DNA from: an uncultured bacterium
GTDB taxonomy: Bacteria; Bacteroidota; Bacteroidia; Chitinophagales; CAIODY01
Assembly: GCA_903857255.1 (NCBI GenBank)
Contig: CAIODY010000046.1
Span: 1-55,973 of the forward strand
DNA length: 55,973 nt
Direction: 5' to 3'
In this document: piece by piece, positions 1 to 55,973 of the stretch
How the letters are laid out: every line of letters begins with the position of its first letter
Position numbering within the stretch: the stretch's first letter is position 1
Program-made: the position numbers and the translations under genes
The notes under the pieces: model-generated
Seen by the model: the letters and a program-made list of their open reading frames with translations, nothing else
The model's database searches: none
Told to the model about the DNA's origin: nothing

Positions 1-47
1 AAAGCCATTTTGTTTTGATTTGTTTATGTTAAAAAATAAAATCCTGA

Positions 48-1169
48 TTAATGATGATGCGGCTCTTCTACTGCCTGACTGATGAACACACTTGTTAAAA
101 GTGTGAATACATAAGCCTGTAATAAAGCCACCAACAATTCCATGCAATCCATAAATAATCCAAAGCCCACACTCAACACACTTGAACCCCAACCAGCAGC
201 CGGACTCATTTGACCAAATATGAAAATCAAACTAACGATACTCAATATAATAATGTGACCAGCGGTGATGTTGGCAAACAAACGTATCAACAAAGCGAAA
301 GGCTTAGTAAACACACCCAACAATTCAACAAAAGTCAAAATTGGTAACAATGCTACAGGAACACCCGGCATAGCCACGATGTGATGCCAGTAATGTTTGT
401 TACCACTTACATTCACAATCACAAAAGTGAATAAAGCCAAAGTAACTGTTACAGCAATATTTCCCATCACATTTGCCGAACCCGGAATCAAGCCCAACAA
501 ATTATTTATCCAGATGAAAAAGAAAACGCTTAATAAAAACGGAGTGTATCTATCTGCTTTATGACCTAAAGATGCTTTTGCAATATCATCGCGAACAAAC
601 AACACAAATGGTTCCAAAGCATTTTGAAATCCGCTTGGTGCAGTGTTTTTATTAGCGGTATATTTTTTAGCAATTTGAGTGAAAATTAAAATCAACAAAA
701 TCACACTCAATAGCATGCAAGCTACATTCTTAGTAATAGAAAAATCGAAAAACGAAGCACCATCAGGGCGGCTGATTTTACCATGTTCGTTCATCAAATA
801 ACCATTGCTCAATTTCTTTCCCTCAATACTTTTTCCTTCATTATTTGTGTATGAAGTATCTTTTCCTTCGTGATGGAATTTGCTGCTCATAAAAAACTCG
901 AAGCCATTTGGTCCTTTTAAAATCACTGGCAATGGAATAGAAGCATGAAAATCACCCACAGAAAAGAAATGCCATTCGTGGCTATCGCCGATATGGGCAA
1001 GTATTACATCACCCGGTTTAAACTCTGCACTTTTCTTTTCAGAATTTTCTGCTACAACAGCCGTAGAGGCAGTTGTGGTGTCGGTTGCAGCAACATCTTG
1101 CGCCATCGTTTTGTTACCAAAAACGAGGATACAAGCGGCTACAAAGAATATTTTAAATATACGGTTCAC
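48..1169 (-). CDS. atpB: F0F1 ATP synthase subunit a
   Basis: Membrane subunit a of the F-type ATP synthase, forming the proton half-channels against the c-ring. The N-terminus has a signal peptide (about residues 1-24, ending TMAQ), followed by an extra-cytoplasmic region of about 120 residues that is usual in Bacteroidota. Transmembrane helices then run to the C-terminus. The family signature ALLIRLFANITAGH is present, with the essential arginine at residue 296. The start is GTG at 1167-1169, chosen because it opens directly into the signal peptide. A TACATTTG -7 box lies just upstream (minus strand, 1195-1202). The next gene of the atp operon, presumably atpE, would lie beyond position 1. 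Length (373 aa) fits Bacteroidota atpB. Identification is secure. Confidence 0.95.
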   Translation of the reverse strand: MNRIFKIFFVAACILVFGNKTMAQDVAATDTTTASTAVVAENSEKKSAEFKPGDVILAHIGDSHEWHFFSVGDFHASIPLPVILKGPNGFEFFMSSKFHHEGKDTSYTNNEGKSIEGKKLSNGYLMNEHGKISRPDGASFFDFSITKNVACMLLSVILLILIFTQIAKKYTANKNTAPSGFQNALEPFVLFVRDDIAKASLGHKADRYTPFLLSVFFFIWINNLLGLIPGSANVMGNIAVTVTLALFTFVIVNVSGNKHYWHHIVAMPGVPVALLPILTFVELLGVFTKPFALLIRLFANITAGHIIILSIVSLIFIFGQMSPAAGWGSSVLSVGFGLFMDCMELLVALLQAYVFTLLTSVFISQAVEEPHHH

Positions 1170-1194
1170 TATTTTTGGCTGTTTTTTCGAGCCG

Positions 1195-1202
1195 CAAATG
1201 TA
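1195..1202 (-). promoter_or_regulatory. -7 element (TACATTTG) upstream of atpB
   Basis: The minus strand reads TACATTTG, an exact match to the Bacteroidota -7 consensus TAnnTTTG, about 26 bases before the atpB GTG. No good -33 TTTG is visible at the expected distance, so only the -7 half is supported. Confidence 0.5.
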
Positions 1203-1582
1203 AGAAGCGATTATTGAAAAAAGAAGTTGAAAATAGATTTTGTTTGAATGGTTAGCTGACTTTCATTTTCTGATAGTTATTTCTAAAAACAAACGGTTTT
1301 GTGTGAAATAACTTTTGGCTTTGCACCATATTTGTCGGTAATTTGAATTTCAAGAAAAAGCGGACAAAAATTTAGAGTCACTAAAGTGGAGTTCCCTATA
1401 ATTAATTGTAAGCTCGTACATCCTTATTTTGCTCAAATGAATTTGAAATAAAGATTTAAAAACTTGATTATTATATTTCACTTATCAACCAATAGTGGTT
1501 ATCAGAATTATCAAAAACCATTTCTATTTTTCTAATCGTTTCTTGCTTACCTTCGCAAAGTTTTTAAAAATAAAAATTATTT
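1203..1582. other. Intergenic region between divergent atpB and the PfkB kinase gene
   Basis: This 380-base AT-rich spacer separates divergent genes and must carry promoters for both. On the + strand TACCTTCG at 1548-1555, a one-mismatch match to TAnnTTTG, lies 28 bases before the kinase start and is the best -7 candidate. I see no convincing small gene, structured RNA or repeat in the rest. Confidence 0.5.
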
Positions 1583-2512
1583 ATGTCGTTATTAGTAGTA
1601 GGAACAATGGCTTTTGATGCTATCGAAACACCATTTGGCAAATCAGATAAAATTGTTGGTGGCGCAGCTACTTATATTGCTTGGAGTGCCAGCAATTTTG
1701 TTCATAACATCAATCAAGTAGCCGTTGTTGGCGAAGATTTTCCAGCAACAGAATTGGCTGCGTTGGCTGCTCGTGGCGTTAGGAACGAAGGTGTGCAAAT
1801 AAAAAAAGGTGAAAAAAGTTTTTTCTGGAGTGGCAAATATCACATGGATATGAACACCCGTGATACATTAGATACACAATTAAATGTATTGGCTGATTTC
1901 GACCCTATCATTCCTGAATCGTATCAAGATACTGAATTTTTGATGCTTGGAAATTTAACGCCAGCAGTACAAATGCAAGTGATTAAGCGTTTGAAAAATC
2001 GCCCGAAATTAATAGTGATGGACACCATGAATTTTTGGATGGAAATTGCGATGGATGATTTGAAAAAAGTATTGAAAGAAGTGGATGTGTTGATGGTAAA
2101 CGATTCCGAAGCTCGTCAATTAACCAATGAATATTCATTAGTGAAAGCGGCGAAAAAAATAATGAGTGAAATGGGTCCAAAATATTTGGTGATAAAAAAA
2201 GGCGAACATGGTGCATTATTATTTCATGGCGACAATGTTTTCTTTGCACCTGCATTACCATTAGAAGATGTATTTGACCCAACTGGTGCTGGTGATACTT
2301 TTGCTGGCGGCTTCATTGGGCATTTGGCTGCTACAAAAGATATTTCATTTGACAACATGAAACGTGGAATCATTTATGGTAGTGCATTAGCAAGCTTTTG
2401 TGTAGAAAAATTTGGTGCTGAAAGATTAAGAGAAATCACAAAAGAAGATATTGAAAACCGAGTGCAAGAGTTTGTAAGCTTAGTTCAGTTTGACATTGAA
2501 TTGGTTGACTAA
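1583..2512 (+). CDS. PfkB-family carbohydrate/nucleoside kinase
   Basis: Ribokinase-fold (PfkB family) kinase that transfers phosphate from ATP to a sugar or nucleoside hydroxyl. Visible signatures are the N-terminal substrate-binding glycines (KIVGGAATY, about residues 24-32) and the C-terminal PfkB signature DPTGAGDTFAGG, with the catalytic base at D238 and the anion-hole GAGD. Length (309 aa) is normal for the family. The substrate cannot be fixed from sequence: the family includes ribokinases, adenosine kinases and fructokinases, and many Bacteroidota have this single-copy version annotated only as sugar kinase. It is transcribed toward dnaN, 112 bases away, and is divergent from atpB. 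Confidence 0.88.
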   Translation: MSLLVVGTMAFDAIETPFGKSDKIVGGAATYIAWSASNFVHNINQVAVVGEDFPATELAALAARGVRNEGVQIKKGEKSFFWSGKYHMDMNTRDTLDTQLNVLADFDPIIPESYQDTEFLMLGNLTPAVQMQVIKRLKNRPKLIVMDTMNFWMEIAMDDLKKVLKEVDVLMVNDSEARQLTNEYSLVKAAKKIMSEMGPKYLVIKKGEHGALLFHGDNVFFAPALPLEDVFDPTGAGDTFAGGFIGHLAATKDISFDNMKRGIIYGSALASFCVEKFGAERLREITKEDIENRVQEFVSLVQFDIELVD

Positions 2513-2579
2513 AATCAATGTAATCAAGCAATATCAACGCATTGTGGAAAACAAAAACCACAAAATTTATTCTTAAAAT

Positions 2580-2587
2580 TATCTTTG
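2580..2587 (+). promoter_or_regulatory. -7 element (TATCTTTG) upstream of dnaN
   Basis: TATCTTTG exactly matches the Bacteroidota TAnnTTTG -7 box, 37 bases before the dnaN ATG. A -33 TTTG at the usual 19-21 base spacing is not obvious. Confidence 0.45.
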
Positions 2588-2624
2588 TTTAATTCAAAAA
2601 AAATAATTCAAATTATTTAATCGT

Positions 2625-3752
2625 ATGAAATTTATTGTATCAACCACTAATTTATTAAAACAATTACAAAGCATCAGCGGCGCATTGGCTGGCAACAAAG
2701 TGTTGCCAATTTTGGATAATTTTCTGTTCGACATCAAAAAAAACAATCTTACGCTTTCGAGCAGCGACTTGGAAACCAGCATGACCACTGCATTAGAAGT
2801 GGAAAGCAAAGAATCAATCAAAGTAGCTATCGAAGGAAAACAATTGTTAGATGTGTTGAAAAATTTGAGTGAACAACCTTTAACATTTAAAGTGGATGAT
2901 GAAAATTTTTCGGTTGAAATCACTTCGGATAATGGTATTTATAAATTGAATGGTGAAGACGGTGATAATTTTCCGAAAATTCCGAAAATGACTGATGGCT
3001 TAAATGGCTTAACCATTGTAGGTTCGGAGATTTTGCATGTGGTGAACAGTTGTTTTTTTGCTATCGGGCAAGAAGAATTGCGCCCAGCCATGACAGGTTT
3101 ATATTTTCAATTAGATAAAGAAGGTTGCAATTTTGTGAGCACTGATGCACACCGTTTGGTTCGTGTAAAACGTGCTGATTTGAAACATACCGAGTCAACT
3201 AATTTTATTGTGCCTCGTAAATCAATTGGTATTGTAAAAAATATTTTGCCCAATGATTTAACGCCTGTAAAAATTGCTTATGATAAAAACAATGCCTATT
3301 TCGATTGCGGAAATATTCAACTCATTTGCCGATTGATTGACGCCAAATATCCTGATTACGAAGCAGTCATTCCAGCCGAAAACCCAAATGTATTAAGCAT
3401 TTCAAAGGATGATTTGTTAGGCGCATTAAAACGTGTTTGCATTTTCAGCAACAAAACAACTAATCAAGTTGCATTCAATTTAAAAGGAAGTCAGTTGCAT
3501 ATCAAAGGTCAAGATTTAGATTTTTCAAATGAAGCTGATGAAACATTGGCATGTAACTACAATGGCGTTGATTTGGAAATAGGCTTTAATGGCAAATTCT
3601 TAATAGATATGTTGAGTGCTTTGGCTTGCGATAATATTCGTTTTGAAATGAGTTCACCATCACGTGCAGGAATTGTGGTTCCTGAACAACAAGCAGCTAA
3701 CGAAGATTTGTTGATGTTAATTATGCCAATTATGTTGAGCGGCAATTACTAA
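2625..3752 (+). CDS. dnaN: DNA polymerase III beta sliding clamp
   Basis: Beta clamp, which dimerises around DNA and tethers the replicative polymerase. The 375-residue length and start (MKFIVSTTNLLKQLQSISGA) are typical, with three consecutive clamp domains of about 120 residues. Recognisable stretches include KVLPILDNFLF in domain 1, LRPAMTGLYFQ and VSTDAHRLVRV in domain 2, and the C-terminus LLMLIMPIML, the usual M-P-M type ending. No dnaA or recF lies beside it, so this is not a classic oriC neighbourhood. ATG start. Secure call. Confidence 0.97.
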   Translation: MKFIVSTTNLLKQLQSISGALAGNKVLPILDNFLFDIKKNNLTLSSSDLETSMTTALEVESKESIKVAIEGKQLLDVLKNLSEQPLTFKVDDENFSVEITSDNGIYKLNGEDGDNFPKIPKMTDGLNGLTIVGSEILHVVNSCFFAIGQEELRPAMTGLYFQLDKEGCNFVSTDAHRLVRVKRADLKHTESTNFIVPRKSIGIVKNILPNDLTPVKIAYDKNNAYFDCGNIQLICRLIDAKYPDYEAVIPAENPNVLSISKDDLLGALKRVCIFSNKTTNQVAFNLKGSQLHIKGQDLDFSNEADETLACNYNGVDLEIGFNGKFLIDMLSALACDNIRFEMSSPSRAGIVVPEQQAANEDLLMLIMPIMLSGNY

Positions 3753-3812
3753 AATCAGCAGTTGTTTGCGTTTTAAAATTTTGCTTATTTTTACAAAACA
3801 AAAATCAATCCA

Positions 3813-3956
3813 ATGAAAATTTTCAGATTAGTTGTAACAATGGCTGTAATTGGCATTACAATTGCGTCATGCAGTGGTAGCAAAGGTTCGCACCGATGCC
3901 AAACTTGTCCCAAATTTTCAAAAGTATATTCGCCCGAAAAAAATATCAAATCATGA
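3813..3956 (+). CDS. Micro-lipoprotein, 47 aa
   Basis: Small gene reading M-K-I-F-R-L then a hydrophobic stretch and a lipobox-like ITIASC (lipid Cys about residue 20), followed by a short mature part with a second Cys pair (RCQTCPKFSK) and a Lys/Ser end. Signal peptidase II processing would leave only about 28 residues. Its TGA stop (3954-3956) overlaps the ATG of the next micro-lipoprotein gene (3953) as ATGA, an arrangement that usually implies translational coupling. Function unknown. It is too short for family recognition, but the lipobox and overlap make it more credible than a random ORF. Confidence 0.55.
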   Translation: MKIFRLVVTMAVIGITIASCSGSKGSHRCQTCPKFSKVYSPEKNIKS

Positions 3957-4099
3957 AAAGCAAATTTCCCACTTTTATAATTCTTTTTGTTGTGAGTTTA
4001 TTCGTGTTTGCTTCTTGTCATTCCTCAACAGTTTGGGGACATAAAGATGCATCAACACCAACAAAATTCAGTACCGACAAGCGTTACATACGCCATTAA
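3953..4099 (+). CDS. Micro-lipoprotein, 48 aa, overlapping the previous gene
   Basis: Starts at ATG 3953, sharing ATGA with the upstream stop. The product begins MKSKFPTF, has a hydrophobic segment and a lipobox LFVFASC (lipid Cys about residue 21), then a polar tail ending KRYIRH. An upstream in-frame extension to 3896 exists, but it would bury the signal peptide, so 3953 is preferred. Both neighbours are tiny lipoproteins with similar layout but little sequence identity. Function unknown; it could be an envelope-stress or lysis-type lipopeptide, but nothing in the sequence proves this. Confidence 0.55.
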   Translation: MKSKFPTFIILFVVSLFVFASCHSSTVWGHKDASTPTKFSTDKRYIRH

Positions 4100-4126
4100 G
4101 CGTATTTTTTTTCTTTTTCTTATTGT

Positions 4127-4134
4127 TACATTTG
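4127..4134 (+). promoter_or_regulatory. -7 element (TACATTTG) upstream of the feoA-like gene
   Basis: Exact TAnnTTTG match 32 bases before the feoA-like TTG start. It supports independent transcription of that gene from the micro-lipoproteins upstream. No clear -33 partner. Confidence 0.45.
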
Positions 4135-4165
4135 TAAAAATCAGTAACACGAAATCTTATTTTCA

Positions 4166-4417
4166 TTGAAACAATTATCAAATTTAAAAGTAGGCGAAAT
4201 TGGCGTTGTAAGCCGATTTACAGACGAAACCGTTTCTACCAAATTGATGGAAATGGGCTGTTTGCCTGGCGAATTGATTCGTGTTGTAAAAATTGCACCA
4301 CTCGGCGACCCAATGGCAATCATAGTTTCGGGCTATGAATTAAGTTTGAGAAAAGAAGAAGCTTCGTGTGTGTGGGTGCATGAAAACCCAAATCCCGAGT
4401 TGGTTCGCTTAAATTAA
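4166..4417 (+). CDS. FeoA-family protein (SH3-like, ferrous iron transport A)
   Basis: Small basic SH3-like protein of the FeoA family, 83 aa. It has the typical LKVGEIGVVSRF opening, the MEMGCLPGELIRVVKIAPLGDPMAI core and the YELSLRKEEA segment. FeoA normally acts in the cytoplasm with the GTPase-permease FeoB in Fe(II) uptake. No feoB lies beside it here: the following gene is a deoxynucleoside kinase. Start is TTG at 4166; there is no in-frame ATG that keeps the conserved N-terminus. The stand-alone context leaves open a role away from FeoB. Confidence 0.82.
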   Translation: MKQLSNLKVGEIGVVSRFTDETVSTKLMEMGCLPGELIRVVKIAPLGDPMAIIVSGYELSLRKEEASCVWVHENPNPELVRLN

Positions 4418-4483
4418 TTCTCATTTGCTTTCAATTTTTTTTGCAATAAAAAAATCTTTTGCTTGAATTATTCATTTTAGTTG

Positions 4484-4491
4484 TATTTTCG
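4484..4491 (+). promoter_or_regulatory. Putative promoter of the deoxynucleoside kinase gene
   Basis: TATTTTCG at 4484-4491 is a one-mismatch -7 box, with a TTTG at 4458-4461 as possible -33 element (22-base spacer). It lies 28 bases before the GTG start. Confidence 0.35.
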
Positions 4492-4519
4492 GAACTCGTT
4501 TTAAAAAATTCAATCACCC

Positions 4520-5167
4520 GTGGCTAAGAAATCCTCAACCCAAAAACCAGTCAAACACATTGCCATTGCAGGCAATATCGGCGCTGGCAAAACTACTTTA
4601 ACTAAACTTTTAGCAAAAAATTTCGGATGGACACCACATTACGAAGACGTTGAAAACAACCCCTATCTGAATGATTTTTATGAAGATATGGTGCGTTGGA
4701 GTTTCAATTTGCAAATCTATTTTTTAAATAGTCGCTTCGGTCAAATCATCAATATTCACAAGGGCTCCGAAACAGTTATTCAAGACCGTTCTATTTATGA
4801 AGATGCATTTATTTTTGCACCTAATTTGCATGAAATGGGTTTGATGACGGCTCGTGATTTTCAAAATTACAAATCATTGTTTGATACACTGCACTCCATG
4901 GTGCCACAGCCCGATTTGATGATTTATTTAAAAGCAAGCATTGGCACTTTGGTGAATCAAATTGAAAAACGTGGCAGAGAATATGAAGACAATATTCGCC
5001 TCGATTATTTGAAACGATTAAATGAACATTACGACAACTGGGCAAAAAATTACAAGATGGGCAAGTTGTTGGTGATTGAAGTGGACACTTTAAATTTTGC
5101 AGAAAAAAAAGAAGATTTAAGCAAGGTGATTAACAAAGTGAATGCTGAATTGAACGGCTTATTCTAA
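4520..5167 (+). CDS. Deoxynucleoside kinase (dNK/dGK-dAK family)
   Basis: Phosphorylates deoxynucleosides in the salvage pathway. The P-loop GNIGAGKTTLTK lies at about residues 18-29, the DRS motif (VIQDRSIYEDAFIF) at about residues 88-101, and the arginine-rich LID region (KRGREYEDNIRLDYLKRL) near residues 153-170. This is the standard order for the family. Length 215 aa is typical of bacterial dNKs. Start is GTG at 4520. Substrate preference (dA/dG versus dC/T) is not readable with confidence. The gene is 18 bases upstream of comEC and may be cotranscribed. Confidence 0.9.
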   Translation: MAKKSSTQKPVKHIAIAGNIGAGKTTLTKLLAKNFGWTPHYEDVENNPYLNDFYEDMVRWSFNLQIYFLNSRFGQIINIHKGSETVIQDRSIYEDAFIFAPNLHEMGLMTARDFQNYKSLFDTLHSMVPQPDLMIYLKASIGTLVNQIEKRGREYEDNIRLDYLKRLNEHYDNWAKNYKMGKLLVIEVDTLNFAEKKEDLSKVINKVNAELNGLF

Positions 5168-5188
5168 ACATTTTTTTAGAAAGTAGTG

Positions 5189-7279
5189 ATGCGATTGCTT
5201 TCAAAAACTCAATTATTTTTTCACGAAGCGCCACTCATTAGGGTTTTAATTCCACTATTGAGTGGCATTTTTTTTCAACTGCATTTTGAGTTTAACAATC
5301 CGCCGTATCCATTTATATTGCTGGTTTTCACAGCCGCTACTTACTTTATATTTCAACAAATTTCTTTAAAAAAACGATTTCAATTTTATGGGTTGAATGG
5401 ATTTTTTGTGCAGTGCATTTTTTTTTTGTTGGGAATTGTTATTACGCAATTGAATGACGAAACACAACAAAAAAACTACTACAAAAATTTAATCAGTCAC
5501 TCTGCTTTCGCCACTATTCGATTGTTAGAAAATCCAATTGAAAAAGCTGGCAGTTATAAAGCTTTAGCAGAAGTGAATAACATTGGCAATGAAAAAAGCA
5601 TTGGAAAAACGATTGTATATTTTGATAAAAAAAATTACAACAAACAATTTGTTTATGGTGATGAATTATTGATTCCAAATCATTTTACTGAAATTAAAAA
5701 TTCGGGGAACCCAGGATGTTTTAATTACAAATTTTCTTGCCTCACACAAGACATCACTCACCAAATATTTTTGCATGAAACCGAATGTGAGAAATTTAGT
5801 AATCGCTCCAACCCTTTCTGGAAAAGGCTTTGGCAGGTAAGAGATTCAACGCTTTCTATTCTCGAAAAAAATATTGTGCACGAAAAAGAAGTGGGTGTTG
5901 CACAAGCTTTATTAATTGGCTATCGCGATAATTTGGATAAAGATTTACAACAAGCGTATTCCGATACAGGCATTGTGCATATTCTTGCCATCAGCGGAAT
6001 GCACTTGGCTTTGATATTTGGCATGCTCAATTTTTTTCTTTCGTTTTTGGATAAAAAAAGGAAGACAAAAATTCTAAAATCAATCCTTGTACTGACCATC
6101 ATTTGGCTGTTTTCCTTGCTCACGGGCTCATCAGGTTCGGTGATTCGAGCAGCCGTGATGTTTAGTTTTCTGCAATTATCTACTTTGTTAAAACATAAAA
6201 CTTCTATTTACAATTCGCTAGCGGCTTCCGCTTTATTCATTTTGGTGATTGACCCGTATATCGCTGCTGATGTGGGTTTTCAGCTTTCTTACATTGCTGT
6301 TATCGGAATTGTTTCGTTGCAAAAATTTATTAAAAATTGGGTAACGGTTGATTTTTTTTATTTCAAAAAAATTTGGGATAATTTAATTGCCATCTCCATT
6401 GCTGCAGAAATAGTGGCTTTCCCCATTTGTTTATTTTATTTTCATCAATTGCCTAATTATTTTCTGTTAGCCAATTTGATTGCCATTCCACTTTCCACCA
6501 TTATTTTATATGCTGAATTGGGCATGATTTTTTTATCAGTCATGCAATTAAATTATTTAGCAAAATTAGCAGGCATACTTAATTACTGGCTAATAATGCT
6601 GATGAATAAAGGGATTGAGTGGGTTGATGACTTACCTGGCGCAGTTTGGAACGGATTGCAATTCAATATTTTTCAAATTGTTTTATTGTATGCAATCATT
6701 ATTTTTTTCATCGTGTGGCTGCTCAACAAAAAATCAAATCACTTGAAAATAGCCTTGGGATTGGTTTTGGTGTTTATAAGTTGGAAAATATTGGATGAAG
6801 TGGAAATTATGAGGCAGAAAAAAATAATTGTGTATGCCATTCCACATGGCTCTGCTATTGATTTTGTGGAAGGGAAAAATTACAGTTCGTTTAAAGATTC
6901 GTTGGTACAATCTAACCACATCATTCAAAATTTTCACTTAAAACCTGCTCGAATTTTATTCGGGTTAGCCAATGAAAAATCAATTAGCAATCCAACACAA
7001 TCAAATGAATTTACTTTTAACAACAACACAATTATTTATCTCGGCAAAGCAAATTTTGATATTCCAATTGACAACAAATCAACGAATGCAATTGTTATTG
7101 TAGCACACAATTCAATAAAAAATATGGATTCATTAGTTGAAAATTTGCATCCGAAAATGTTAGTTTTTGATTCTTCCAATTCAATTTATAAAACAAAAAA
7201 ATGGACTGATGAAGCTAATAAACTAAAAATTCCGATTTGGAACACTGCCCTGCAAGGTGCATTGGTGTTGGATTTGTAA
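5189..7279 (+). CDS. comEC: ComEC/Rec2-family competence membrane protein
   Basis: Multi-pass inner-membrane channel that moves single-stranded DNA into the cytoplasm during natural transformation. The N-terminal part (about residues 30-200) has hydrophobic helices and an OB-like DUF4131 region. The Competence domain follows, with the hallmark LLIGYRDNLDKDLQQAYSD and GIVHILAISGMHLALI segments (about residues 230-270), then further transmembrane helices. The C-terminal metallo-beta-lactamase domain of longer ComECs is absent or degenerate: the last 140 residues lack an HxHxDH motif. The frame also opens with GTG at 5186, but ATG at 5189 is more likely. Short ComECs are common in Bacteroidota, so truncation is not implied. 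Confidence 0.9.
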   Translation: MRLLSKTQLFFHEAPLIRVLIPLLSGIFFQLHFEFNNPPYPFILLVFTAATYFIFQQISLKKRFQFYGLNGFFVQCIFFLLGIVITQLNDETQQKNYYKNLISHSAFATIRLLENPIEKAGSYKALAEVNNIGNEKSIGKTIVYFDKKNYNKQFVYGDELLIPNHFTEIKNSGNPGCFNYKFSCLTQDITHQIFLHETECEKFSNRSNPFWKRLWQVRDSTLSILEKNIVHEKEVGVAQALLIGYRDNLDKDLQQAYSDTGIVHILAISGMHLALIFGMLNFFLSFLDKKRKTKILKSILVLTIIWLFSLLTGSSGSVIRAAVMFSFLQLSTLLKHKTSIYNSLAASALFILVIDPYIAADVGFQLSYIAVIGIVSLQKFIKNWVTVDFFYFKKIWDNLIAISIAAEIVAFPICLFYFHQLPNYFLLANLIAIPLSTIILYAELGMIFLSVMQLNYLAKLAGILNYWLIMLMNKGIEWVDDLPGAVWNGLQFNIFQIVLLYAIIIFFIVWLLNKKSNHLKIALGLVLVFISWKILDEVEIMRQKKIIVYAIPHGSAIDFVEGKNYSSFKDSLVQSNHIIQNFHLKPARILFGLANEKSISNPTQSNEFTFNNNTIIYLGKANFDIPIDNKSTNAIVIVAHNSIKNMDSLVENLHPKMLVFDSSNSIYKTKKWTDEANKLKIPIWNTALQGALVLDL

Positions 7280-7363
7280 AAATATTTTTTTTATTTTCCT
7301 AAAACAATGTAGTTTGGTATCGTATTTGAATAACTAAATCGAACATAAAAATTAATTTTTAAA

Positions 7364-7855
7364 ATGAAAAAGATAATCGTTGTTGTCATGTTATTGGTTG
7401 CTGCTTTTGCAACACAAGCACAAGATGTACCAAATGTTTTAGTAAAAAATGTAAAAGGTGAAAGTGTCAATTTTGCTGATGTAATCAAAAAAGGTAGAAT
7501 TACTGTAGTAAGTTTTTGGGCTACTTGGTGTGTTCCGTGCAAAAAGGAAATCAATAACATCAGCGAAGTGATGCCCGAATGGAAAAAAAATATGGACTTT
7601 GATTTTGTAACTGTTTCAATTGATGACACACGAAATATTGCAAAAGTGAAATCTTATGTAAACACCATGAAATGGGATTTTCCAACTTTGATTGACCCTA
7701 ATCAGGACTTGAAACAAAAATTAAATTTCCCCAGCGTGCCTTATACTGTTGTGTTTGATGGCAATGGAAAAATTGTTTTCACTCATCAAGGTTATGTAGA
7801 AGGCGATGAATTTATTTTGAAAGACAAATTGAAAGAATTGTTGCAACAAAAATAA
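7364..7855 (+). CDS. TlpA-like periplasmic thiol-disulfide oxidoreductase
   Basis: Secreted thioredoxin-fold protein of 163 aa. Signal peptide residues 1-20 (cleavage after TQAQ), then a TlpA/ResA-type domain with active site WATWCVPC (C56, C59). The cis-proline region VPYTVVFDGNGKIV is present near residue 125. TlpA/ResA proteins reduce or isomerise disulfides in the periplasm, for example on apocytochromes. The substrate here is unknown. The gene is monocistronic: comEC ends 84 bases upstream and a hairpin terminator follows at 7877. Confidence 0.9.
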   Translation: MKKIIVVVMLLVAAFATQAQDVPNVLVKNVKGESVNFADVIKKGRITVVSFWATWCVPCKKEINNISEVMPEWKKNMDFDFVTVSIDDTRNIAKVKSYVNTMKWDFPTLIDPNQDLKQKLNFPSVPYTVVFDGNGKIVFTHQGYVEGDEFILKDKLKELLQQK

Positions 7856-7876
7856 TTCATCAGAAAACTGAAATTC

Positions 7877-7913
7877 AAAAAAGCCCAACTGTTCAATACA
7901 GAGGGCTTTTTTT
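7877..7913. terminator. Rho-independent terminator, bidirectional-looking
   Basis: AAAAAAGCCC at 7877-7886 pairs with GGGCTTTTTT starting 7903, with a loop of about 16 bases. T-runs flank it on both strands. It sits 22 bases after the TlpA-like gene. Confidence 0.75.
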
Positions 7914-7956
7914 ATTTCTTCTACTGTTCAGGATACGCTCAAGAATTGATGTTTTG

Positions 7957-8031
7957 CTATGCTAATGCAGTGAACAAAGCAAAAACTGTTAACAAACAAA
8001 CCATGTAAATTGTAAAAGGAACTGATTTCAT
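7957..8031 (-). CDS. Possible 24-aa hydrophobic micropeptide
   Basis: Minus-strand ATG-to-TAG reading of 25 codons (MKSVPFTIYMVC then a Leu/Ala/Phe-rich run ending TALA). It looks like a single transmembrane segment with an N-terminal lysine. It lies alone in the 319-base gap between the TlpA-like gene terminator and the next secreted-protein gene. No promoter is convincing and chance is a real alternative, so this is only a candidate. Confidence 0.25.
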   Translation of the reverse strand: MKSVPFTIYMVCLLTVFALFTALA

Positions 8032-8174
8032 AAGTATTAGTTTTGTTGATGTAAATCTAATAACAGAAGCCTTTAAATATTGAAATGTAAACAACGTAAA
8101 AGCATAAGGTTTTGAACGTAGAGTTTTAAAAGTGTCTATTTTAATTAAATTTGAGCCAATAATTTTTTAACGAA
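8032..8174 (+). promoter_or_regulatory. Upstream region of the 8175 gene with -7 box
   Basis: TAAATTTG at 8146-8153 exactly matches TAnnTTTG and lies 21 bases before the ATG at 8175. The nearest upstream TTTG (8111-8114) is about 31 bases away, too far for a standard -33. The rest of the gap is featureless AT-rich DNA. Confidence 0.4.
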
Positions 8175-9143
8175 ATGAAGAAGATTTTTTTAGTGTTGTT
8201 TTCTGTTTTTTGTTTTGCATCCATGCTTTACGCAGCCGAAAAAACAGAAAAGCAAATTCCTCCAAAAGTCGCATTTGAAGATGCTTCTAAGCGAACCACA
8301 ATTGTTGTGTTGTTGAGTGAAGACCCCAAAAAAGTGTTGCAATTAAAAAAGAAAAAAGATGATTTGGTTTTTTACCAAGAGGATGTGCAATATTTTAATC
8401 AACAATTAAAATTGGCTGTCGAAAAATATTGGAAGTTTACTGAAAAGGTAGAATTTCATTCTTTAGCTGAAGTGAAAAAAATGATTGTTGGAAAAAAAGC
8501 AAAGGACTATTTATTGTTGCAATGGCTTGAACAAACTGACAAGCCATTGCCGCCACCCAATCCAAAAGATGAAATCGAAATTGGTTTACCTTTTAAAAAA
8601 ATATCCAACAGTGAAAGATGGGGATGTTTTGAATTACGATTGGCGGAAATGTTATTGCCCGGAAAGCCTGAACTGTTCAGCATTCGAACCAATTACGTTA
8701 CTCCACTTTACATAGATGATGCGTATTCGATGATGATTTTACAATACGAATTAAATAATCGTGTGCAAGGCTTGAAAGAAAGCGATGTGAAAAAAAACAT
8801 TACAGCCAATGCAAAAATGTTGAGTACTAAAACTTTGCTGATTGACAAAAAAGACATTGACCAAAATAAATTTGGAGAAGGCAGAGTTGATAAATCTTTC
8901 TATCCTTATGAAACACAAATTGATAACGCAGATTCAATTTTCGCAAAACTGCAACAAGCCAATTTAGATTACGCAGTGTTAAAAATAATTCCTAACGACA
9001 ATAATGAATTGGTACACTATTTTATAAGCTGCGAAGATGCTGTATTTTGCAACGTGTATGTTTCTAAATATGATGCGAAACTCAAACGCAAACAACGCAT
9101 CAATGCTGATGTTTTGAAAGGCTATGTCAAAAACATCAAGTAA
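8175..9143 (+). CDS. Secreted protein of unknown function, 322 aa
   Basis: Signal peptide of about 20 residues (FASMLYAA cleavage region), then a mature region rich in Lys and Glu with no motif I recognise. Notable segments are KKKKDDLVFYQEDVQYFNQQ near residues 59-78, a proline run PLPPPNPKDE near residues 121-130, and RWGCFELRLAEMLLPG near 149-164. A second half carries aromatic-rich beta-like stretches. No lipobox, no transmembrane helix after the signal. I considered GldN because of the size and T9SS context but saw none of its conserved blocks. It ends 11 bases before mutY, which may be cotranscribed. Likely periplasmic. Confidence 0.8.
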   Translation: MKKIFLVLFSVFCFASMLYAAEKTEKQIPPKVAFEDASKRTTIVVLLSEDPKKVLQLKKKKDDLVFYQEDVQYFNQQLKLAVEKYWKFTEKVEFHSLAEVKKMIVGKKAKDYLLLQWLEQTDKPLPPPNPKDEIEIGLPFKKISNSERWGCFELRLAEMLLPGKPELFSIRTNYVTPLYIDDAYSMMILQYELNNRVQGLKESDVKKNITANAKMLSTKTLLIDKKDIDQNKFGEGRVDKSFYPYETQIDNADSIFAKLQQANLDYAVLKIIPNDNNELVHYFISCEDAVFCNVYVSKYDAKLKRKQRINADVLKGYVKNIK

Positions 9144-9154
9144 AATTCGCTCCT

Positions 9155-10243
9155 ATGAATGTTGAATTTTTTAGAAAAGTTTTATTGAATTGGTTTGATA
9201 CCAATCATCGACCAATGCCCTGGAAAGGTTCGAAAGATGCTTACACGGTTTGGTTGAGCGAAGTGATTTTGCAACAAACTCGTGTTGAACAAGGCTTGCC
9301 TTATTTTGAAAAATTTATTGAAAAGTATCCAACTGTTGAAAGCTTGGCAAAAGCTAAAGATGATGATGTGATGAGGATTTGGCAAGGCTTGGGTTATTAT
9401 TCACGAGCAAGAAATATGTTGGTAACAGCAAGAGAAATTAATGAAAAATTCGACAATCAATTTCCGCAGGATTATGAAGAATTAAAAAAACTAAAAGGCA
9501 TCGGAAGCTATACTGCTGCTGCCATTGCATCGTTTGCTTTTGATTTGCCTCATGCTGTTGTGGATGGAAATGTTTACAGGGTTTTGAGCAGAATCAATGC
9601 TATTGAAACACCGATTGATTCGACAAAAGGGAAAAAACAATTTGAACAATTAGCCAATAAATTTTTAGATAAAAAACATCCAGCGCATTACAATCAAGCT
9701 ATGATGGATTTTGGTGCAACGCAATGCACACCCAAAAACCCGAAGTGTGATGATTGCATTTTTAAGAAAAATTGCAAAGCCTTTGAACTCAATCTGGTGG
9801 CTGATTTGCCAGTGAAAGAAAAAAAACTGAAACGAAAAAACAGGTACTTCAACTTTTTCTACATCACCGATGGAAAATATATTTTGATTGAAAAAAGAAC
9901 ACAAGAAGATATTTGGCAAAATCTTTTTCAGTTTCCATTAATTGAAACCGAAAAGCAATTCAGCAAAGATGAGTTGATGAAATCAAAACGGATGAAACAG
10001 CATCCGTTGTTTAAAAATTTTAAAAGAGCAGACAAAAAAAATCTTCGTCAAGGGATTTTAAAACAACAAGATTTAACGCATCAACGATTGTTTATTCAGT
10101 TTTATCTTTTAAAAACTGAAAACGTGAAAGCCTTGATGGCAGAAGGTTTTTCGTTTGTCAATGCAGAATTAATTGAAGTGCATGCCTTTCCAAAAACAAT
10201 TGCTGAATTTTTAAATGGCTTGAAAGAAATGACGCTGTTTTAA
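9155..10243 (+). CDS. mutY: A/G-specific adenine glycosylase MutY
   Basis: Removes adenine mispaired with 8-oxoguanine. Helix-hairpin-helix (LKGIGSYTAAAIASFAF, about residues 112-128), catalytic Glu in SEVILQQTRVEQ (E36), and the catalytic Asp in VVDGNVYRVLSR (D137) are all present. The 4Fe-4S loop follows as C191-x6-C198-x2-C201-x5-C207. The C-terminal NUDIX-like domain that recognises 8-oxoG spans about residues 225-350. Length 362 aa is normal. The stop overlaps the convergent gene at 10240 by four bases. Confidence 0.97.
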   Translation: MNVEFFRKVLLNWFDTNHRPMPWKGSKDAYTVWLSEVILQQTRVEQGLPYFEKFIEKYPTVESLAKAKDDDVMRIWQGLGYYSRARNMLVTAREINEKFDNQFPQDYEELKKLKGIGSYTAAAIASFAFDLPHAVVDGNVYRVLSRINAIETPIDSTKGKKQFEQLANKFLDKKHPAHYNQAMMDFGATQCTPKNPKCDDCIFKKNCKAFELNLVADLPVKEKKLKRKNRYFNFFYITDGKYILIEKRTQEDIWQNLFQFPLIETEKQFSKDELMKSKRMKQHPLFKNFKRADKKNLRQGILKQQDLTHQRLFIQFYLLKTENVKALMAEGFSFVNAELIEVHAFPKTIAEFLNGLKEMTLF

Positions 10244-10767
10244 TTTTTCTTTACCAAATTCATATGCCATTTATTATTGTACAAATCAAAAGTTGATTTG
10301 CTATTAAACAACATCGGGATTCCCCAAATTAATGCAGCAGGAACAAAAAGTAACGAGCCAATTCCTCCAAAGCAGCTCTGGAACCCATTTAGATTGTTGT
10401 TGGCTAAACTGTAAGCAAACAACGATGCAAAAGCCACAGCAGGAATGGTGATGGCTGCGCCAGTCCATTTTTGTTTTCGATAAGCCGCATCTGATTTTTT
10501 AAAAGCGATGGAGCGAATTAAATGGTATGAAATTTTTTGGCTGTCAATCATCAAAAAAGTATCAGCTACTTGTTGCACCAAACCATTGTAGGTAAAAAGC
10601 TCTGTAACAACTTTTGCTTCGTGATTTGCCAACAAAAAATATGATTCACGTACGTTTTGTTTGTCGCATGATTTTGTTCGATAAATTTCTAAAGCATTTT
10701 GTGCTTGACCATTCAGCGAAATGAAAATAAAAAGTAAGCCAATGGTTTTTGAAAAAATATTTTTCAT
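10240..10767 (-). CDS. Secreted/membrane protein of unknown function
   Basis: The start was moved to ATG 10767 (MKNIFSK), because it opens a clean signal peptide (about 22 residues, ending NGQAQ). An upstream ATG at 10791 adds only a polar tail. After the signal comes a soluble stretch of about 80 residues (beta-rich, with KSCDKQNVRESYFLL near its start), then two hydrophobic segments (AAITIPAVAFASLFAYSL and a second GGIGSLLFVPAALIWGIPM). No known domain recognised. Convergent with mutY; divergent from the YdeI-family gene. Function unknown. Confidence 0.72.
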   Translation of the reverse strand: MKNIFSKTIGLLFIFISLNGQAQNALEIYRTKSCDKQNVRESYFLLANHEAKVVTELFTYNGLVQQVADTFLMIDSQKISYHLIRSIAFKKSDAAYRKQKWTGAAITIPAVAFASLFAYSLANNNLNGFQSCFGGIGSLLFVPAALIWGIPMLFNSKSTFDLYNNKWHMNLVKKN

Positions 10768-10833
10768 TTTTGTTGTAGCTTTTTGTTGCATTAAAAGTAA
10801 AATTTATCGGCTAATTTTATTCAAACATTTTTT

Positions 10834-11448
10834 ATGCCTACCATTGATAAACGAGTAGATGATTACATCAATTCAAAAAACGAATTTGCAATTCCGATTT
10901 TATTAAAACTTCGGAAAGCTATACACAAAGCCTGCCCCGAGGTAACAGAAACCATTAAATGGGGAATGCCAGCATTTGAATACAAAGGTTTGTTGTGTGG
11001 ATTTGCTGCATTCAAAGCACATTGTGCATTTAATTTATGGAAATACAAATTGGTAGAAGACCGTCATGGACTGATTGAACAAGGTGAAAGAACAGCGATG
11101 GGTATGTTTGGAAAAATCACATCGGTTAAAGATTTGCCAAGCGAAAAAATATTGATGGAATACATTAAGCAAGCCATGAAATTAAATGAGGATGGCGTAA
11201 AACCTGCACCTAAGCCACGTTTGAAAGAACGGAAAGAATTAATCATTCCTGAAAAATTTAAAGAAGCACTAGATAAAAATTTTATCGCGAAGGATAATTT
11301 TGAAAAAATGAGCTACTCACACCAAAAAGAATATATGGAATATATTAATGAAGCAAAACGTGAAGAAACCCGTGAAAGCCGCATCAGCAAATCAATTCAG
11401 AAATTGGAAGAAGCGAAAAGTCATAATTGGAAATATGAAAAGTGTTGA
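10834..11448 (+). CDS. YdeI/OmdA-family protein with DUF1801 domain
   Basis: Cytoplasmic 204-aa protein. The N-terminal half is a DUF1801 domain (IPILLKLRKAIHKACPEVTETIKWGMPAFEYKG) and the C-terminal half is the bacteriocin-protection/OmdA-like region (FEKMSYSHQKEYMEYINEAKREETRESRI, rich in charged helices). This two-domain order is the family standard in Bacteroidota. Biochemical role is not established; OmdA-type proteins were linked to envelope and peptide-stress tolerance, but that cannot be transferred here. It is followed by a convergent membrane-protein gene after six bases. Confidence 0.85.
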   Translation: MPTIDKRVDDYINSKNEFAIPILLKLRKAIHKACPEVTETIKWGMPAFEYKGLLCGFAAFKAHCAFNLWKYKLVEDRHGLIEQGERTAMGMFGKITSVKDLPSEKILMEYIKQAMKLNEDGVKPAPKPRLKERKELIIPEKFKEALDKNFIAKDNFEKMSYSHQKEYMEYINEAKREETRESRISKSIQKLEEAKSHNWKYEKC

Positions 11449-11454
11449 GAAATA

Positions 11455-11751
11455 TTACGCCCAACCTTTCCAAATCATGTAAGCAAAATAGCAAAGTGCC
11501 AAAGCCAATGTAACACCAACGATGCCTTGCATTTGATAATCTCTGCGCTGTTTTCGAGCCACAGCAAAGGGAAGTAAGTTGCAACAAACACTCATCACCA
11601 TCATAAACTTAAAAGAAAAACCTGCATAGCTCGGCAACACCCAACCCCTTAAAACATCGCTTAATTGCGAAAGAAATAAATAGCCAAGCAATGGAAAAAC
11701 AATCGCCAAAATAGCGCCCATCCAGGCTTTGTCAAGTTTAAAAAAATTCAT
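11455..11751 (-). CDS. Small membrane protein downstream of surE
   Basis: 98-aa protein with three hydrophobic segments (GAILAIVFPLLGYLFL, FKFMMVMSVCCNLLPFAVA, IVGVTLALALCYFAYMIW) separated by short basic loops (ARKQRRDYQ). It starts one base after the surE stop on the same strand, so the pair is almost certainly cotranscribed. No recognised domain. A small membrane protein next to surE is familiar in Bacteroidota, but its function is unknown. Confidence 0.78.
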   Translation of the reverse strand: MNFFKLDKAWMGAILAIVFPLLGYLFLSQLSDVLRGWVLPSYAGFSFKFMMVMSVCCNLLPFAVARKQRRDYQMQGIVGVTLALALCYFAYMIWKGWA

Positions 11752-11752
11752 T

Positions 11753-12520
11753 TTATTCTAAAATTTTTGTGATTGCAGCAATATGTTGATGTGCTGTTAA
11801 ATCAAATTGTACTGGCACCACCGATACAAAACCATTTGCCAAAGCCCATTCATCAGTATCTTCAGCTTTATCATTGCTGTCAAATTTTCCTGTGAGCCAA
11901 AAATATTTTTTGCCTCGTGGGTCACGTCGCTCATCAAATTCTTCCACCCAATTAGCATAAGCTTGTCGGCAAACCTTCATTCCTTTTATCTCATTCAACT
12001 TTAATTTCGGAATGTTCACATTCAGCAACGAGTTTAATGGCAAGCCATGTTGCAAAACTCTTTCAGCAACTTTCGTAACAAAATGTTTCGATGCCGAAAA
12101 ATCAGCATCGAAATCATAATCTAATAATGAAAAACCAACAGATGGAATGCCATCAATTGCGGCTTCTATAGCTGCACTCATGGTGCCGCTATAAATCACG
12201 TTGATAGAAGCATTGCTGCCATGATTGATTCCACTTACACACAAATCGGGTTTGCGATGCAACACTTTATCGATCGCCAATTTCACACAATCGGCAGGTG
12301 TGCCACTGCATTGATAAGTTTCAATACCTTTAAATAAATCCACTTTTTCTAATCGCAACGGACTACCAATGGTGATGGCATGACCCATACCACTTTGAGG
12401 CGCATCAGGTGCAACAACAATTACTTTACCCAAATGCGAAACCGCTTCCACCAAGGCTTTGATGCCTGGTGCAGTAACACCATCATCATTCACCACTAAA
12501 ATTAATTTTTCTTGATTCAT
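11753..12520 (-). CDS. surE: 5'/3'-nucleotidase SurE
   Basis: Metal-dependent nucleoside monophosphate phosphatase. Metal-binding motif LVVNDDGVTAPGI (D12, D13), the VVAPDAPQSGMGHAIT loop near residues 35-50, and SGINHGSNASINVIYSGTMSAAIEA around residues 94-118 are all intact. Length 255 aa is normal. ATG start. It lies 40 bases downstream of the RND exporter and one base upstream of a small membrane protein gene. Likely one minus-strand transcription unit. Confidence 0.96.
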   Translation of the reverse strand: MNQEKLILVVNDDGVTAPGIKALVEAVSHLGKVIVVAPDAPQSGMGHAITIGSPLRLEKVDLFKGIETYQCSGTPADCVKLAIDKVLHRKPDLCVSGINHGSNASINVIYSGTMSAAIEAAIDGIPSVGFSLLDYDFDADFSASKHFVTKVAERVLQHGLPLNSLLNVNIPKLKLNEIKGMKVCRQAYANWVEEFDERRDPRGKKYFWLTGKFDSNDKAEDTDEWALANGFVSVVPVQFDLTAHQHIAAITKILE

Positions 12521-12560
12521 TTATTTTTTTCTTTACAAACTTTAAGAACTTGATGAACTT

Positions 12561-14888
12561 TTAGCTTTTCTTTTTCTGTGCTTTATCCATCCACAACAAC
12601 AAACTTGGCAATAAAGTTAAGTTAGTAATCATGGATAAAATCAAGGTTAATGAGGTGAGTAAACCCAACGCAATAATGCCTCCAAAACCACTGATGATGA
12701 AGATGAAAAAACCTGCAAACAAAATCAGTGAAGTATAAATGATGCTTACGCCTGTTTCATGCACAGTGAATTTTACAGTGGTTGGAATATCGAAATTGTG
12801 TGTGATTAATTCTTGTTTGTAATTCACTAAAAAGCGAATCGTAACATCAATAGCAATACCAAGTGAAATGCTGAAAATCAATACTGTTGAAGGTTTCAAA
12901 GGAATCCCTAACCAACCCATCACACCTGCTGTTATTAATAACGGCAAAATATTTGGCAATAATGAAATCAATAAAATGCGCCAACTACGCATTAACCAGA
13001 GCATACAAAACACAATGGTGATGAATGCTAAAATCAAACTATCACGAAGTGAACTAACAATAAATTTTGTCCCTTCTAAAAACACAACGCTTGTTCCTGT
13101 GAATGTAACGTGATATTTTGAAGTATCGAAAATAGCATCCACCTTAGGTTTCAGGCTATCCACAATTTGTGGCAAACGATTGCTGCCTGCATCAATCATG
13201 CTCACACTTACTCTGGTAAATTGTTTAGTTGAATCAATAAACGAACCCAACAATTTGTTCATGTCGTTATTTTTTCCGCCTTTATTTTTTAATAAAGCAT
13301 CATAAACAAATGCTTGTTCAAATTCATCGCCAGGCACATGAAACTGATTAGGGTCGCCGTTGTAATAAGCCTGTGTAGCGAATTTGACACCTTGCGTTAA
13401 ACTTAATGGTTTTGCAAATTCAGGAAATTGCGCCAACACTTTTTCTAACTCATCTACTTTCTTAAATGTTTTAGGTGAGGATGCTTGTTTCTTTTTTTTG
13501 CAATCAATCAAAATTTCGAAAGGCATGATGCCTTTAAATTCTTTTTCGAAAAATTTTAAATCGAGATACAGCGCATCTTTTTTTGGTAAATCATCTACAA
13601 TATAACTCAATGCTTTTAATCGTGTAATGCCAAAAATGCTGATGGTTGCTACAATCAGCGATATGCCATACACATATTTTCGATGATGAAAAACCCACAA
13701 CTCCAATTTATCTAAAATGTAAGTGAGCCATTTGTTTTCCATATAATCAGAATGTTTTTCATGTGGTGCTGGCAAATAACTTAATGCACACGGAATGAAA
13801 ATTAATGACACTACAAAAATCAAGACGATATTGATGCCAGCCACCATTCCAAACTCTAACAATATAGAACTTTTAGTAAAAACAAAAACCCCAAAACCTA
13901 TGGCAGCAGTGAGATTGGTGAATAATGTAACCACACCCATTTTTTCAATGGTGTTGTGCAACGCCAAAAATTTATCTTTAGTTTTTCCAAATTCAATATG
14001 AAATTTATTGATGAGATAAACACAATTCGGGATGCCGATGACGACAATTAAAGTTGGTACTAATGCAGTTAGCAAAGTGATTTTATAACCCAACAAAACA
14101 ACAGTTGCCAATGAAAAAATAACTCCAATTCCCACTGTGATGAGCGACAAAAACATAGCCATCCAAGAGCGGAAAAAAAGTAGCAAAATCAAGGCTGTTA
14201 ACACTAATGAAACGATGGTAAACAAGGTACTTTCTTTAGAAATTTTCTTCGCAATTAACGTTCTTAACAAAGGCAATCCGCTTGAATGTGGTTCAACATT
14301 TTGCGCAATTGAAAAGCGCTCAACGGCTTGTTGAATGTTGTTCACAAGCAATGTTCGCTTAGGCGAATTCATTACCTCCTTATTGATTTTTATTGCCATT
14401 AAAATAGCATGACTGTTATCGTTGTACAACAAACCTTTGTAAAATGGCAATGTGTTAAATAATTTCCAGCAGCTATCCAACTCGGCTTGTGAAGCCACTT
14501 TAGCAGGAAATATTTTTTGTGTAATGAATTTTTGAGTGGCTGTATCTTTAATCACATTCAGCGATTTGCTGAAACACAAAACATCTTCAACCGATTCAAT
14601 TTTTTTTATGGAATCGCACAAGTTTTGAAATTGATTGAAAAAATCTTTCTGAAAAATTTTGTCAGTTTTAAAACCAACCACCATCACATTTCCATCTTCA
14701 CCAAATTTCTTTTTGAAATCCATGTAAGCCAAATACTTAGGGTTAGTGATGGGAATACTTTTATTAAACTCGTTGGTGATTTTTACTTGCGCTGCGAAAA
14801 ATCCCATCAATGCTGTGGTTGCAGCCAGCAACAACAAAAGCAGTAAACGGTTTTTCAAAATGAATTGAGCTAGCTTATTCCAAATCAT
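12561..14888 (-). CDS. RND-superfamily (MMPL/patched-like) exporter
   Basis: 775-aa inner-membrane protein with the two-halves RND layout. One TM helix lies near residues 12-30, a periplasmic loop of about 170 residues follows, then five TM helices (STLFTIVSLVLTALILLLFF onward), a soluble linker, and a repeated TM-loop-TM5 half ending LLPSLLLWMDKAQKKK. The start is placed at ATG 14888 (MIWNKLAQF); an in-frame extension to 14996 adds 36 unlikely residues rich in Cys/Asn/Arg. Relatives carry lipids, hopanoids or sterol-like molecules; the cargo cannot be read from sequence. It precedes surE on the same strand. Confidence 0.88.
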   Translation of the reverse strand: MIWNKLAQFILKNRLLLLLLLAATTALMGFFAAQVKITNEFNKSIPITNPKYLAYMDFKKKFGEDGNVMVVGFKTDKIFQKDFFNQFQNLCDSIKKIESVEDVLCFSKSLNVIKDTATQKFITQKIFPAKVASQAELDSCWKLFNTLPFYKGLLYNDNSHAILMAIKINKEVMNSPKRTLLVNNIQQAVERFSIAQNVEPHSSGLPLLRTLIAKKISKESTLFTIVSLVLTALILLLFFRSWMAMFLSLITVGIGVIFSLATVVLLGYKITLLTALVPTLIVVIGIPNCVYLINKFHIEFGKTKDKFLALHNTIEKMGVVTLFTNLTAAIGFGVFVFTKSSILLEFGMVAGINIVLIFVVSLIFIPCALSYLPAPHEKHSDYMENKWLTYILDKLELWVFHHRKYVYGISLIVATISIFGITRLKALSYIVDDLPKKDALYLDLKFFEKEFKGIMPFEILIDCKKKKQASSPKTFKKVDELEKVLAQFPEFAKPLSLTQGVKFATQAYYNGDPNQFHVPGDEFEQAFVYDALLKNKGGKNNDMNKLLGSFIDSTKQFTRVSVSMIDAGSNRLPQIVDSLKPKVDAIFDTSKYHVTFTGTSVVFLEGTKFIVSSLRDSLILAFITIVFCMLWLMRSWRILLISLLPNILPLLITAGVMGWLGIPLKPSTVLIFSISLGIAIDVTIRFLVNYKQELITHNFDIPTTVKFTVHETGVSIIYTSLILFAGFFIFIISGFGGIIALGLLTSLTLILSMITNLTLLPSLLLWMDKAQKKKS

Positions 14889-15007
14889 GAATAGAAAATT
14901 TTTGCGAAGATAAAGCGTTAAAACGAAGTGGTTTCTACATTTAGTATTGCCATCAAAATTCATTTTTTTGAAATCACAACTTGAAAAACAGCTCACCTAA
15001 AAATTTG

Positions 15008-15015
15008 TAGCTTTG
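15008..15015 (+). promoter_or_regulatory. -7 element (TAGCTTTG) upstream of ybeY
   Basis: Exact TAnnTTTG match 18 bases before the ybeY ATG, with a TTG at 14981-14983 as weak -33 candidate (spacer 24). It fits a short leader. Confidence 0.5.
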
Positions 15016-15032
15016 TCGCAATCAATATTTAT

Positions 15033-15458
15033 ATGCCCATTCAATTTTTTACACACGAAATTTCATTTCAACTAAAAAACAAAACCAAGCTGAAGCTATG
15101 GATTGATAGTGCTTTCAAGCAACACAAGAAAAATTTGAAAAGCATAACTTATGTGTTTTGTAGCGATGAATATTTGCTCGAAATCAATCAAGGGTTTTTG
15201 CAACACGATTTTTATACTGACGTCATCACGTTTGATTATTCTACTAAAAATGAAGTGGAAAGCGAAATTTATATCAGCATTGATAGGGTGAAAGAAAATG
15301 CCAAAGAATTACAAACAAAATTTGAAGATGAATTGCACCGAGTGATGATTCACGGCATATTACACCTATGTGGAATGAAAGATAAAACCAAAGCGCAAAA
15401 AGCTGACATGCGATTAGCAGAAGACAAATATTTAAACACTTTGAAAAAGAAAAAATAA
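15033..15458 (+). CDS. ybeY: Endoribonuclease YbeY (rRNA maturation factor)
   Basis: Zn-dependent single-strand RNase acting in 16S rRNA 3'-end maturation and ribosome quality control. The metal motif HGILHLCGMKDK (about residues 109-120) is the Bacteroidota variant of HGxLHLxGxDH, with the final His replaced by Lys. FYTDVITFDYS precedes it. Length 141 aa is normal for the phylum. The stop codon directly abuts the ATG of the gldB-like gene, so the two are cotranscribed. Confidence 0.95.
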   Translation: MPIQFFTHEISFQLKNKTKLKLWIDSAFKQHKKNLKSITYVFCSDEYLLEINQGFLQHDFYTDVITFDYSTKNEVESEIYISIDRVKENAKELQTKFEDELHRVMIHGILHLCGMKDKTKAQKADMRLAEDKYLNTLKKKK

Positions 15459-16481
15459 ATGAGGATGAAAAAAATCGGAGTTTTTTTGTTGATAATCGGT
15501 TGTTTTTTTGTTGGTTGCAATTGCAATAATTCGCAAACAAAAATTGATAATAAAGCTGCTGAAATACCTGTAAAATTGACTGTTGTACGATTTGATAAAG
15601 AAATTTTTTCTTCTAATGATTTTACGATTTTAGCAAAAAAATATCCTTCATTTTTCAAATTATACACCGAAAGAATTTTGCAAGGCGGCGATAAATCACA
15701 TTTAGAAGAACCACAAAAATTGCTCACTGATTTTACACAAAACAAATCTATCAAAGGATTGTATGATACGGTTGAAAAAATTTTTAATGATTTTTCAATC
15801 TATGAAAATGAATTGAACAAAGCCTTTCAATATCATCAATATTATTTTCCGAAATCAGCTTTGCCAAAGGTTTACACGTTCATCAGCGAATTTGGTTATG
15901 GTTGTATTACAGCTGATAGCATGTTGGGAATTGGACTTGATATGTTCTTGGGCGAACATTATCCCTATTACTTTTCATTGCAATTTCCTGAATTTATCAT
16001 CAAAAGATGTGTGCCCAAAAACATTATTCCATCTGCTATGAAAGCCTATGGACAATCATTAATTGCAGAAGACAACAACAAGCACCGATTGATTGACAAA
16101 ATGGTGGAATCGGGCAAGTTGATGTATTATGTAGATAAAGTATTGCCACACTACGCCGATTCAATAAAGATGGGCTATTCAGGCATTCAAATGTTGTGGT
16201 GCGATTTCAATGAATTTAAAATTTGGGAGTTTTTTATTAAACACAATTTGCTGTATTCCAGCGATATGTTTGAAGTGGCACATTATATAGGCGATGCACC
16301 TGTTACACCAGGTATGCCACCTGGAGCACCAGGAAATATAGGTGCTTGGGTCGGTTGGCAGATTGTAAAAAAATACATGAATGAATTTCCGAAAACTACT
16401 TTAGAGCAATTGATGAAAGAAACCGACGGACAAAAAATATTAGAAGCTAGTCATTATAAACCAGTGAAAAAAACTCAATAA
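15459..16481 (+). CDS. gldB: GldB-family gliding/T9SS-associated lipoprotein
   Basis: Lipoprotein with signal and lipobox (CFFVGC, lipid Cys near residue 20) followed by a domain of about 300 residues. It carries blocks typical of GldB: ADSMLGIGLDMFLGEHYPYY, FPEFIIKRCVPKNIIP and the late APGNIGAWVGWQIVKKYM. GldB is required for gliding motility in Flavobacterium; many non-gliding Bacteroidota also have it. Molecular function is unknown. It starts immediately after the ybeY stop. The last seven bases overlap the convergent pseudouridine synthase gene. Confidence 0.85.
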   Translation: MRMKKIGVFLLIIGCFFVGCNCNNSQTKIDNKAAEIPVKLTVVRFDKEIFSSNDFTILAKKYPSFFKLYTERILQGGDKSHLEEPQKLLTDFTQNKSIKGLYDTVEKIFNDFSIYENELNKAFQYHQYYFPKSALPKVYTFISEFGYGCITADSMLGIGLDMFLGEHYPYYFSLQFPEFIIKRCVPKNIIPSAMKAYGQSLIAEDNNKHRLIDKMVESGKLMYYVDKVLPHYADSIKMGYSGIQMLWCDFNEFKIWEFFIKHNLLYSSDMFEVAHYIGDAPVTPGMPPGAPGNIGAWVGWQIVKKYMNEFPKTTLEQLMKETDGQKILEASHYKPVKKTQ

Positions 16482-17197
16482 TTTTTTTCTAATTGCTTAA
16501 TCACCGCAGCAAAATCTTTGGGCAAAGGAGCTTCAACTGTAATTGGTTTTTCATCAACAACATGATTGAATTCTAATTTAGAAGAATGTAGTGTAAGCCT
16601 TGCCATTAGCGGTTTTTCAGCTTCTTCATTTTTGCTTAGTTTGTATTTTTTCTTTACTGTGGAAAGCAAAAATGGTTCGGGCGAACCATACATTTCATCA
16701 ATTAAAAGTGGATGACCAATCGCTAAAAAATGCACACGAATTTGATGCGTTCTGCCCGTTTGCGGATACACTTCAACCCATGAATAATCGTGTCCAAAAT
16801 TTTTAATTGTTTTAAAATTGGTGAGCGATGCTTTGCCATGTTTATGATGTACATCCATGCGCCCAGCCTCCAGTCTATCTTCTACGATGTTCAAATCAAT
16901 TTTTCCTTCGGCTTCGGTTTCGCCCAAAACCAACACTTGATACGTTTTTTGCAAAGTATGTTTTTCAAATTGTGTGTTCAAATGTTTGTGCGCCGCTTCG
17001 GTTTTTGCAAAACATAAAACACCGCTGGTGTATTTATCAATGCGATGAACTGTAAAAATTGGGTTGTATTTTTTGCGCAATTCGCCCAACACACTTGGTA
17101 TGGCATCGTTGTATCTGTCAGGAATGGTGAGCATTCCAGCCTGTTTATTTACGACTACATAATAATCGTCTTCAAAAATAATTTCTAAATTTTTCAT
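16475..17197 (-). CDS. RluA-family pseudouridine synthase
   Basis: Converts uridine to pseudouridine in rRNA or tRNA. The catalytic-Asp motif is VHRIDKYTSGVLCFAKT (HRID instead of HRLD, near residue 54). The second motif is QTGRTHQIRVHFLAIGHPLLID. Length 240 aa is short for RluA proteins, and no N-terminal S4 domain is present, so it resembles the compact RluA/RluE-like group. Target base unknown. ATG at 17197 is preferred over the TTG at 17200. It is followed, 16 bases upstream on the genome axis, by metF on the same strand. Confidence 0.92.
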   Translation of the reverse strand: MKNLEIIFEDDYYVVVNKQAGMLTIPDRYNDAIPSVLGELRKKYNPIFTVHRIDKYTSGVLCFAKTEAAHKHLNTQFEKHTLQKTYQVLVLGETEAEGKIDLNIVEDRLEAGRMDVHHKHGKASLTNFKTIKNFGHDYSWVEVYPQTGRTHQIRVHFLAIGHPLLIDEMYGSPEPFLLSTVKKKYKLSKNEEAEKPLMARLTLHSSKLEFNHVVDEKPITVEAPLPKDFAAVIKQLEKNY

Positions 17198-17213
17198 CAA
17201 TTTTTTTCAAAAA

Positions 17214-18170
17214 TCAAAACACTTTTTCGGCAATTGCCTTAATCGCTTTTACATTACTCATGGTGTAATAATGCAGCACCGGTGCGCCTTTGGCAGCCAA
17301 TTCTTTTGATTGTTGAATGCACCATTCTACGCCAATTTTCAACACATCGTCATCTGTTTTTGCTTTGTGAATTTCATTCACCAATTCTTCGGGCAAATTG
17401 ATGTTGAACGTTTGAGGCAGCACTGTCAACTGCTTACGGGTAGTAATTGGTTTTAAACCTGGAATGATTGGCACATCAATTCCAATGCTTCTACAACTTT
17501 TTACAAACTCAAAATATTTGTTGTTATCAAAAAACATTTGTGTAACAATAAACTGTGCGCCAGCATCCACCTTGTCTTTCAAGCGTTTTAAATCAGCATT
17601 CATGTTTGGTGCTTCAGCATGTTTTTCAGGATAACCAGCTACACCCAAACAGAAATTTGTGTGCACTGGATTTTTCAAATCTTCTTCCAAATACTTGCCG
17701 TGATTCATATTCACAGCCTGTTTCAGCAAATCAATTGCATGATGATGTCCGCCAATTTCGGGTGTAAAAGATTTTTCGCCATGCGGTGCATCACCACGTA
17801 AACACAAAATATTTTCGATGCCCAAAAAATCCAAATCAATCAAAGCATCTTCGGTTTCTTCAATCGTGAAACCGCCACAAATCAAATGTGGCACGGCATC
17901 TACTTTATATTTGTTCATGATGGCGGCGCAAATACCAACCGTTCCAGGGCGTTTGCGAACAGCAATTTTTTCAAATTTTCCATCTGTCATTTTCTTGAAT
18001 TGAGTTTCAGAACGATGATAGGTAACATTGATGAATGGTGGCTTAAACTCCATCAAAGGGTCAAGCACATCGCAAATGGATTGAAAACTTTTTCCTTTCA
18101 ACGGTGGCAAAATTTCAAACGAAACCAAGGGTTTGTTTTTCGATTGCGCTATGTATTCTGATACTTTCAT
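17214..18170 (-). CDS. metF: 5,10-methylenetetrahydrofolate reductase
   Basis: Flavin-dependent reduction of 5,10-methylene-THF to 5-methyl-THF for methionine synthesis. The N-terminal SFEILPPLKGKSFQSI motif is the family signature with the catalytic Glu; also ILCLRGDAPHGE, GVAGYPEKHAEAPN and the substrate loop GAQFIVTQMFFDN. Length 318 aa is standard. The start ATG is near a minus-strand gap of 127 bases shared with the divergent promoter at 18247. No metH in the window. Confidence 0.97.
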   Translation of the reverse strand: MKVSEYIAQSKNKPLVSFEILPPLKGKSFQSICDVLDPLMEFKPPFINVTYHRSETQFKKMTDGKFEKIAVRKRPGTVGICAAIMNKYKVDAVPHLICGGFTIEETEDALIDLDFLGIENILCLRGDAPHGEKSFTPEIGGHHHAIDLLKQAVNMNHGKYLEEDLKNPVHTNFCLGVAGYPEKHAEAPNMNADLKRLKDKVDAGAQFIVTQMFFDNNKYFEFVKSCRSIGIDVPIIPGLKPITTRKQLTVLPQTFNINLPEELVNEIHKAKTDDDVLKIGVEWCIQQSKELAAKGAPVLHYYTMSNVKAIKAIAEKVF

Positions 18171-18246
18171 TCAAATAAAATTGGAGTGCGAAGTTAATGG
18201 TTGAAGGTGAGATTTTAGAAATGAGATTTAGGTAGTAAAAATTAAG

Positions 18247-18278
18247 TTTGGTTTATTTTATAAACTACTTTACATTTG
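18247..18278 (+). promoter_or_regulatory. Canonical Bacteroidota promoter
   Basis: TTTG at 18247-18250 and TACATTTG at 18271-18278 separated by exactly 20 bases match the Bacteroidota sigma-ABfr consensus (TTTG, 19-21 bases, TAnnTTTG). The -7 box ends 19 bases before the ATG at 18298. It is the best promoter in the window and drives the three-gene membrane-protein/regulator unit. Confidence 0.8.
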
Positions 18279-18297
18279 TAACCTAAACATAAATTTT

Positions 18298-18897
18298 ATG
18301 GAACAAGAAAAAGAATTAAATGTTGATGAATCATTAAAAATCATTCGCCGAATGGTGAATGCTGGCGAAACAAGAATCAATATCAGAGGTTTGCATTTTG
18401 TAGTTGCAGGAAGTTTGATTTCGATTGCAGCTATTGTAAATGCTGTGTTTTTAAAACAATTGAATGATGATACAATACCATGGATTTGGACTGGAACAGC
18501 ATTGTTAATTGGCTTCTTTTCACTTTTTTATGAAGTAAAATATTTTAGAGGTGTCGGCTCTGAAAGCATGTTTGATAGGATATTTTTACAAATAATTTTA
18601 GCTTTTGGATTTTTGATTTTTAACACAGTTTGTGTTGGTGCTTGTTTAATGGAAATCAACCCGATTCCATTTATTGCAATAGAACTTTGTACATTTTATT
18701 CTGTCATCACAATTTTATTTCAGTTTGCAGGAATCGTTGGTAAATCAAGTATTGCGCCGTTTTATATTTTTGTATTGCTTGCTGCAAAAGGTTCGATGGA
18801 GCGTTCGCTATTTATTCTTTCAGCAATTTCAGTATTGACATTAATCTTGCCCGGATTTATTTTATACCGCAAAAGCATCAACAAACCATTGTTTTAA
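18298..18897 (+). CDS. Membrane protein of unknown function (first of related pair)
   Basis: 199 aa with a polar N-terminus (MEQEKELNVDESLKIIRRM) and six hydrophobic segments. The N-terminal region resembles that of the next gene product (both start MEQEK and have an E-S-L-x-x-I core), so they are paralogues with diverged membrane parts. First gene of a unit with 18909 and the winged-helix regulator at 19489. Integral inner-membrane protein, function unknown. The neighbouring regulator suggests a sensing or autoregulated role, which is inference. Confidence 0.8.
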   Translation: MEQEKELNVDESLKIIRRMVNAGETRINIRGLHFVVAGSLISIAAIVNAVFLKQLNDDTIPWIWTGTALLIGFFSLFYEVKYFRGVGSESMFDRIFLQIILAFGFLIFNTVCVGACLMEINPIPFIAIELCTFYSVITILFQFAGIVGKSSIAPFYIFVLLAAKGSMERSLFILSAISVLTLILPGFILYRKSINKPLF

Positions 18898-18908
18898 AAT
18901 CAATTTTT

Positions 18909-19496
18909 ATGGAACAAGAAAAAAATATTTCGCCCGAAGAAAGTTTGAATTTGATTCAAAAAGTAATTCACAGTTCGCAAAATAAATACAGCGAAAATGG
19001 TTTAATCATAATGCTTTGGAGCGGTGTGTATGCATTAATTTCATTGGCAGATTTCATTTTCACTGAAAATAAAATTGTGTTGGATGGCGCAATCTTATAT
19101 GCAACACCAGCTCTTTTATTTCAACTACATCGAATCTTTTTTTCAAAGAAAACGGAGCATCAAAAGTTCATTTCTTACGCCGATGAATTCTTTCATAATT
19201 ACATCACGGGCTTTTTTCTCACCATTTATTTTACTGGCATTTATGCAAATAGTTATCACATTCCTGCTACAAAGTTTATGTTGATTTGTTTGTTTGGTTT
19301 TTGTTTTACAGTAAGTATGCTTTTTAACAAAAATAGATTCTTCGCTATGGGCGGAGCTTTCATGATGTTTGTTTTACCTACTTTAAAATTTGTCGATGAA
19401 AAATATTACACTTTGGTCATGGCATTTTCATTGCTCATCGGCATTTTTGTTCCAGCTTTATTGATGTATTTGAAATCAAAAAAAGAAAGTGTTTAA
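18909..19496 (+). CDS. Membrane protein of unknown function (second of related pair)
   Basis: 195 aa, starting MEQEKNISPEESLNLIQKVI, with about six TM helices (first IIMLWSGVYALISLADFIF). The soluble N-terminus of about 30 residues resembles that of the upstream paralogue. Eleven bases separate the two genes. The stop overlaps by eight bases with the GTG start of the downstream regulator gene, consistent with translational coupling. Function unknown. Confidence 0.8.
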   Translation: MEQEKNISPEESLNLIQKVIHSSQNKYSENGLIIMLWSGVYALISLADFIFTENKIVLDGAILYATPALLFQLHRIFFSKKTEHQKFISYADEFFHNYITGFFLTIYFTGIYANSYHIPATKFMLICLFGFCFTVSMLFNKNRFFAMGGAFMMFVLPTLKFVDEKYYTLVMAFSLLIGIFVPALLMYLKSKKESV

Positions 19497-19782
19497 GCCC
19501 TTAGACCCTTTATTGCATAGCGAATTGCGCTTGGCTGTGATGTCATTATTAGTTGGTGTAAAGGAAGCAGAGTTTTCTTTCATCAAAGAGAAAACCAACG
19601 CCAGCGCAGGAAATTTGAGTGTGCAAATTTCAAAACTGAACGATGCAGGATATATCACGGTGAAAAAAACTTTTAAAGAAAATTATCCTTTAACGACTTG
19701 TAAGATAACACCCAAAGGCGTTTCAGCATTTGATAATTATGTGAAAACGATTAGTGGTTATTTGAATCAAAAACCAAAATAG
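19489..19782 (+). CDS. Winged-helix transcriptional regulator
   Basis: 97-aa protein with a winged-helix fold of the HTH_34 type: LHSELRLAVMSLLVGVKEAEFS, then the recognition helix region KTNASAGNLSVQISKLNDAGYI, then the wing (KKTFKENYPLTTCKITPKG). The length allows only the DNA-binding domain plus a short dimerisation helix, with no obvious effector domain. Start is GTG at 19489, inside the end of the preceding membrane gene. It probably regulates its own operon; the two membrane proteins upstream are candidate partners. The target site is not visible. Confidence 0.85.
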   Translation: MFKPLDPLLHSELRLAVMSLLVGVKEAEFSFIKEKTNASAGNLSVQISKLNDAGYITVKKTFKENYPLTTCKITPKGVSAFDNYVKTISGYLNQKPK

Positions 19783-19792
19783 AATTGCTTTC

Positions 19793-20365
19793 TCATTGCA
19801 AAAAAGGTTTTACAATTTGCTGTAAAACAGGCACTACTTCTTTTTCGAACCAAGGATTTTTCTTTTGCCAAATTTTGTTTCGAGGCGATGGATGCACCAA
19901 TGGCAAGTACTTTGGAAGATATTCTTGAAATGATTTTACCGTTTCGGTCAAGGTTCGTTTTAAGCGATTAGCCAAATAATATTGTTGAGCATAAGTACCA
20001 ATTAAAATTGTTAACTCAATTTGTTTCATCTCCTTTAAAACCTGCTGATGCCATTGCGGCGCACATTCAGGTCGTGGTGGCAAATCGCCCGAAGTGCCTT
20101 TGCCCGGATAACAAAATCCCATTGGCATGATGCCGAAAATTTTGTTGTTGTAAAACTGTTCGTCATTTACTCCCAACCATCTTCGCAATTCTTTACCGCT
20201 TTGGTCGTTCCACGGAATGCCTGATTCATGCACCTTTGTGCCTGGTGCTTGACCGATAATTAAAATTTTTGCTGATGGACTAACCGACAAAATTGGTTTT
20301 GCACCCAATGGCAAATGTTTTTCACAAATGGTGCAAGCTTTTATTTCGGCGATTAATTTTTGCAA
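19793..20365 (-). CDS. Uracil-DNA glycosylase superfamily protein (family 4-like)
   Basis: 190-aa glycosylase-fold protein. Motif 1 is GQAPGTKVHESGIPWNDQSG and motif 2 is VHPSPRNK. Four cysteines at 11, 14, 85 and 101 (C-x2-C-x70-C-x15-C) match the 4Fe-4S spacing of family-4 uracil-DNA glycosylases, so a cluster is likely. It should excise uracil or related bases. The only usable start is TTG at 20365: an in-frame stop lies just upstream. It precedes no operon partner; the VOC gene ends five bases away on the same strand. Confidence 0.88.
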   Translation of the reverse strand: MQKLIAEIKACTICEKHLPLGAKPILSVSPSAKILIIGQAPGTKVHESGIPWNDQSGKELRRWLGVNDEQFYNNKIFGIMPMGFCYPGKGTSGDLPPRPECAPQWHQQVLKEMKQIELTILIGTYAQQYYLANRLKRTLTETVKSFQEYLPKYLPLVHPSPRNKIWQKKNPWFEKEVVPVLQQIVKPFLQ

Positions 20366-20369
20366 AGAA

Positions 20370-20750
20370 TTATTTGTTTGAATGCAAACCTACTGCATTT
20401 CCTTCGGTGTCAATAAAGAAAGCCATGAATCCATTTTCACCAATAGAAGTTTTTGGCATGGCAATTTCACCACCTGCTTTTTCAACCTTTTTTAAGACAG
20501 TGTTTAAATCAGGATTTGCGTTTAAATAAATTTTTGCACCCGATTTGCTGGGTTTGTGCATTTTGCTCTGACATAAGCCACCATTGGCTTTGCCGCTGCT
20601 TGGTTCTCCTGGAAAGAAAGCCATTTGCATGCCCATCATTTCCATTTGTGGCATTTTAATTCCGAAAATTTTTTCGTAGAATTTTTTTGCACGAACAATG
20701 TCTTTTACTGAAATCTCAAACCAATTGAGTGAATTTTCTTGTGCTGTCAT
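20370..20750 (-). CDS. VOC-family (glyoxalase/bleomycin-resistance-like) protein
   Basis: 126-aa single VOC domain: WFEISVKDIVRAKKFYEKIFGIKM at the start and GENGFMAFFIDTEGNAVGLHSNK at the end. These are the usual beta-alpha-beta-beta-beta halves, with the metal-ligand region near the C-terminus. Exact activity (lyase, isomerase or binding protein) cannot be assigned. Same strand as the glycosylase and separated from it by five bases, so likely cotranscribed. Confidence 0.9.
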   Translation of the reverse strand: MTAQENSLNWFEISVKDIVRAKKFYEKIFGIKMPQMEMMGMQMAFFPGEPSSGKANGGLCQSKMHKPSKSGAKIYLNANPDLNTVLKKVEKAGGEIAMPKTSIGENGFMAFFIDTEGNAVGLHSNK

Positions 20751-20924
20751 GGTGTTTGTTTTTTATTGTTTAAAAAATGAATTCTGTTATCAAAAATAGA
20801 AGTTGCAATTTTAAGCGAACATCAAATTTCTGTTCAACCATTCGCCTGCTGGTTTGTTTCTTTTGCCGAAAAACAATTTTCAAAAAACATTTCACAATTA
20901 TTTTTGCAATCAAATTTTATCTTG

Positions 20925-23174
20925 ATGAAAAAACCTTTACTCATTTTTTCTGCATTATTTTTTTCAATTTCATCTTTTGCTCAAACAAAAATTTCGGGCA
21001 AAATTACTGATGGCAAAAAACCAATGGTTGGTGTTAGCATCGCCGTGAAAGATAGCTACGATGGCACTTCGAGCAATGCCGATGGAAGTTTTAGTTTTGA
21101 AACTTCGGAAAAAGGCGACCAAATTTTGGTGGCAACTTTTATTGGTTTCAACAGCGTTGAACAAAAAATAAATTGCAATGGCACACCAATCGTTTTAAAC
21201 ATTTCGATGAAAGAAAAATTCAACGAATTGAAAGCTGTAACCATCAGTGCAGGCAGCTTTGATGCCAGCGATAAAAAACGTGCAACCGTTTTTACACCGT
21301 TGGATATTGTTACCACAGCTGGCTCTGGTGGCGACATTACGGGTGCTTTGAAAACTTTGCCAGGCACACAACAAATCGGAAATCAGGAAGGGTTATTTGT
21401 TCGTGGCGGCGAAGGCAGAGAGACGCAAACCTTTATTGACGGCATGTTGGTGCGTAATCCTTACAACACTTCGGTGCCCGATATTTCGCAACGTGGCAAA
21501 TTCAATCCGTTTTTATTTAAAGGCACATCGTTCAGCAGCGGTGGCTACAGCGCATTATACGGTCAAGGTTTGTCATCAGCATTGGTTTTAGAAACGAAAG
21601 ATTTGCCCGAAAAAACAGAAACCAATTTGAGTTTGTCGAGCGTTGGATTGGGCATCGGACACAATCATTTATTTGAAAAAGAAAACATGAGCATCGGTGC
21701 AAATGCAGGCTACTTCAACCTTTCGCCGTATTATGGTTTGATAAAACAAAATATCGAGTTTACAAAAATGCCCGAAAACAAAACTTTTGAATTGAATTTT
21801 AGAAAGAAATTTAAGAAGCATGGCATCCTAAAATTTTATGGTTATGCGAATGAAAATTCGCTGGGCATCAAACGCCCCGACATCAATGATGCAGCGCATT
21901 TGAAGAGTTTGTTTGAATTGAAATCAACTTATTATTATAGCAATTTAACTTACAGTGGTTCTTTGAATGCCAACTGGGGAATCAATGCTGGTGCGTCTTT
22001 CAGCGGTAGCTACGACAAAATAAATTTTGGCGAATTTTATAACAACAACCCAATTGATTCTGCCAACAAAAATATCAACTCGAGCAATTCACTTTCGCAA
22101 GGCAGAATAGTTTTTACAAGATACACAGGTGCATTATCGGCACTGCGTTTTGGGGCTGAATATCAATATGCTTGGGAGTATGCACAAATTCAATTGCCCA
22201 ATATCAACACCAATTTTACGAATCAATATTTTGATAATTATGCCGCAGCATTTGTTGAAGATGAAATTTATTTGAACAACAAATTTGTGTTGAAACCTGG
22301 TGTGAGAGCCGAATACAGCTCTATCATCAACAAAACAAATGCGGCACCGCGATTATCGTTGGCTTATCGCTTGGGTCGCAATTCGCAGCTGGGCTTTGCT
22401 TACGGCGATTTTTATGAAAAGCCCGATAGAAAATATTTGCTGTATCAGCACAATTTAGATTTTGAAAGAGCCACACATTTTGTGTTGAATTATCAACGCA
22501 TTTTCAACGATAAAACTTTTCGCATTGAAGCATTTTACAAAAAATATGAGTCATTAATTTTAACACCACTTGATTTGAATTTGGTGCAAAATCCGAGCAA
22601 TGTGTATGCTACTAATTTTGACCCAAAAAATATTTCAAACCTTGGAAGTGGCTATGCACAAGGGCTTGAATTTTTTCTTCGCGATAAAAAAACCATCAAA
22701 AATTGCGATTATTGGATTGACTATTCTTACATTGATACCAAGCGACAATTTAGTTATTACCCCATTTCGGTGCAGCCCGATTTTGCTGCTACACATACTG
22801 CTAATTTAGTTTTCAAACAATTTTTTCCGAAGCTGATGTTGGGTTATGGCGTTACTTATAGTTGGGCAAGCGGTCGCCCGTATTACAATCCCACATTGCC
22901 TTCCAGTAAATTTATGAGCGATAGAACAATGGATTATAATGCGTTGGGCATGAACGCTAATTATTTAACGCACGTTGGCAAAGCCTTTACCGTATTGGTT
23001 TTAGGCGTATCAAATGTATTGGGCAATCAACAAATTTTTGGTTATCATTATTCTAATGATGGCACAAACCGTGAACCCATAGGGCTTACAGCTACTCGGT
23101 TTCTTTTTGTAGGATGTTTTATGAGTTGGGGAGTGGATAGACGACAACAACAAGTGGATGATAATTTGAAGTAA
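20925..23174 (+). CDS. TonB-dependent outer-membrane receptor with CarboxypepD_reg N-terminus
   Basis: 749-aa outer-membrane protein from the ATG at 20925; a TTG seven codons upstream is less likely. Signal peptide ends near FAQ. A CarboxypepD_reg-like domain (KISGKITDGKKPMVGVSIAVKD) comes next, then the plug domain (GDITGALKTLPGTQQIGN with FVRGGEGRETQTFIDGMLV), then a barrel rich in aromatic-ended beta strands. It is smaller than SusC proteins, no SusD-like gene follows, and the first domain is short; this resembles the Bacteroidota receptor class that lacks a SusD partner. The ligand is unknown. The next gene is a PNGase F homologue. Confidence 0.92.
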   Translation: MKKPLLIFSALFFSISSFAQTKISGKITDGKKPMVGVSIAVKDSYDGTSSNADGSFSFETSEKGDQILVATFIGFNSVEQKINCNGTPIVLNISMKEKFNELKAVTISAGSFDASDKKRATVFTPLDIVTTAGSGGDITGALKTLPGTQQIGNQEGLFVRGGEGRETQTFIDGMLVRNPYNTSVPDISQRGKFNPFLFKGTSFSSGGYSALYGQGLSSALVLETKDLPEKTETNLSLSSVGLGIGHNHLFEKENMSIGANAGYFNLSPYYGLIKQNIEFTKMPENKTFELNFRKKFKKHGILKFYGYANENSLGIKRPDINDAAHLKSLFELKSTYYYSNLTYSGSLNANWGINAGASFSGSYDKINFGEFYNNNPIDSANKNINSSNSLSQGRIVFTRYTGALSALRFGAEYQYAWEYAQIQLPNINTNFTNQYFDNYAAAFVEDEIYLNNKFVLKPGVRAEYSSIINKTNAAPRLSLAYRLGRNSQLGFAYGDFYEKPDRKYLLYQHNLDFERATHFVLNYQRIFNDKTFRIEAFYKKYESLILTPLDLNLVQNPSNVYATNFDPKNISNLGSGYAQGLEFFLRDKKTIKNCDYWIDYSYIDTKRQFSYYPISVQPDFAATHTANLVFKQFFPKLMLGYGVTYSWASGRPYYNPTLPSSKFMSDRTMDYNALGMNANYLTHVGKAFTVLVLGVSNVLGNQQIFGYHYSNDGTNREPIGLTATRFLFVGCFMSWGVDRRQQQVDDNLK

Positions 23175-23248
23175 ATTAACTACTATTTATTAGGATTTTT
23201 TTAATAAAGAAATTCTACCTTTCGGGAAGTTAATTTCTCTATCATTTT

Positions 23249-24916
23249 ATGCTATCAAAATCTTTTGTGAAAATTTTATTTTTTGTTGTAATGATTTTTT
23301 CATTGCAAAAATCTTTTGCAACAAGCACAGCTTCTGCAAAAATTATTTACGAGCAATACGAAAATAACAAACTGCAAAAAGATAAAATCATCACGGTGAT
23401 TTGTAATTCAAATGCAGCTTCGATTTCAAATTCATCGGTTACTAACGAAAATTATTTTGTGGATTATGCAGCCCGAAACACAGTAAAGACGGGCATTTTC
23501 AATCAAAAAAATTATTCTGTTTTTACTTCGTTTGATTCATTGCCAAAGCCAACTACTACAAATGATACAGCAACAATTCTTGGATTTTTGTGTAAAAAAA
23601 TCACGTACAATATGTTTTCAAATTGCGTAGAAGTATGGTTCACAACGCAATCAAAATTTAAAGGAACGCCTTCCATGAACATTGTTCCTGATGGGTTGGT
23701 GTTGAAATATGTGATGAATGGCAGTAGAAAAATTATTGCAAAATCTGTCACTGAAACCAATGAAGAAATTTCTTCTTCGTCAAAAAATTTAATAAAAGTA
23801 AGTGATGCTGAATATGCTGCAATTCAAATTCAATCGAGGTTTACAACTATTCCTGTTTTTACAAAAGAGCAAATTAATTTTGACAATGAATTGAAAATTG
23901 AGAAAGCAGAAAGCTCAAACAAAACATATCATTTTGCAAAAGGCAATGTGATTTTAAAAAAAATAAAATTGCCTGAACACAGTTCGAAAGGAAGTTTTTT
24001 TGTGAAAATTACCGATTGGTCAAATGGTGATGCATACGACAGAGTTGGCTCTGTGTTTACATTCTCGGCTGATAAACAAAAATCAATGTTAGATGCTTTT
24101 GAAAATGGATTACAAGCAATTCCATTTTTTACAGATAGAAATAGAGAACATTATCAAGGTGCAATTGCAACCGTCGATTATGCTCCAAGCATTGAATTGA
24201 TGCGATTTTTCACTTCTTTTGGCGTAAATTATTTCAACAAAAAAAGAATCATCAAAGGCTATGATTGGGCTGATTCGGTTGTTTACAAGCAAGATGTTAC
24301 TTCATTAATTTCTTCGGAAGAAAAAGAAATTTGGTTGGGTGTTTATATCGGCAATTATGATAAAGGTGGTCATAAAGTTAGCTTGGAGCTTGACTTTTAC
24401 CCCGAAGAAGAAATGCCTGAAACTAAAAAATTTATTGCGCCGCTTTTTAGTACAGTGAATATTTTAGAAGCTGCTGGTCAAAATTATGGCAAACTTTTTT
24501 TGAACGATTCACTGAAAATGAATTTCGAAATCAATGATTCCATCACAGATTTGACAATGCTTTATGCCACAACTGGTCATGGTGGTTGGGGTGGTGGCGA
24601 TGAATTTAATCCGAAGTTGAATCAAATTTTTGTGGATGGAAAATTAGTTTTTGCTGCAACTCCTTGGCGAACGGACTGCGGCACGTATCGCTTGCTGAAT
24701 CCGGCTTCTGGCAATTTTCCTGACGGACTATCATCATCAGATTTTAGCCGTTCTAATTGGTGCCCAGGAACTTTGACAACCCCATATTTAATTCCACTAA
24801 AAAAATTATCGCTTGGTAAACACACTTTGCAAGTAGCAATTGACGAAGGAAAAAATGAAGGCGGTAGTTTTAGCCATTGGTGTGTTTCGGGTGTGTTGGT
24901 AGGCACGAAAAAATAA
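23249..24916 (+). CDS. Peptide-N-glycosidase F-type enzyme with N-terminal extension
   Basis: Secreted amidase predicted to release N-linked glycans from glycoproteins. Signal peptide residues 1-25. Residues about 25-190 are an extra domain with a GLPGLI-like look (ATILGFLCKKITYN, VEVWFTTQSKFKGTPS). The PNGase F jellyroll pair follows. The DAYDRVGSVF segment carries D264, aligning by eye with the catalytic Asp (D60) of PNGase F; HGGWGGGDEFNPK (E452) aligns with E206, and RTDCGTYRL and SNWCPGTL match the C-terminal domain. The 555-aa size resembles the longer PNGase F-II group rather than the 314-aa mature enzyme. It starts 74 bases after the receptor gene; shared glycan use is inference. Confidence 0.88.
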   Translation: MLSKSFVKILFFVVMIFSLQKSFATSTASAKIIYEQYENNKLQKDKIITVICNSNAASISNSSVTNENYFVDYAARNTVKTGIFNQKNYSVFTSFDSLPKPTTTNDTATILGFLCKKITYNMFSNCVEVWFTTQSKFKGTPSMNIVPDGLVLKYVMNGSRKIIAKSVTETNEEISSSSKNLIKVSDAEYAAIQIQSRFTTIPVFTKEQINFDNELKIEKAESSNKTYHFAKGNVILKKIKLPEHSSKGSFFVKITDWSNGDAYDRVGSVFTFSADKQKSMLDAFENGLQAIPFFTDRNREHYQGAIATVDYAPSIELMRFFTSFGVNYFNKKRIIKGYDWADSVVYKQDVTSLISSEEKEIWLGVYIGNYDKGGHKVSLELDFYPEEEMPETKKFIAPLFSTVNILEAAGQNYGKLFLNDSLKMNFEINDSITDLTMLYATTGHGGWGGGDEFNPKLNQIFVDGKLVFAATPWRTDCGTYRLLNPASGNFPDGLSSSDFSRSNWCPGTLTTPYLIPLKKLSLGKHTLQVAIDEGKNEGGSFSHWCVSGVLVGTKK

Positions 24917-24963
24917 AACGAGATAAAATATTAATTGTAATTTTGCTAATCAATTTATAAAAA

Positions 24964-25611
24964 ATGAAAAAAATAATCTTCGCCGTAACATTACTGTTCA
25001 TCAGTATTACAGCATTTTCGCAATCAGAAAAATATATGCAAGTGATGCAACAAAATATTGCATTACTCGATTCGGCAAAATCAAAAGATGATTACCAAAA
25101 GCTGGCAAATAAATTTGAAATGATTGCTAGTAAAGAACAAAATCAATGGTTGCCATTTTATTATGCGGCCTTTTGCAATCAAATGATGTGTTACAATGGC
25201 TTGAAAGGCGATGATATTGATGTAGTGTGCGACAAAGCTGATGTTCAGCTTGCAAAAGCAGATTCTTTACAACCCAAAAATGCAGAAATTATGGTGTTGA
25301 AAGCTCGTGTTACTGGGGCAAGAGTTATGGTAAGCCCAATGACTAGAGGCGCAAAGTTTGGAAGAAAGTCGGGAGAGATTTTACAACAAGCAATTGCAAT
25401 TGATTCTTTAAATCCACGAGCGTATTTAACTGCTGGTCAGGCATTATTCTATACCCCAAAAATGTTTGGTGGCGGCAAAGAAAAAGCCAAACCAATTTTA
25501 CAAAAATCAGCTGATTGCTACAATAAATTTCAACCAACAACACCGCTTCATCCTAATTGGGGAAAAGGTTTTTGTGGTTATTTGTTGATGCAGTGTGAGG
25601 ATAAAAAATAG
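24964..25611 (+). CDS. Secreted TPR-like protein of unknown function
   Basis: 215-aa secreted protein: signal peptide about residues 1-19 (TAFSQ), then helical repeats with a TPR-like rhythm (YQKLANKFEMIASKEQNQWLPFYYAAF, ADVQLAKADSLQPKNAEIMVLKARV, GEILQQAIAIDSLNPRAYLTAGQALF). The end contains FGGGKEKAKPILQKSADCY. Similar small TPR proteins are common in Bacteroidota, with no assigned function. It lies 48 bases after the PNGase F-like gene and could be cotranscribed. Confidence 0.82.
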   Translation: MKKIIFAVTLLFISITAFSQSEKYMQVMQQNIALLDSAKSKDDYQKLANKFEMIASKEQNQWLPFYYAAFCNQMMCYNGLKGDDIDVVCDKADVQLAKADSLQPKNAEIMVLKARVTGARVMVSPMTRGAKFGRKSGEILQQAIAIDSLNPRAYLTAGQALFYTPKMFGGGKEKAKPILQKSADCYNKFQPTTPLHPNWGKGFCGYLLMQCEDKK

Positions 25612-25624
25612 AAATTGAGTTAAG

Positions 25625-25658
25625 TTTGGCGAACTTTTTTGTTGCTGAACTATCTTCG
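25625..25658 (+). promoter_or_regulatory. Putative promoter of the superoxide dismutase gene
   Basis: TTTG at 25625-25628 and TATCTTCG at 25651-25658 are separated by 22 bases. The -7 box has one mismatch to TAnnTTTG. It ends 52 bases before the sod ATG. Confidence 0.4.
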
Positions 25659-25710
25659 CCCAAATCTGTTTCAGTATTCAATATTTTCAAACAAAAAAAA
25701 TTAAACAAAC

Positions 25711-26319
25711 ATGCATACATTACCTGCTTTACCCTACGCTACAAATGCGTTAGAGCCACATTTCGACACCATGACAATGGAAATTCATCATGGCAAACAT
25801 CACAACGCTTATGTAACTAATTTGAACAACGCCATCAAAGGCACGGATGCCGAAAATTTGTCGTTGGAAGATTTAGTAAAAAACATTTCAAAATATCCAA
25901 TGCCTATTCGCAACAATGGCGGTGGACATTGGAATCATAGTTTCTTTTGGCAAGTGATTGCGCCAAATGCAGGCGGAATGCCGACTGGTAAATTAGCAGA
26001 TGCTATTGCTGCTGAATTTGGTTCGTTTGATGTGTTCAAAGAAAAATTTGCAGCAGCAGGTGTAAGTCGCTTTGGTAGCGGCTGGGCTTGGTTGTGTGTA
26101 GATGCCAACAAAAAATTGTGTGTGTGTTCAACACCCAATCAAGATAACCCGTTGATGGATGTTGCCGACTGCAAAGGCATACCAATATTGGGTTTGGATG
26201 TATGGGAACATGCTTACTATTTGCATTATCAAAACAGAAGACCTGATTTTATTGGGGCTTTTTGGAATGTGGTGAATTGGGCTGAAGTAAGCCGCAGATA
26301 TGATGAAGCGATGAAATAA
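25711..26319 (+). CDS. Superoxide dismutase, Fe/Mn family
   Basis: 202-aa enzyme dismutating superoxide. Metal ligands are in [13 protein letters not shown] (first His), [10 protein letters not shown] (second His), and [19 protein letters not shown] (Asp and His). The GSGWAWL block is intact, and the Gln of TPNQDNPLM favours a manganese or cambialistic enzyme over strict iron. No signal peptide, so cytoplasmic. Standard length. A terminator follows at 26479. Whether to call it sodA or sodB is undecided. Confidence 0.96.
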
Positions 26320-26330
26320 AATAGAGCCAT

Positions 26331-26439
26331 GATTCCGCAGATGGAACAGATTTTCGCTGATTTTTATTTGAAAATAGATTTGCGAAACGGAATTGAAAAG
26401 TCTGTTTTTTTTCACCAAATCAGCCTCATCTGTGTTCCA
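26331..26439. repeat. REP-like imperfect inverted repeat
   Basis: Arms at 26331-26363 and 26417-26439. The left arm reverse-complemented begins AAATCAGCGAAAATCTG and continues TTCCA; the right arm is AAATCAGCCTCATCTGTG then TTCCA. The words (AATCTGTG, AAATCAGC, CTGCGGA) resemble widespread intergenic REP-like repeats with no coding function. It occupies most of the gap after sod. The copy number in this genome is not visible. Confidence 0.55.
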
Positions 26440-26478
26440 CTATTTTGCACAGCAGCGTATTTCATCTTTATAAAATTG

Positions 26479-26516
26479 AAAAGGGTGTTTCATTATTTGA
26501 AGCATCCTTTTTTATT
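26479..26516 (+). terminator. Rho-independent terminator
   Basis: AAAAGGGTGTTTCA at 26479-26492 pairs, with G-U pairs, with TGAAGCATCCTTTT at 26498-26511, followed by T's. It ends the sod/REP region before the PKD protein gene. The remaining bases to 26625 show nothing else. Confidence 0.7.
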
Positions 26517-26625
26517 TTTGAAACGAAATGGGTTTGAAAGTTGTCTTACCATTTACCCAAAGTAGAAAAACCTTATTGTTTTAAAATAATTTTCTCATTA
26601 ACTTGCAAAGGCTAAAATAAAAATT

Positions 26626-29600
26626 ATGAAATTGAAAATTACACTTTTGTTTGTTGCAGTAGCTTTGATGCTTTGCTTGCAACAAACTTTTTTGATGTCG
26701 AATTCTGCTGCTCCGCCATCGGGGCATACAGGTGCAAATGGCACTACATGCGCCACTGCTGGCTGTCATACACCTGGTGTGGGTGTTGGTAATTTGAGTT
26801 ATACCATTAAATATCATGGCAATGGAAATGCTGTGAATAGCTATTTCCCCAACAATGTTTATGACATCACTGTAAAAATTACAGGCACTGGCAACGCAAC
26901 ACCAAAATTTGGTTTTGAAATGAGAGCTGAAGACGCTTCACACAATGTAAGAGGTGCATTTACAATTTTAAATTCATCTATTACTGGCTTTCCAACAGGC
27001 GGCGAAATTGGTCATGTGAATGCAACTACAACGGATAGTGTTTGGGCTTTTCAATGGACTGCACCGCCTTCTTTAGTTGGCAATATCAATTTTTATTTAG
27101 CAGGTAATTATGCAAATGGTGATGGTTTTTCAACGGGTGATGACATCATGACTACTTCGTTTACTTTAAAGCCTGCACCAATTACTTCACCAACTGCTAA
27201 TTTTTCATTATCAAGAGATACTGTATGTATCAATGTGCCAATAACAGCAACCGATTTACATACTGGTGGACCAATAAAAGTGTACTCGATGTATTTTGGT
27301 TCGTTGCCTACCAATTTTGGCAACACCACACCACCAGCCACTTTTACGCATACTTACACATCGCCCGGAACTTATTTGGTAACTTATGTAGTTTCTACCG
27401 ATTCGCCTATGAGTGGGCAACATGGTACTATTGATACGCTAACAAAAACTGTTTATGTTATTCCATATCCTGATGCTTCCACTTATTCAATTACTACACA
27501 AGGCTGCCCAGGTGGAATTGATACTTTGAAAATTTTAAACCCTGTGGCTGGTGTAACTTATACACCTAACTTTGGCACAAGTTCATTGATCGGAACTGCT
27601 GTGAATGGCGGTCCATATCCGTTACAGTTGCCCAACATAACTGGTCAATACACTTATTTTAGCACGACAGCAACGGGTTTTGGTTGCACATCGCCAGCAT
27701 TCAAAGATTCGTTGTTTATCAACAATTGTTCGCCGCCCAATGCCAACTACTCAATTTTAGACAGTTTTTCAAATGTGATAACCCATACGCCATGCAAAAA
27801 TACTGCTTATTATATTGCAGATAATTCGCAACAAGGCAGCAGTGCTATTATTTCATGGGTTTGGAATTTTAATGTTGGAAATAGTTCAACACCTCCCATC
27901 CCTTCATCAGCAACTGGGCAAGGACCTCATAAGGTTATTTTCCCTACTAATGGTACTTTTACTTTTTCACTAACCGTAACTGATTTGCAAGGCCAAACTA
28001 ATACATTCACACACGTGGAAGGAGTAAACCCATGTGGACCTTATTTGTTTATCCCAAGAATGCACCCTTCAACTACACCTTATCAAGCTTGTATTGGTGA
28101 TTCGATTTTTTTTAGCGACAATTCTTACGTGCCTACAATTCAATGGCATTGGGATTTTGGTGATGGTACAACTTCTAATGCAATTGGTGTAAATCATGCT
28201 TATACTAATGCTGCAACATATACTGTTGCAATGGCAGTAGAAGACGACTCGACTCACACATGGGACACAGTTTATAATACCATTATTGTAGGCTCAGCAC
28301 CGGCAGCATCGGCAGGAAGAGATACTTTAATTTGTGGTGGCAAATGTGTTACCATTGGCGCAGCACCACAAAATAGTGCGCTGTATTCTTGGACATCCAA
28401 CCCTGTTGGTTTCACTTCACATAATTCATCATCGTTGGTTTGCCCAACTGTAACAACCACTTATTATTTGGCTGCATCCAACCAAGCAGCTACTTGCTTT
28501 GCTTATGATACTGTAAAAGTGATTGTTGATAATCCGCCACCAGTGGTGCTTACAGCCAGTTCATTAAGCGAATGCCCTAATAATACGGATACTATTTATG
28601 CAACCCCTGACACATTAGCGCACTATGCTTTTTCTTTTAATGGCGGTGGCGTAATTGGCACACCTCCAAGTGCAGGTGGTCCGTATGTTGTAAGTTGGTC
28701 AACACTAAGCAACAAAACTGTAACCTGTACTGCTTCAACGCAACATGGTTGTGTTTCACACATAACACCTGTAATAGTTTCAGTGCATGCATGCAATCCA
28801 CCAATTGCAAAATTTTATCCACCTAATGGTGTATGTACTGGTGCTACTGTGGCTTTTAAAGATTCATCAACGGGTACACCCACCAATTGGTTTTGGAATT
28901 TTGGTGGTGGTGTAACGCCCGTACAAAGTTCGGCACAAAACCCAATTGTAACCTTTAACACAGCAGGGGTTCATGTTATCACTTTGTTGGTCAGCAATAG
29001 CGGCGGCTCTACAACCTATACGGATACGGTGATTGCCTACAATGCACCAAACTCAAACTTCAGTTATATCCACAACATTTGCGAAGGGTATAACACCATC
29101 ATCACCTATACGGGTAATGCTTCGCCAGCAGCAACCTACACATGGGGCTTCAATCCAGCAGGAACAGTGCTTCCGCCAGGAACTGGTCCAGGTCCTATTT
29201 ATGTAAGTTGGGGTTCGCCAGGCTCGAAACATATTAATTTGTTTGTAACCGAACATGGCTGTTCATCCATCATTAGTGATAGTATTGTGAATGTTCAAAT
29301 TAATCCAACAGCGAAATTCACCTACAATATTTTACCGAACACGGCTTATGTAACCTATATCAATCAAAGCTCTAACGCCACTTCCTATCAATGGGCTTTT
29401 GGTGATAATTCAACCAGTGTAGTTGCTAATCCGCCAACGCATAACTACATTCACAATGGTTCATTTACAGTTACATTAACTTCTACCAAAGGTTATTGCT
29501 CGAATGTTGATACACAAATTGTTGTGGTAAGCGGTGTAACAGGCATGGAAAATTTAACACCATCGCCTTATGGTTTGATTGTGTATCACAATGATATTTC

Positions 29601-29811
29601 GCAACAATTATTTGTGAAATGGACGGCAGATAATGGGCTTATAAAAAATGTTCAACTCTATAACATGAAAGGTGAATTAATTGATGAATTAATGGACACC
29701 AAAGAAAATTCTATCATTTTCAATACGGCTAATTTATCGGCAGGTTTATATTTAATGACGACAGTTTACAGCGATGGATTTGTTGAAACCCGAAAATGGG
29801 TGAAGCAATAA
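26626..29811 (+). CDS. PKD-repeat surface protein with choice-of-anchor V-like N-terminus and T9SS sorting domain
   Basis: 1061-aa exported protein. Signal peptide about residues 1-25. The first domain (about residues 25-185) carries PPSGHTGANGTTCATAGCHTPG, a choice-of-anchor-V/Reeler-like signature whose Cys-His motif is CATAGCH, that is C-x4-CH rather than the heme motif CxxCH. Then several PKD/Ig-like domains (for example IQWHWDFGDGTTSNA and TNWFWNFGGG) run to about residue 970. The last 90 residues (LQLYNMKGELIDELMD-type end) form a type-A T9SS C-terminal sorting domain, so the protein should be moved through T9SS and attached or released at the cell surface. Role probably adhesive or structural. 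Confidence 0.88.
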   Translation: MKLKITLLFVAVALMLCLQQTFLMSNSAAPPSGHTGANGTTCATAGCHTPGVGVGNLSYTIKYHGNGNAVNSYFPNNVYDITVKITGTGNATPKFGFEMRAEDASHNVRGAFTILNSSITGFPTGGEIGHVNATTTDSVWAFQWTAPPSLVGNINFYLAGNYANGDGFSTGDDIMTTSFTLKPAPITSPTANFSLSRDTVCINVPITATDLHTGGPIKVYSMYFGSLPTNFGNTTPPATFTHTYTSPGTYLVTYVVSTDSPMSGQHGTIDTLTKTVYVIPYPDASTYSITTQGCPGGIDTLKILNPVAGVTYTPNFGTSSLIGTAVNGGPYPLQLPNITGQYTYFSTTATGFGCTSPAFKDSLFINNCSPPNANYSILDSFSNVITHTPCKNTAYYIADNSQQGSSAIISWVWNFNVGNSSTPPIPSSATGQGPHKVIFPTNGTFTFSLTVTDLQGQTNTFTHVEGVNPCGPYLFIPRMHPSTTPYQACIGDSIFFSDNSYVPTIQWHWDFGDGTTSNAIGVNHAYTNAATYTVAMAVEDDSTHTWDTVYNTIIVGSAPAASAGRDTLICGGKCVTIGAAPQNSALYSWTSNPVGFTSHNSSSLVCPTVTTTYYLAASNQAATCFAYDTVKVIVDNPPPVVLTASSLSECPNNTDTIYATPDTLAHYAFSFNGGGVIGTPPSAGGPYVVSWSTLSNKTVTCTASTQHGCVSHITPVIVSVHACNPPIAKFYPPNGVCTGATVAFKDSSTGTPTNWFWNFGGGVTPVQSSAQNPIVTFNTAGVHVITLLVSNSGGSTTYTDTVIAYNAPNSNFSYIHNICEGYNTIITYTGNASPAATYTWGFNPAGTVLPPGTGPGPIYVSWGSPGSKHINLFVTEHGCSSIISDSIVNVQINPTAKFTYNILPNTAYVTYINQSSNATSYQWAFGDNSTSVVANPPTHNYIHNGSFTVTLTSTKGYCSNVDTQIVVVSGVTGMENLTPSPYGLIVYHNDISQQLFVKWTADNGLIKNVQLYNMKGELIDELMDTKENSIIFNTANLSAGLYLMTTVYSDGFVETRKWVKQ

Positions 29812-29824
29812 ATTTTTGATTTTT

Positions 29825-29853
29825 GAAAGGCGAAGTTTTAAACTTCGCCTTTC
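29825..29853. terminator. Bidirectional terminator between convergent genes
   Basis: A near-perfect 14-bp stem, GAAAGGCGAAGTTT paired with AAACTTCGCCTTTC, followed by T6 on the + strand. It serves the PKD protein gene and, in reverse, radC. Confidence 0.88.
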
Positions 29854-29857
29854 TTTT

Positions 29858-30553
29858 TTACAACAAACTATTATCAGCAAAACTGTAATAACCAGTGTTG
29901 GCAACAATGATGTGGTCGTGAACATCAATGCCCATCAATGTTCCAGCTTGTTTTAATTTTTTAGTTACATCAATATCGGCTTGACTTGGATTCAAATTTC
30001 CGCTGGGATGATTGTGGCAAAGAATCAAGCTGGTAGCATTATTCTCTAATGCTTTTTTGAAAATAATTTTTGCATCAACAACCGTTCCTGTCATGCCGCC
30101 GTTGCTAATGTTTTCCATTTTAATCAATCGACATGCTTGATTTAAAAACAACACCATAAATTGTTCGGTGCTTTCATCAGCCAACATCGGTTGCAGGATG
30201 GAAGCCGCTTCGCGACTGGTTTTCACTATCGGTTTGTCTTCCATCAATTCTGCTTTTCGTCTTCGCCCCAATTCCAATGCTGCTGCAATGCTGATGGCTT
30301 TTGCTTCGCCAATTCCTTTTATTTTTTTAAAATCTTCAATCGTAAATCTTGCCAAATCATTCAAGTTGTTGTTGGCATTTTTCAAAATTATTTTGCCCAA
30401 TTCCACCGCCGAAAACTCTTTTGTGCCTGTTGAAATTAAAATGGCTAACAACTCGGCATCGCTCAATGCCTGCTTGCCTTTGAGCAACATTTTTTCTCGT
30501 GGTCTGTCTTCTTCAGCCCATTGTGTGATAGGAATTCTTGTTTCGTAATTCAT
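29858..30553 (-). CDS. radC: RadC family JAB/MPN-domain protein
   Basis: 231-aa protein. The N-terminal helix-hairpin-helix region includes LLKGKQALSDAELLAILIST and IKGIGEAKAISIAAALELGRRR. The JAMM metal site in LCHNHPSGNLNPSQADID (His-x-His plus Ser and Asp), about residues 175-195, is intact. The name comes from an old DNA-repair phenotype; the true function of RadC proteins is still unsettled. Complete length and intact JAMM make it functional-looking. ATG start. It converges on the PKD gene across a terminator and is divergent from ubiD. Confidence 0.95.
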   Translation of the reverse strand: MNYETRIPITQWAEEDRPREKMLLKGKQALSDAELLAILISTGTKEFSAVELGKIILKNANNNLNDLARFTIEDFKKIKGIGEAKAISIAAALELGRRRKAELMEDKPIVKTSREAASILQPMLADESTEQFMVLFLNQACRLIKMENISNGGMTGTVVDAKIIFKKALENNATSLILCHNHPSGNLNPSQADIDVTKKLKQAGTLMGIDVHDHIIVANTGYYSFADNSLL

Positions 30554-30634
30554 CGTGGTAGATTTTATTTTGAAGAATAAAAATAAAGATTAGAACCCAA
30601 TGTTTATATTTTTGTTTTCAGTAAAAACACTTTC

Positions 30635-32521
30635 ATGGCGTACAAGAATTTACAACATTTTATTTTCGAGTTAGAAAAAGCTGGCGAATTAATTCGCATC
30701 AAAGAATATGTAAATCCAGTTTTAGAAATTTCTGAAATCACCGATAGAATTTCAAAATCAGAAAATAACAAAGCTTTGTTGTTTGAAAATACTGGAACAA
30801 ATTTTCCTGTTTTAATAAATTCTATGGGCAGCTATCGCCGCATGTGTATGGCTTTGGGCGTTGATGAATTGGACGATGTGAAAAATGAAATCGAAAATTT
30901 GTTTAAAAATTTGATGAAGCCCAAAGACAATATTTTGGAAAAATTGGCGATGCTGCCAAAGCTTAATCAAATTGCATCGTGGATGCCAAAAGTGAAAAAT
31001 GGTAGAGGCGAATGTCAGGAAATAATTGTTGAACAGCCCGATATCACTGCGTTTCCAATTTTAAAATGTTGGGCAAAAGATGGCGGCAATTTTATCACAC
31101 TACCCATTATTCATACCAAAGACCCGAACACGAATATCAGAAATGTGGGCATGTATCGGATGCAAATTTTCGATAAAAATTTAACAGCGATGCATTGGCA
31201 CAAACACAAAGTTTCGGCTCGTCATTTCAACGAATATAAATTGCTGGGCAAAAAAATGCCTGTGGCTGTGGCTTTGGGCGGCGACCCTGTTTACACTTAT
31301 GCTGCTACGGCGCCATTGCCCGATAATGTGGATGAATACATGCTTGCAGGGTTTTTGCGAAAGAAAAAAGTGGAGTTGGTGCGTTGCATTTCGCAGCCCG
31401 AAATTGAAGTGCCTGCCGATGCCGACATCATCATCGAAGGTTATGTTGACCCATCGGAAGAGTTGATTTGGGAAGGTCCATTTGGCGACCACACTGGCTA
31501 TTATTCGCTGCCCGATTGGTATCCAAAATTTCACATCACTGGCATCACACATCGCAGGAATGCTGTGTATCCAGCCACCATCGTGGGCATTCCGCCGCAA
31601 GAAGATGCTTGGATTGGTAAAGCCACCGAACGCATTTTTTTAGCACCAATTAAGATGACGATGATTCCTGAAATTGAAGATATGGAATTGCCGATGGAAG
31701 GTGTGTTTCACAATTTAACGATTGTGAAAATCAAAAAAGAATTTGCTGGGCAAGCACAAAAAGTGATGAATGCCATGTGGGGTGCAGGTCAGATGATGTT
31801 CAACAAAATTTTGGTGGTCGTTGATGGCGATATTGATATTCATGATTATGCTGCTGTTGCAAAATATGTTTCTGAAAATTGCAATCCAGCCAGCGACATT
31901 TATTTTAGTCAAGGACCAATGGATGTGCTCGACCACAGTTGCAGCAAAATGGGCTTTGGTGGCAAGATGTGTGTGGATGGAACGAAAAAATTTGATGAAG
32001 AAATTTTGAATGACTCGATGGCGAAATTGCATAATGACTCAATGAATACAAATGCAATTCTTGAAAAATTTTCAGAAATAAAAAATGCAAATTTTGCATT
32101 GTTGGCAAAAAATATTTCAGTGGCAATTTTTTCTATTGAAAAAAATAAACCGAATTATGTAAAAGATTTGGCGCAAAAAATTTGTGCATTGGATGAAATG
32201 CAACATGTGAAAACAATAATTTTCGTAGATGCAAATATTGATGTAAGCAGCATTGCAGATGTGTTGTGGCGCAGTTGCAACAATGCAGATGCAAGACGAG
32301 ATATTTATATTTCGGCTGAAAAATTAATTGTGGATGGCACAACCAAAACAAAACAGTTCGACAATTTCGACCGTGATTGGCCAAACATTTTAGTGCATGA
32401 TGATACGACAATAAAAGCAGTGGATGAAAAATGGAGCAGCCTTGGCTTGGGTGATTTTATTTCATCTCCCTCATTGAAATACAAAAATCAGATGTATGGA
32501 GATGAAGCTGTGATTGAGTAA
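30635..32521 (+). CDS. UbiD-family decarboxylase (probable menaquinone-pathway or aromatic acid decarboxylase)
   Basis: 628-aa prenylated-FMN-dependent decarboxylase of the UbiD superfamily. Motifs visible: GDPVYTYAATAPLPDNVDEYMLAGFL, EIEVPADADIIIEGYVDP, EGPFGDHTGYYS, and the C-terminal NPASDIYFSQGPMDVLDHS. Long versions (about 610-630 aa) with an extra C-terminal half are typical of Bacteroidota, often annotated as menaquinone biosynthesis decarboxylase. No ubiX, which would supply the cofactor, is in the window. The last 68 bases are duplicated at 33200-33270. Confidence 0.9.
   Translation: MAYKNLQHFIFELEKAGELIRIKEYVNPVLEISEITDRISKSENNKALLFENTGTNFPVLINSMGSYRRMCMALGVDELDDVKNEIENLFKNLMKPKDNILEKLAMLPKLNQIASWMPKVKNGRGECQEIIVEQPDITAFPILKCWAKDGGNFITLPIIHTKDPNTNIRNVGMYRMQIFDKNLTAMHWHKHKVSARHFNEYKLLGKKMPVAVALGGDPVYTYAATAPLPDNVDEYMLAGFLRKKKVELVRCISQPEIEVPADADIIIEGYVDPSEELIWEGPFGDHTGYYSLPDWYPKFHITGITHRRNAVYPATIVGIPPQEDAWIGKATERIFLAPIKMTMIPEIEDMELPMEGVFHNLTIVKIKKEFAGQAQKVMNAMWGAGQMMFNKILVVVDGDIDIHDYAAVAKYVSENCNPASDIYFSQGPMDVLDHSCSKMGFGGKMCVDGTKKFDEEILNDSMAKLHNDSMNTNAILEKFSEIKNANFALLAKNISVAIFSIEKNKPNYVKDLAQKICALDEMQHVKTIIFVDANIDVSSIADVLWRSCNNADARRDIYISAEKLIVDGTTKTKQFDNFDRDWPNILVHDDTTIKAVDEKWSSLGLGDFISSPSLKYKNQMYGDEAVIE
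32454..32521 (+). repeat. 3' end of the UbiD gene, copy 1 of a diverged duplication
   Basis: This 68-base coding tail ends the intact gene. A second copy at 33200-33270 matches at 54 of 65 bases before the stop, and beyond 32454 the similarity stops. Seven of nine changed codons are synonymous; the others are N to S and D to S. The intervening 678 bases hold a lipoprotein gene. Confidence 0.85.
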
Positions 32522-32522
32522 G

Positions 32523-33146
32523 TCAATTATGAAGGGATACGTAATAGCTTATTAAGTTGTAAATTTTTGTTCCGTTAACCGAAGAATCAACTACTTCGGC
32601 TTTTACAAATCCTTTTTTCGGACACCACCAAAGTCGTTTAAACCCACCAAGTGAATTTGGATAATACATTTGATAAACGTTTTGAAAGGTATCAATCGGA
32701 GTAATAAATTTTGAAATGATGTTTTCAATTTTTGCATTGTTTTGAACATCGCCAATCTTTCCATTAAATATTCCATCTGAAGAGGATTTGAGGTTTGTTT
32801 CTTCAATTCCAAAATTATCAACCTGCTCTAATATTTCTAAATGAAAATTTTTTCCCAAAACCAAATTGTGAGAAAAAACCACATTATATCCTTGATAGCA
32901 ATCAGAAGCACACCCCATTTGTGGATGTGAACAATTCTGTCCAAATACTGAATAATCAACAAAAATTGAATCAATCACAGAAGAGGCAGAATCCTTTAGA
33001 AGCCATTTGCCACCGTTAAAAAAAAATTGTTTGTAAAAAGCATTTATTGGATAAATTGTTCCAGTTCCCTCACAGCCATCGTTAGTTTGCTTTTTACAGG
33101 AAAAAAAGACAACCACAGTAAGTACAATCGAAAAAACAAATTTCAC
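32523..33146 (-). CDS. Lipoprotein of unknown function inserted behind ubiD
   Basis: 207-aa lipoprotein: signal then VVVFFSCKKQTND, lipid Cys near residue 17. The mature part has several further cysteines (GCEGTG; NCSHPQMGCASDCYQ; WWCPKKG) and an aromatic end. No family recognised. It is convergent with ubiD, one base from its stop, and the DNA behind it (33200-33270) is a second copy of the ubiD 3' end. That architecture suggests the gene arrived by insertion at the ubiD tail. Confidence 0.75.
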   Translation of the reverse strand: MKFVFSIVLTVVVFFSCKKQTNDGCEGTGTIYPINAFYKQFFFNGGKWLLKDSASSVIDSIFVDYSVFGQNCSHPQMGCASDCYQGYNVVFSHNLVLGKNFHLEILEQVDNFGIEETNLKSSSDGIFNGKIGDVQNNAKIENIISKFITPIDTFQNVYQMYYPNSLGGFKRLWWCPKKGFVKAEVVDSSVNGTKIYNLISYYVSLHN

Positions 33147-33199
33147 TTGATTAAAAGTTTATCGTTTCTCAAATTTATTAATTTTAATCAACAAATAAA

Positions 33200-33270
33200 A
33201 TTTTATTTCATCACCATCATTAAAATACAAAAGCCAAATGTATGGCAGTGAAGCGGTGATTGAAAAATAA
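33200..33270 (+). pseudogene. Relic second copy of the ubiD 3' end
   Basis: The + strand encodes SPSLKYKSQMYGSEAVIEK and a stop, against SPSLKYKNQMYGDEAVIE in the live gene: about 83 percent identical DNA with mostly synonymous changes, plus one extra codon. There is no start and no upstream similarity, so it is a fragment. It ends three bases before the convergent response-regulator stop at 33274. Confidence 0.85.
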
Positions 33271-33273
33271 TGC

Positions 33274-33909
33274 TTACACAATTTTATTTTCCAAAGCCTT
33301 GGCAACGGCTTCAGTAGCGGAGTGTACGTGCAGTTTGTCGTAAATACGTTTGAAATGTGTGTTCACTGTATTCCATGTAATGCCACAAGTTTCACCAATC
33401 ATTTTATAACTCATTCCTTTTACAAGTAATGATAAAATTTCTTTTTCTCTGTCTGTTAAATCAAAGGTTTGTAAAACTTTTGTTTCGGTGTTGGTTTTAA
33501 AATATTCTAAAACTTTTTTGGCAACAGATGGTGTCATTGGTGCACCGCCTTCTAACACATCTCTGATGCCATCAATTAATTTTATGGGTGAAGTTTTTTT
33601 CAAAAAATAACCATGAGCACCAACTCGAACGGCTTCAAAAATTTTATCTTCATCTTCAAAAACAGTTTGCATAATCACCATCACTTTGGGTGCATGTTTT
33701 CTTGCCAACATCAAACCCTCGATGCCGTTTACTTTTGGCATATCAATATCCATCAATAACACATCTGGTTGTAACTCTTTTATTTGCTCAACAATATTGA
33801 CACAATTTTCAAAAGTACCTACACAACGCATATCATGCGTTTGATTAATTAGCAATTCTAAGCCCTCTAATCTGCCTCTGTTATCATCGTAAACAATTAC
33901 TTTTACCAT
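33274..33909 (-). CDS. LuxR/NarL-type response regulator
   Basis: Receiver domain residues 1-125 with acidic pocket YDD (D8, D9), phospho-acceptor in LLMDIDMPK (D54) and the conserved Lys in GYFLKK. A C-terminal LuxR-type HTH follows (LTDREKEILSLLVKGMSYKMIGETCGITWNTVNTHFKRIYDKL). ATG 33909 (MVKVIVYDD) is the preferred start; ATG 33915 is also possible. It lies 67 bases downstream of the sensor kinase gene on the same strand. Together they form a propeller-sensor/LuxR two-component system. The targets are not identifiable here. Confidence 0.93.
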   Translation of the reverse strand: MVKVIVYDDNRGRLEGLELLINQTHDMRCVGTFENCVNIVEQIKELQPDVLLMDIDMPKVNGIEGLMLARKHAPKVMVIMQTVFEDEDKIFEAVRVGAHGYFLKKTSPIKLIDGIRDVLEGGAPMTPSVAKKVLEYFKTNTETKVLQTFDLTDREKEILSLLVKGMSYKMIGETCGITWNTVNTHFKRIYDKLHVHSATEAVAKALENKIV

Positions 33910-33976
33910 AGTCATCAAATGTATCTTCTTTTTTTCTGTAAATAAAAGCCTAATATTAGGTACAAAATTTTTTTGG

Positions 33977-36900
33977 TTAAATGTGAAAACTTAGTTCAAT
34001 TGTTGTTCCTTTTCCTTGTTCCGATTTGATTTTTATTTGTCCGTTTAATTCCGTTGCTCGTTTTTTCATATTCAACAAACCATTGCCCTTGGATACTTTT
34101 GATATATCAAATCCAATTCCGTCATCTGCAATTTTCATTTTCACTATTTTGTTTTTGATTTCAATTTCAACATTTACAATTTTACAATTGGCATATTTAG
34201 CAATGTTGTTAATAGCTTCTTTAAAAATTAAGTAGAAATTTTTTCGCTGGTGCATCTCCATTTTTTGATGTTCTAAATTTTTATCCACTTCCATTTTTAA
34301 ATTTATTCCTTTGGCTTCTAACACTTCGGCTGCAAAGCTTTGCATGTGAGCAATTACATTTTCAAACGAATCGTTTCGGGCATTAATCATCCAAACAATA
34401 TCACTCATTGATTCTTGTGAGATACTGGTGTATTCGGCAATTTTTTCTAAAATCGGAATTACTGGACTTTTATCATTGGTGTTGGTTATGCTTTCTTTTG
34501 CCACTTCGTTGAATAAAGAAATACTACTTAAATTTGAACCTACTTCATCGTGCAAATCACGGGCAATATTGTTTCGCATTTTTTGCAAACCAATGGCATG
34601 TTGTAAGCGATATTTATATAGCGCATAAATTATTGTGGCAACGCAACCAATAACAATAAAATAAAACCATTTTGTGCGCCACCAAGCAGTGATAATATAA
34701 AAACTGATGCTGGAGCCTGTTTCGTTCCAAATGCCATAGCTGTTGCAAGCTTTCACTCGAAAAATGTAATTGCCAGCAGGTAAATTGGAATAATTTACCG
34801 AACGTTGTGTTCCGCAAAATGTCCATGTTTTATCAACGCCTTCTAAATAATAGGCGTATTTATTTTCGTCATTTTGAAAATAGCTTAGTGCAGCAAATTT
34901 CAGAGTAATGTTATTTTCATCGTGGTGTAGCATTACTTGCCCTGATTGAATTGGTTTGCTAACACCATTTACCAAAAAATCAATTATTGATATGGGTGGC
35001 ACATCATTATCAGATGCAGTTTGTAACGAATTAAAAATGGTAATGCCATTGATGCCGCCCATCACAAAATTTCCATCTTGAGAAGCCAATGCTGCATTGG
35101 TATTAAACTCAAAATTTTGCAAACCATCTTTCAGTGTATAATTGATACATGTTTTGGATTTGATATTAAAGCAACCAATTCCTTTGTTGGTACTCAACCA
35201 CAAGTTCCCTTGTCGGTCGGGTAAAATACTGTAAATGTAATTTTCAGGCAAGCCGTCTTTTGTGGTGAAGTGAATAAATTTTTCGGTGGCTGGGTCAAAT
35301 CTGTTTAAACCACCGCCGTTGGTACCCAACCAAATGAATCCATCGGGTGCTTCATAAATGCAACGGGTGTTGCTTTCGCTGATACAATCGCTAATGTAAT
35401 CTTTACTATAAAACCTTTTGAACTGATTTGTTTTATAGTTGTAGATATAAAATCCGGTTTCGGAGGCAAATAATATTTCTCCTTTTTTGTTTTCTACAAT
35501 TGTAAAAATAGTATTGAAGGGTCTATCAATTTCATTGTTATCAAGCGTATATTTAATGAAATTAATGTTGTGTTTTGAAAAAATATTTGTCAGCGGAGTT
35601 CTATAAATAACATTATTACTGGTGCTTAGCCAAACATTTTTTTTACTGTCAATTAAAATTGATTTTACGGTATTAAATTCAGTTTTCGAAAACGGATTAA
35701 CTTGAGTTATCGAATGTTTATTTTTATTTAAAATATACGCACCATCAGCATGACGGCTTGCAATCCAAAAATTTCCATCAGCATCAACAATAATTTTATT
35801 GGTTGAAAAGGTAGAGGAATGTAGTTTTGAAAAATAAGGTTCAGGTATATTTTTGAACGAGCTTGTTTTTTTATTGAACAGAAATATTCCTGAAATTGCT
35901 CCCACCAAATAATTGTCATTGTCCCAATCAACAACGGTTCTTATGTTGTTACTTAATTCATTCAAATCAGGTTCGTTGTTTTCAAAAGGATGGAAAGATT
36001 TGAATGAATTATTGAGTAGTTCTGCTTTTGTCAGCCCCAATCCGTGTGATGCAATCCAAATAATATTGCCATCATCAAAAATATAACCCACATTCGATTT
36101 GGCACTAAATTGCTGCGAAGAAGGGTTGATACTATATTTTAAAACTGTTTTTTTTTTCAAATCAACATTATAAAAATTGTTGGCAACCCCAAACCAGACT
36201 TTGTTTGAGATAGAACAATTAAACAAGCCAATTTCCGACGTGCTTACTTTTTCATTAGGCTCTAAATTTATTTTACAATTTTCCCCACTACTAAAATCAA
36301 CGATGCTAATATCATTAATGGAATAGCCTATCAACAAATATTTAGATTGATATTGACGAATAAAAAGAATTGGTTTTGTTGCAGTATTTAAAAAAGGTAA
36401 ATCGAATTTTTTGGTTACTTTTTTTTCTGAAATATTTATTTCGCTGATTCCATCATGGGTTAGTACCCACAATTGATTTTTGTATTTAAAAATTGAATTT
36501 ATTTTTTCTGCACCAACTATACTCACCAGCTCAATCTTTTTTGTTTTAATATCAAAATTTGATAGCACACCATTATTTAACAAAAACACATGGTTGCCTT
36601 GTTTTATGCTACTGATTTGCGCATCAACTTTTATCGAAACTGGTAATGTAAAAATTTGAACAGCACAATCTTTTTGCCGAATAAGTAGCAAAGCATTTTT
36701 CTTTAAAACCCATGTGCCTTCTGTATCTACAGCAATAATTTTTACATCGCGATTGTTGTTAAACGGAATTATTGTTTTGAAACTTTGGGTTGCAGGCAAA
36801 TATTTGCTGATACCATAACTGTTTTTTACAAAAACATTTCCTTTTTTATCAATCACCATTTGTGTTACATAACTCGATGAAATAGAGTTGCTATCCATTG

Positions 36901-37132
36901 GGTCGTGGCGGAATAATTTGAATTCATAGCCATCAAAACGCATCAATCCATTTTCGGAAATCAACCATAAAAAACCCGAACTGTCTTTTTGAATTTCCGT
37001 AATCACCGCCGATGCTAAACCATTATCTTGTGTGTAGTAAGTATATTCAAAGTGATGCTGTGCTTGGGTTGCGAAGCAATTTGCAAACAGCAAAAATGTA
37101 ACTAGTAAAATATTTTTTTTTAAAAATTGCAT
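33977..37132 (-). CDS. Propeller-type sensor histidine kinase (Reg_prop, Y_Y_Y, HisKA_3)
   Basis: 1051-aa membrane sensor. Signal peptide residues 1-24; then about 680 residues of Reg_prop beta-propeller repeats (for example SSGFLWLISENGLMRFDGYEF and GNLWLSTNKGIGCF); a Y_Y_Y immunoglobulin-like domain (YAYYLEGVDKTWTFCGTQRSV, about residues 750-810); one TM helix (WFYFIVIGCVATIIYALYKY, about residues 818-837); HisKA_3 with RDLHDEVGSNLSS (H861); and HATPase (DDGIGFDISKVSKGNGL, KGTTIELSF). No receiver or AraC domain is fused; the response regulator is separate. Such sensors often read periplasmic glycans, but the signal is unknown here. Confidence 0.93.
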   Translation of the reverse strand: MQFLKKNILLVTFLLFANCFATQAQHHFEYTYYTQDNGLASAVITEIQKDSSGFLWLISENGLMRFDGYEFKLFRHDPMDSNSISSSYVTQMVIDKKGNVFVKNSYGISKYLPATQSFKTIIPFNNNRDVKIIAVDTEGTWVLKKNALLLIRQKDCAVQIFTLPVSIKVDAQISSIKQGNHVFLLNNGVLSNFDIKTKKIELVSIVGAEKINSIFKYKNQLWVLTHDGISEINISEKKVTKKFDLPFLNTATKPILFIRQYQSKYLLIGYSINDISIVDFSSGENCKINLEPNEKVSTSEIGLFNCSISNKVWFGVANNFYNVDLKKKTVLKYSINPSSQQFSAKSNVGYIFDDGNIIWIASHGLGLTKAELLNNSFKSFHPFENNEPDLNELSNNIRTVVDWDNDNYLVGAISGIFLFNKKTSSFKNIPEPYFSKLHSSTFSTNKIIVDADGNFWIASRHADGAYILNKNKHSITQVNPFSKTEFNTVKSILIDSKKNVWLSTSNNVIYRTPLTNIFSKHNINFIKYTLDNNEIDRPFNTIFTIVENKKGEILFASETGFYIYNYKTNQFKRFYSKDYISDCISESNTRCIYEAPDGFIWLGTNGGGLNRFDPATEKFIHFTTKDGLPENYIYSILPDRQGNLWLSTNKGIGCFNIKSKTCINYTLKDGLQNFEFNTNAALASQDGNFVMGGINGITIFNSLQTASDNDVPPISIIDFLVNGVSKPIQSGQVMLHHDENNITLKFAALSYFQNDENKYAYYLEGVDKTWTFCGTQRSVNYSNLPAGNYIFRVKACNSYGIWNETGSSISFYIITAWWRTKWFYFIVIGCVATIIYALYKYRLQHAIGLQKMRNNIARDLHDEVGSNLSSISLFNEVAKESITNTNDKSPVIPILEKIAEYTSISQESMSDIVWMINARNDSFENVIAHMQSFAAEVLEAKGINLKMEVDKNLEHQKMEMHQRKNFYLIFKEAINNIAKYANCKIVNVEIEIKNKIVKMKIADDGIGFDISKVSKGNGLLNMKKRATELNGQIKIKSEQGKGTTIELSFHI

Positions 37133-37177
37133 AATGGTTTGCTGCTAAATATTTTTGATTGCCGATTTTTCTAACAA

Positions 37178-37606
37178 TTAGGTTGCTTGAAAAATGGCAA
37201 TCACTTCACCTTGTTTGTTGATGAGTTGCAATTGGTTGCCATTGATTAAATAACCTTGTGCTGTTCGCAAAACATCGGTCAATTCATTTTCAATTTTGAT
37301 TTTTGCACAACTCATTTTTGTTCTGTTGATGTTACTAAAATTGATTTGTGTTTGCATCGTTTTATAAACTCCCCAAAACTGATTGCAGCCTGCAAACCCC
37401 TTGAAAGTATTATCATCATTGATTTTTATTTTGATGGGCTGCAATGCATCTATTTCAATAGCTTTATTATTTAATGAAGTCAAAAACCAATTTGTGCCCA
37501 CCAATACAACGCTGGGTTCTTCCATTTTTAATGCGTTGTCTTTTTTCAAAAAACCACACGAACAAAAAAACCCCACCAATAAAACTATTGTGCTGACTGA
37601 TTTCAT
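37178..37606 (-). CDS. META-domain lipoprotein (HslJ-like)
   Basis: 142-aa lipoprotein: lipobox VGFFCSC near residues 12-18, then a META domain with GTNWFLTSLNNKAI, FKGFAGCNQFWGVY and TQINFSNINRTKMSCAKIKIENELTDVL. The NRTKMSC stretch is the variant of the typical TRMAC motif. META domains occur in HslJ and in motility or heat-shock-linked lipoproteins; the role here is unknown. A TAATTTTG -7 box lies on the minus strand at 37612-37619, close to the start. Independent from the sensor system upstream. Confidence 0.88.
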   Translation of the reverse strand: MKSVSTIVLLVGFFCSCGFLKKDNALKMEEPSVVLVGTNWFLTSLNNKAIEIDALQPIKIKINDDNTFKGFAGCNQFWGVYKTMQTQINFSNINRTKMSCAKIKIENELTDVLRTAQGYLINGNQLQLINKQGEVIAIFQAT

Positions 37607-37640
37607 TGTTTCAAAATTACAGTTTTTAATCTAAAAAAAA

Positions 37641-37663
37641 CAGCCCCGAAATTTTCGAGGCTG
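37641..37663 (-). terminator. Terminator downstream of the YebC gene
   Basis: Minus-strand hairpin CAGCCTCGAAA with TTTCGGGGCTG, followed by T8, ten bases after the YebC stop. A convincing intrinsic terminator. Confidence 0.85.
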
Positions 37664-37672
37664 TGGTTAAAT

Positions 37673-38386
37673 TTATTTCATGTTGTGAAACACTTGTTGC
37701 ACATCATCATCTTGTTCAATTCTATCCACCAATGCTAAAACTTTTTCTGCCATGGCTTCATCGCAATCAACCAAATTGTTGGGTATGCGTTGCAATTCAG
37801 CACTTACTACATTGATGTTTTTATCTTCTAATGCTTTGGTCATTTTGCCGAAATCAGCAAATGGCGTGTAGAAAATGATTAAGCCTTCTTCCTCATCAAA
37901 CATAAATTCTTCGCAGCCATAATCAATCAATTCAAACTCTAATTCTTCCGCATTGATATTTTCATTTTTAATTTTGAAAACACCCTTGCGTTCAAAAATA
38001 AAATCTAATGAACCTGATTTGCCCAATGCACCATCGTGCTTGGTAAAATACGAACGAATGTTGGCAACACTTCGGGTGTTATTATCCGTCGCACACTCCA
38101 CATAAATTCCTACTCCGCCGGGTGCATAACCTTCAAAAGTTACTTCTTCATAGTTTGCTTGGTCTTTGCTGGCTGCACGTTTCACCGCAGCTTCAATACG
38201 GTCTTTAGGCATATTCAATGCCTTTGCATTTTTGATAATAGTTCGCAATCGAGCGTTGGTATCCACATCGGGTCCACCTGTTTTTACAGCGATGGCAATT
38301 TCTTTTCCTACTCGAGTAAATGCCTTACCCATTTTATCCCAACGTGCAAACATTTTGTGTTTGCGTTTTTCAAATATCCTACCCAT
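37673..38386 (-). CDS. YebC/PmpR-family regulator/translation factor
   Basis: 237-aa protein of the YebC/PmpR family. Starts MGRIFEKRKHKMFARWDKMGKAFTRVGKEI (variant of the usual AGHSKWxNI start), then AKALNMPKDRIEAAVKRA, YEEVTFEGYAPGGVGIYVECATDNNTRS, and a C-terminal domain ending VDRIEQDDDVQQVFHNM. YebC proteins help ribosomes through difficult stretches and some act as regulators. Standard length. TACATTTG on the minus strand at 38413-38420 is a likely -7 box. Name as family only. Confidence 0.94.
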   Translation of the reverse strand: MGRIFEKRKHKMFARWDKMGKAFTRVGKEIAIAVKTGGPDVDTNARLRTIIKNAKALNMPKDRIEAAVKRAASKDQANYEEVTFEGYAPGGVGIYVECATDNNTRSVANIRSYFTKHDGALGKSGSLDFIFERKGVFKIKNENINAEELEFELIDYGCEEFMFDEEEGLIIFYTPFADFGKMTKALEDKNINVVSAELQRIPNNLVDCDEAMAEKVLALVDRIEQDDDVQQVFHNMK

Positions 38387-38412
38387 AATTGATGCTGTTA
38401 TTTTTTGCGGTG

Positions 38413-38420
38413 CAAATGTA
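38413..38420 (-). promoter_or_regulatory. -7 element (TACATTTG) upstream of the YebC gene
   Basis: Exact minus-strand TAnnTTTG match 27 bases before the ATG at 38386. The -33 partner is not clear. Confidence 0.45.
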
Positions 38421-38466
38421 ATTGAAAAAATGATTTCTGTTGGAGAGCTATAAAAATTGCTTTCAA

Positions 38467-39513
38467 TTATTTTATCAGGAACACATCTATTGCCGTTTTC
38501 TTTTTTCCTTTTTCGTGATACAAAACAATATTGGTTTTTGTAGTTTCAAAATTCAACACAAAAAATCCTTCCTCACCCCAAACTCTGTATTCATGAATAT
38601 TTTGCGGTGGATTAATTTCATCGCCATGCAAAGTTTTGCTACCCGAACCACTCACCACATATTGCACATTACCTGTGTTGTAATATTGCAGCGCATGTAC
38701 ATGACCGCTGGCGAAAATCACACGATGATGTTTTTCAAAAATAGTTCGCAATTGCACAATCATTTTTTGATAACTCGGATAACCCATCAACGACATTTTT
38801 ACTCGGGTAAATAATTTTGGATGTTTTACTTTTCTGCCCAATAAATTGTCATACGCCTTGATAGGATGATGCGCCACCACTACTATTTGTTGTTGCTTTT
38901 TTTCAGACATGGTCATCACTGAATCTAATTGCTGATAAAATATTTTTTCTTGTTGTTGATTCGTTTTTGGTGTTCGTTTTTCATCTAACAAAAGCAACCA
39001 ATCGGTATCAATAAACACGACACAAATTTTATGGTCATTTAGCTCAACTACTGATGGACCAGGGCTTCCGTGTTGTGGCAAAAAAACATTTTTATTATTG
39101 CTGATAGATTTATTGGTAGATAAATTTTGTTCGATAAACGATTCTTCCATTTGCAATTTTTGTTTGCCTTTGTTAAAATTAGTTGTGTTCCACCAATCGT
39201 GATTGCCAGGTACGAAATACGCTGCGCCTTTATATTTTTCTAAAATTAACAACTGCGAAAGAATTCTTTTTTTTGTGATTAAGCTGCTATCAAAACCACG
39301 AAACTGAAAAGGAAAATTGCGATAACAATTATCGCCCAAAAAAATTAACGCACTGTTGGAACTTCTATTAATATTGGCTTTCAGGCTATCTAATGTTTCG
39401 CCAGTTAAATCATCATCGCCAGCATCACCCACTAAAAATAATTTGAAATTGGATTGGGCGGAGCAATGAAGAGTGAGAAAAAATAAGATTAGAAAAGAAA
39501 AGTGTTTTAGCAT
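38467..39513 (-). CDS. Secreted calcineurin-like metallophosphoesterase
   Basis: 348-aa exported phosphoesterase. Signal peptide about residues 1-20 (LTLHCSAQ), then the metal-ligand motifs GDAGDDD, GDNCYRNFPF, GNHDWWNT, VVAHHPIKAYDN and SGHVHALQYY in the calcineurin-like order. Specificity (purple acid phosphatase or nucleotidase type) is not readable. ATG 39513 (MLKHFSF) is preferred over TTG 39519. Two bases separate it from the stop of the upstream gene of the same strand. Confidence 0.9.
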   Translation of the reverse strand: MLKHFSFLILFFLTLHCSAQSNFKLFLVGDAGDDDLTGETLDSLKANINRSSNSALIFLGDNCYRNFPFQFRGFDSSLITKKRILSQLLILEKYKGAAYFVPGNHDWWNTTNFNKGKQKLQMEESFIEQNLSTNKSISNNKNVFLPQHGSPGPSVVELNDHKICVVFIDTDWLLLLDEKRTPKTNQQQEKIFYQQLDSVMTMSEKKQQQIVVVAHHPIKAYDNLLGRKVKHPKLFTRVKMSLMGYPSYQKMIVQLRTIFEKHHRVIFASGHVHALQYYNTGNVQYVVSGSGSKTLHGDEINPPQNIHEYRVWGEEGFFVLNFETTKTNIVLYHEKGKKKTAIDVFLIK

Positions 39514-39515
39514 TT

Positions 39516-39956
39516 TCAAAAATTATGTTTCAAGGAGACACCAACACCTACAACACCATTGCGAAGCGGAATAGGATTAATATTCCAAGCGGTAGTTTTA
39601 TTTAGTTGCAATAAATGATTATTCTTATTTAGGCTTGCTATGCTTATTATCGTTGCTGCCAATCCAAACCCTGCATTTATTGAACCAAGTACAATGTATT
39701 CTGGGTCGAGAGAAAGAATACATACTACACCCAACAATGTTTGTGTTGTTCCAGTAATTATTCCTGAAATTTGCAAAGGTTTTAACCGCATATTTTGTTC
39801 TTTGATATAATTCATGTTAGCAATTGAAGTACCTACATTTAACCCTATTAAAACTGATGAACAATAAACAAAACTTACAATTTCTTCTCCTTCAGCTTTG
39901 GCTTTATTTGAAAAAATGAAACAGATAATGAGTAACGCTAAAATTATTTTTTTCAT
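39516..39956 (-). CDS. Small envelope protein, paralogue of the neighbour at 39974
   Basis: 146 aa, signal peptide about residues 1-20 (SNKAKA), three hydrophobic glycine-rich segments, and an ending AWNINPIPLRNGVVGVGVSLKHNF-like strand with a terminal Phe, as in outer-membrane barrels. Clearly related to the neighbouring gene: both end LNK-x-T-x-WNIN-x-I-x-L and SLK-x-NF. They are likely a tandem duplicate pair. Function unknown. Cotranscription with the phosphoesterase gene is likely. Confidence 0.78.
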   Translation of the reverse strand: MKKIILALLIICFIFSNKAKAEGEEIVSFVYCSSVLIGLNVGTSIANMNYIKEQNMRLKPLQISGIITGTTQTLLGVVCILSLDPEYIVLGSINAGFGLAATIISIASLNKNNHLLQLNKTTAWNINPIPLRNGVVGVGVSLKHNF

Positions 39957-39973
39957 GATGAATATTTATTGTT

Positions 39974-40402
39974 TTAAAAATTATATTTCAGTGAAAAACA
40001 AACACCCATATTTCGATTGTTTAGTTGAATTGAATTAATATTCCAAGTAGTTTGCTTGTTTAATTTAAACAGACGGCTTTGCTTCTTTAAATCCCAAACA
40101 CTTAACCCAATTGTAACTAAAGCCAAGCTTGTTTCTATTATTCCATAGTTCAAATATTCTGGGTTTGAAATATCGCCGATGCCCATTGCTAATTGTATAG
40201 AACCAATTGCAAGCCCTACTGTTGGAACTAATTTGTGGTGCATTTGATTATCGAGCAATTGATTAACACAAGCTGCTGATATTGCTACATTGAAACCAAT
40301 AGTTGCTGATGTTCCAATATCATAAAAGCCCCTGTCCCAAGCTATTGATTGTTTTGCAAAAAGAAAATTTACTAATAGAAACGTAAAAAATATTTTCTTC
40401 AA
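39974..40402 (-). CDS. Small envelope protein, paralogue of the neighbour at 39516
   Basis: 142 aa. The TTG at 40402 is preferred as start because it opens a signal peptide (LKKIFFTFLLVNFLFAKQSIA); the in-frame ATG at 40540 would overlap the C-terminal coding region of nadE by 97 bases. Three hydrophobic glycine-rich segments and a terminal barrel-like strand ending SLKYNF. Same family as the downstream gene. It lies between nadE and the metallophosphoesterase. Function unknown. Confidence 0.72.
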   Translation of the reverse strand: MKKIFFTFLLVNFLFAKQSIAWDRGFYDIGTSATIGFNVAISAACVNQLLDNQMHHKLVPTVGLAIGSIQLAMGIGDISNPEYLNYGIIETSLALVTIGLSVWDLKKQSRLFKLNKQTTWNINSIQLNNRNMGVCFSLKYNF

Positions 40403-40443
40403 ATTGAAATGGTTTTGTGATTCAAAAATAGTTGTAATTTTTC

Positions 40444-42075
40444 TCAACTTAAATATTTTCCTACAATCGGCATTCGTCTGCCCACACCAAAAGCTTTTGA
40501 AGATACTCGTAAAATCGGCGGTGATTGATGACGTTTCCATTCGTTGCTGTTCACCATTTTCAAAACACGATTGACTAATGCTGCTTCAAATCCTTGTGCA
40601 ATCAAGTCTTTCGGACTTTTATGTTTTTCGATATACTGGTACAAAATTTTATCCAACACAGCATATTCGGGCAATGAATCACTGTCTTTTTGATTTGGTC
40701 GCAGCTCTGCAGATGGTGCTTTTGTTAAAATGTTTTGTGGAATAATTTCTGAATGGCGATTAATGTAATTACACAATTCAAACACTTGTGTTTTATACAC
40801 ATCGCCCAACACCGCCAAGCCGCCACACATATCGCCATAAAGCGTTCCGTAGCCAACCGCAGCTTCACTTTTGTTGGTTGTGTTCAATAAAATATAACCA
40901 AATTTATTACTGAAAGCCATCAACAAAACACCACGAGTTCGGGCTTGCAGATTTTCTTCGGCAACATTAAAAGGCAAATCTTTGAAGTAAGGTGAAAGCG
41001 TTTGTAAAAAAGCTTCGTAATTATTTTTTATCGGAACAATATCATAGCTCGTTCCTAAATTTTTACACAATTGCTCTGCATCGCTAATACTGTGAGAAGT
41101 AGAATATTCAGAAGGCAACAGTAATGAATGAACATTTTCTTTTCCCAATGCTTGTGCCGCCAAATACAGCACCAAAGCCGAATCTACACCACCACTCAAT
41201 CCTAAGATGGCTTTTTTGAAATTCATTTTTTCAAAATAATCTTTGATGCCGAGAATGAGAGCATCGTGTATTTGTTCAATTTTCAATTTACAAATATCAA
41301 TTTGCAATGAAGACAATTCAGATGAATTGATAATTGATATTTGCTCATTGAAGTATTGTAACTCCTCAACAATTTCACCTTCTGCATTTACAATAAGACT
41401 TCCGCCATCAAAAATAATTTCGGTTTGTGCACCAACCTGATTGCAATAAAATATTGGAATGTTGTAAGCCTGTGCATTGGCTTTCAGCACACGTTTGCGG
41501 TCTTCGGCATGGTCATAATCAAATGGAGAAGCTGATAAATTCAAAATCATTTCGGGATTAAATTTCATCAATTCATCCATTGGGCAAATGGTGTACAACG
41601 GATTGTTGTTGCCCAAATTCCACAAATCTTCGCAAATAGTTACAGCAATTTTTTTGCCTTTGTATTCAACAATTTCAAACGAATTATTCGGCTCAAAATA
41701 TCTGTTTTCATCAAACACATCGTAGGTTGGTAACAATGTTTTGTGAATGATTTTTTTGATTTCACCATCTGCCAAAAAATAAGCTGAGTTGAATAAATCT
41801 TTGCCTTCAATTTTCGGATTACGACTGGGGCAGCCCACCAACACTGCAATGCCAGCCGTGTGTGATTTTATTTCATCAATTGCATTTTCACATTTCTGAA
41901 TAAAATCTTCAAACTCTAAAAAATCACGAGGCGGATAACCACACACTGCCAATTCGCTAAATAGCACAATTTTTGCGCCTTGTGATTTTGCTTGATGAAT
42001 GGCATCCACAATTTTTTTAGTGTTGCTTTCAAAATTGCCGATGTGATAATTGAGTTGAGCTAATGCGATTTTCAT
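40444..42075 (-). CDS. nadE: Glutamine-dependent NAD+ synthetase
   Basis: 543-aa two-domain enzyme making NAD+ from NaAD with ammonia from glutamine. N-terminal CN-hydrolase domain: catalytic Glu in FSELAVCGYPPRD, Lys in KTLLPTYDVFDENRYF, Cys in TICEDLW. C-terminal ATP-pyrophosphatase domain: GLSGGVDSALVLYLA (P-loop) and later TTNKSEAAVGYGTLYGDM. ATG 42075 (MKIALAQLNYH) is preferred; the frame extends to 42117 but across a hairpin. Length fits bacterial glutamine-dependent NadE. The 5' leader carries a perfect 12-bp hairpin at 42090-42120. Confidence 0.96.
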   Translation of the reverse strand: MKIALAQLNYHIGNFESNTKKIVDAIHQAKSQGAKIVLFSELAVCGYPPRDFLEFEDFIQKCENAIDEIKSHTAGIAVLVGCPSRNPKIEGKDLFNSAYFLADGEIKKIIHKTLLPTYDVFDENRYFEPNNSFEIVEYKGKKIAVTICEDLWNLGNNNPLYTICPMDELMKFNPEMILNLSASPFDYDHAEDRKRVLKANAQAYNIPIFYCNQVGAQTEIIFDGGSLIVNAEGEIVEELQYFNEQISIINSSELSSLQIDICKLKIEQIHDALILGIKDYFEKMNFKKAILGLSGGVDSALVLYLAAQALGKENVHSLLLPSEYSTSHSISDAEQLCKNLGTSYDIVPIKNNYEAFLQTLSPYFKDLPFNVAEENLQARTRGVLLMAFSNKFGYILLNTTNKSEAAVGYGTLYGDMCGGLAVLGDVYKTQVFELCNYINRHSEIIPQNILTKAPSAELRPNQKDSDSLPEYAVLDKILYQYIEKHKSPKDLIAQGFEAALVNRVLKMVNSNEWKRHQSPPILRVSSKAFGVGRRMPIVGKYLS

Positions 42076-42089
42076 TGTTGTTGTTTTTA

Positions 42090-42120
42090 GGTTTGGCGAA
42101 CTTTTAATGTTCGCCAAACC
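42090..42120. promoter_or_regulatory. Perfect 12-bp hairpin in the nadE leader
   Basis: GGTTTGGCGAAC at 42090-42101 and GTTCGCCAAACC at 42109-42120 with a seven-base loop. It is 14 bases before the nadE ATG and, on the nadE strand, is not followed by a T-run, so it does not look like a terminator for that gene. The left arm GTTTGGCGAAC plus TTTT occurs again near the sod promoter at 25624. Confidence 0.6.
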
Positions 42121-42126
42121 TCATAA

Positions 42127-42158
42127 AAAAAGCCGCTCAAATGTAATTGAACGGCTTT
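42127..42158 (-). terminator. Terminator of the outer-membrane protein gene at 42182
   Basis: Minus strand: AAAAGCCGTTCAA pairs with TTGAGCGGCTTTT (one mismatch) around a six-base loop, then T's. It lies 23 bases after the stop of the barrel gene. Confidence 0.85.
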
Positions 42159-42181
42159 TGATTTTTGTTTCAAAAATATTT

Positions 42182-42775
42182 TTACAAATAAACTTGCAAA
42201 CCGATGTTGAATTTTAAATTGTTACCCACATTTTTTGTGTTTAATACACCGCCAATATTGATGTCGGTAGTTTGTGAGAGATGCTGATAATTTAGTAAGG
42301 CTTCAATTCCAATTCTATCGTTGAAGAAATAAGCAAACCCAGGTCCTATTCCTAAAACATTTCCTTTAATTGTACTTGCGCCAGAAGAAGAAATTGTTCC
42401 AGTACCATAACTCAACTGAAGAAAAGGAGCAAAATTTCTAATTTTATAATAATAGCGAACAAATGGACCGATGTTAAAAGAGGAGCTTGAGCTTGTGCCT
42501 AATGAATCTTTTTGGTTTTTTGCAGTGAGCTCTAATTGAATTCCTAAAGCAAAATTTTTAAATAAAAACACACCTGCATCAGGTGTTAAGGATAAATCAA
42601 AAGTACTTAAACTTGATTTCGTTGGGTTGCCAGCAGTATAGTTTTTCGTTAAATCAGAACTTCCAAAACCCATGTTAAAAATACCACCAGCTAATACTTT
42701 CAGTTTATCAGTTTGCTGAGCCATTGAAACAGTTGATATCAGTGCTGTTGCAACGAATAAAATAATTTTCTTCAT
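42182..42775 (-). CDS. Outer-membrane beta-barrel protein
   Basis: 197-aa barrel. Signal peptide about residues 1-19 (STVSMAQ), then alternating hydrophobic/polar strands such as LKVLAGGIFNMGFGSSDL, FSLALGIQLE-type segments, GPFVRYYYKIRNFAPFLQLSYGTG, GIGPGFAYFFNDRIGIEALLNYQHL, and an end NLKFNIGLQVYL. Typical of the small OmpX/porin-like barrels of Bacteroidota. TATATTTG on the minus strand at 42802-42809 is a likely -7 box. Function not assignable. Confidence 0.88.
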   Translation of the reverse strand: MKKIILFVATALISTVSMAQQTDKLKVLAGGIFNMGFGSSDLTKNYTAGNPTKSSLSTFDLSLTPDAGVFLFKNFALGIQLELTAKNQKDSLGTSSSSSFNIGPFVRYYYKIRNFAPFLQLSYGTGTISSSGASTIKGNVLGIGPGFAYFFNDRIGIEALLNYQHLSQTTDINIGGVLNTKNVGNNLKFNIGLQVYL

Positions 42776-42801
42776 AAATAAAAAGTGATTTTGTTGAGCA
42801 A

Positions 42802-42809
42802 CAAATATA
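42802..42809 (-). promoter_or_regulatory. -7 element (TATATTTG) upstream of the barrel gene
   Basis: Exact TAnnTTTG match on the minus strand, 27 bases before the start at 42775. No clear -33. Confidence 0.45.
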
Positions 42810-42835
42810 AGCCTTAATTAAATAACTCGATTCAA

Positions 42836-43843
42836 TTAAAATAAATCAACTGTTAAAGTAACGCGATGAATAACGCCCAATAATTTTTTGGCTTGAAAAC
42901 CATAATCGAAGCGGATGTTGCCAAATTTTCTTTTGATAGCTAAGCCCACACCAAACGAGGGTAAATAATTTTCATCAGTGCCAAATTGATAGCCAGTACG
43001 GGCATATAACAATTTATGCCAGCCATATTCAGCACCAAAATTGAAAGATTCGTTGTTGTCAGTTGGGTGATTTAATTGTGCAGCAATAGTTAATATTTGA
43101 TTGTTTTTTTTCACCACATCAGTTGCAACGCCTAAGCGGAAAATGGAAGGCACATTTATTTTTTCAAAACTTTTATAAGTTGAATCGCCGCCAAAGGTAA
43201 GCTTGGTGAGGCTTCCGCCTGGTGAGGTAGGCGAACCAAAATTACTGACACCTACGGCAAATCGGGTATTGCCTTTTCCAATATCATATTGAAAACCAAA
43301 ATCAGCTACCACGTTTTGTGTGTAAACCGTTGCAATGCCTTCACGAATATATTTCAAATTGAAGCCAAAACTAAAATTATCAGTGAGTGCTTTTGCTAAA
43401 GTTACACCAGCCGAAAGGTCTGAAAAATTGAATTGTTGCCCGTTGCCTGTTGGCGCAAATTCGGTGCTTACATTCATATAGCCCGTGCTCAAATATTCTA
43501 ATTGAGCTGCTAAAAATACAGATGGTCTGATTTTTTTAGCTACCACAATATGTTGCATATTGATATTGCTGAAATAGTTGGTTTGCCCAACTTGTGCATG
43601 AATGTTAGATGTATCTAATTTGGTTAAACCAGCAGGATTCCAATACACGGCACTCAAATCGTTGGCAACTGCTGTGAAAGCTTCGCCCATACCCACCGAA
43701 CGGGCATCAGGCGCAATTTTCAGAAATTGAAATCCTGTGGTGCCGCTTCGACTATCGCCATATTTAGGAAATAATTGTGCCCAACTCTGTTGATTTATTA
43801 GCAACATAACAAACAGCCCGGCAAAAATTATTTTCAGTTTCAT
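42836..43843 (-). CDS. PorV/PorQ-family outer-membrane protein
   Basis: 335 aa from ATG 43843; a TTG at 43855 is less likely. Signal peptide about residues 1-22 (NQQSWAQ). Then the PorV/PorQ hallmark FLKIAPDARSVGMGEAFTAVANDLSAVYWNPAGL (about residues 40-72), and beta-barrel strands to the terminal VTLTVDLF. PorV-type proteins work with T9SS as the outer-membrane shuttle, whereas PorQ belongs to the attachment complex; this version is not closely matched to either by eye. Family-level call. It fits the T9SS cargo seen elsewhere in the window. Confidence 0.85.
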   Translation of the reverse strand: MKLKIIFAGLFVMLLINQQSWAQLFPKYGDSRSGTTGFQFLKIAPDARSVGMGEAFTAVANDLSAVYWNPAGLTKLDTSNIHAQVGQTNYFSNINMQHIVVAKKIRPSVFLAAQLEYLSTGYMNVSTEFAPTGNGQQFNFSDLSAGVTLAKALTDNFSFGFNLKYIREGIATVYTQNVVADFGFQYDIGKGNTRFAVGVSNFGSPTSPGGSLTKLTFGGDSTYKSFEKINVPSIFRLGVATDVVKKNNQILTIAAQLNHPTDNNESFNFGAEYGWHKLLYARTGYQFGTDENYLPSFGVGLAIKRKFGNIRFDYGFQAKKLLGVIHRVTLTVDLF

Positions 43844-43918
43844 TTTCGGCTGCAATATAGTTGTAAATTCTTTTTTGGAAAATGAAATGATTATTAAACT
43901 AAAGTCGAAAACTGTTCA

Positions 43919-44707
43919 TCACTTTTTCTTTTTCAATGCTGGATTATCTTCAATTAATCTGATAGTCCAAAAATCATCTGATAAATTTTCGTTCAGCAAA
44001 TAATCATAAGGCATGGTGAAATAACCATTCAAACCCCATGAATTTCCCCAACTATTGCGAACAATAAACCGAGTAGTTTTATCATCGTAACCCACTGCCA
44101 TTACTGCATGTCCGCCAACTACCGATTCGGTTTTTTTTGGTAAATTTAATTTCCCAGTTTTAGCCACGGCGGCACTTTCAAATGATTCATACACTGTGAA
44201 ACCAAATACAAACGGATAACCATCAGCCAAGCAAGCTTTCATTTGGCTTAATGTTCGGGTAACACGATGATAGGAAGTGAGCTGATGCTTCAAAGCCGCA
44301 TCGTAGCAAGCTTGTGAAGGCTTTTGTGTGAATTTATCTATGTTGTACGGCAACATTTTTTCGGGGCAAACACCTTGCTGATTAATGCTTTTAATACCAT
44401 CCCTAATTTGTGCGCCACTATCAGTATTTACAGTATGTTCAATGGTTCGTTCGTTGTAATAAATAAACAATCTTGATGGCATAAAATCGTTAGCAGTGTT
44501 TTGTTTTTTGGCTTCAAATTCAAAAGCACCTGCAATGGCATTAGCAGTGCAACTTCCCAGCTGCCCTTGGTCATATACGGATGGGCATTGTTGGCGCAAA
44601 TCAACGGTTGCTGGTAATTTTTTTAGAATTGTGCTTGGTGCAGCGTAAACAAAATCTCGGTTATCGGGCAAATCGGGTTGCCAACCCATTTTTTTAATTT
44701 GTTTCAT
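43919..44707 (-). CDS. Papain-like (C1 family) cysteine peptidase
   Basis: 262 aa. Catalytic residues are visible: Gln47 and Cys53 in DQGQLGSCTANAIAGAF (six apart, as in papain), His in GGHAVMAVGYDD, and Asn in VRNSWGNSWGLNG. There is no signal peptide, and only about 30 residues precede the mature-like start (GWQPDLPDNRDFVY). So it appears cytoplasmic, or exported by a route I cannot see. Bacterial C1 peptidases of this short type are known. TATATTTG on the minus strand at 44742-44749 is a -7 candidate. It is divergent from the giant surface-protein gene. Confidence 0.93.
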   Translation of the reverse strand: MKQIKKMGWQPDLPDNRDFVYAAPSTILKKLPATVDLRQQCPSVYDQGQLGSCTANAIAGAFEFEAKKQNTANDFMPSRLFIYYNERTIEHTVNTDSGAQIRDGIKSINQQGVCPEKMLPYNIDKFTQKPSQACYDAALKHQLTSYHRVTRTLSQMKACLADGYPFVFGFTVYESFESAAVAKTGKLNLPKKTESVVGGHAVMAVGYDDKTTRFIVRNSWGNSWGLNGYFTMPYDYLLNENLSDDFWTIRLIEDNPALKKKK

Positions 44708-45135
44708 GTTTGTAAAATTTAGTTTTTAAAAATTTTTACCACAAATATAAAGCTTCGAAATAGGCTTTGGGTAGGTATGAAATAGTGTGATTTTTTTTGG
44801 ACATCTTTATTGTTTTCTTTCTAAAAAAAAATACGCTTAAACACTTATTTTCACCATTGTTCTAAAACTCATTTAATTGCGTTAAAATTTAAATGTTTTG
44901 AAACCCAATAGCAGCAATGTGTTTCCGTTTTGTTGCAAAACGTTGCATCACTTTTTGTACCTACTATTAGGGATTGTGTAACCTTAAATTTTGTTGATTT
45001 TTACAGCCCATAAAATAAACGACAGACTAAGATAACAATGATTTAATTTTAAAACGGCCGAAATTAAAAATTCGGTAGTTTGCAAAACACTTAAAAGTAA
45101 ACAATTTTTTTTCAAAACAAACAATTCAACTAAAC
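44708..45135. promoter_or_regulatory. Divergent regulatory region before the giant protein gene
   Basis: A 428-base AT-rich gap. Features: TATATTTG on the minus strand at 44742-44749 (for the peptidase); a 7-bp inverted repeat CGTTTTG-TTG-CAAAACG at 44926-44942, operator-like; a small hairpin CCGAA...TTCGG at 45058-45075; and TAGTTTG at 45076-45082, a one-base-short -7-like word about 53 bases before the ATG at 45136. Nothing else is identifiable. Confidence 0.45.
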
Positions 45136-48100
45136 ATGAATCAAAACTACACCAAACCAATCAGCAGAATGTTGTTGCCTATGCTGATTGCAATTCTAAG
45201 TATGGTTTACCCTACTTCAAGTGTAAAGGCACAAGCAATGAGTGGGCAATATTATGTGCCTGGCGCATACCCAACGGGCTTTGCCACCATTAAGATGGCA
45301 GTAGATTCGTTGAATTCGTATGGTATTAGTGGAGCTACTACTATTAATATAGCAGCTGGCTATACGGAAACGGAAACGGGTAGAATTTTATTAACTACAA
45401 CTGGCACTTCTGCTAACCCGATTACGATTCAAAAAGACCCGGCTACTTCGGGTGCTAATCCTTTATTGTATTCATATACAGGTACGGTAACCTTTGCTAC
45501 GGCAGCGGCTATCACTACCCCTGATGGTATGTTTGCACTGAATGGTGTAAGCTATATCACCATCAACGGTTTAGATTTGCAAGAGTCTGCGGCTAATAAA
45601 AATCCTACCACTTGTATGGAATATGGTTATGGATTATTTAAAGCCAATGCAACAACTGGCTCAAGCAACAACAAAATTAAAAATTGCAATATCACATTAA
45701 ATAAGGCGAACTGGATTACTAATGGTGCTACAGCAGGATTGTTCAATCCGGTTGGGGGTGCAACAGGTATTGCATTAGTGCCATGTGCTTATAATACTTG
45801 TAATGCTGTAACAACAGTTACTGCATCTTCTGGTCAAAGTAGCAACAATACTTTTACCAGCAACGTAATTAACAATGTACAATGCGGTGTTTTGTTATCA
45901 GGTTTTGGCGGAACTCCAACCTCTGCATTAACTTACCAAGACCAAAATAATAGTGTAGGCGGAGGTTATTCGCCAACAGGTCGTACAACAACAGGAAATA
46001 CAATTACTAACTTTGGTGGTATTACTGCTAAAGTATGGCAAGCATCAACCGCAACTTCAGGTGGTACTATGAACGCATCAGTAGGTGATGTAGTAAAAGT
46101 TAGTTCTACTTTGTATTATCAATTAGTAACAGCAGGTACTACAGGTGCTACTGCACCATCGGGTTCGGTAGTAGGCACCAACTATACAGATGGAGGTGCT
46201 ACTTGGAAATTTTTAGGTGCAGCTATTAATGATGCAGCCGTATTAGTGGTTAACCAATGGAATGTTAATATTAATAACAATTACATTAATAACAACGTTG
46301 GTGGTGGTTCGGGTACAGGTGCACAAGGTGGCGCAGGTGTTAACAATCCTACTACAGTCCGTGCTGTTTGGTTATACGCAAGTGGCAATGGTTCGGGCGG
46401 AAATGTTCAAAACAATTCATTTAATATTAAAGCTGATGGTACTACTGGTAACTGTTGGGTGATTGATGCAGAAAATGGTCAAACTCAAGTGGCAGGTTTA
46501 ACGCCTAATTTGAATATTCAGTTTAATAATATTACTGGTAGCGGTTCATCTAATATGACCACTGGCAACTTCTGGCCTGTATTTACATCTTCGGCAGCAA
46601 CGAACGTTTATGTTAGATATGATACTGTTCAAAATTTTTCTTATTTAGGAACAGCCAGCACAAGTTCACCTTACCAATCCATGTTTTGCAATAACAATGG
46701 TGGTAATGCTGCTTGTAGCTATTATATAGATGGTAATTATGTAAACAATATCACTTATGGTACTGCTGTATCGGGTTCAGGTATTTTCAGTATAGTATCA
46801 TCACCTAACACAACAGGTTACATTAATCTATCTTGTTCGAGCAATTATTTTAATAACATTACCAACAACAATAATACATCAGCAACTATTTATGGTTTTT
46901 ATTTAGGTTATGCTACCACTTGGAATTACAACTACAACACCGTTACCAACATAAATTATGCAGGTACAGGCACGTTGTACTTAATTTACAATTACAACAA
47001 TGTTAATGCTGGTAATGGACCAGGTAATTTTATGATGGGTAATACCATTAACAATGTAGTTAGAAATACGCTAACCAGCACGGGTGCGACCTATGCCTAT
47101 TATACACCCTATGTTTATGGTAGTGAAATCATCAACAATGTGATTTCTAATTTCAAAACGCCTTCAAGTGGTGTATTAGCTGGTTTTTATGATGCTGGTT
47201 ATTATAGCCAACGTATTTTCAGAAATAATACTATTAGTAATTTCAGCACTACACCAGGGGGTGCAGGCGGTTTTTCTTTTTATGGTATTTATGAGGCTTA
47301 TGGTAGTAGTAGCAACACTTACCCTGATTCTATTGCCTATAATCAAATTTATTCTATTAATAGCACGGGTACAACAGGTGGTACCAATACAGCTACTTGG
47401 TATGGTATATATAATTCTGGTTCAGCGTCGCCTGGTCCGCCAAGTAATAAATATGTAATTGGAAATAAAGTATCAGATTTATCGTCGAACTCAACTGCTG
47501 CATTTACCATTTATGGCATGTATTTATATACCTATGGTGCAGATGATTATTATTTCAATAACTATGTGGGTGATATTCGTACACCCAACAATACCAGCAC
47601 TACTGGTATTTATGGTATGTATTTTAGTAGTTCTACTTCGTATGTATCTACAGCGCATGTGTATAATAATACGATTGGTTTATCGGGTACATCAACTGGT
47701 GCTACTTTTGGTACAATTGGTTTGTATCATATTACGCAAACATCATCTTACCCTACGGTAGGTTTGTTAGATTTGCGAAATAATATTATTGTCAACAACT
47801 GTACACCAAAAGGTTCTGGTTTGGCAGTGTGTTATCAAAGGTCAACAAACTCAACAGCCAATTATGCTACAACATCAGCTAATAACTGTTTTTATGCTGG
47901 TACGCCTTCGGCTACTAATATAATCTACACGGATGGGGTTAATCCTAAGCAAACATTAAGTGCTTTCAAATCGTATGTAGCTGGTGGCAGAGAAAATAAC
48001 TCTATCACGGTTAATCCAACATTCTTGAGCACGACTGGTGCAGCCGCTACTTTCTTACACATGAGTACTACCCAATCATTAATTGAAAGTGGTGGACAGT

Positions 48101-51100
48101 CAATTCTTCCAGTAACTAAAGATTTTGATGGCGATATCCGTCAAGGTCAAGTAGGTTATCCAACACAAGTAAATGGCGGTGGTTCAGCACCTGATATCGG
48201 GGCTGATGAATTTGATGGTATTCCATTCTTAATTAATGCTGCTATTTCTTATGTGTCACCTATCCCGATTATTAACTCGGCTGGTAATCAAACCGTGGTT
48301 GTGAACATAACTAATACATTGAGCACACCCATTACGAGCATAACTATTAATTATACTGATGGTATTATGGGTTCGCCAGTTAGTCAAACTTTTACAGGCT
48401 TCACTTTAACAACTGGTCAAAATCAAAACTTTAGTTTCACTACACCTTATTATTTGGCAAGTAGTGTTACTTTAACTACAACTATTACAGCTGTAAATGG
48501 TACAGCTGGCGATGGTAACCCATTAGATGATGTGGCTTCGCAAGCTTTATGTTTATCATTGAATGGTAATTATACCATCAATGCCAGTGGTTCGGGTTCT
48601 ACCAATTTCACTTCATTTAACAATGCGGTTGCTGCTTTAACTAATTGTGGTGTTAGCGGTCCGGTTAAGTTCACGGTGGCTGCTGGTACTTATACTGAAC
48701 AGGTTTCTATTCCTGCTATCAGTGGTGCTTCAGCAACTAATCAAATCACATTTGATGGTGCTACTAACAGCCCAAGATTATATTTCAATGCTAACACAGC
48801 GGCATCTTATCCTACTTTACAATTGAATGGTTGTAGCTATGTGAATATTAAAAATATTAGAATCTGGAGTGCAGGTACAACCAATGGTTTTGGCGTATTG
48901 GTAACTAACAATGCACAATATGATAGTTTGGTAAACGATTCGATAATGGTGAATATGGCTGCTACAAGTTCTACAACATCAGCATTATGTTTTTCGGGCT
49001 CAACTACTTCGCCTACTACTACGGCTACAAATGGTAGCAATATCATTACGAAAGGTTGTACCATGAGCGGTGGTTATTATTGTGTTTGTAATTATGGTAA
49101 CTCAACTGGTGGCACTACTTATAATACTAATAATCAGTTTATCAATTGTAATATCGTTGATTTTTATGTTTATGCATTGTATAATGTTTATTCACAAAAT
49201 ACAATTGTAAGCGGTTGTACTATTCAACGGTTGAATCGAACTTCAAGTAGTACTGCTTATGGTTGTTATTTTACAACAGGTTCAATAGCTTGTCAGTTTT
49301 ATAACAATACTATTACCAATTTATTTGGCAATGCAACTTTAAGAGGCTTAGGTTCTTCTACTTATTTGTTGGCGAATGTGTATGCACCGCCAACAGGCAG
49401 TGAGAATAAATTTTACAATAATATAGTTTCAAAAATTCAAACCAACGGAAGTATTTATGGCATTTATGCTTATGTAGCTAATTGTCAGTTTTATCACAAT
49501 ACTATCTTGTTAGATGATTCTGTTACGGCTACCAGTGGTGCTACTTATACCGTATATAACTATTCTAACTCTACTACAACACAAATCAGAAACAACATTT
49601 TTTATGTAACTCGTGGTGCATCTACTTATTCAGGAACCAGATATGGTTTTTATGAATATGCTATCAACAATGCTGACTACAATGATATATTTGTAGGCGG
49701 ACAAGGAACAGGACCCAAATATGTGGCTTACAACTACAGTACTTCAGCTACTTACGGTACTTTAGCTGCCTGGCAGGCAGCTTCGGGCGCTGATTTGCAC
49801 AGTTCTTCAGCAAATCCATTATTCACATCAACAGGCGGTACAGGCAGTGCAGGTACACAAAACTTAAAACCAACTGCGGCTGCAATTAACTTTATGTGTC
49901 CTAATGTGGGTGTTAATTTTGATATTACTGGTGCTGCACGTAGCCCAATAGCTACTAACCCAGGTGCTTATGAATTTACATTGCCTGGTTTAGATGCTGC
50001 TATCAGTTATGTAGCACCTGTTTTCCCATTTTCAGTTGGTAATGCAACGGTGCAAGTAGCTGTTAATAATAATCGTGCTACTACTATTACTTCATTAAGT
50101 ATATCTTATACTGATGGTTCTACAGTGGTTACGCAACCCTTTACTCTTAGTTTGGCTGGTGGTAGTAACACTACCTTATCGTTTACTACACCTTATAATA
50201 TTACTGGTGGTGGCTATTTACGTGCTTATATCAATTCGGTAAATGGTACTACAGATGCCAGCCAATCCAACGACAGTACCGCTAAAACTACTATTTGTTT
50301 AAGCTATGCAGGTGCTTATACCATCAATAAATTGGCTGCACACAGCAGTACTAACTTTACTAGCTTTACCGATGCTGCCTCTAGCTTAGCTTGTGGTGGT
50401 GTTACAGGTCCTGTAACTATCAGTGTATTAAACGGACCTTATTTTGAAAGAGCTGATTTTGTGGCAGTTTCGGGTACTTCGGCTACCAATACAATTACTA
50501 TCAACGGTAACAACGACTCTTTGAAATATGATGCATCGGTGGGTGCTTATGCTACTTTGAATTTAATTGGCGTAAGCTATATGACTGTTAAAAACCTGAA
50601 TATTAAATGTACAGGTGCAACCAATGGTTTTGGCGTTCATTTTAAAGGTGGTAATTACAACACGGTTTATAATTGCAATATTATAGCACCAAGATATAGC
50701 AGCACTACTGCTGCTGGTGTTCAGTTTGGTGGTAGCGGCAATAGCTATTCATCTGGTGACGATGCTGGTCAACACAACACGGTTCGTAAATGTCATATCT
50801 ACAATGGTTATTGGGGTGTAGTGAACTATGGAAGTAGCAGTACACCAACTACCTCTAATCAATATTCAACGGTGGATAGCTGTACGATTCAAGATTTCTA
50901 TTACTATGGTGTTTACACTTACTATCATGACCACATGACGGTATCAAACTGCGATGTTTCTCGTCCATTGTATGCACCAACTAGTGGTTATGGTATCATG
51001 ACTGGTTCGGGTGCAACTAACGATAGAGTATTTAACAATAAAATACATAATTTATTTGCTGCTTCACCAAGCGGAACAAACACAGCTTATTGCTTGTATG

Positions 51101-54100
51101 AGGTAGCTGCGGCAACACTTGGTAATGAAAACTGGGTATATAATAATGCAATATATGGTATCGAAACACAAGGTGGTTCAATATATGCTGGTTATTTATC
51201 AGGACCATCGTATTTGAAATTCTACAACAATACTATTAATTTAGATGACAGAAATGCTACAGGTTCTGGCTCTACTTATGGTATTTATTGCTCAGGCTCA
51301 ACAGGTGTGGATGTAAGAAATAACTTAGTAAGTGTTACTCGTGGTTCGGCTACGGCAGGTGGTTATAGCGGTCTTGCTGTTGGTTTGTACTACTCTTCTG
51401 TTCCAGCTGTGGCTGATGATTATAATGTGGTATATGAAAATAGCAATACAACAGCTACTACAACGGCAAGTGAAGTTTACAATGGAACTTATGTTACTAT
51501 GGCAAGTTTCAAAGCATCTAACCCAACAAAAGAAGTACATAGCGTTGGTGGTTACAATCCATTCTTTATTTCTTCAACTGTGCCAATTCCACAGTCGCCT
51601 TATGTAGATAATAAAGCTACAACAGCGGTGGGTTCTTCTATTACATATGATATTACAGGTGCTGCACGTAGCTTAACTACCCCTGATGTGGGTGCTTACG
51701 AATTTGCACCACCAGCATCAGATGCAGCTATCACATGGATTGCACCAGGTCATCCGGTATCAGCAGGTAATAACAGCATTACTGTTCAATTAACTAATAA
51801 TGCGTTTAATACAGATTCTTCTTTCCATTTAAGTTATTCTGATGGAACAAATATATATGGTCAACGTTTCTCAGGTTATTTATTGACTAATCAACAATCA
51901 GCTAATATTACGTTTACAGTTCCTTACAACTTTGCAACTAATGTTACTTTAAGAGCTTGGATTGATTCGGTAAATAGTAAAAAAGATGCTAACCAGTTAG
52001 ATGATACTACCGCTAAACAAAGTTTCTGCTTAGGTATGTCAGGTATCTATACTATTAATTCTGGTGCAGCTACTAACTATTCAACAGGTGGCACCAATTT
52101 CCATTCATTTACCGATGCCTTCAACCAATTAAGCTGTAGCGGTTTGGCTGCTGCAGTAACATTAAATGTGGTGGCTGGTAGCGGTCCATACACTGAACAA
52201 TTAGCAGTATCTGCTATTTTAGGTGGTTCTGCAACCAATACATTAACTATTAATGGTAATGGTGAAACGTTGCAGTATAATGCAAATTCGGGAAATTGTG
52301 CAACAGTTCGATTTACAGGTGTTACTTATATGACAGTGAACAACTTGAACATTACTGGGTTGAATGCTACTTATGCAATGCCTTTGATTATATCAAGTGG
52401 TTGTAATTACAATAACTTCAACAATTGTATAATTACTTCAAGTACTAACACCACTTCATCATCATCTATTGGTGTCGCATTTGCTAATTCTACCACTTCT
52501 TATTCTACTGGTTGTAATGCTAGCTACAATACATTTAATGGTTGTACTATTAAAGGTGGTTATATGGGCGTTACTATTTATTATGGAGGTTCTACAACTG
52601 CGCCATATATTACTGGTAATGCAACGGGCAATAGCTTTTTGAATTGTCATCTTACCGAGTTTTATTATTATGGCTTCTATTTATTGTATCATGTTGCCAC
52701 TACAGTTTCTGGTTGTAATATCGATAGACCAACCAATGCTAACGTAAGTAGTTGTTATGGTATTTTGTGTGAATATACTTCAGGTACTACAATTAAAGGA
52801 AACTGGATACACAATGTATTTGGTGGTTTATCAACTACAAATACTAATAGTTTCTATGGAATCTATATGTATTCACAAGCTAATCAACCTTCAAGCCCGA
52901 ATAATGTGTACAACAATATTATTTCAGACATTTATTCTGGAGGTGCTATTTATGCTATGTATGTGTATTACAACTCTGATTTGAATGTATATCACAACAC
53001 TATTTCTATTGTTGACCCTAATAGTGCTGGTGGTACTGTTTATGGTATTTACGCTTACTATCCAAGCAGTTCTAATTATTATATTGCCAACAATATTATC
53101 AATATCAACCGTGGTGGTCCAGGAGGAATTTATGGTATTGAACCTAGTAGTTCAAGTTTACCAATAAGTAACAATAATGATATTTATATCGGAAGTGCAG
53201 GTACGGCAACTAAATATGCAGTTTATGATTACAGTACTTCGACTGGTTATGCAACCGTGGCTGCAGCTCAAGCAAATGGTTTTGAATCAGGCAGTATCAG
53301 TGCTGACCCTATTTATACTAATGTAGGGGTTAAGTTTACACCAACCAATTATTTTGTTGATAACAAAGGTTCGAATGTAGGGATTACTAATGACTATTAT
53401 GGAACTACAAGAAGCTTAAGCACACCAGATGTCGGTGCTGTTGAATTCAGCATTCCACAATTCGATGCAGGTGTAGTGGCTTTGGTAAATCCAGGTACAG
53501 GTGGTTGTTACGCTTTATCTCAACCAGTAACTTATACTATCAGAAACTGGGGTTGGGATACCATTCGTTTTGCTACTAAACCTGTTACAGTAAACTGTAC
53601 TGTAACTGGTACTACCAATACTACCTTATCAGGTACTATTAGCACTGGTAAATTAGCGCCGGGTGCTCAAACGAATATTACTTTGTCCAGTAATTTAACG
53701 ATGTCATCAGCTGGTGGTACTTATACCATGTCTGCAAATACAGTCATGACAGGTGATGGTAAAGCAAGTAATGATTCATTAAATAATCAGGTTATTAATT
53801 CTTCTCCGATTTTACCAAATGCGCCTACTGCAACGCCTTCAACACAATGTGGTTATGCTATTCCAACTGCTTCGGTTGCAACGGCAAATGGTACATCTGG
53901 TCCATTATTCCAATGGCATAATTCACCATATTTGGGTGGTGGTGTTATTCAAACACCTCCTTATGGTTCTTTATATACTTATTACTCTAATAATTTTAGT
54001 TCGGCTACATTAACCAATTCATCATTGGCTGGTTCAGCTGCTATTAGTGGTGGTATATTAACCTTACAACCTTTATCAACCAGCGTTGCAGGCGGATTTA

Positions 54101-55973
54101 CTGTGAATGCTTCGGGTATTAACATGTCTCAGTTGCAAACTGATTTTGATTTGACTACTTACCAAGATAATACAGGTAATGGATTGGCTGATGGATTTAG
54201 TTATAGCTTTGCGGATGATGCAGTTCCAAATACTACTACACCAACAGCTGAAGATGGGTCAGGTACTAAATTGAAAGTTGGTTTTGATACTTATGGTACT
54301 GGTGTTGGTGCAGCAGGTATTTACTTGATGTATAACAGCAATGTTTCTAACCCTGGTCAAACTATAGGTACAAATGGTGTATTGGCTTATTCAACCAACA
54401 CCGCTTGGGTAGCTACTTTAAATTCATCAACAACATCGCATGTAACCATATCGGTTAATGCAGCTAGTCAGGCAACGGTGGTAGTAAATGGAACAACTAT
54501 ATTTAGTAATGTACAATTACCAACAGCTTATACAACAACTAACAAAGGCACATGGAAACATATTTTCCAAAGCCGTAGCGGTGGTGTGGCTGGTAGTTTT
54601 GCAATGGATAACGTGGCTATTCAACAAAATCAATATTCAACAGGTTATACTACTTACCAACAAGCTATCAGCGTATCAGATACTTTCTATGTGTCTGAAT
54701 TGAACAGCTATGGTTGCGAAAGTGCTACTACACCTGTTATTGCTAAAGTATTAACTCCGCCAGCTATTACAGCTACTAAATCAAGAGCTGGAACATGTAG
54801 CGGACAAATGGATACCTTAAATGTATCAAGTGTTAACAGTAATTATACTTACGTATGGACACCAAGTGGTGCGACAACCCAAACGATTACACCAGTAAAT
54901 ACAACTACAACTGCAAATGGAACAGTAACGGTTTCTTATTTAGTGGTGGCAACGGATGCTGGTACGGGTTGTCATAATTCAGCTACTTTGACTTATCCTG
55001 TTGCTCCTAACCCAAATACAACTACTTCATCGGCTAATCCAACAGCAACTTGTTTAAATACAACCTCACAAATTTCTTATGTGGGTGGTGCTGGTGGTAG
55101 CAGTGGGGTGAATATTCCGAACTCTACTTATTGTGAAGGTGGTGGAACATATGGCGACCCTTATATCTACCAAATAACAATGACAGATGCTTCAAATGCT
55201 AATATTATGAATGTAAGCATCCCAAGCACAGTTTATAGTGCTTCTCCTTATTACCATTATAATTCGGCTACAACATTATTATCACCTGGTCAAAGTTATA
55301 CCATCAATGTTTTACAAGGAGGTAGTAGTTATACAGCGGCTATTTTATCTATTTGGGTAGATTATAATGGTGATGGTGTATATAGTGCTAACGAATGGAT
55401 TCAGCCTTATACCTCTGCTTTCTCTGGTCCTGGCACTTTAACTGTACCAACAAATGCAGTATTAGGTAAAGTAGGTATGAGAGTTCGTTCTCGTGGTAAT
55501 GGTAATACCAATGGTGCAATTGATGCTTGTACTGGTTTCGGTTCAGGTGATGAAGAAAACTTTACCGTAACAATTGGATATCCTTACAACTATTATTGGT
55601 TAGATGGTTTAAATAATAATATTGGTAATGCTAATCCAAAAACAGTTACAGTTACTAATACAAATCACTCTTATACTATAGTAGAATCAGACCCTACAAC
55701 TGGCTGTAAAACATTTAATACACCAGTGGTAGTAACGGTTAATCAACCACCAGCAATTACAACTCAACCAGTAAGCGTTACGAATGTATGTGTAGGCGGA
55801 ACAACCAGTTTCACAGTAGCCTCAACAGGGTATAATTTATCTGCAGGTGGTTTCCAATGGCAAGATAGCACAGGTGTAACACCAGGTGTATGGACAAATA
55901 TCAACCCAGGTACAGTAGCAGGTACAACTTATGGTGTAAGTTCAACTACTACAGGAAGTACTTTAACCGTAAG
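45136..55973 (+). CDS. Giant secreted beta-helix/lectin/GEVED repeat protein (partial, runs off the window)
   Basis: One frame open from ATG 45136 to the last base: at least 3612 codons, no stop. Signal peptide about residues 1-33 (SSVKAQA). Helix block 1 (residues about 34-1030) includes a fibre-like insert at 46066-46224. Three related blocks follow, each opening with a YTIN...NF(T/H)SF(N/T)(D/N)A motif and closing with ...GAYEF/GAVEF plus an Ig-like linker. Then come an L-type-lectin-like domain (about residues 2955-3165; GLADGFSYSFADD, GTKLKVGFDTYG), Ig-like stretches, a GEVED domain (IWVDYNGDGVYSANEW) and Ig repeats to the edge. Probably a T9SS-exported adhesin or matrix protein; its C-terminal signal is not in view. 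Confidence 0.9.
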   Translation, partial: MNQNYTKPISRMLLPMLIAILSMVYPTSSVKAQAMSGQYYVPGAYPTGFATIKMAVDSLNSYGISGATTINIAAGYTETETGRILLTTTGTSANPITIQKDPATSGANPLLYSYTGTVTFATAAAITTPDGMFALNGVSYITINGLDLQESAANKNPTTCMEYGYGLFKANATTGSSNNKIKNCNITLNKANWITNGATAGLFNPVGGATGIALVPCAYNTCNAVTTVTASSGQSSNNTFTSNVINNVQCGVLLSGFGGTPTSALTYQDQNNSVGGGYSPTGRTTTGNTITNFGGITAKVWQASTATSGGTMNASVGDVVKVSSTLYYQLVTAGTTGATAPSGSVVGTNYTDGGATWKFLGAAINDAAVLVVNQWNVNINNNYINNNVGGGSGTGAQGGAGVNNPTTVRAVWLYASGNGSGGNVQNNSFNIKADGTTGNCWVIDAENGQTQVAGLTPNLNIQFNNITGSGSSNMTTGNFWPVFTSSAATNVYVRYDTVQNFSYLGTASTSSPYQSMFCNNNGGNAACSYYIDGNYVNNITYGTAVSGSGIFSIVSSPNTTGYINLSCSSNYFNNITNNNNTSATIYGFYLGYATTWNYNYNTVTNINYAGTGTLYLIYNYNNVNAGNGPGNFMMGNTINNVVRNTLTSTGATYAYYTPYVYGSEIINNVISNFKTPSSGVLAGFYDAGYYSQRIFRNNTISNFSTTPGGAGGFSFYGIYEAYGSSSNTYPDSIAYNQIYSINSTGTTGGTNTATWYGIYNSGSASPGPPSNKYVIGNKVSDLSSNSTAAFTIYGMYLYTYGADDYYFNNYVGDIRTPNNTSTTGIYGMYFSSSTSYVSTAHVYNNTIGLSGTSTGATFGTIGLYHITQTSSYPTVGLLDLRNNIIVNNCTPKGSGLAVCYQRSTNSTANYATTSANNCFYAGTPSATNIIYTDGVNPKQTLSAFKSYVAGGRENNSITVNPTFLSTTGAAATFLHMSTTQSLIESGGQSILPVTKDFDGDIRQGQVGYPTQVNGGGSAPDIGADEFDGIPFLINAAISYVSPIPIINSAGNQTVVVNITNTLSTPITSITINYTDGIMGSPVSQTFTGFTLTTGQNQNFSFTTPYYLASSVTLTTTITAVNGTAGDGNPLDDVASQALCLSLNGNYTINASGSGSTNFTSFNNAVAALTNCGVSGPVKFTVAAGTYTEQVSIPAISGASATNQITFDGATNSPRLYFNANTAASYPTLQLNGCSYVNIKNIRIWSAGTTNGFGVLVTNNAQYDSLVNDSIMVNMAATSSTTSALCFSGSTTSPTTTATNGSNIITKGCTMSGGYYCVCNYGNSTGGTTYNTNNQFINCNIVDFYVYALYNVYSQNTIVSGCTIQRLNRTSSSTAYGCYFTTGSIACQFYNNTITNLFGNATLRGLGSSTYLLANVYAPPTGSENKFYNNIVSKIQTNGSIYGIYAYVANCQFYHNTILLDDSVTATSGATYTVYNYSNSTTTQIRNNIFYVTRGASTYSGTRYGFYEYAINNADYNDIFVGGQGTGPKYVAYNYSTSATYGTLAAWQAASGADLHSSSANPLFTSTGGTGSAGTQNLKPTAAAINFMCPNVGVNFDITGAARSPIATNPGAYEFTLPGLDAAISYVAPVFPFSVGNATVQVAVNNNRATTITSLSISYTDGSTVVTQPFTLSLAGGSNTTLSFTTPYNITGGGYLRAYINSVNGTTDASQSNDSTAKTTICLSYAGAYTINKLAAHSSTNFTSFTDAASSLACGGVTGPVTISVLNGPYFERADFVAVSGTSATNTITINGNNDSLKYDASVGAYATLNLIGVSYMTVKNLNIKCTGATNGFGVHFKGGNYNTVYNCNIIAPRYSSTTAAGVQFGGSGNSYSSGDDAGQHNTVRKCHIYNGYWGVVNYGSSSTPTTSNQYSTVDSCTIQDFYYYGVYTYYHDHMTVSNCDVSRPLYAPTSGYGIMTGSGATNDRVFNNKIHNLFAASPSGTNTAYCLYEVAAATLGNENWVYNNAIYGIETQGGSIYAGYLSGPSYLKFYNNTINLDDRNATGSGSTYGIYCSGSTGVDVRNNLVSVTRGSATAGGYSGLAVGLYYSSVPAVADDYNVVYENSNTTATTTASEVYNGTYVTMASFKASNPTKEVHSVGGYNPFFISSTVPIPQSPYVDNKATTAVGSSITYDITGAARSLTTPDVGAYEFAPPASDAAITWIAPGHPVSAGNNSITVQLTNNAFNTDSSFHLSYSDGTNIYGQRFSGYLLTNQQSANITFTVPYNFATNVTLRAWIDSVNSKKDANQLDDTTAKQSFCLGMSGIYTINSGAATNYSTGGTNFHSFTDAFNQLSCSGLAAAVTLNVVAGSGPYTEQLAVSAILGGSATNTLTINGNGETLQYNANSGNCATVRFTGVTYMTVNNLNITGLNATYAMPLIISSGCNYNNFNNCIITSSTNTTSSSSIGVAFANSTTSYSTGCNASYNTFNGCTIKGGYMGVTIYYGGSTTAPYITGNATGNSFLNCHLTEFYYYGFYLLYHVATTVSGCNIDRPTNANVSSCYGILCEYTSGTTIKGNWIHNVFGGLSTTNTNSFYGIYMYSQANQPSSPNNVYNNIISDIYSGGAIYAMYVYYNSDLNVYHNTISIVDPNSAGGTVYGIYAYYPSSSNYYIANNIININRGGPGGIYGIEPSSSSLPISNNNDIYIGSAGTATKYAVYDYSTSTGYATVAAAQANGFESGSISADPIYTNVGVKFTPTNYFVDNKGSNVGITNDYYGTTRSLSTPDVGAVEFSIPQFDAGVVALVNPGTGGCYALSQPVTYTIRNWGWDTIRFATKPVTVNCTVTGTTNTTLSGTISTGKLAPGAQTNITLSSNLTMSSAGGTYTMSANTVMTGDGKASNDSLNNQVINSSPILPNAPTATPSTQCGYAIPTASVATANGTSGPLFQWHNSPYLGGGVIQTPPYGSLYTYYSNNFSSATLTNSSLAGSAAISGGILTLQPLSTSVAGGFTVNASGINMSQLQTDFDLTTYQDNTGNGLADGFSYSFADDAVPNTTTPTAEDGSGTKLKVGFDTYGTGVGAAGIYLMYNSNVSNPGQTIGTNGVLAYSTNTAWVATLNSSTTSHVTISVNAASQATVVVNGTTIFSNVQLPTAYTTTNKGTWKHIFQSRSGGVAGSFAMDNVAIQQNQYSTGYTTYQQAISVSDTFYVSELNSYGCESATTPVIAKVLTPPAITATKSRAGTCSGQMDTLNVSSVNSNYTYVWTPSGATTQTITPVNTTTTANGTVTVSYLVVATDAGTGCHNSATLTYPVAPNPNTTTSSANPTATCLNTTSQISYVGGAGGSSGVNIPNSTYCEGGGTYGDPYIYQITMTDASNANIMNVSIPSTVYSASPYYHYNSATTLLSPGQSYTINVLQGGSSYTAAILSIWVDYNGDGVYSANEWIQPYTSAFSGPGTLTVPTNAVLGKVGMRVRSRGNGNTNGAIDACTGFGSGDEENFTVTIGYPYNYYWLDGLNNNIGNANPKTVTVTNTNHSYTIVESDPTTGCKTFNTPVVVTVNQPPAITTQPVSVTNVCVGGTTSFTVASTGYNLSAGGFQWQDSTGVTPGVWTNINPGTVAGTTYGVSSTTTGSTLTV
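46066..46224 (+). other. Phage-tail-fibre-like insert in helix block 1
   Basis: Encodes VGDVVKVSSTLYYQLVTAGT, then a threonine/glycine stretch, then TDGGATWKFLG. The short 'YYxxxTAGTTGATxP ... TDGxxTWxxxG' pattern resembles small fibre/tail modules found in phage and surface fibres. It interrupts the beta-helix repeats. Domain call by motif similarity only. Confidence 0.4.
48550..50295 (+). repeat. Tandem module A of the giant protein
   Basis: Opens with C-L-S-L-N-G-N-YTIN and the NFTSFNNAVAAL motif, then about 430 residues of beta-helix, then DITGAARS...GAYEF and an Ig-like linker. Period to the next opening Cys is 1746 bases (582 codons). Confidence 0.75.
50296..52026 (+). repeat. Tandem module B of the giant protein
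   Basis: Opens CLSYAGAYTIN with NFTSFTDAASSL and ends with DITGAARSLTTPDVGAYEF plus linker. Period 1731 bases (577 codons) to the next Cys at 52027. Confidence 0.75.
52027..53490 (+). repeat. Tandem module C of the giant protein
   Basis: Opens CLGMSGIYTIN with NFHSFTDAFNQL; closes near RSLSTPDVGAVEF (about 53410-53450) with a shortened linker. No fourth copy of the opening motif follows; an Ig-like stretch and the lectin-like domain come next. Confidence 0.7.

Follow-up and report, generated by a model that had tools for sequence, protein, structure and literature searches.

The 3' end of ubiD occurs twice in the window (the whole stretch of 55,973 nucleotides that was analysed), and a single lipoprotein gene lies between the two copies. 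We consider it likely that this arrangement arose by a one-sided homologous insertion from a related bacterium, which would have brought in a foreign ubiD tail together with the lipoprotein gene and left the old tail behind as a remnant. The locus consists of:

30635-32521, plus strand: ubiD, intact gene for a UbiD-family decarboxylase of 628 aa with the Pfam UbiD N, Rift-related, and C domains
32454-32521, plus strand: proximal ubiD tail, probably an imported copy, now used by the gene
32523-33146, minus strand: lipoprotein gene, complete, 207 aa, lipobox FFSC
33147-33199, no strand assigned: stretch upstream of the lipoprotein gene, up to the right insert junction at 33199/33200
33200-33270, plus strand: distal ubiD tail, apparently the remnant of the resident gene end
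33274-33918, minus strand: LuxR-type response regulator gene (Pfam Response_reg and GerE)

The 746 bases of the insert comprise a ubiD tail, the lipoprotein gene, and the 53 bases upstream of the latter. Its left boundary falls within ubiD, the proximal tail being the homologous ubiD end. Each tail forms a tight convergent pair with a gene of its own. At the proximal junction, the TAA of ubiD is separated by one base from the stop codon of the minus-strand lipoprotein gene (TAA G TCA), and at the distal junction, three bases lie between the TAA of the tail and the stop codon of the minus-strand response regulator gene (TAA TGC TTA). A first-pass annotation of this DNA had described a ubiD gene that keeps a working end and a single minus-strand lipoprotein gene between the tails; both descriptions were borne out, by the full-length UbiD with all three of its domains and by the open reading frame listed above. 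A scan for sigma-70 consensus sequences yielded matches at chance level.

The last 64 bases of ubiD ahead of its stop codon (32454-32517) recur at 33200-33263 in the same orientation and frame, at a spacing of 746, with 54 of 64 positions identical (84% over 64 bp). This agreed with the recurrence that had been noticed at 33200-33270 in the first-pass annotation. When ubiD was compared by BLAST with the downstream 23.5 kb, the tail repeat was recovered with E = 1.2e-14. Both copies begin with the same 13 bp (ATTTTATTTCATC), and the longest exact word that they have in common measures at most 14 bases. Nine codons differ between the tails. As counted before, seven of these changes are synonymous (proximal/distal: TCT/TCA, CCC/CCA, TTG/TTA, CAG/CAA, GGA/GGC, GCT/GCG, and GAG/GAA), the other two being AAT/AGC and GAT/AGT. 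In simulations with 11 random changes per trial, none of 20,000 trials gave a pattern as conservative as this (two or fewer non-synonymous codons). The codon pattern thus favors the earlier claim of recent coding function and suggests that both tails were evolving as coding sequence until recently.

The distal copy carries one additional Lys codon and then terminates with TAA at 33268-33270. Because an in-frame TAA (33196-33198) directly precedes it on the 5' side, it is not translated within UbiD. It is a dead remnant and no longer a gene end in use. Similarity to ubiD was not detected left of 33200, either in the repeat search or by BLAST, and a foldback at the distal tail did not reach significance (z -1.07).

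The locus was compared with those of related bacteria. G001, a genome of the same genus, encodes a UbiD of 91% identity; in G002, also of the same genus, ubiD is found on two contigs (identities of 83% and 76%). Both have a single tail and lack the lipoprotein gene, which was not found elsewhere in the family either, three sister-genus genomes included. Among 80 ubiD loci from other genomes, inspected over the available downstream sequence of up to 4 kb, none had a credible second tail. That relatives have neither a second tail nor the lipoprotein gene supports the earlier proposal of a cassette that carried a related ubiD tail. A 48-bp match in G002 (C45) falls in AT-rich, unrelated sequence and was dismissed as fortuitous.

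The lipoprotein itself had no Pfam match. Searches for the insert and the lipoprotein in the family, in 396 genomes of the order, and in 395 genomes of the class returned remote lipoprotein relatives only, and no related insert was present in phages, plasmids, or viral contigs. In the genome under study, which comprises 2.97 Mb in 134 contigs and has Chitinophagales metagenome assemblies as its nearest named relatives, neither the insert nor the lipoprotein gene was found a second time. The remote relatives are lipoproteins of about 220 aa from the same class. Since a few of them align over most of the length, the gene looks like an ordinary, complete one.

Downstream neighbors of ubiD differ among the species, indicating that this region was rearranged in each of them. 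In G001, the gene after ubiD resembles a 4-hydroxyphenylpyruvate dioxygenase gene, judged from sequence alone; META, kinase, and regulator genes are grouped there, with a convergent COX15-like gene next. In G002, the first gene downstream of ubiD is convergent with it and encodes a large secreted protein; META and YebC genes come next, and these two also lie past the regulator and kinase genes in the window. From the synteny with G002 and the 3-bp junction, we infer that ubiD and the response regulator gene were ancestral convergent neighbors, although the other downstream neighbors of ubiD in G001 and G002 speak against this. A strain carrying the exact empty site was not found.

Upstream of ubiD, two further differences from G001 were observed. 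A PKD-domain protein encoded upstream of radC (26626-29811, plus strand) is 51% identical to its G001 counterpart (L091, 4531-7770, minus strand), and its neighbors are 88-94% identical between the two genomes; it may be a secreted protein that evolves fast or has been exchanged while its surroundings stayed conserved. Between radC and ubiD, G001 contains an additional gene of ~125 aa (L091, 3097-3474, minus strand) that is missing from the window and whose product, going by its sequence, resembles a PIN-domain toxin.

Which tail belongs to the recipient was assessed by comparison with G001. In alignments that span 64-66 bases and involve small numbers, the distal tail was identical to G001 at 60 of the final 66 positions and the proximal tail at 56 of 66; three-way site patterns placed the distal tail with G001 at 6 sites and the proximal tail at 2, and synonymous codon differences from G001 amounted to 4/20 in the distal tail, compared with 7/19 in the proximal tail and 99/502 across the gene. 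A suffix scan, performed post hoc, revealed unusual divergence from G001 in the final 39 codons of ubiD (17/39 vs. 125/562; permutation p about 0.01). This excess seems to start near 32402, some 50 bp ahead of the repeat. The signal weakened when the distal tail was substituted for the proximal one (p 0.20), and it was not seen for control pairs. Because the comparisons with G001 and the tight junctions agree in direction, the resident ubiD end seems to be the distal tail, and the proximal tail is probably the imported end that now serves the gene. The foreign tract probably begins upstream of the repeat, at about 32402 and at the latest at 32454. The first-pass annotation had asked which tail matches relatives and had considered a replacement of the original tail by an imported one. 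The comparison points to the distal tail, in keeping with such a replacement, the old end having been displaced while the proximal tail is in use. The "cassette with a related tail" and the "tail replacement" can be read as a single event.

This event would have started from an ancestor in which ubiD and the response regulator gene formed a tight convergent pair, with the present distal tail as the end of ubiD. The donor was probably an unsampled related bacterium in which ubiD and the lipoprotein gene were directly convergent, an arrangement suggested by the 1-bp convergent junction; a donor genome was not found in the order or class samples. Homology near the 3' end of the resident ubiD would have let the incoming DNA recombine with that gene. 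On its other side, ~53 bp ahead of the start of the lipoprotein gene, this DNA would have been joined inside the resident tail, at what is now position 33200, without long homology. The outcome would be a full-length UbiD with a foreign tail, an extra lipoprotein gene, and a stranded, dead old tail. With respect to the route of entry, DNA uptake is plausible because comEC is encoded in the window (5186-7279) and dprA in the genome, but ComEC and DprA are widespread, and their presence does not prove transformation.

Some integrative elements insert at the 3' ends of protein genes and supply a replacement end, and the first-pass annotation had pointed out a likeness to them. Accordingly, the insert could be a minimal non-autonomous element, i.e. 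a small circle that carried the lipoprotein gene and an attachment site made of the ubiD tail and that a recombinase integrated in trans. We regard this as unlikely. The topology is that of gene 3'-end elements, with a new end on the near side, cargo, and the old end on the far side; direct repeats derived from the gene end (64 bp, 84%) flank the insert and open with identical bases, and five integrase-like genes present elsewhere in the genome could have acted in trans. In contrast to such elements, the identical core comprises only 13 bp and there is one cargo gene. Integrases or transposases were not found among the window genes scanned, as had already been noted for integrases, and the insert itself holds nothing but the lipoprotein gene. 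Nor does it recur: the genome is without a second copy, phages, plasmids, and viral contigs are without a relative, and none of the 80 other ubiD loci bears a similar insertion. The excess divergence, which seems to start upstream of the repeat, fits homologous recombination better than a precise event at an attachment site. The comparison with such 3'-end elements was thus not supported.

A duplication within the genome is distinctly unlikely. On this reading, the tail would have been copied within the lineage, either around the lipoprotein gene or along with it, before both copies diverged. The failure to find a donor is compatible with it, and the tails (54/64) differ about as much as the ubiD genes of sister species (89% identity), so that an old event in the lineage is conceivable. 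An untranslated copy, however, would not collect nearly only synonymous changes unless almost all of them had hit the copy in use. In addition, it is the distal copy that is nearer to G001, and the duplicate would have had to land by chance 3 bp from the regulator stop.

Unlikely to a similar degree is an assembly artefact, in which the contig would fuse two strains, one with ubiD and the lipoprotein gene and the other with ubiD and the regulator gene as convergent pairs. The genome is fragmented and probably metagenome-derived, and both alleles would then be real, albeit in different strains. Against this, the join at 33199/33200 offers no shared word long enough for assemblers, given the short exact words common to the tails and the lack of any left of 33200, and a chimera would require two joins 750 bp apart.

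That the locus records a recombinase-less single-gene cassette moving between species by means of a replacement end for the adjacent gene, with conserved gene ends as portable homology handles, is very improbable. The first-pass annotation had proposed looking for other lipoprotein genes behind duplicated gene ends, and none was found in a survey of 1,207 open reading frames over 1.2 Mb, sampled from this genome and relatives. The ubiD locus was the sole case of a tail-only duplication enclosing a gene. The remaining matches were local tandem repeats, tandem paralogues, and one 26-bp match. Two adjacent minus-strand genes of the window without Pfam matches (39516-39956 and 39974-40540), the 3' ends of which are 74% alike over 72 nt, are probably tandem paralogues.

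Two other genes of the window deserve mention. A reading frame that stays open for at least 3,612 codons (45136-55971, plus strand) continues past the contig end and contains 91-nt internal repeats at 48806 and 50546; its product is probably a giant protein of repetitive sequence, either secreted or located at the surface. A gene at 23249-24916 (plus strand) encodes a PNGase F-like protein in which a PNGase F-II N-terminal domain accompanies the N- and C-terminal domains of N-glycanase.

For the one-sided homologous insertion favored here, a RecA-dependent kind of event, two known routes come into question. In homology-facilitated illegitimate recombination (HFIR), one end of a linear DNA molecule is joined through homology and the opposite end illegitimately; alternatively, the DNA is circularised and then integrated by a single crossover (PMC3240628). 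HFIR is slightly favored, because the foreign tract appears to start upstream of the repeat and a circle with the 64-bp tail alone could not have brought it. By either route, homology would have anchored one end of the incoming DNA, and the other would have been joined without long homology. The duplicated gene end beside the insert has a counterpart in an Escherichia coli assay, where the common product, formed by the circle route, carried 109-950 bp of the target gene end in duplicate next to the inserted DNA (PMC3240628). Unlike in that assay, the event proposed here would be a natural one, deduced from the scar it left. The duplication is also shorter, at 64-71 bp, and its copies differ from those of the assay in being only 84% identical, which we attribute to a donor of another species. 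The scar is unusually legible, as the resident and the foreign allele of a gene end stand side by side, and it illustrates how a single gene may be gained beside a conserved gene without the machinery of mobile elements. In other respects, the locus would reflect ordinary genome evolution and a known kind of inter-species recombination rather than a new type of mobile element.
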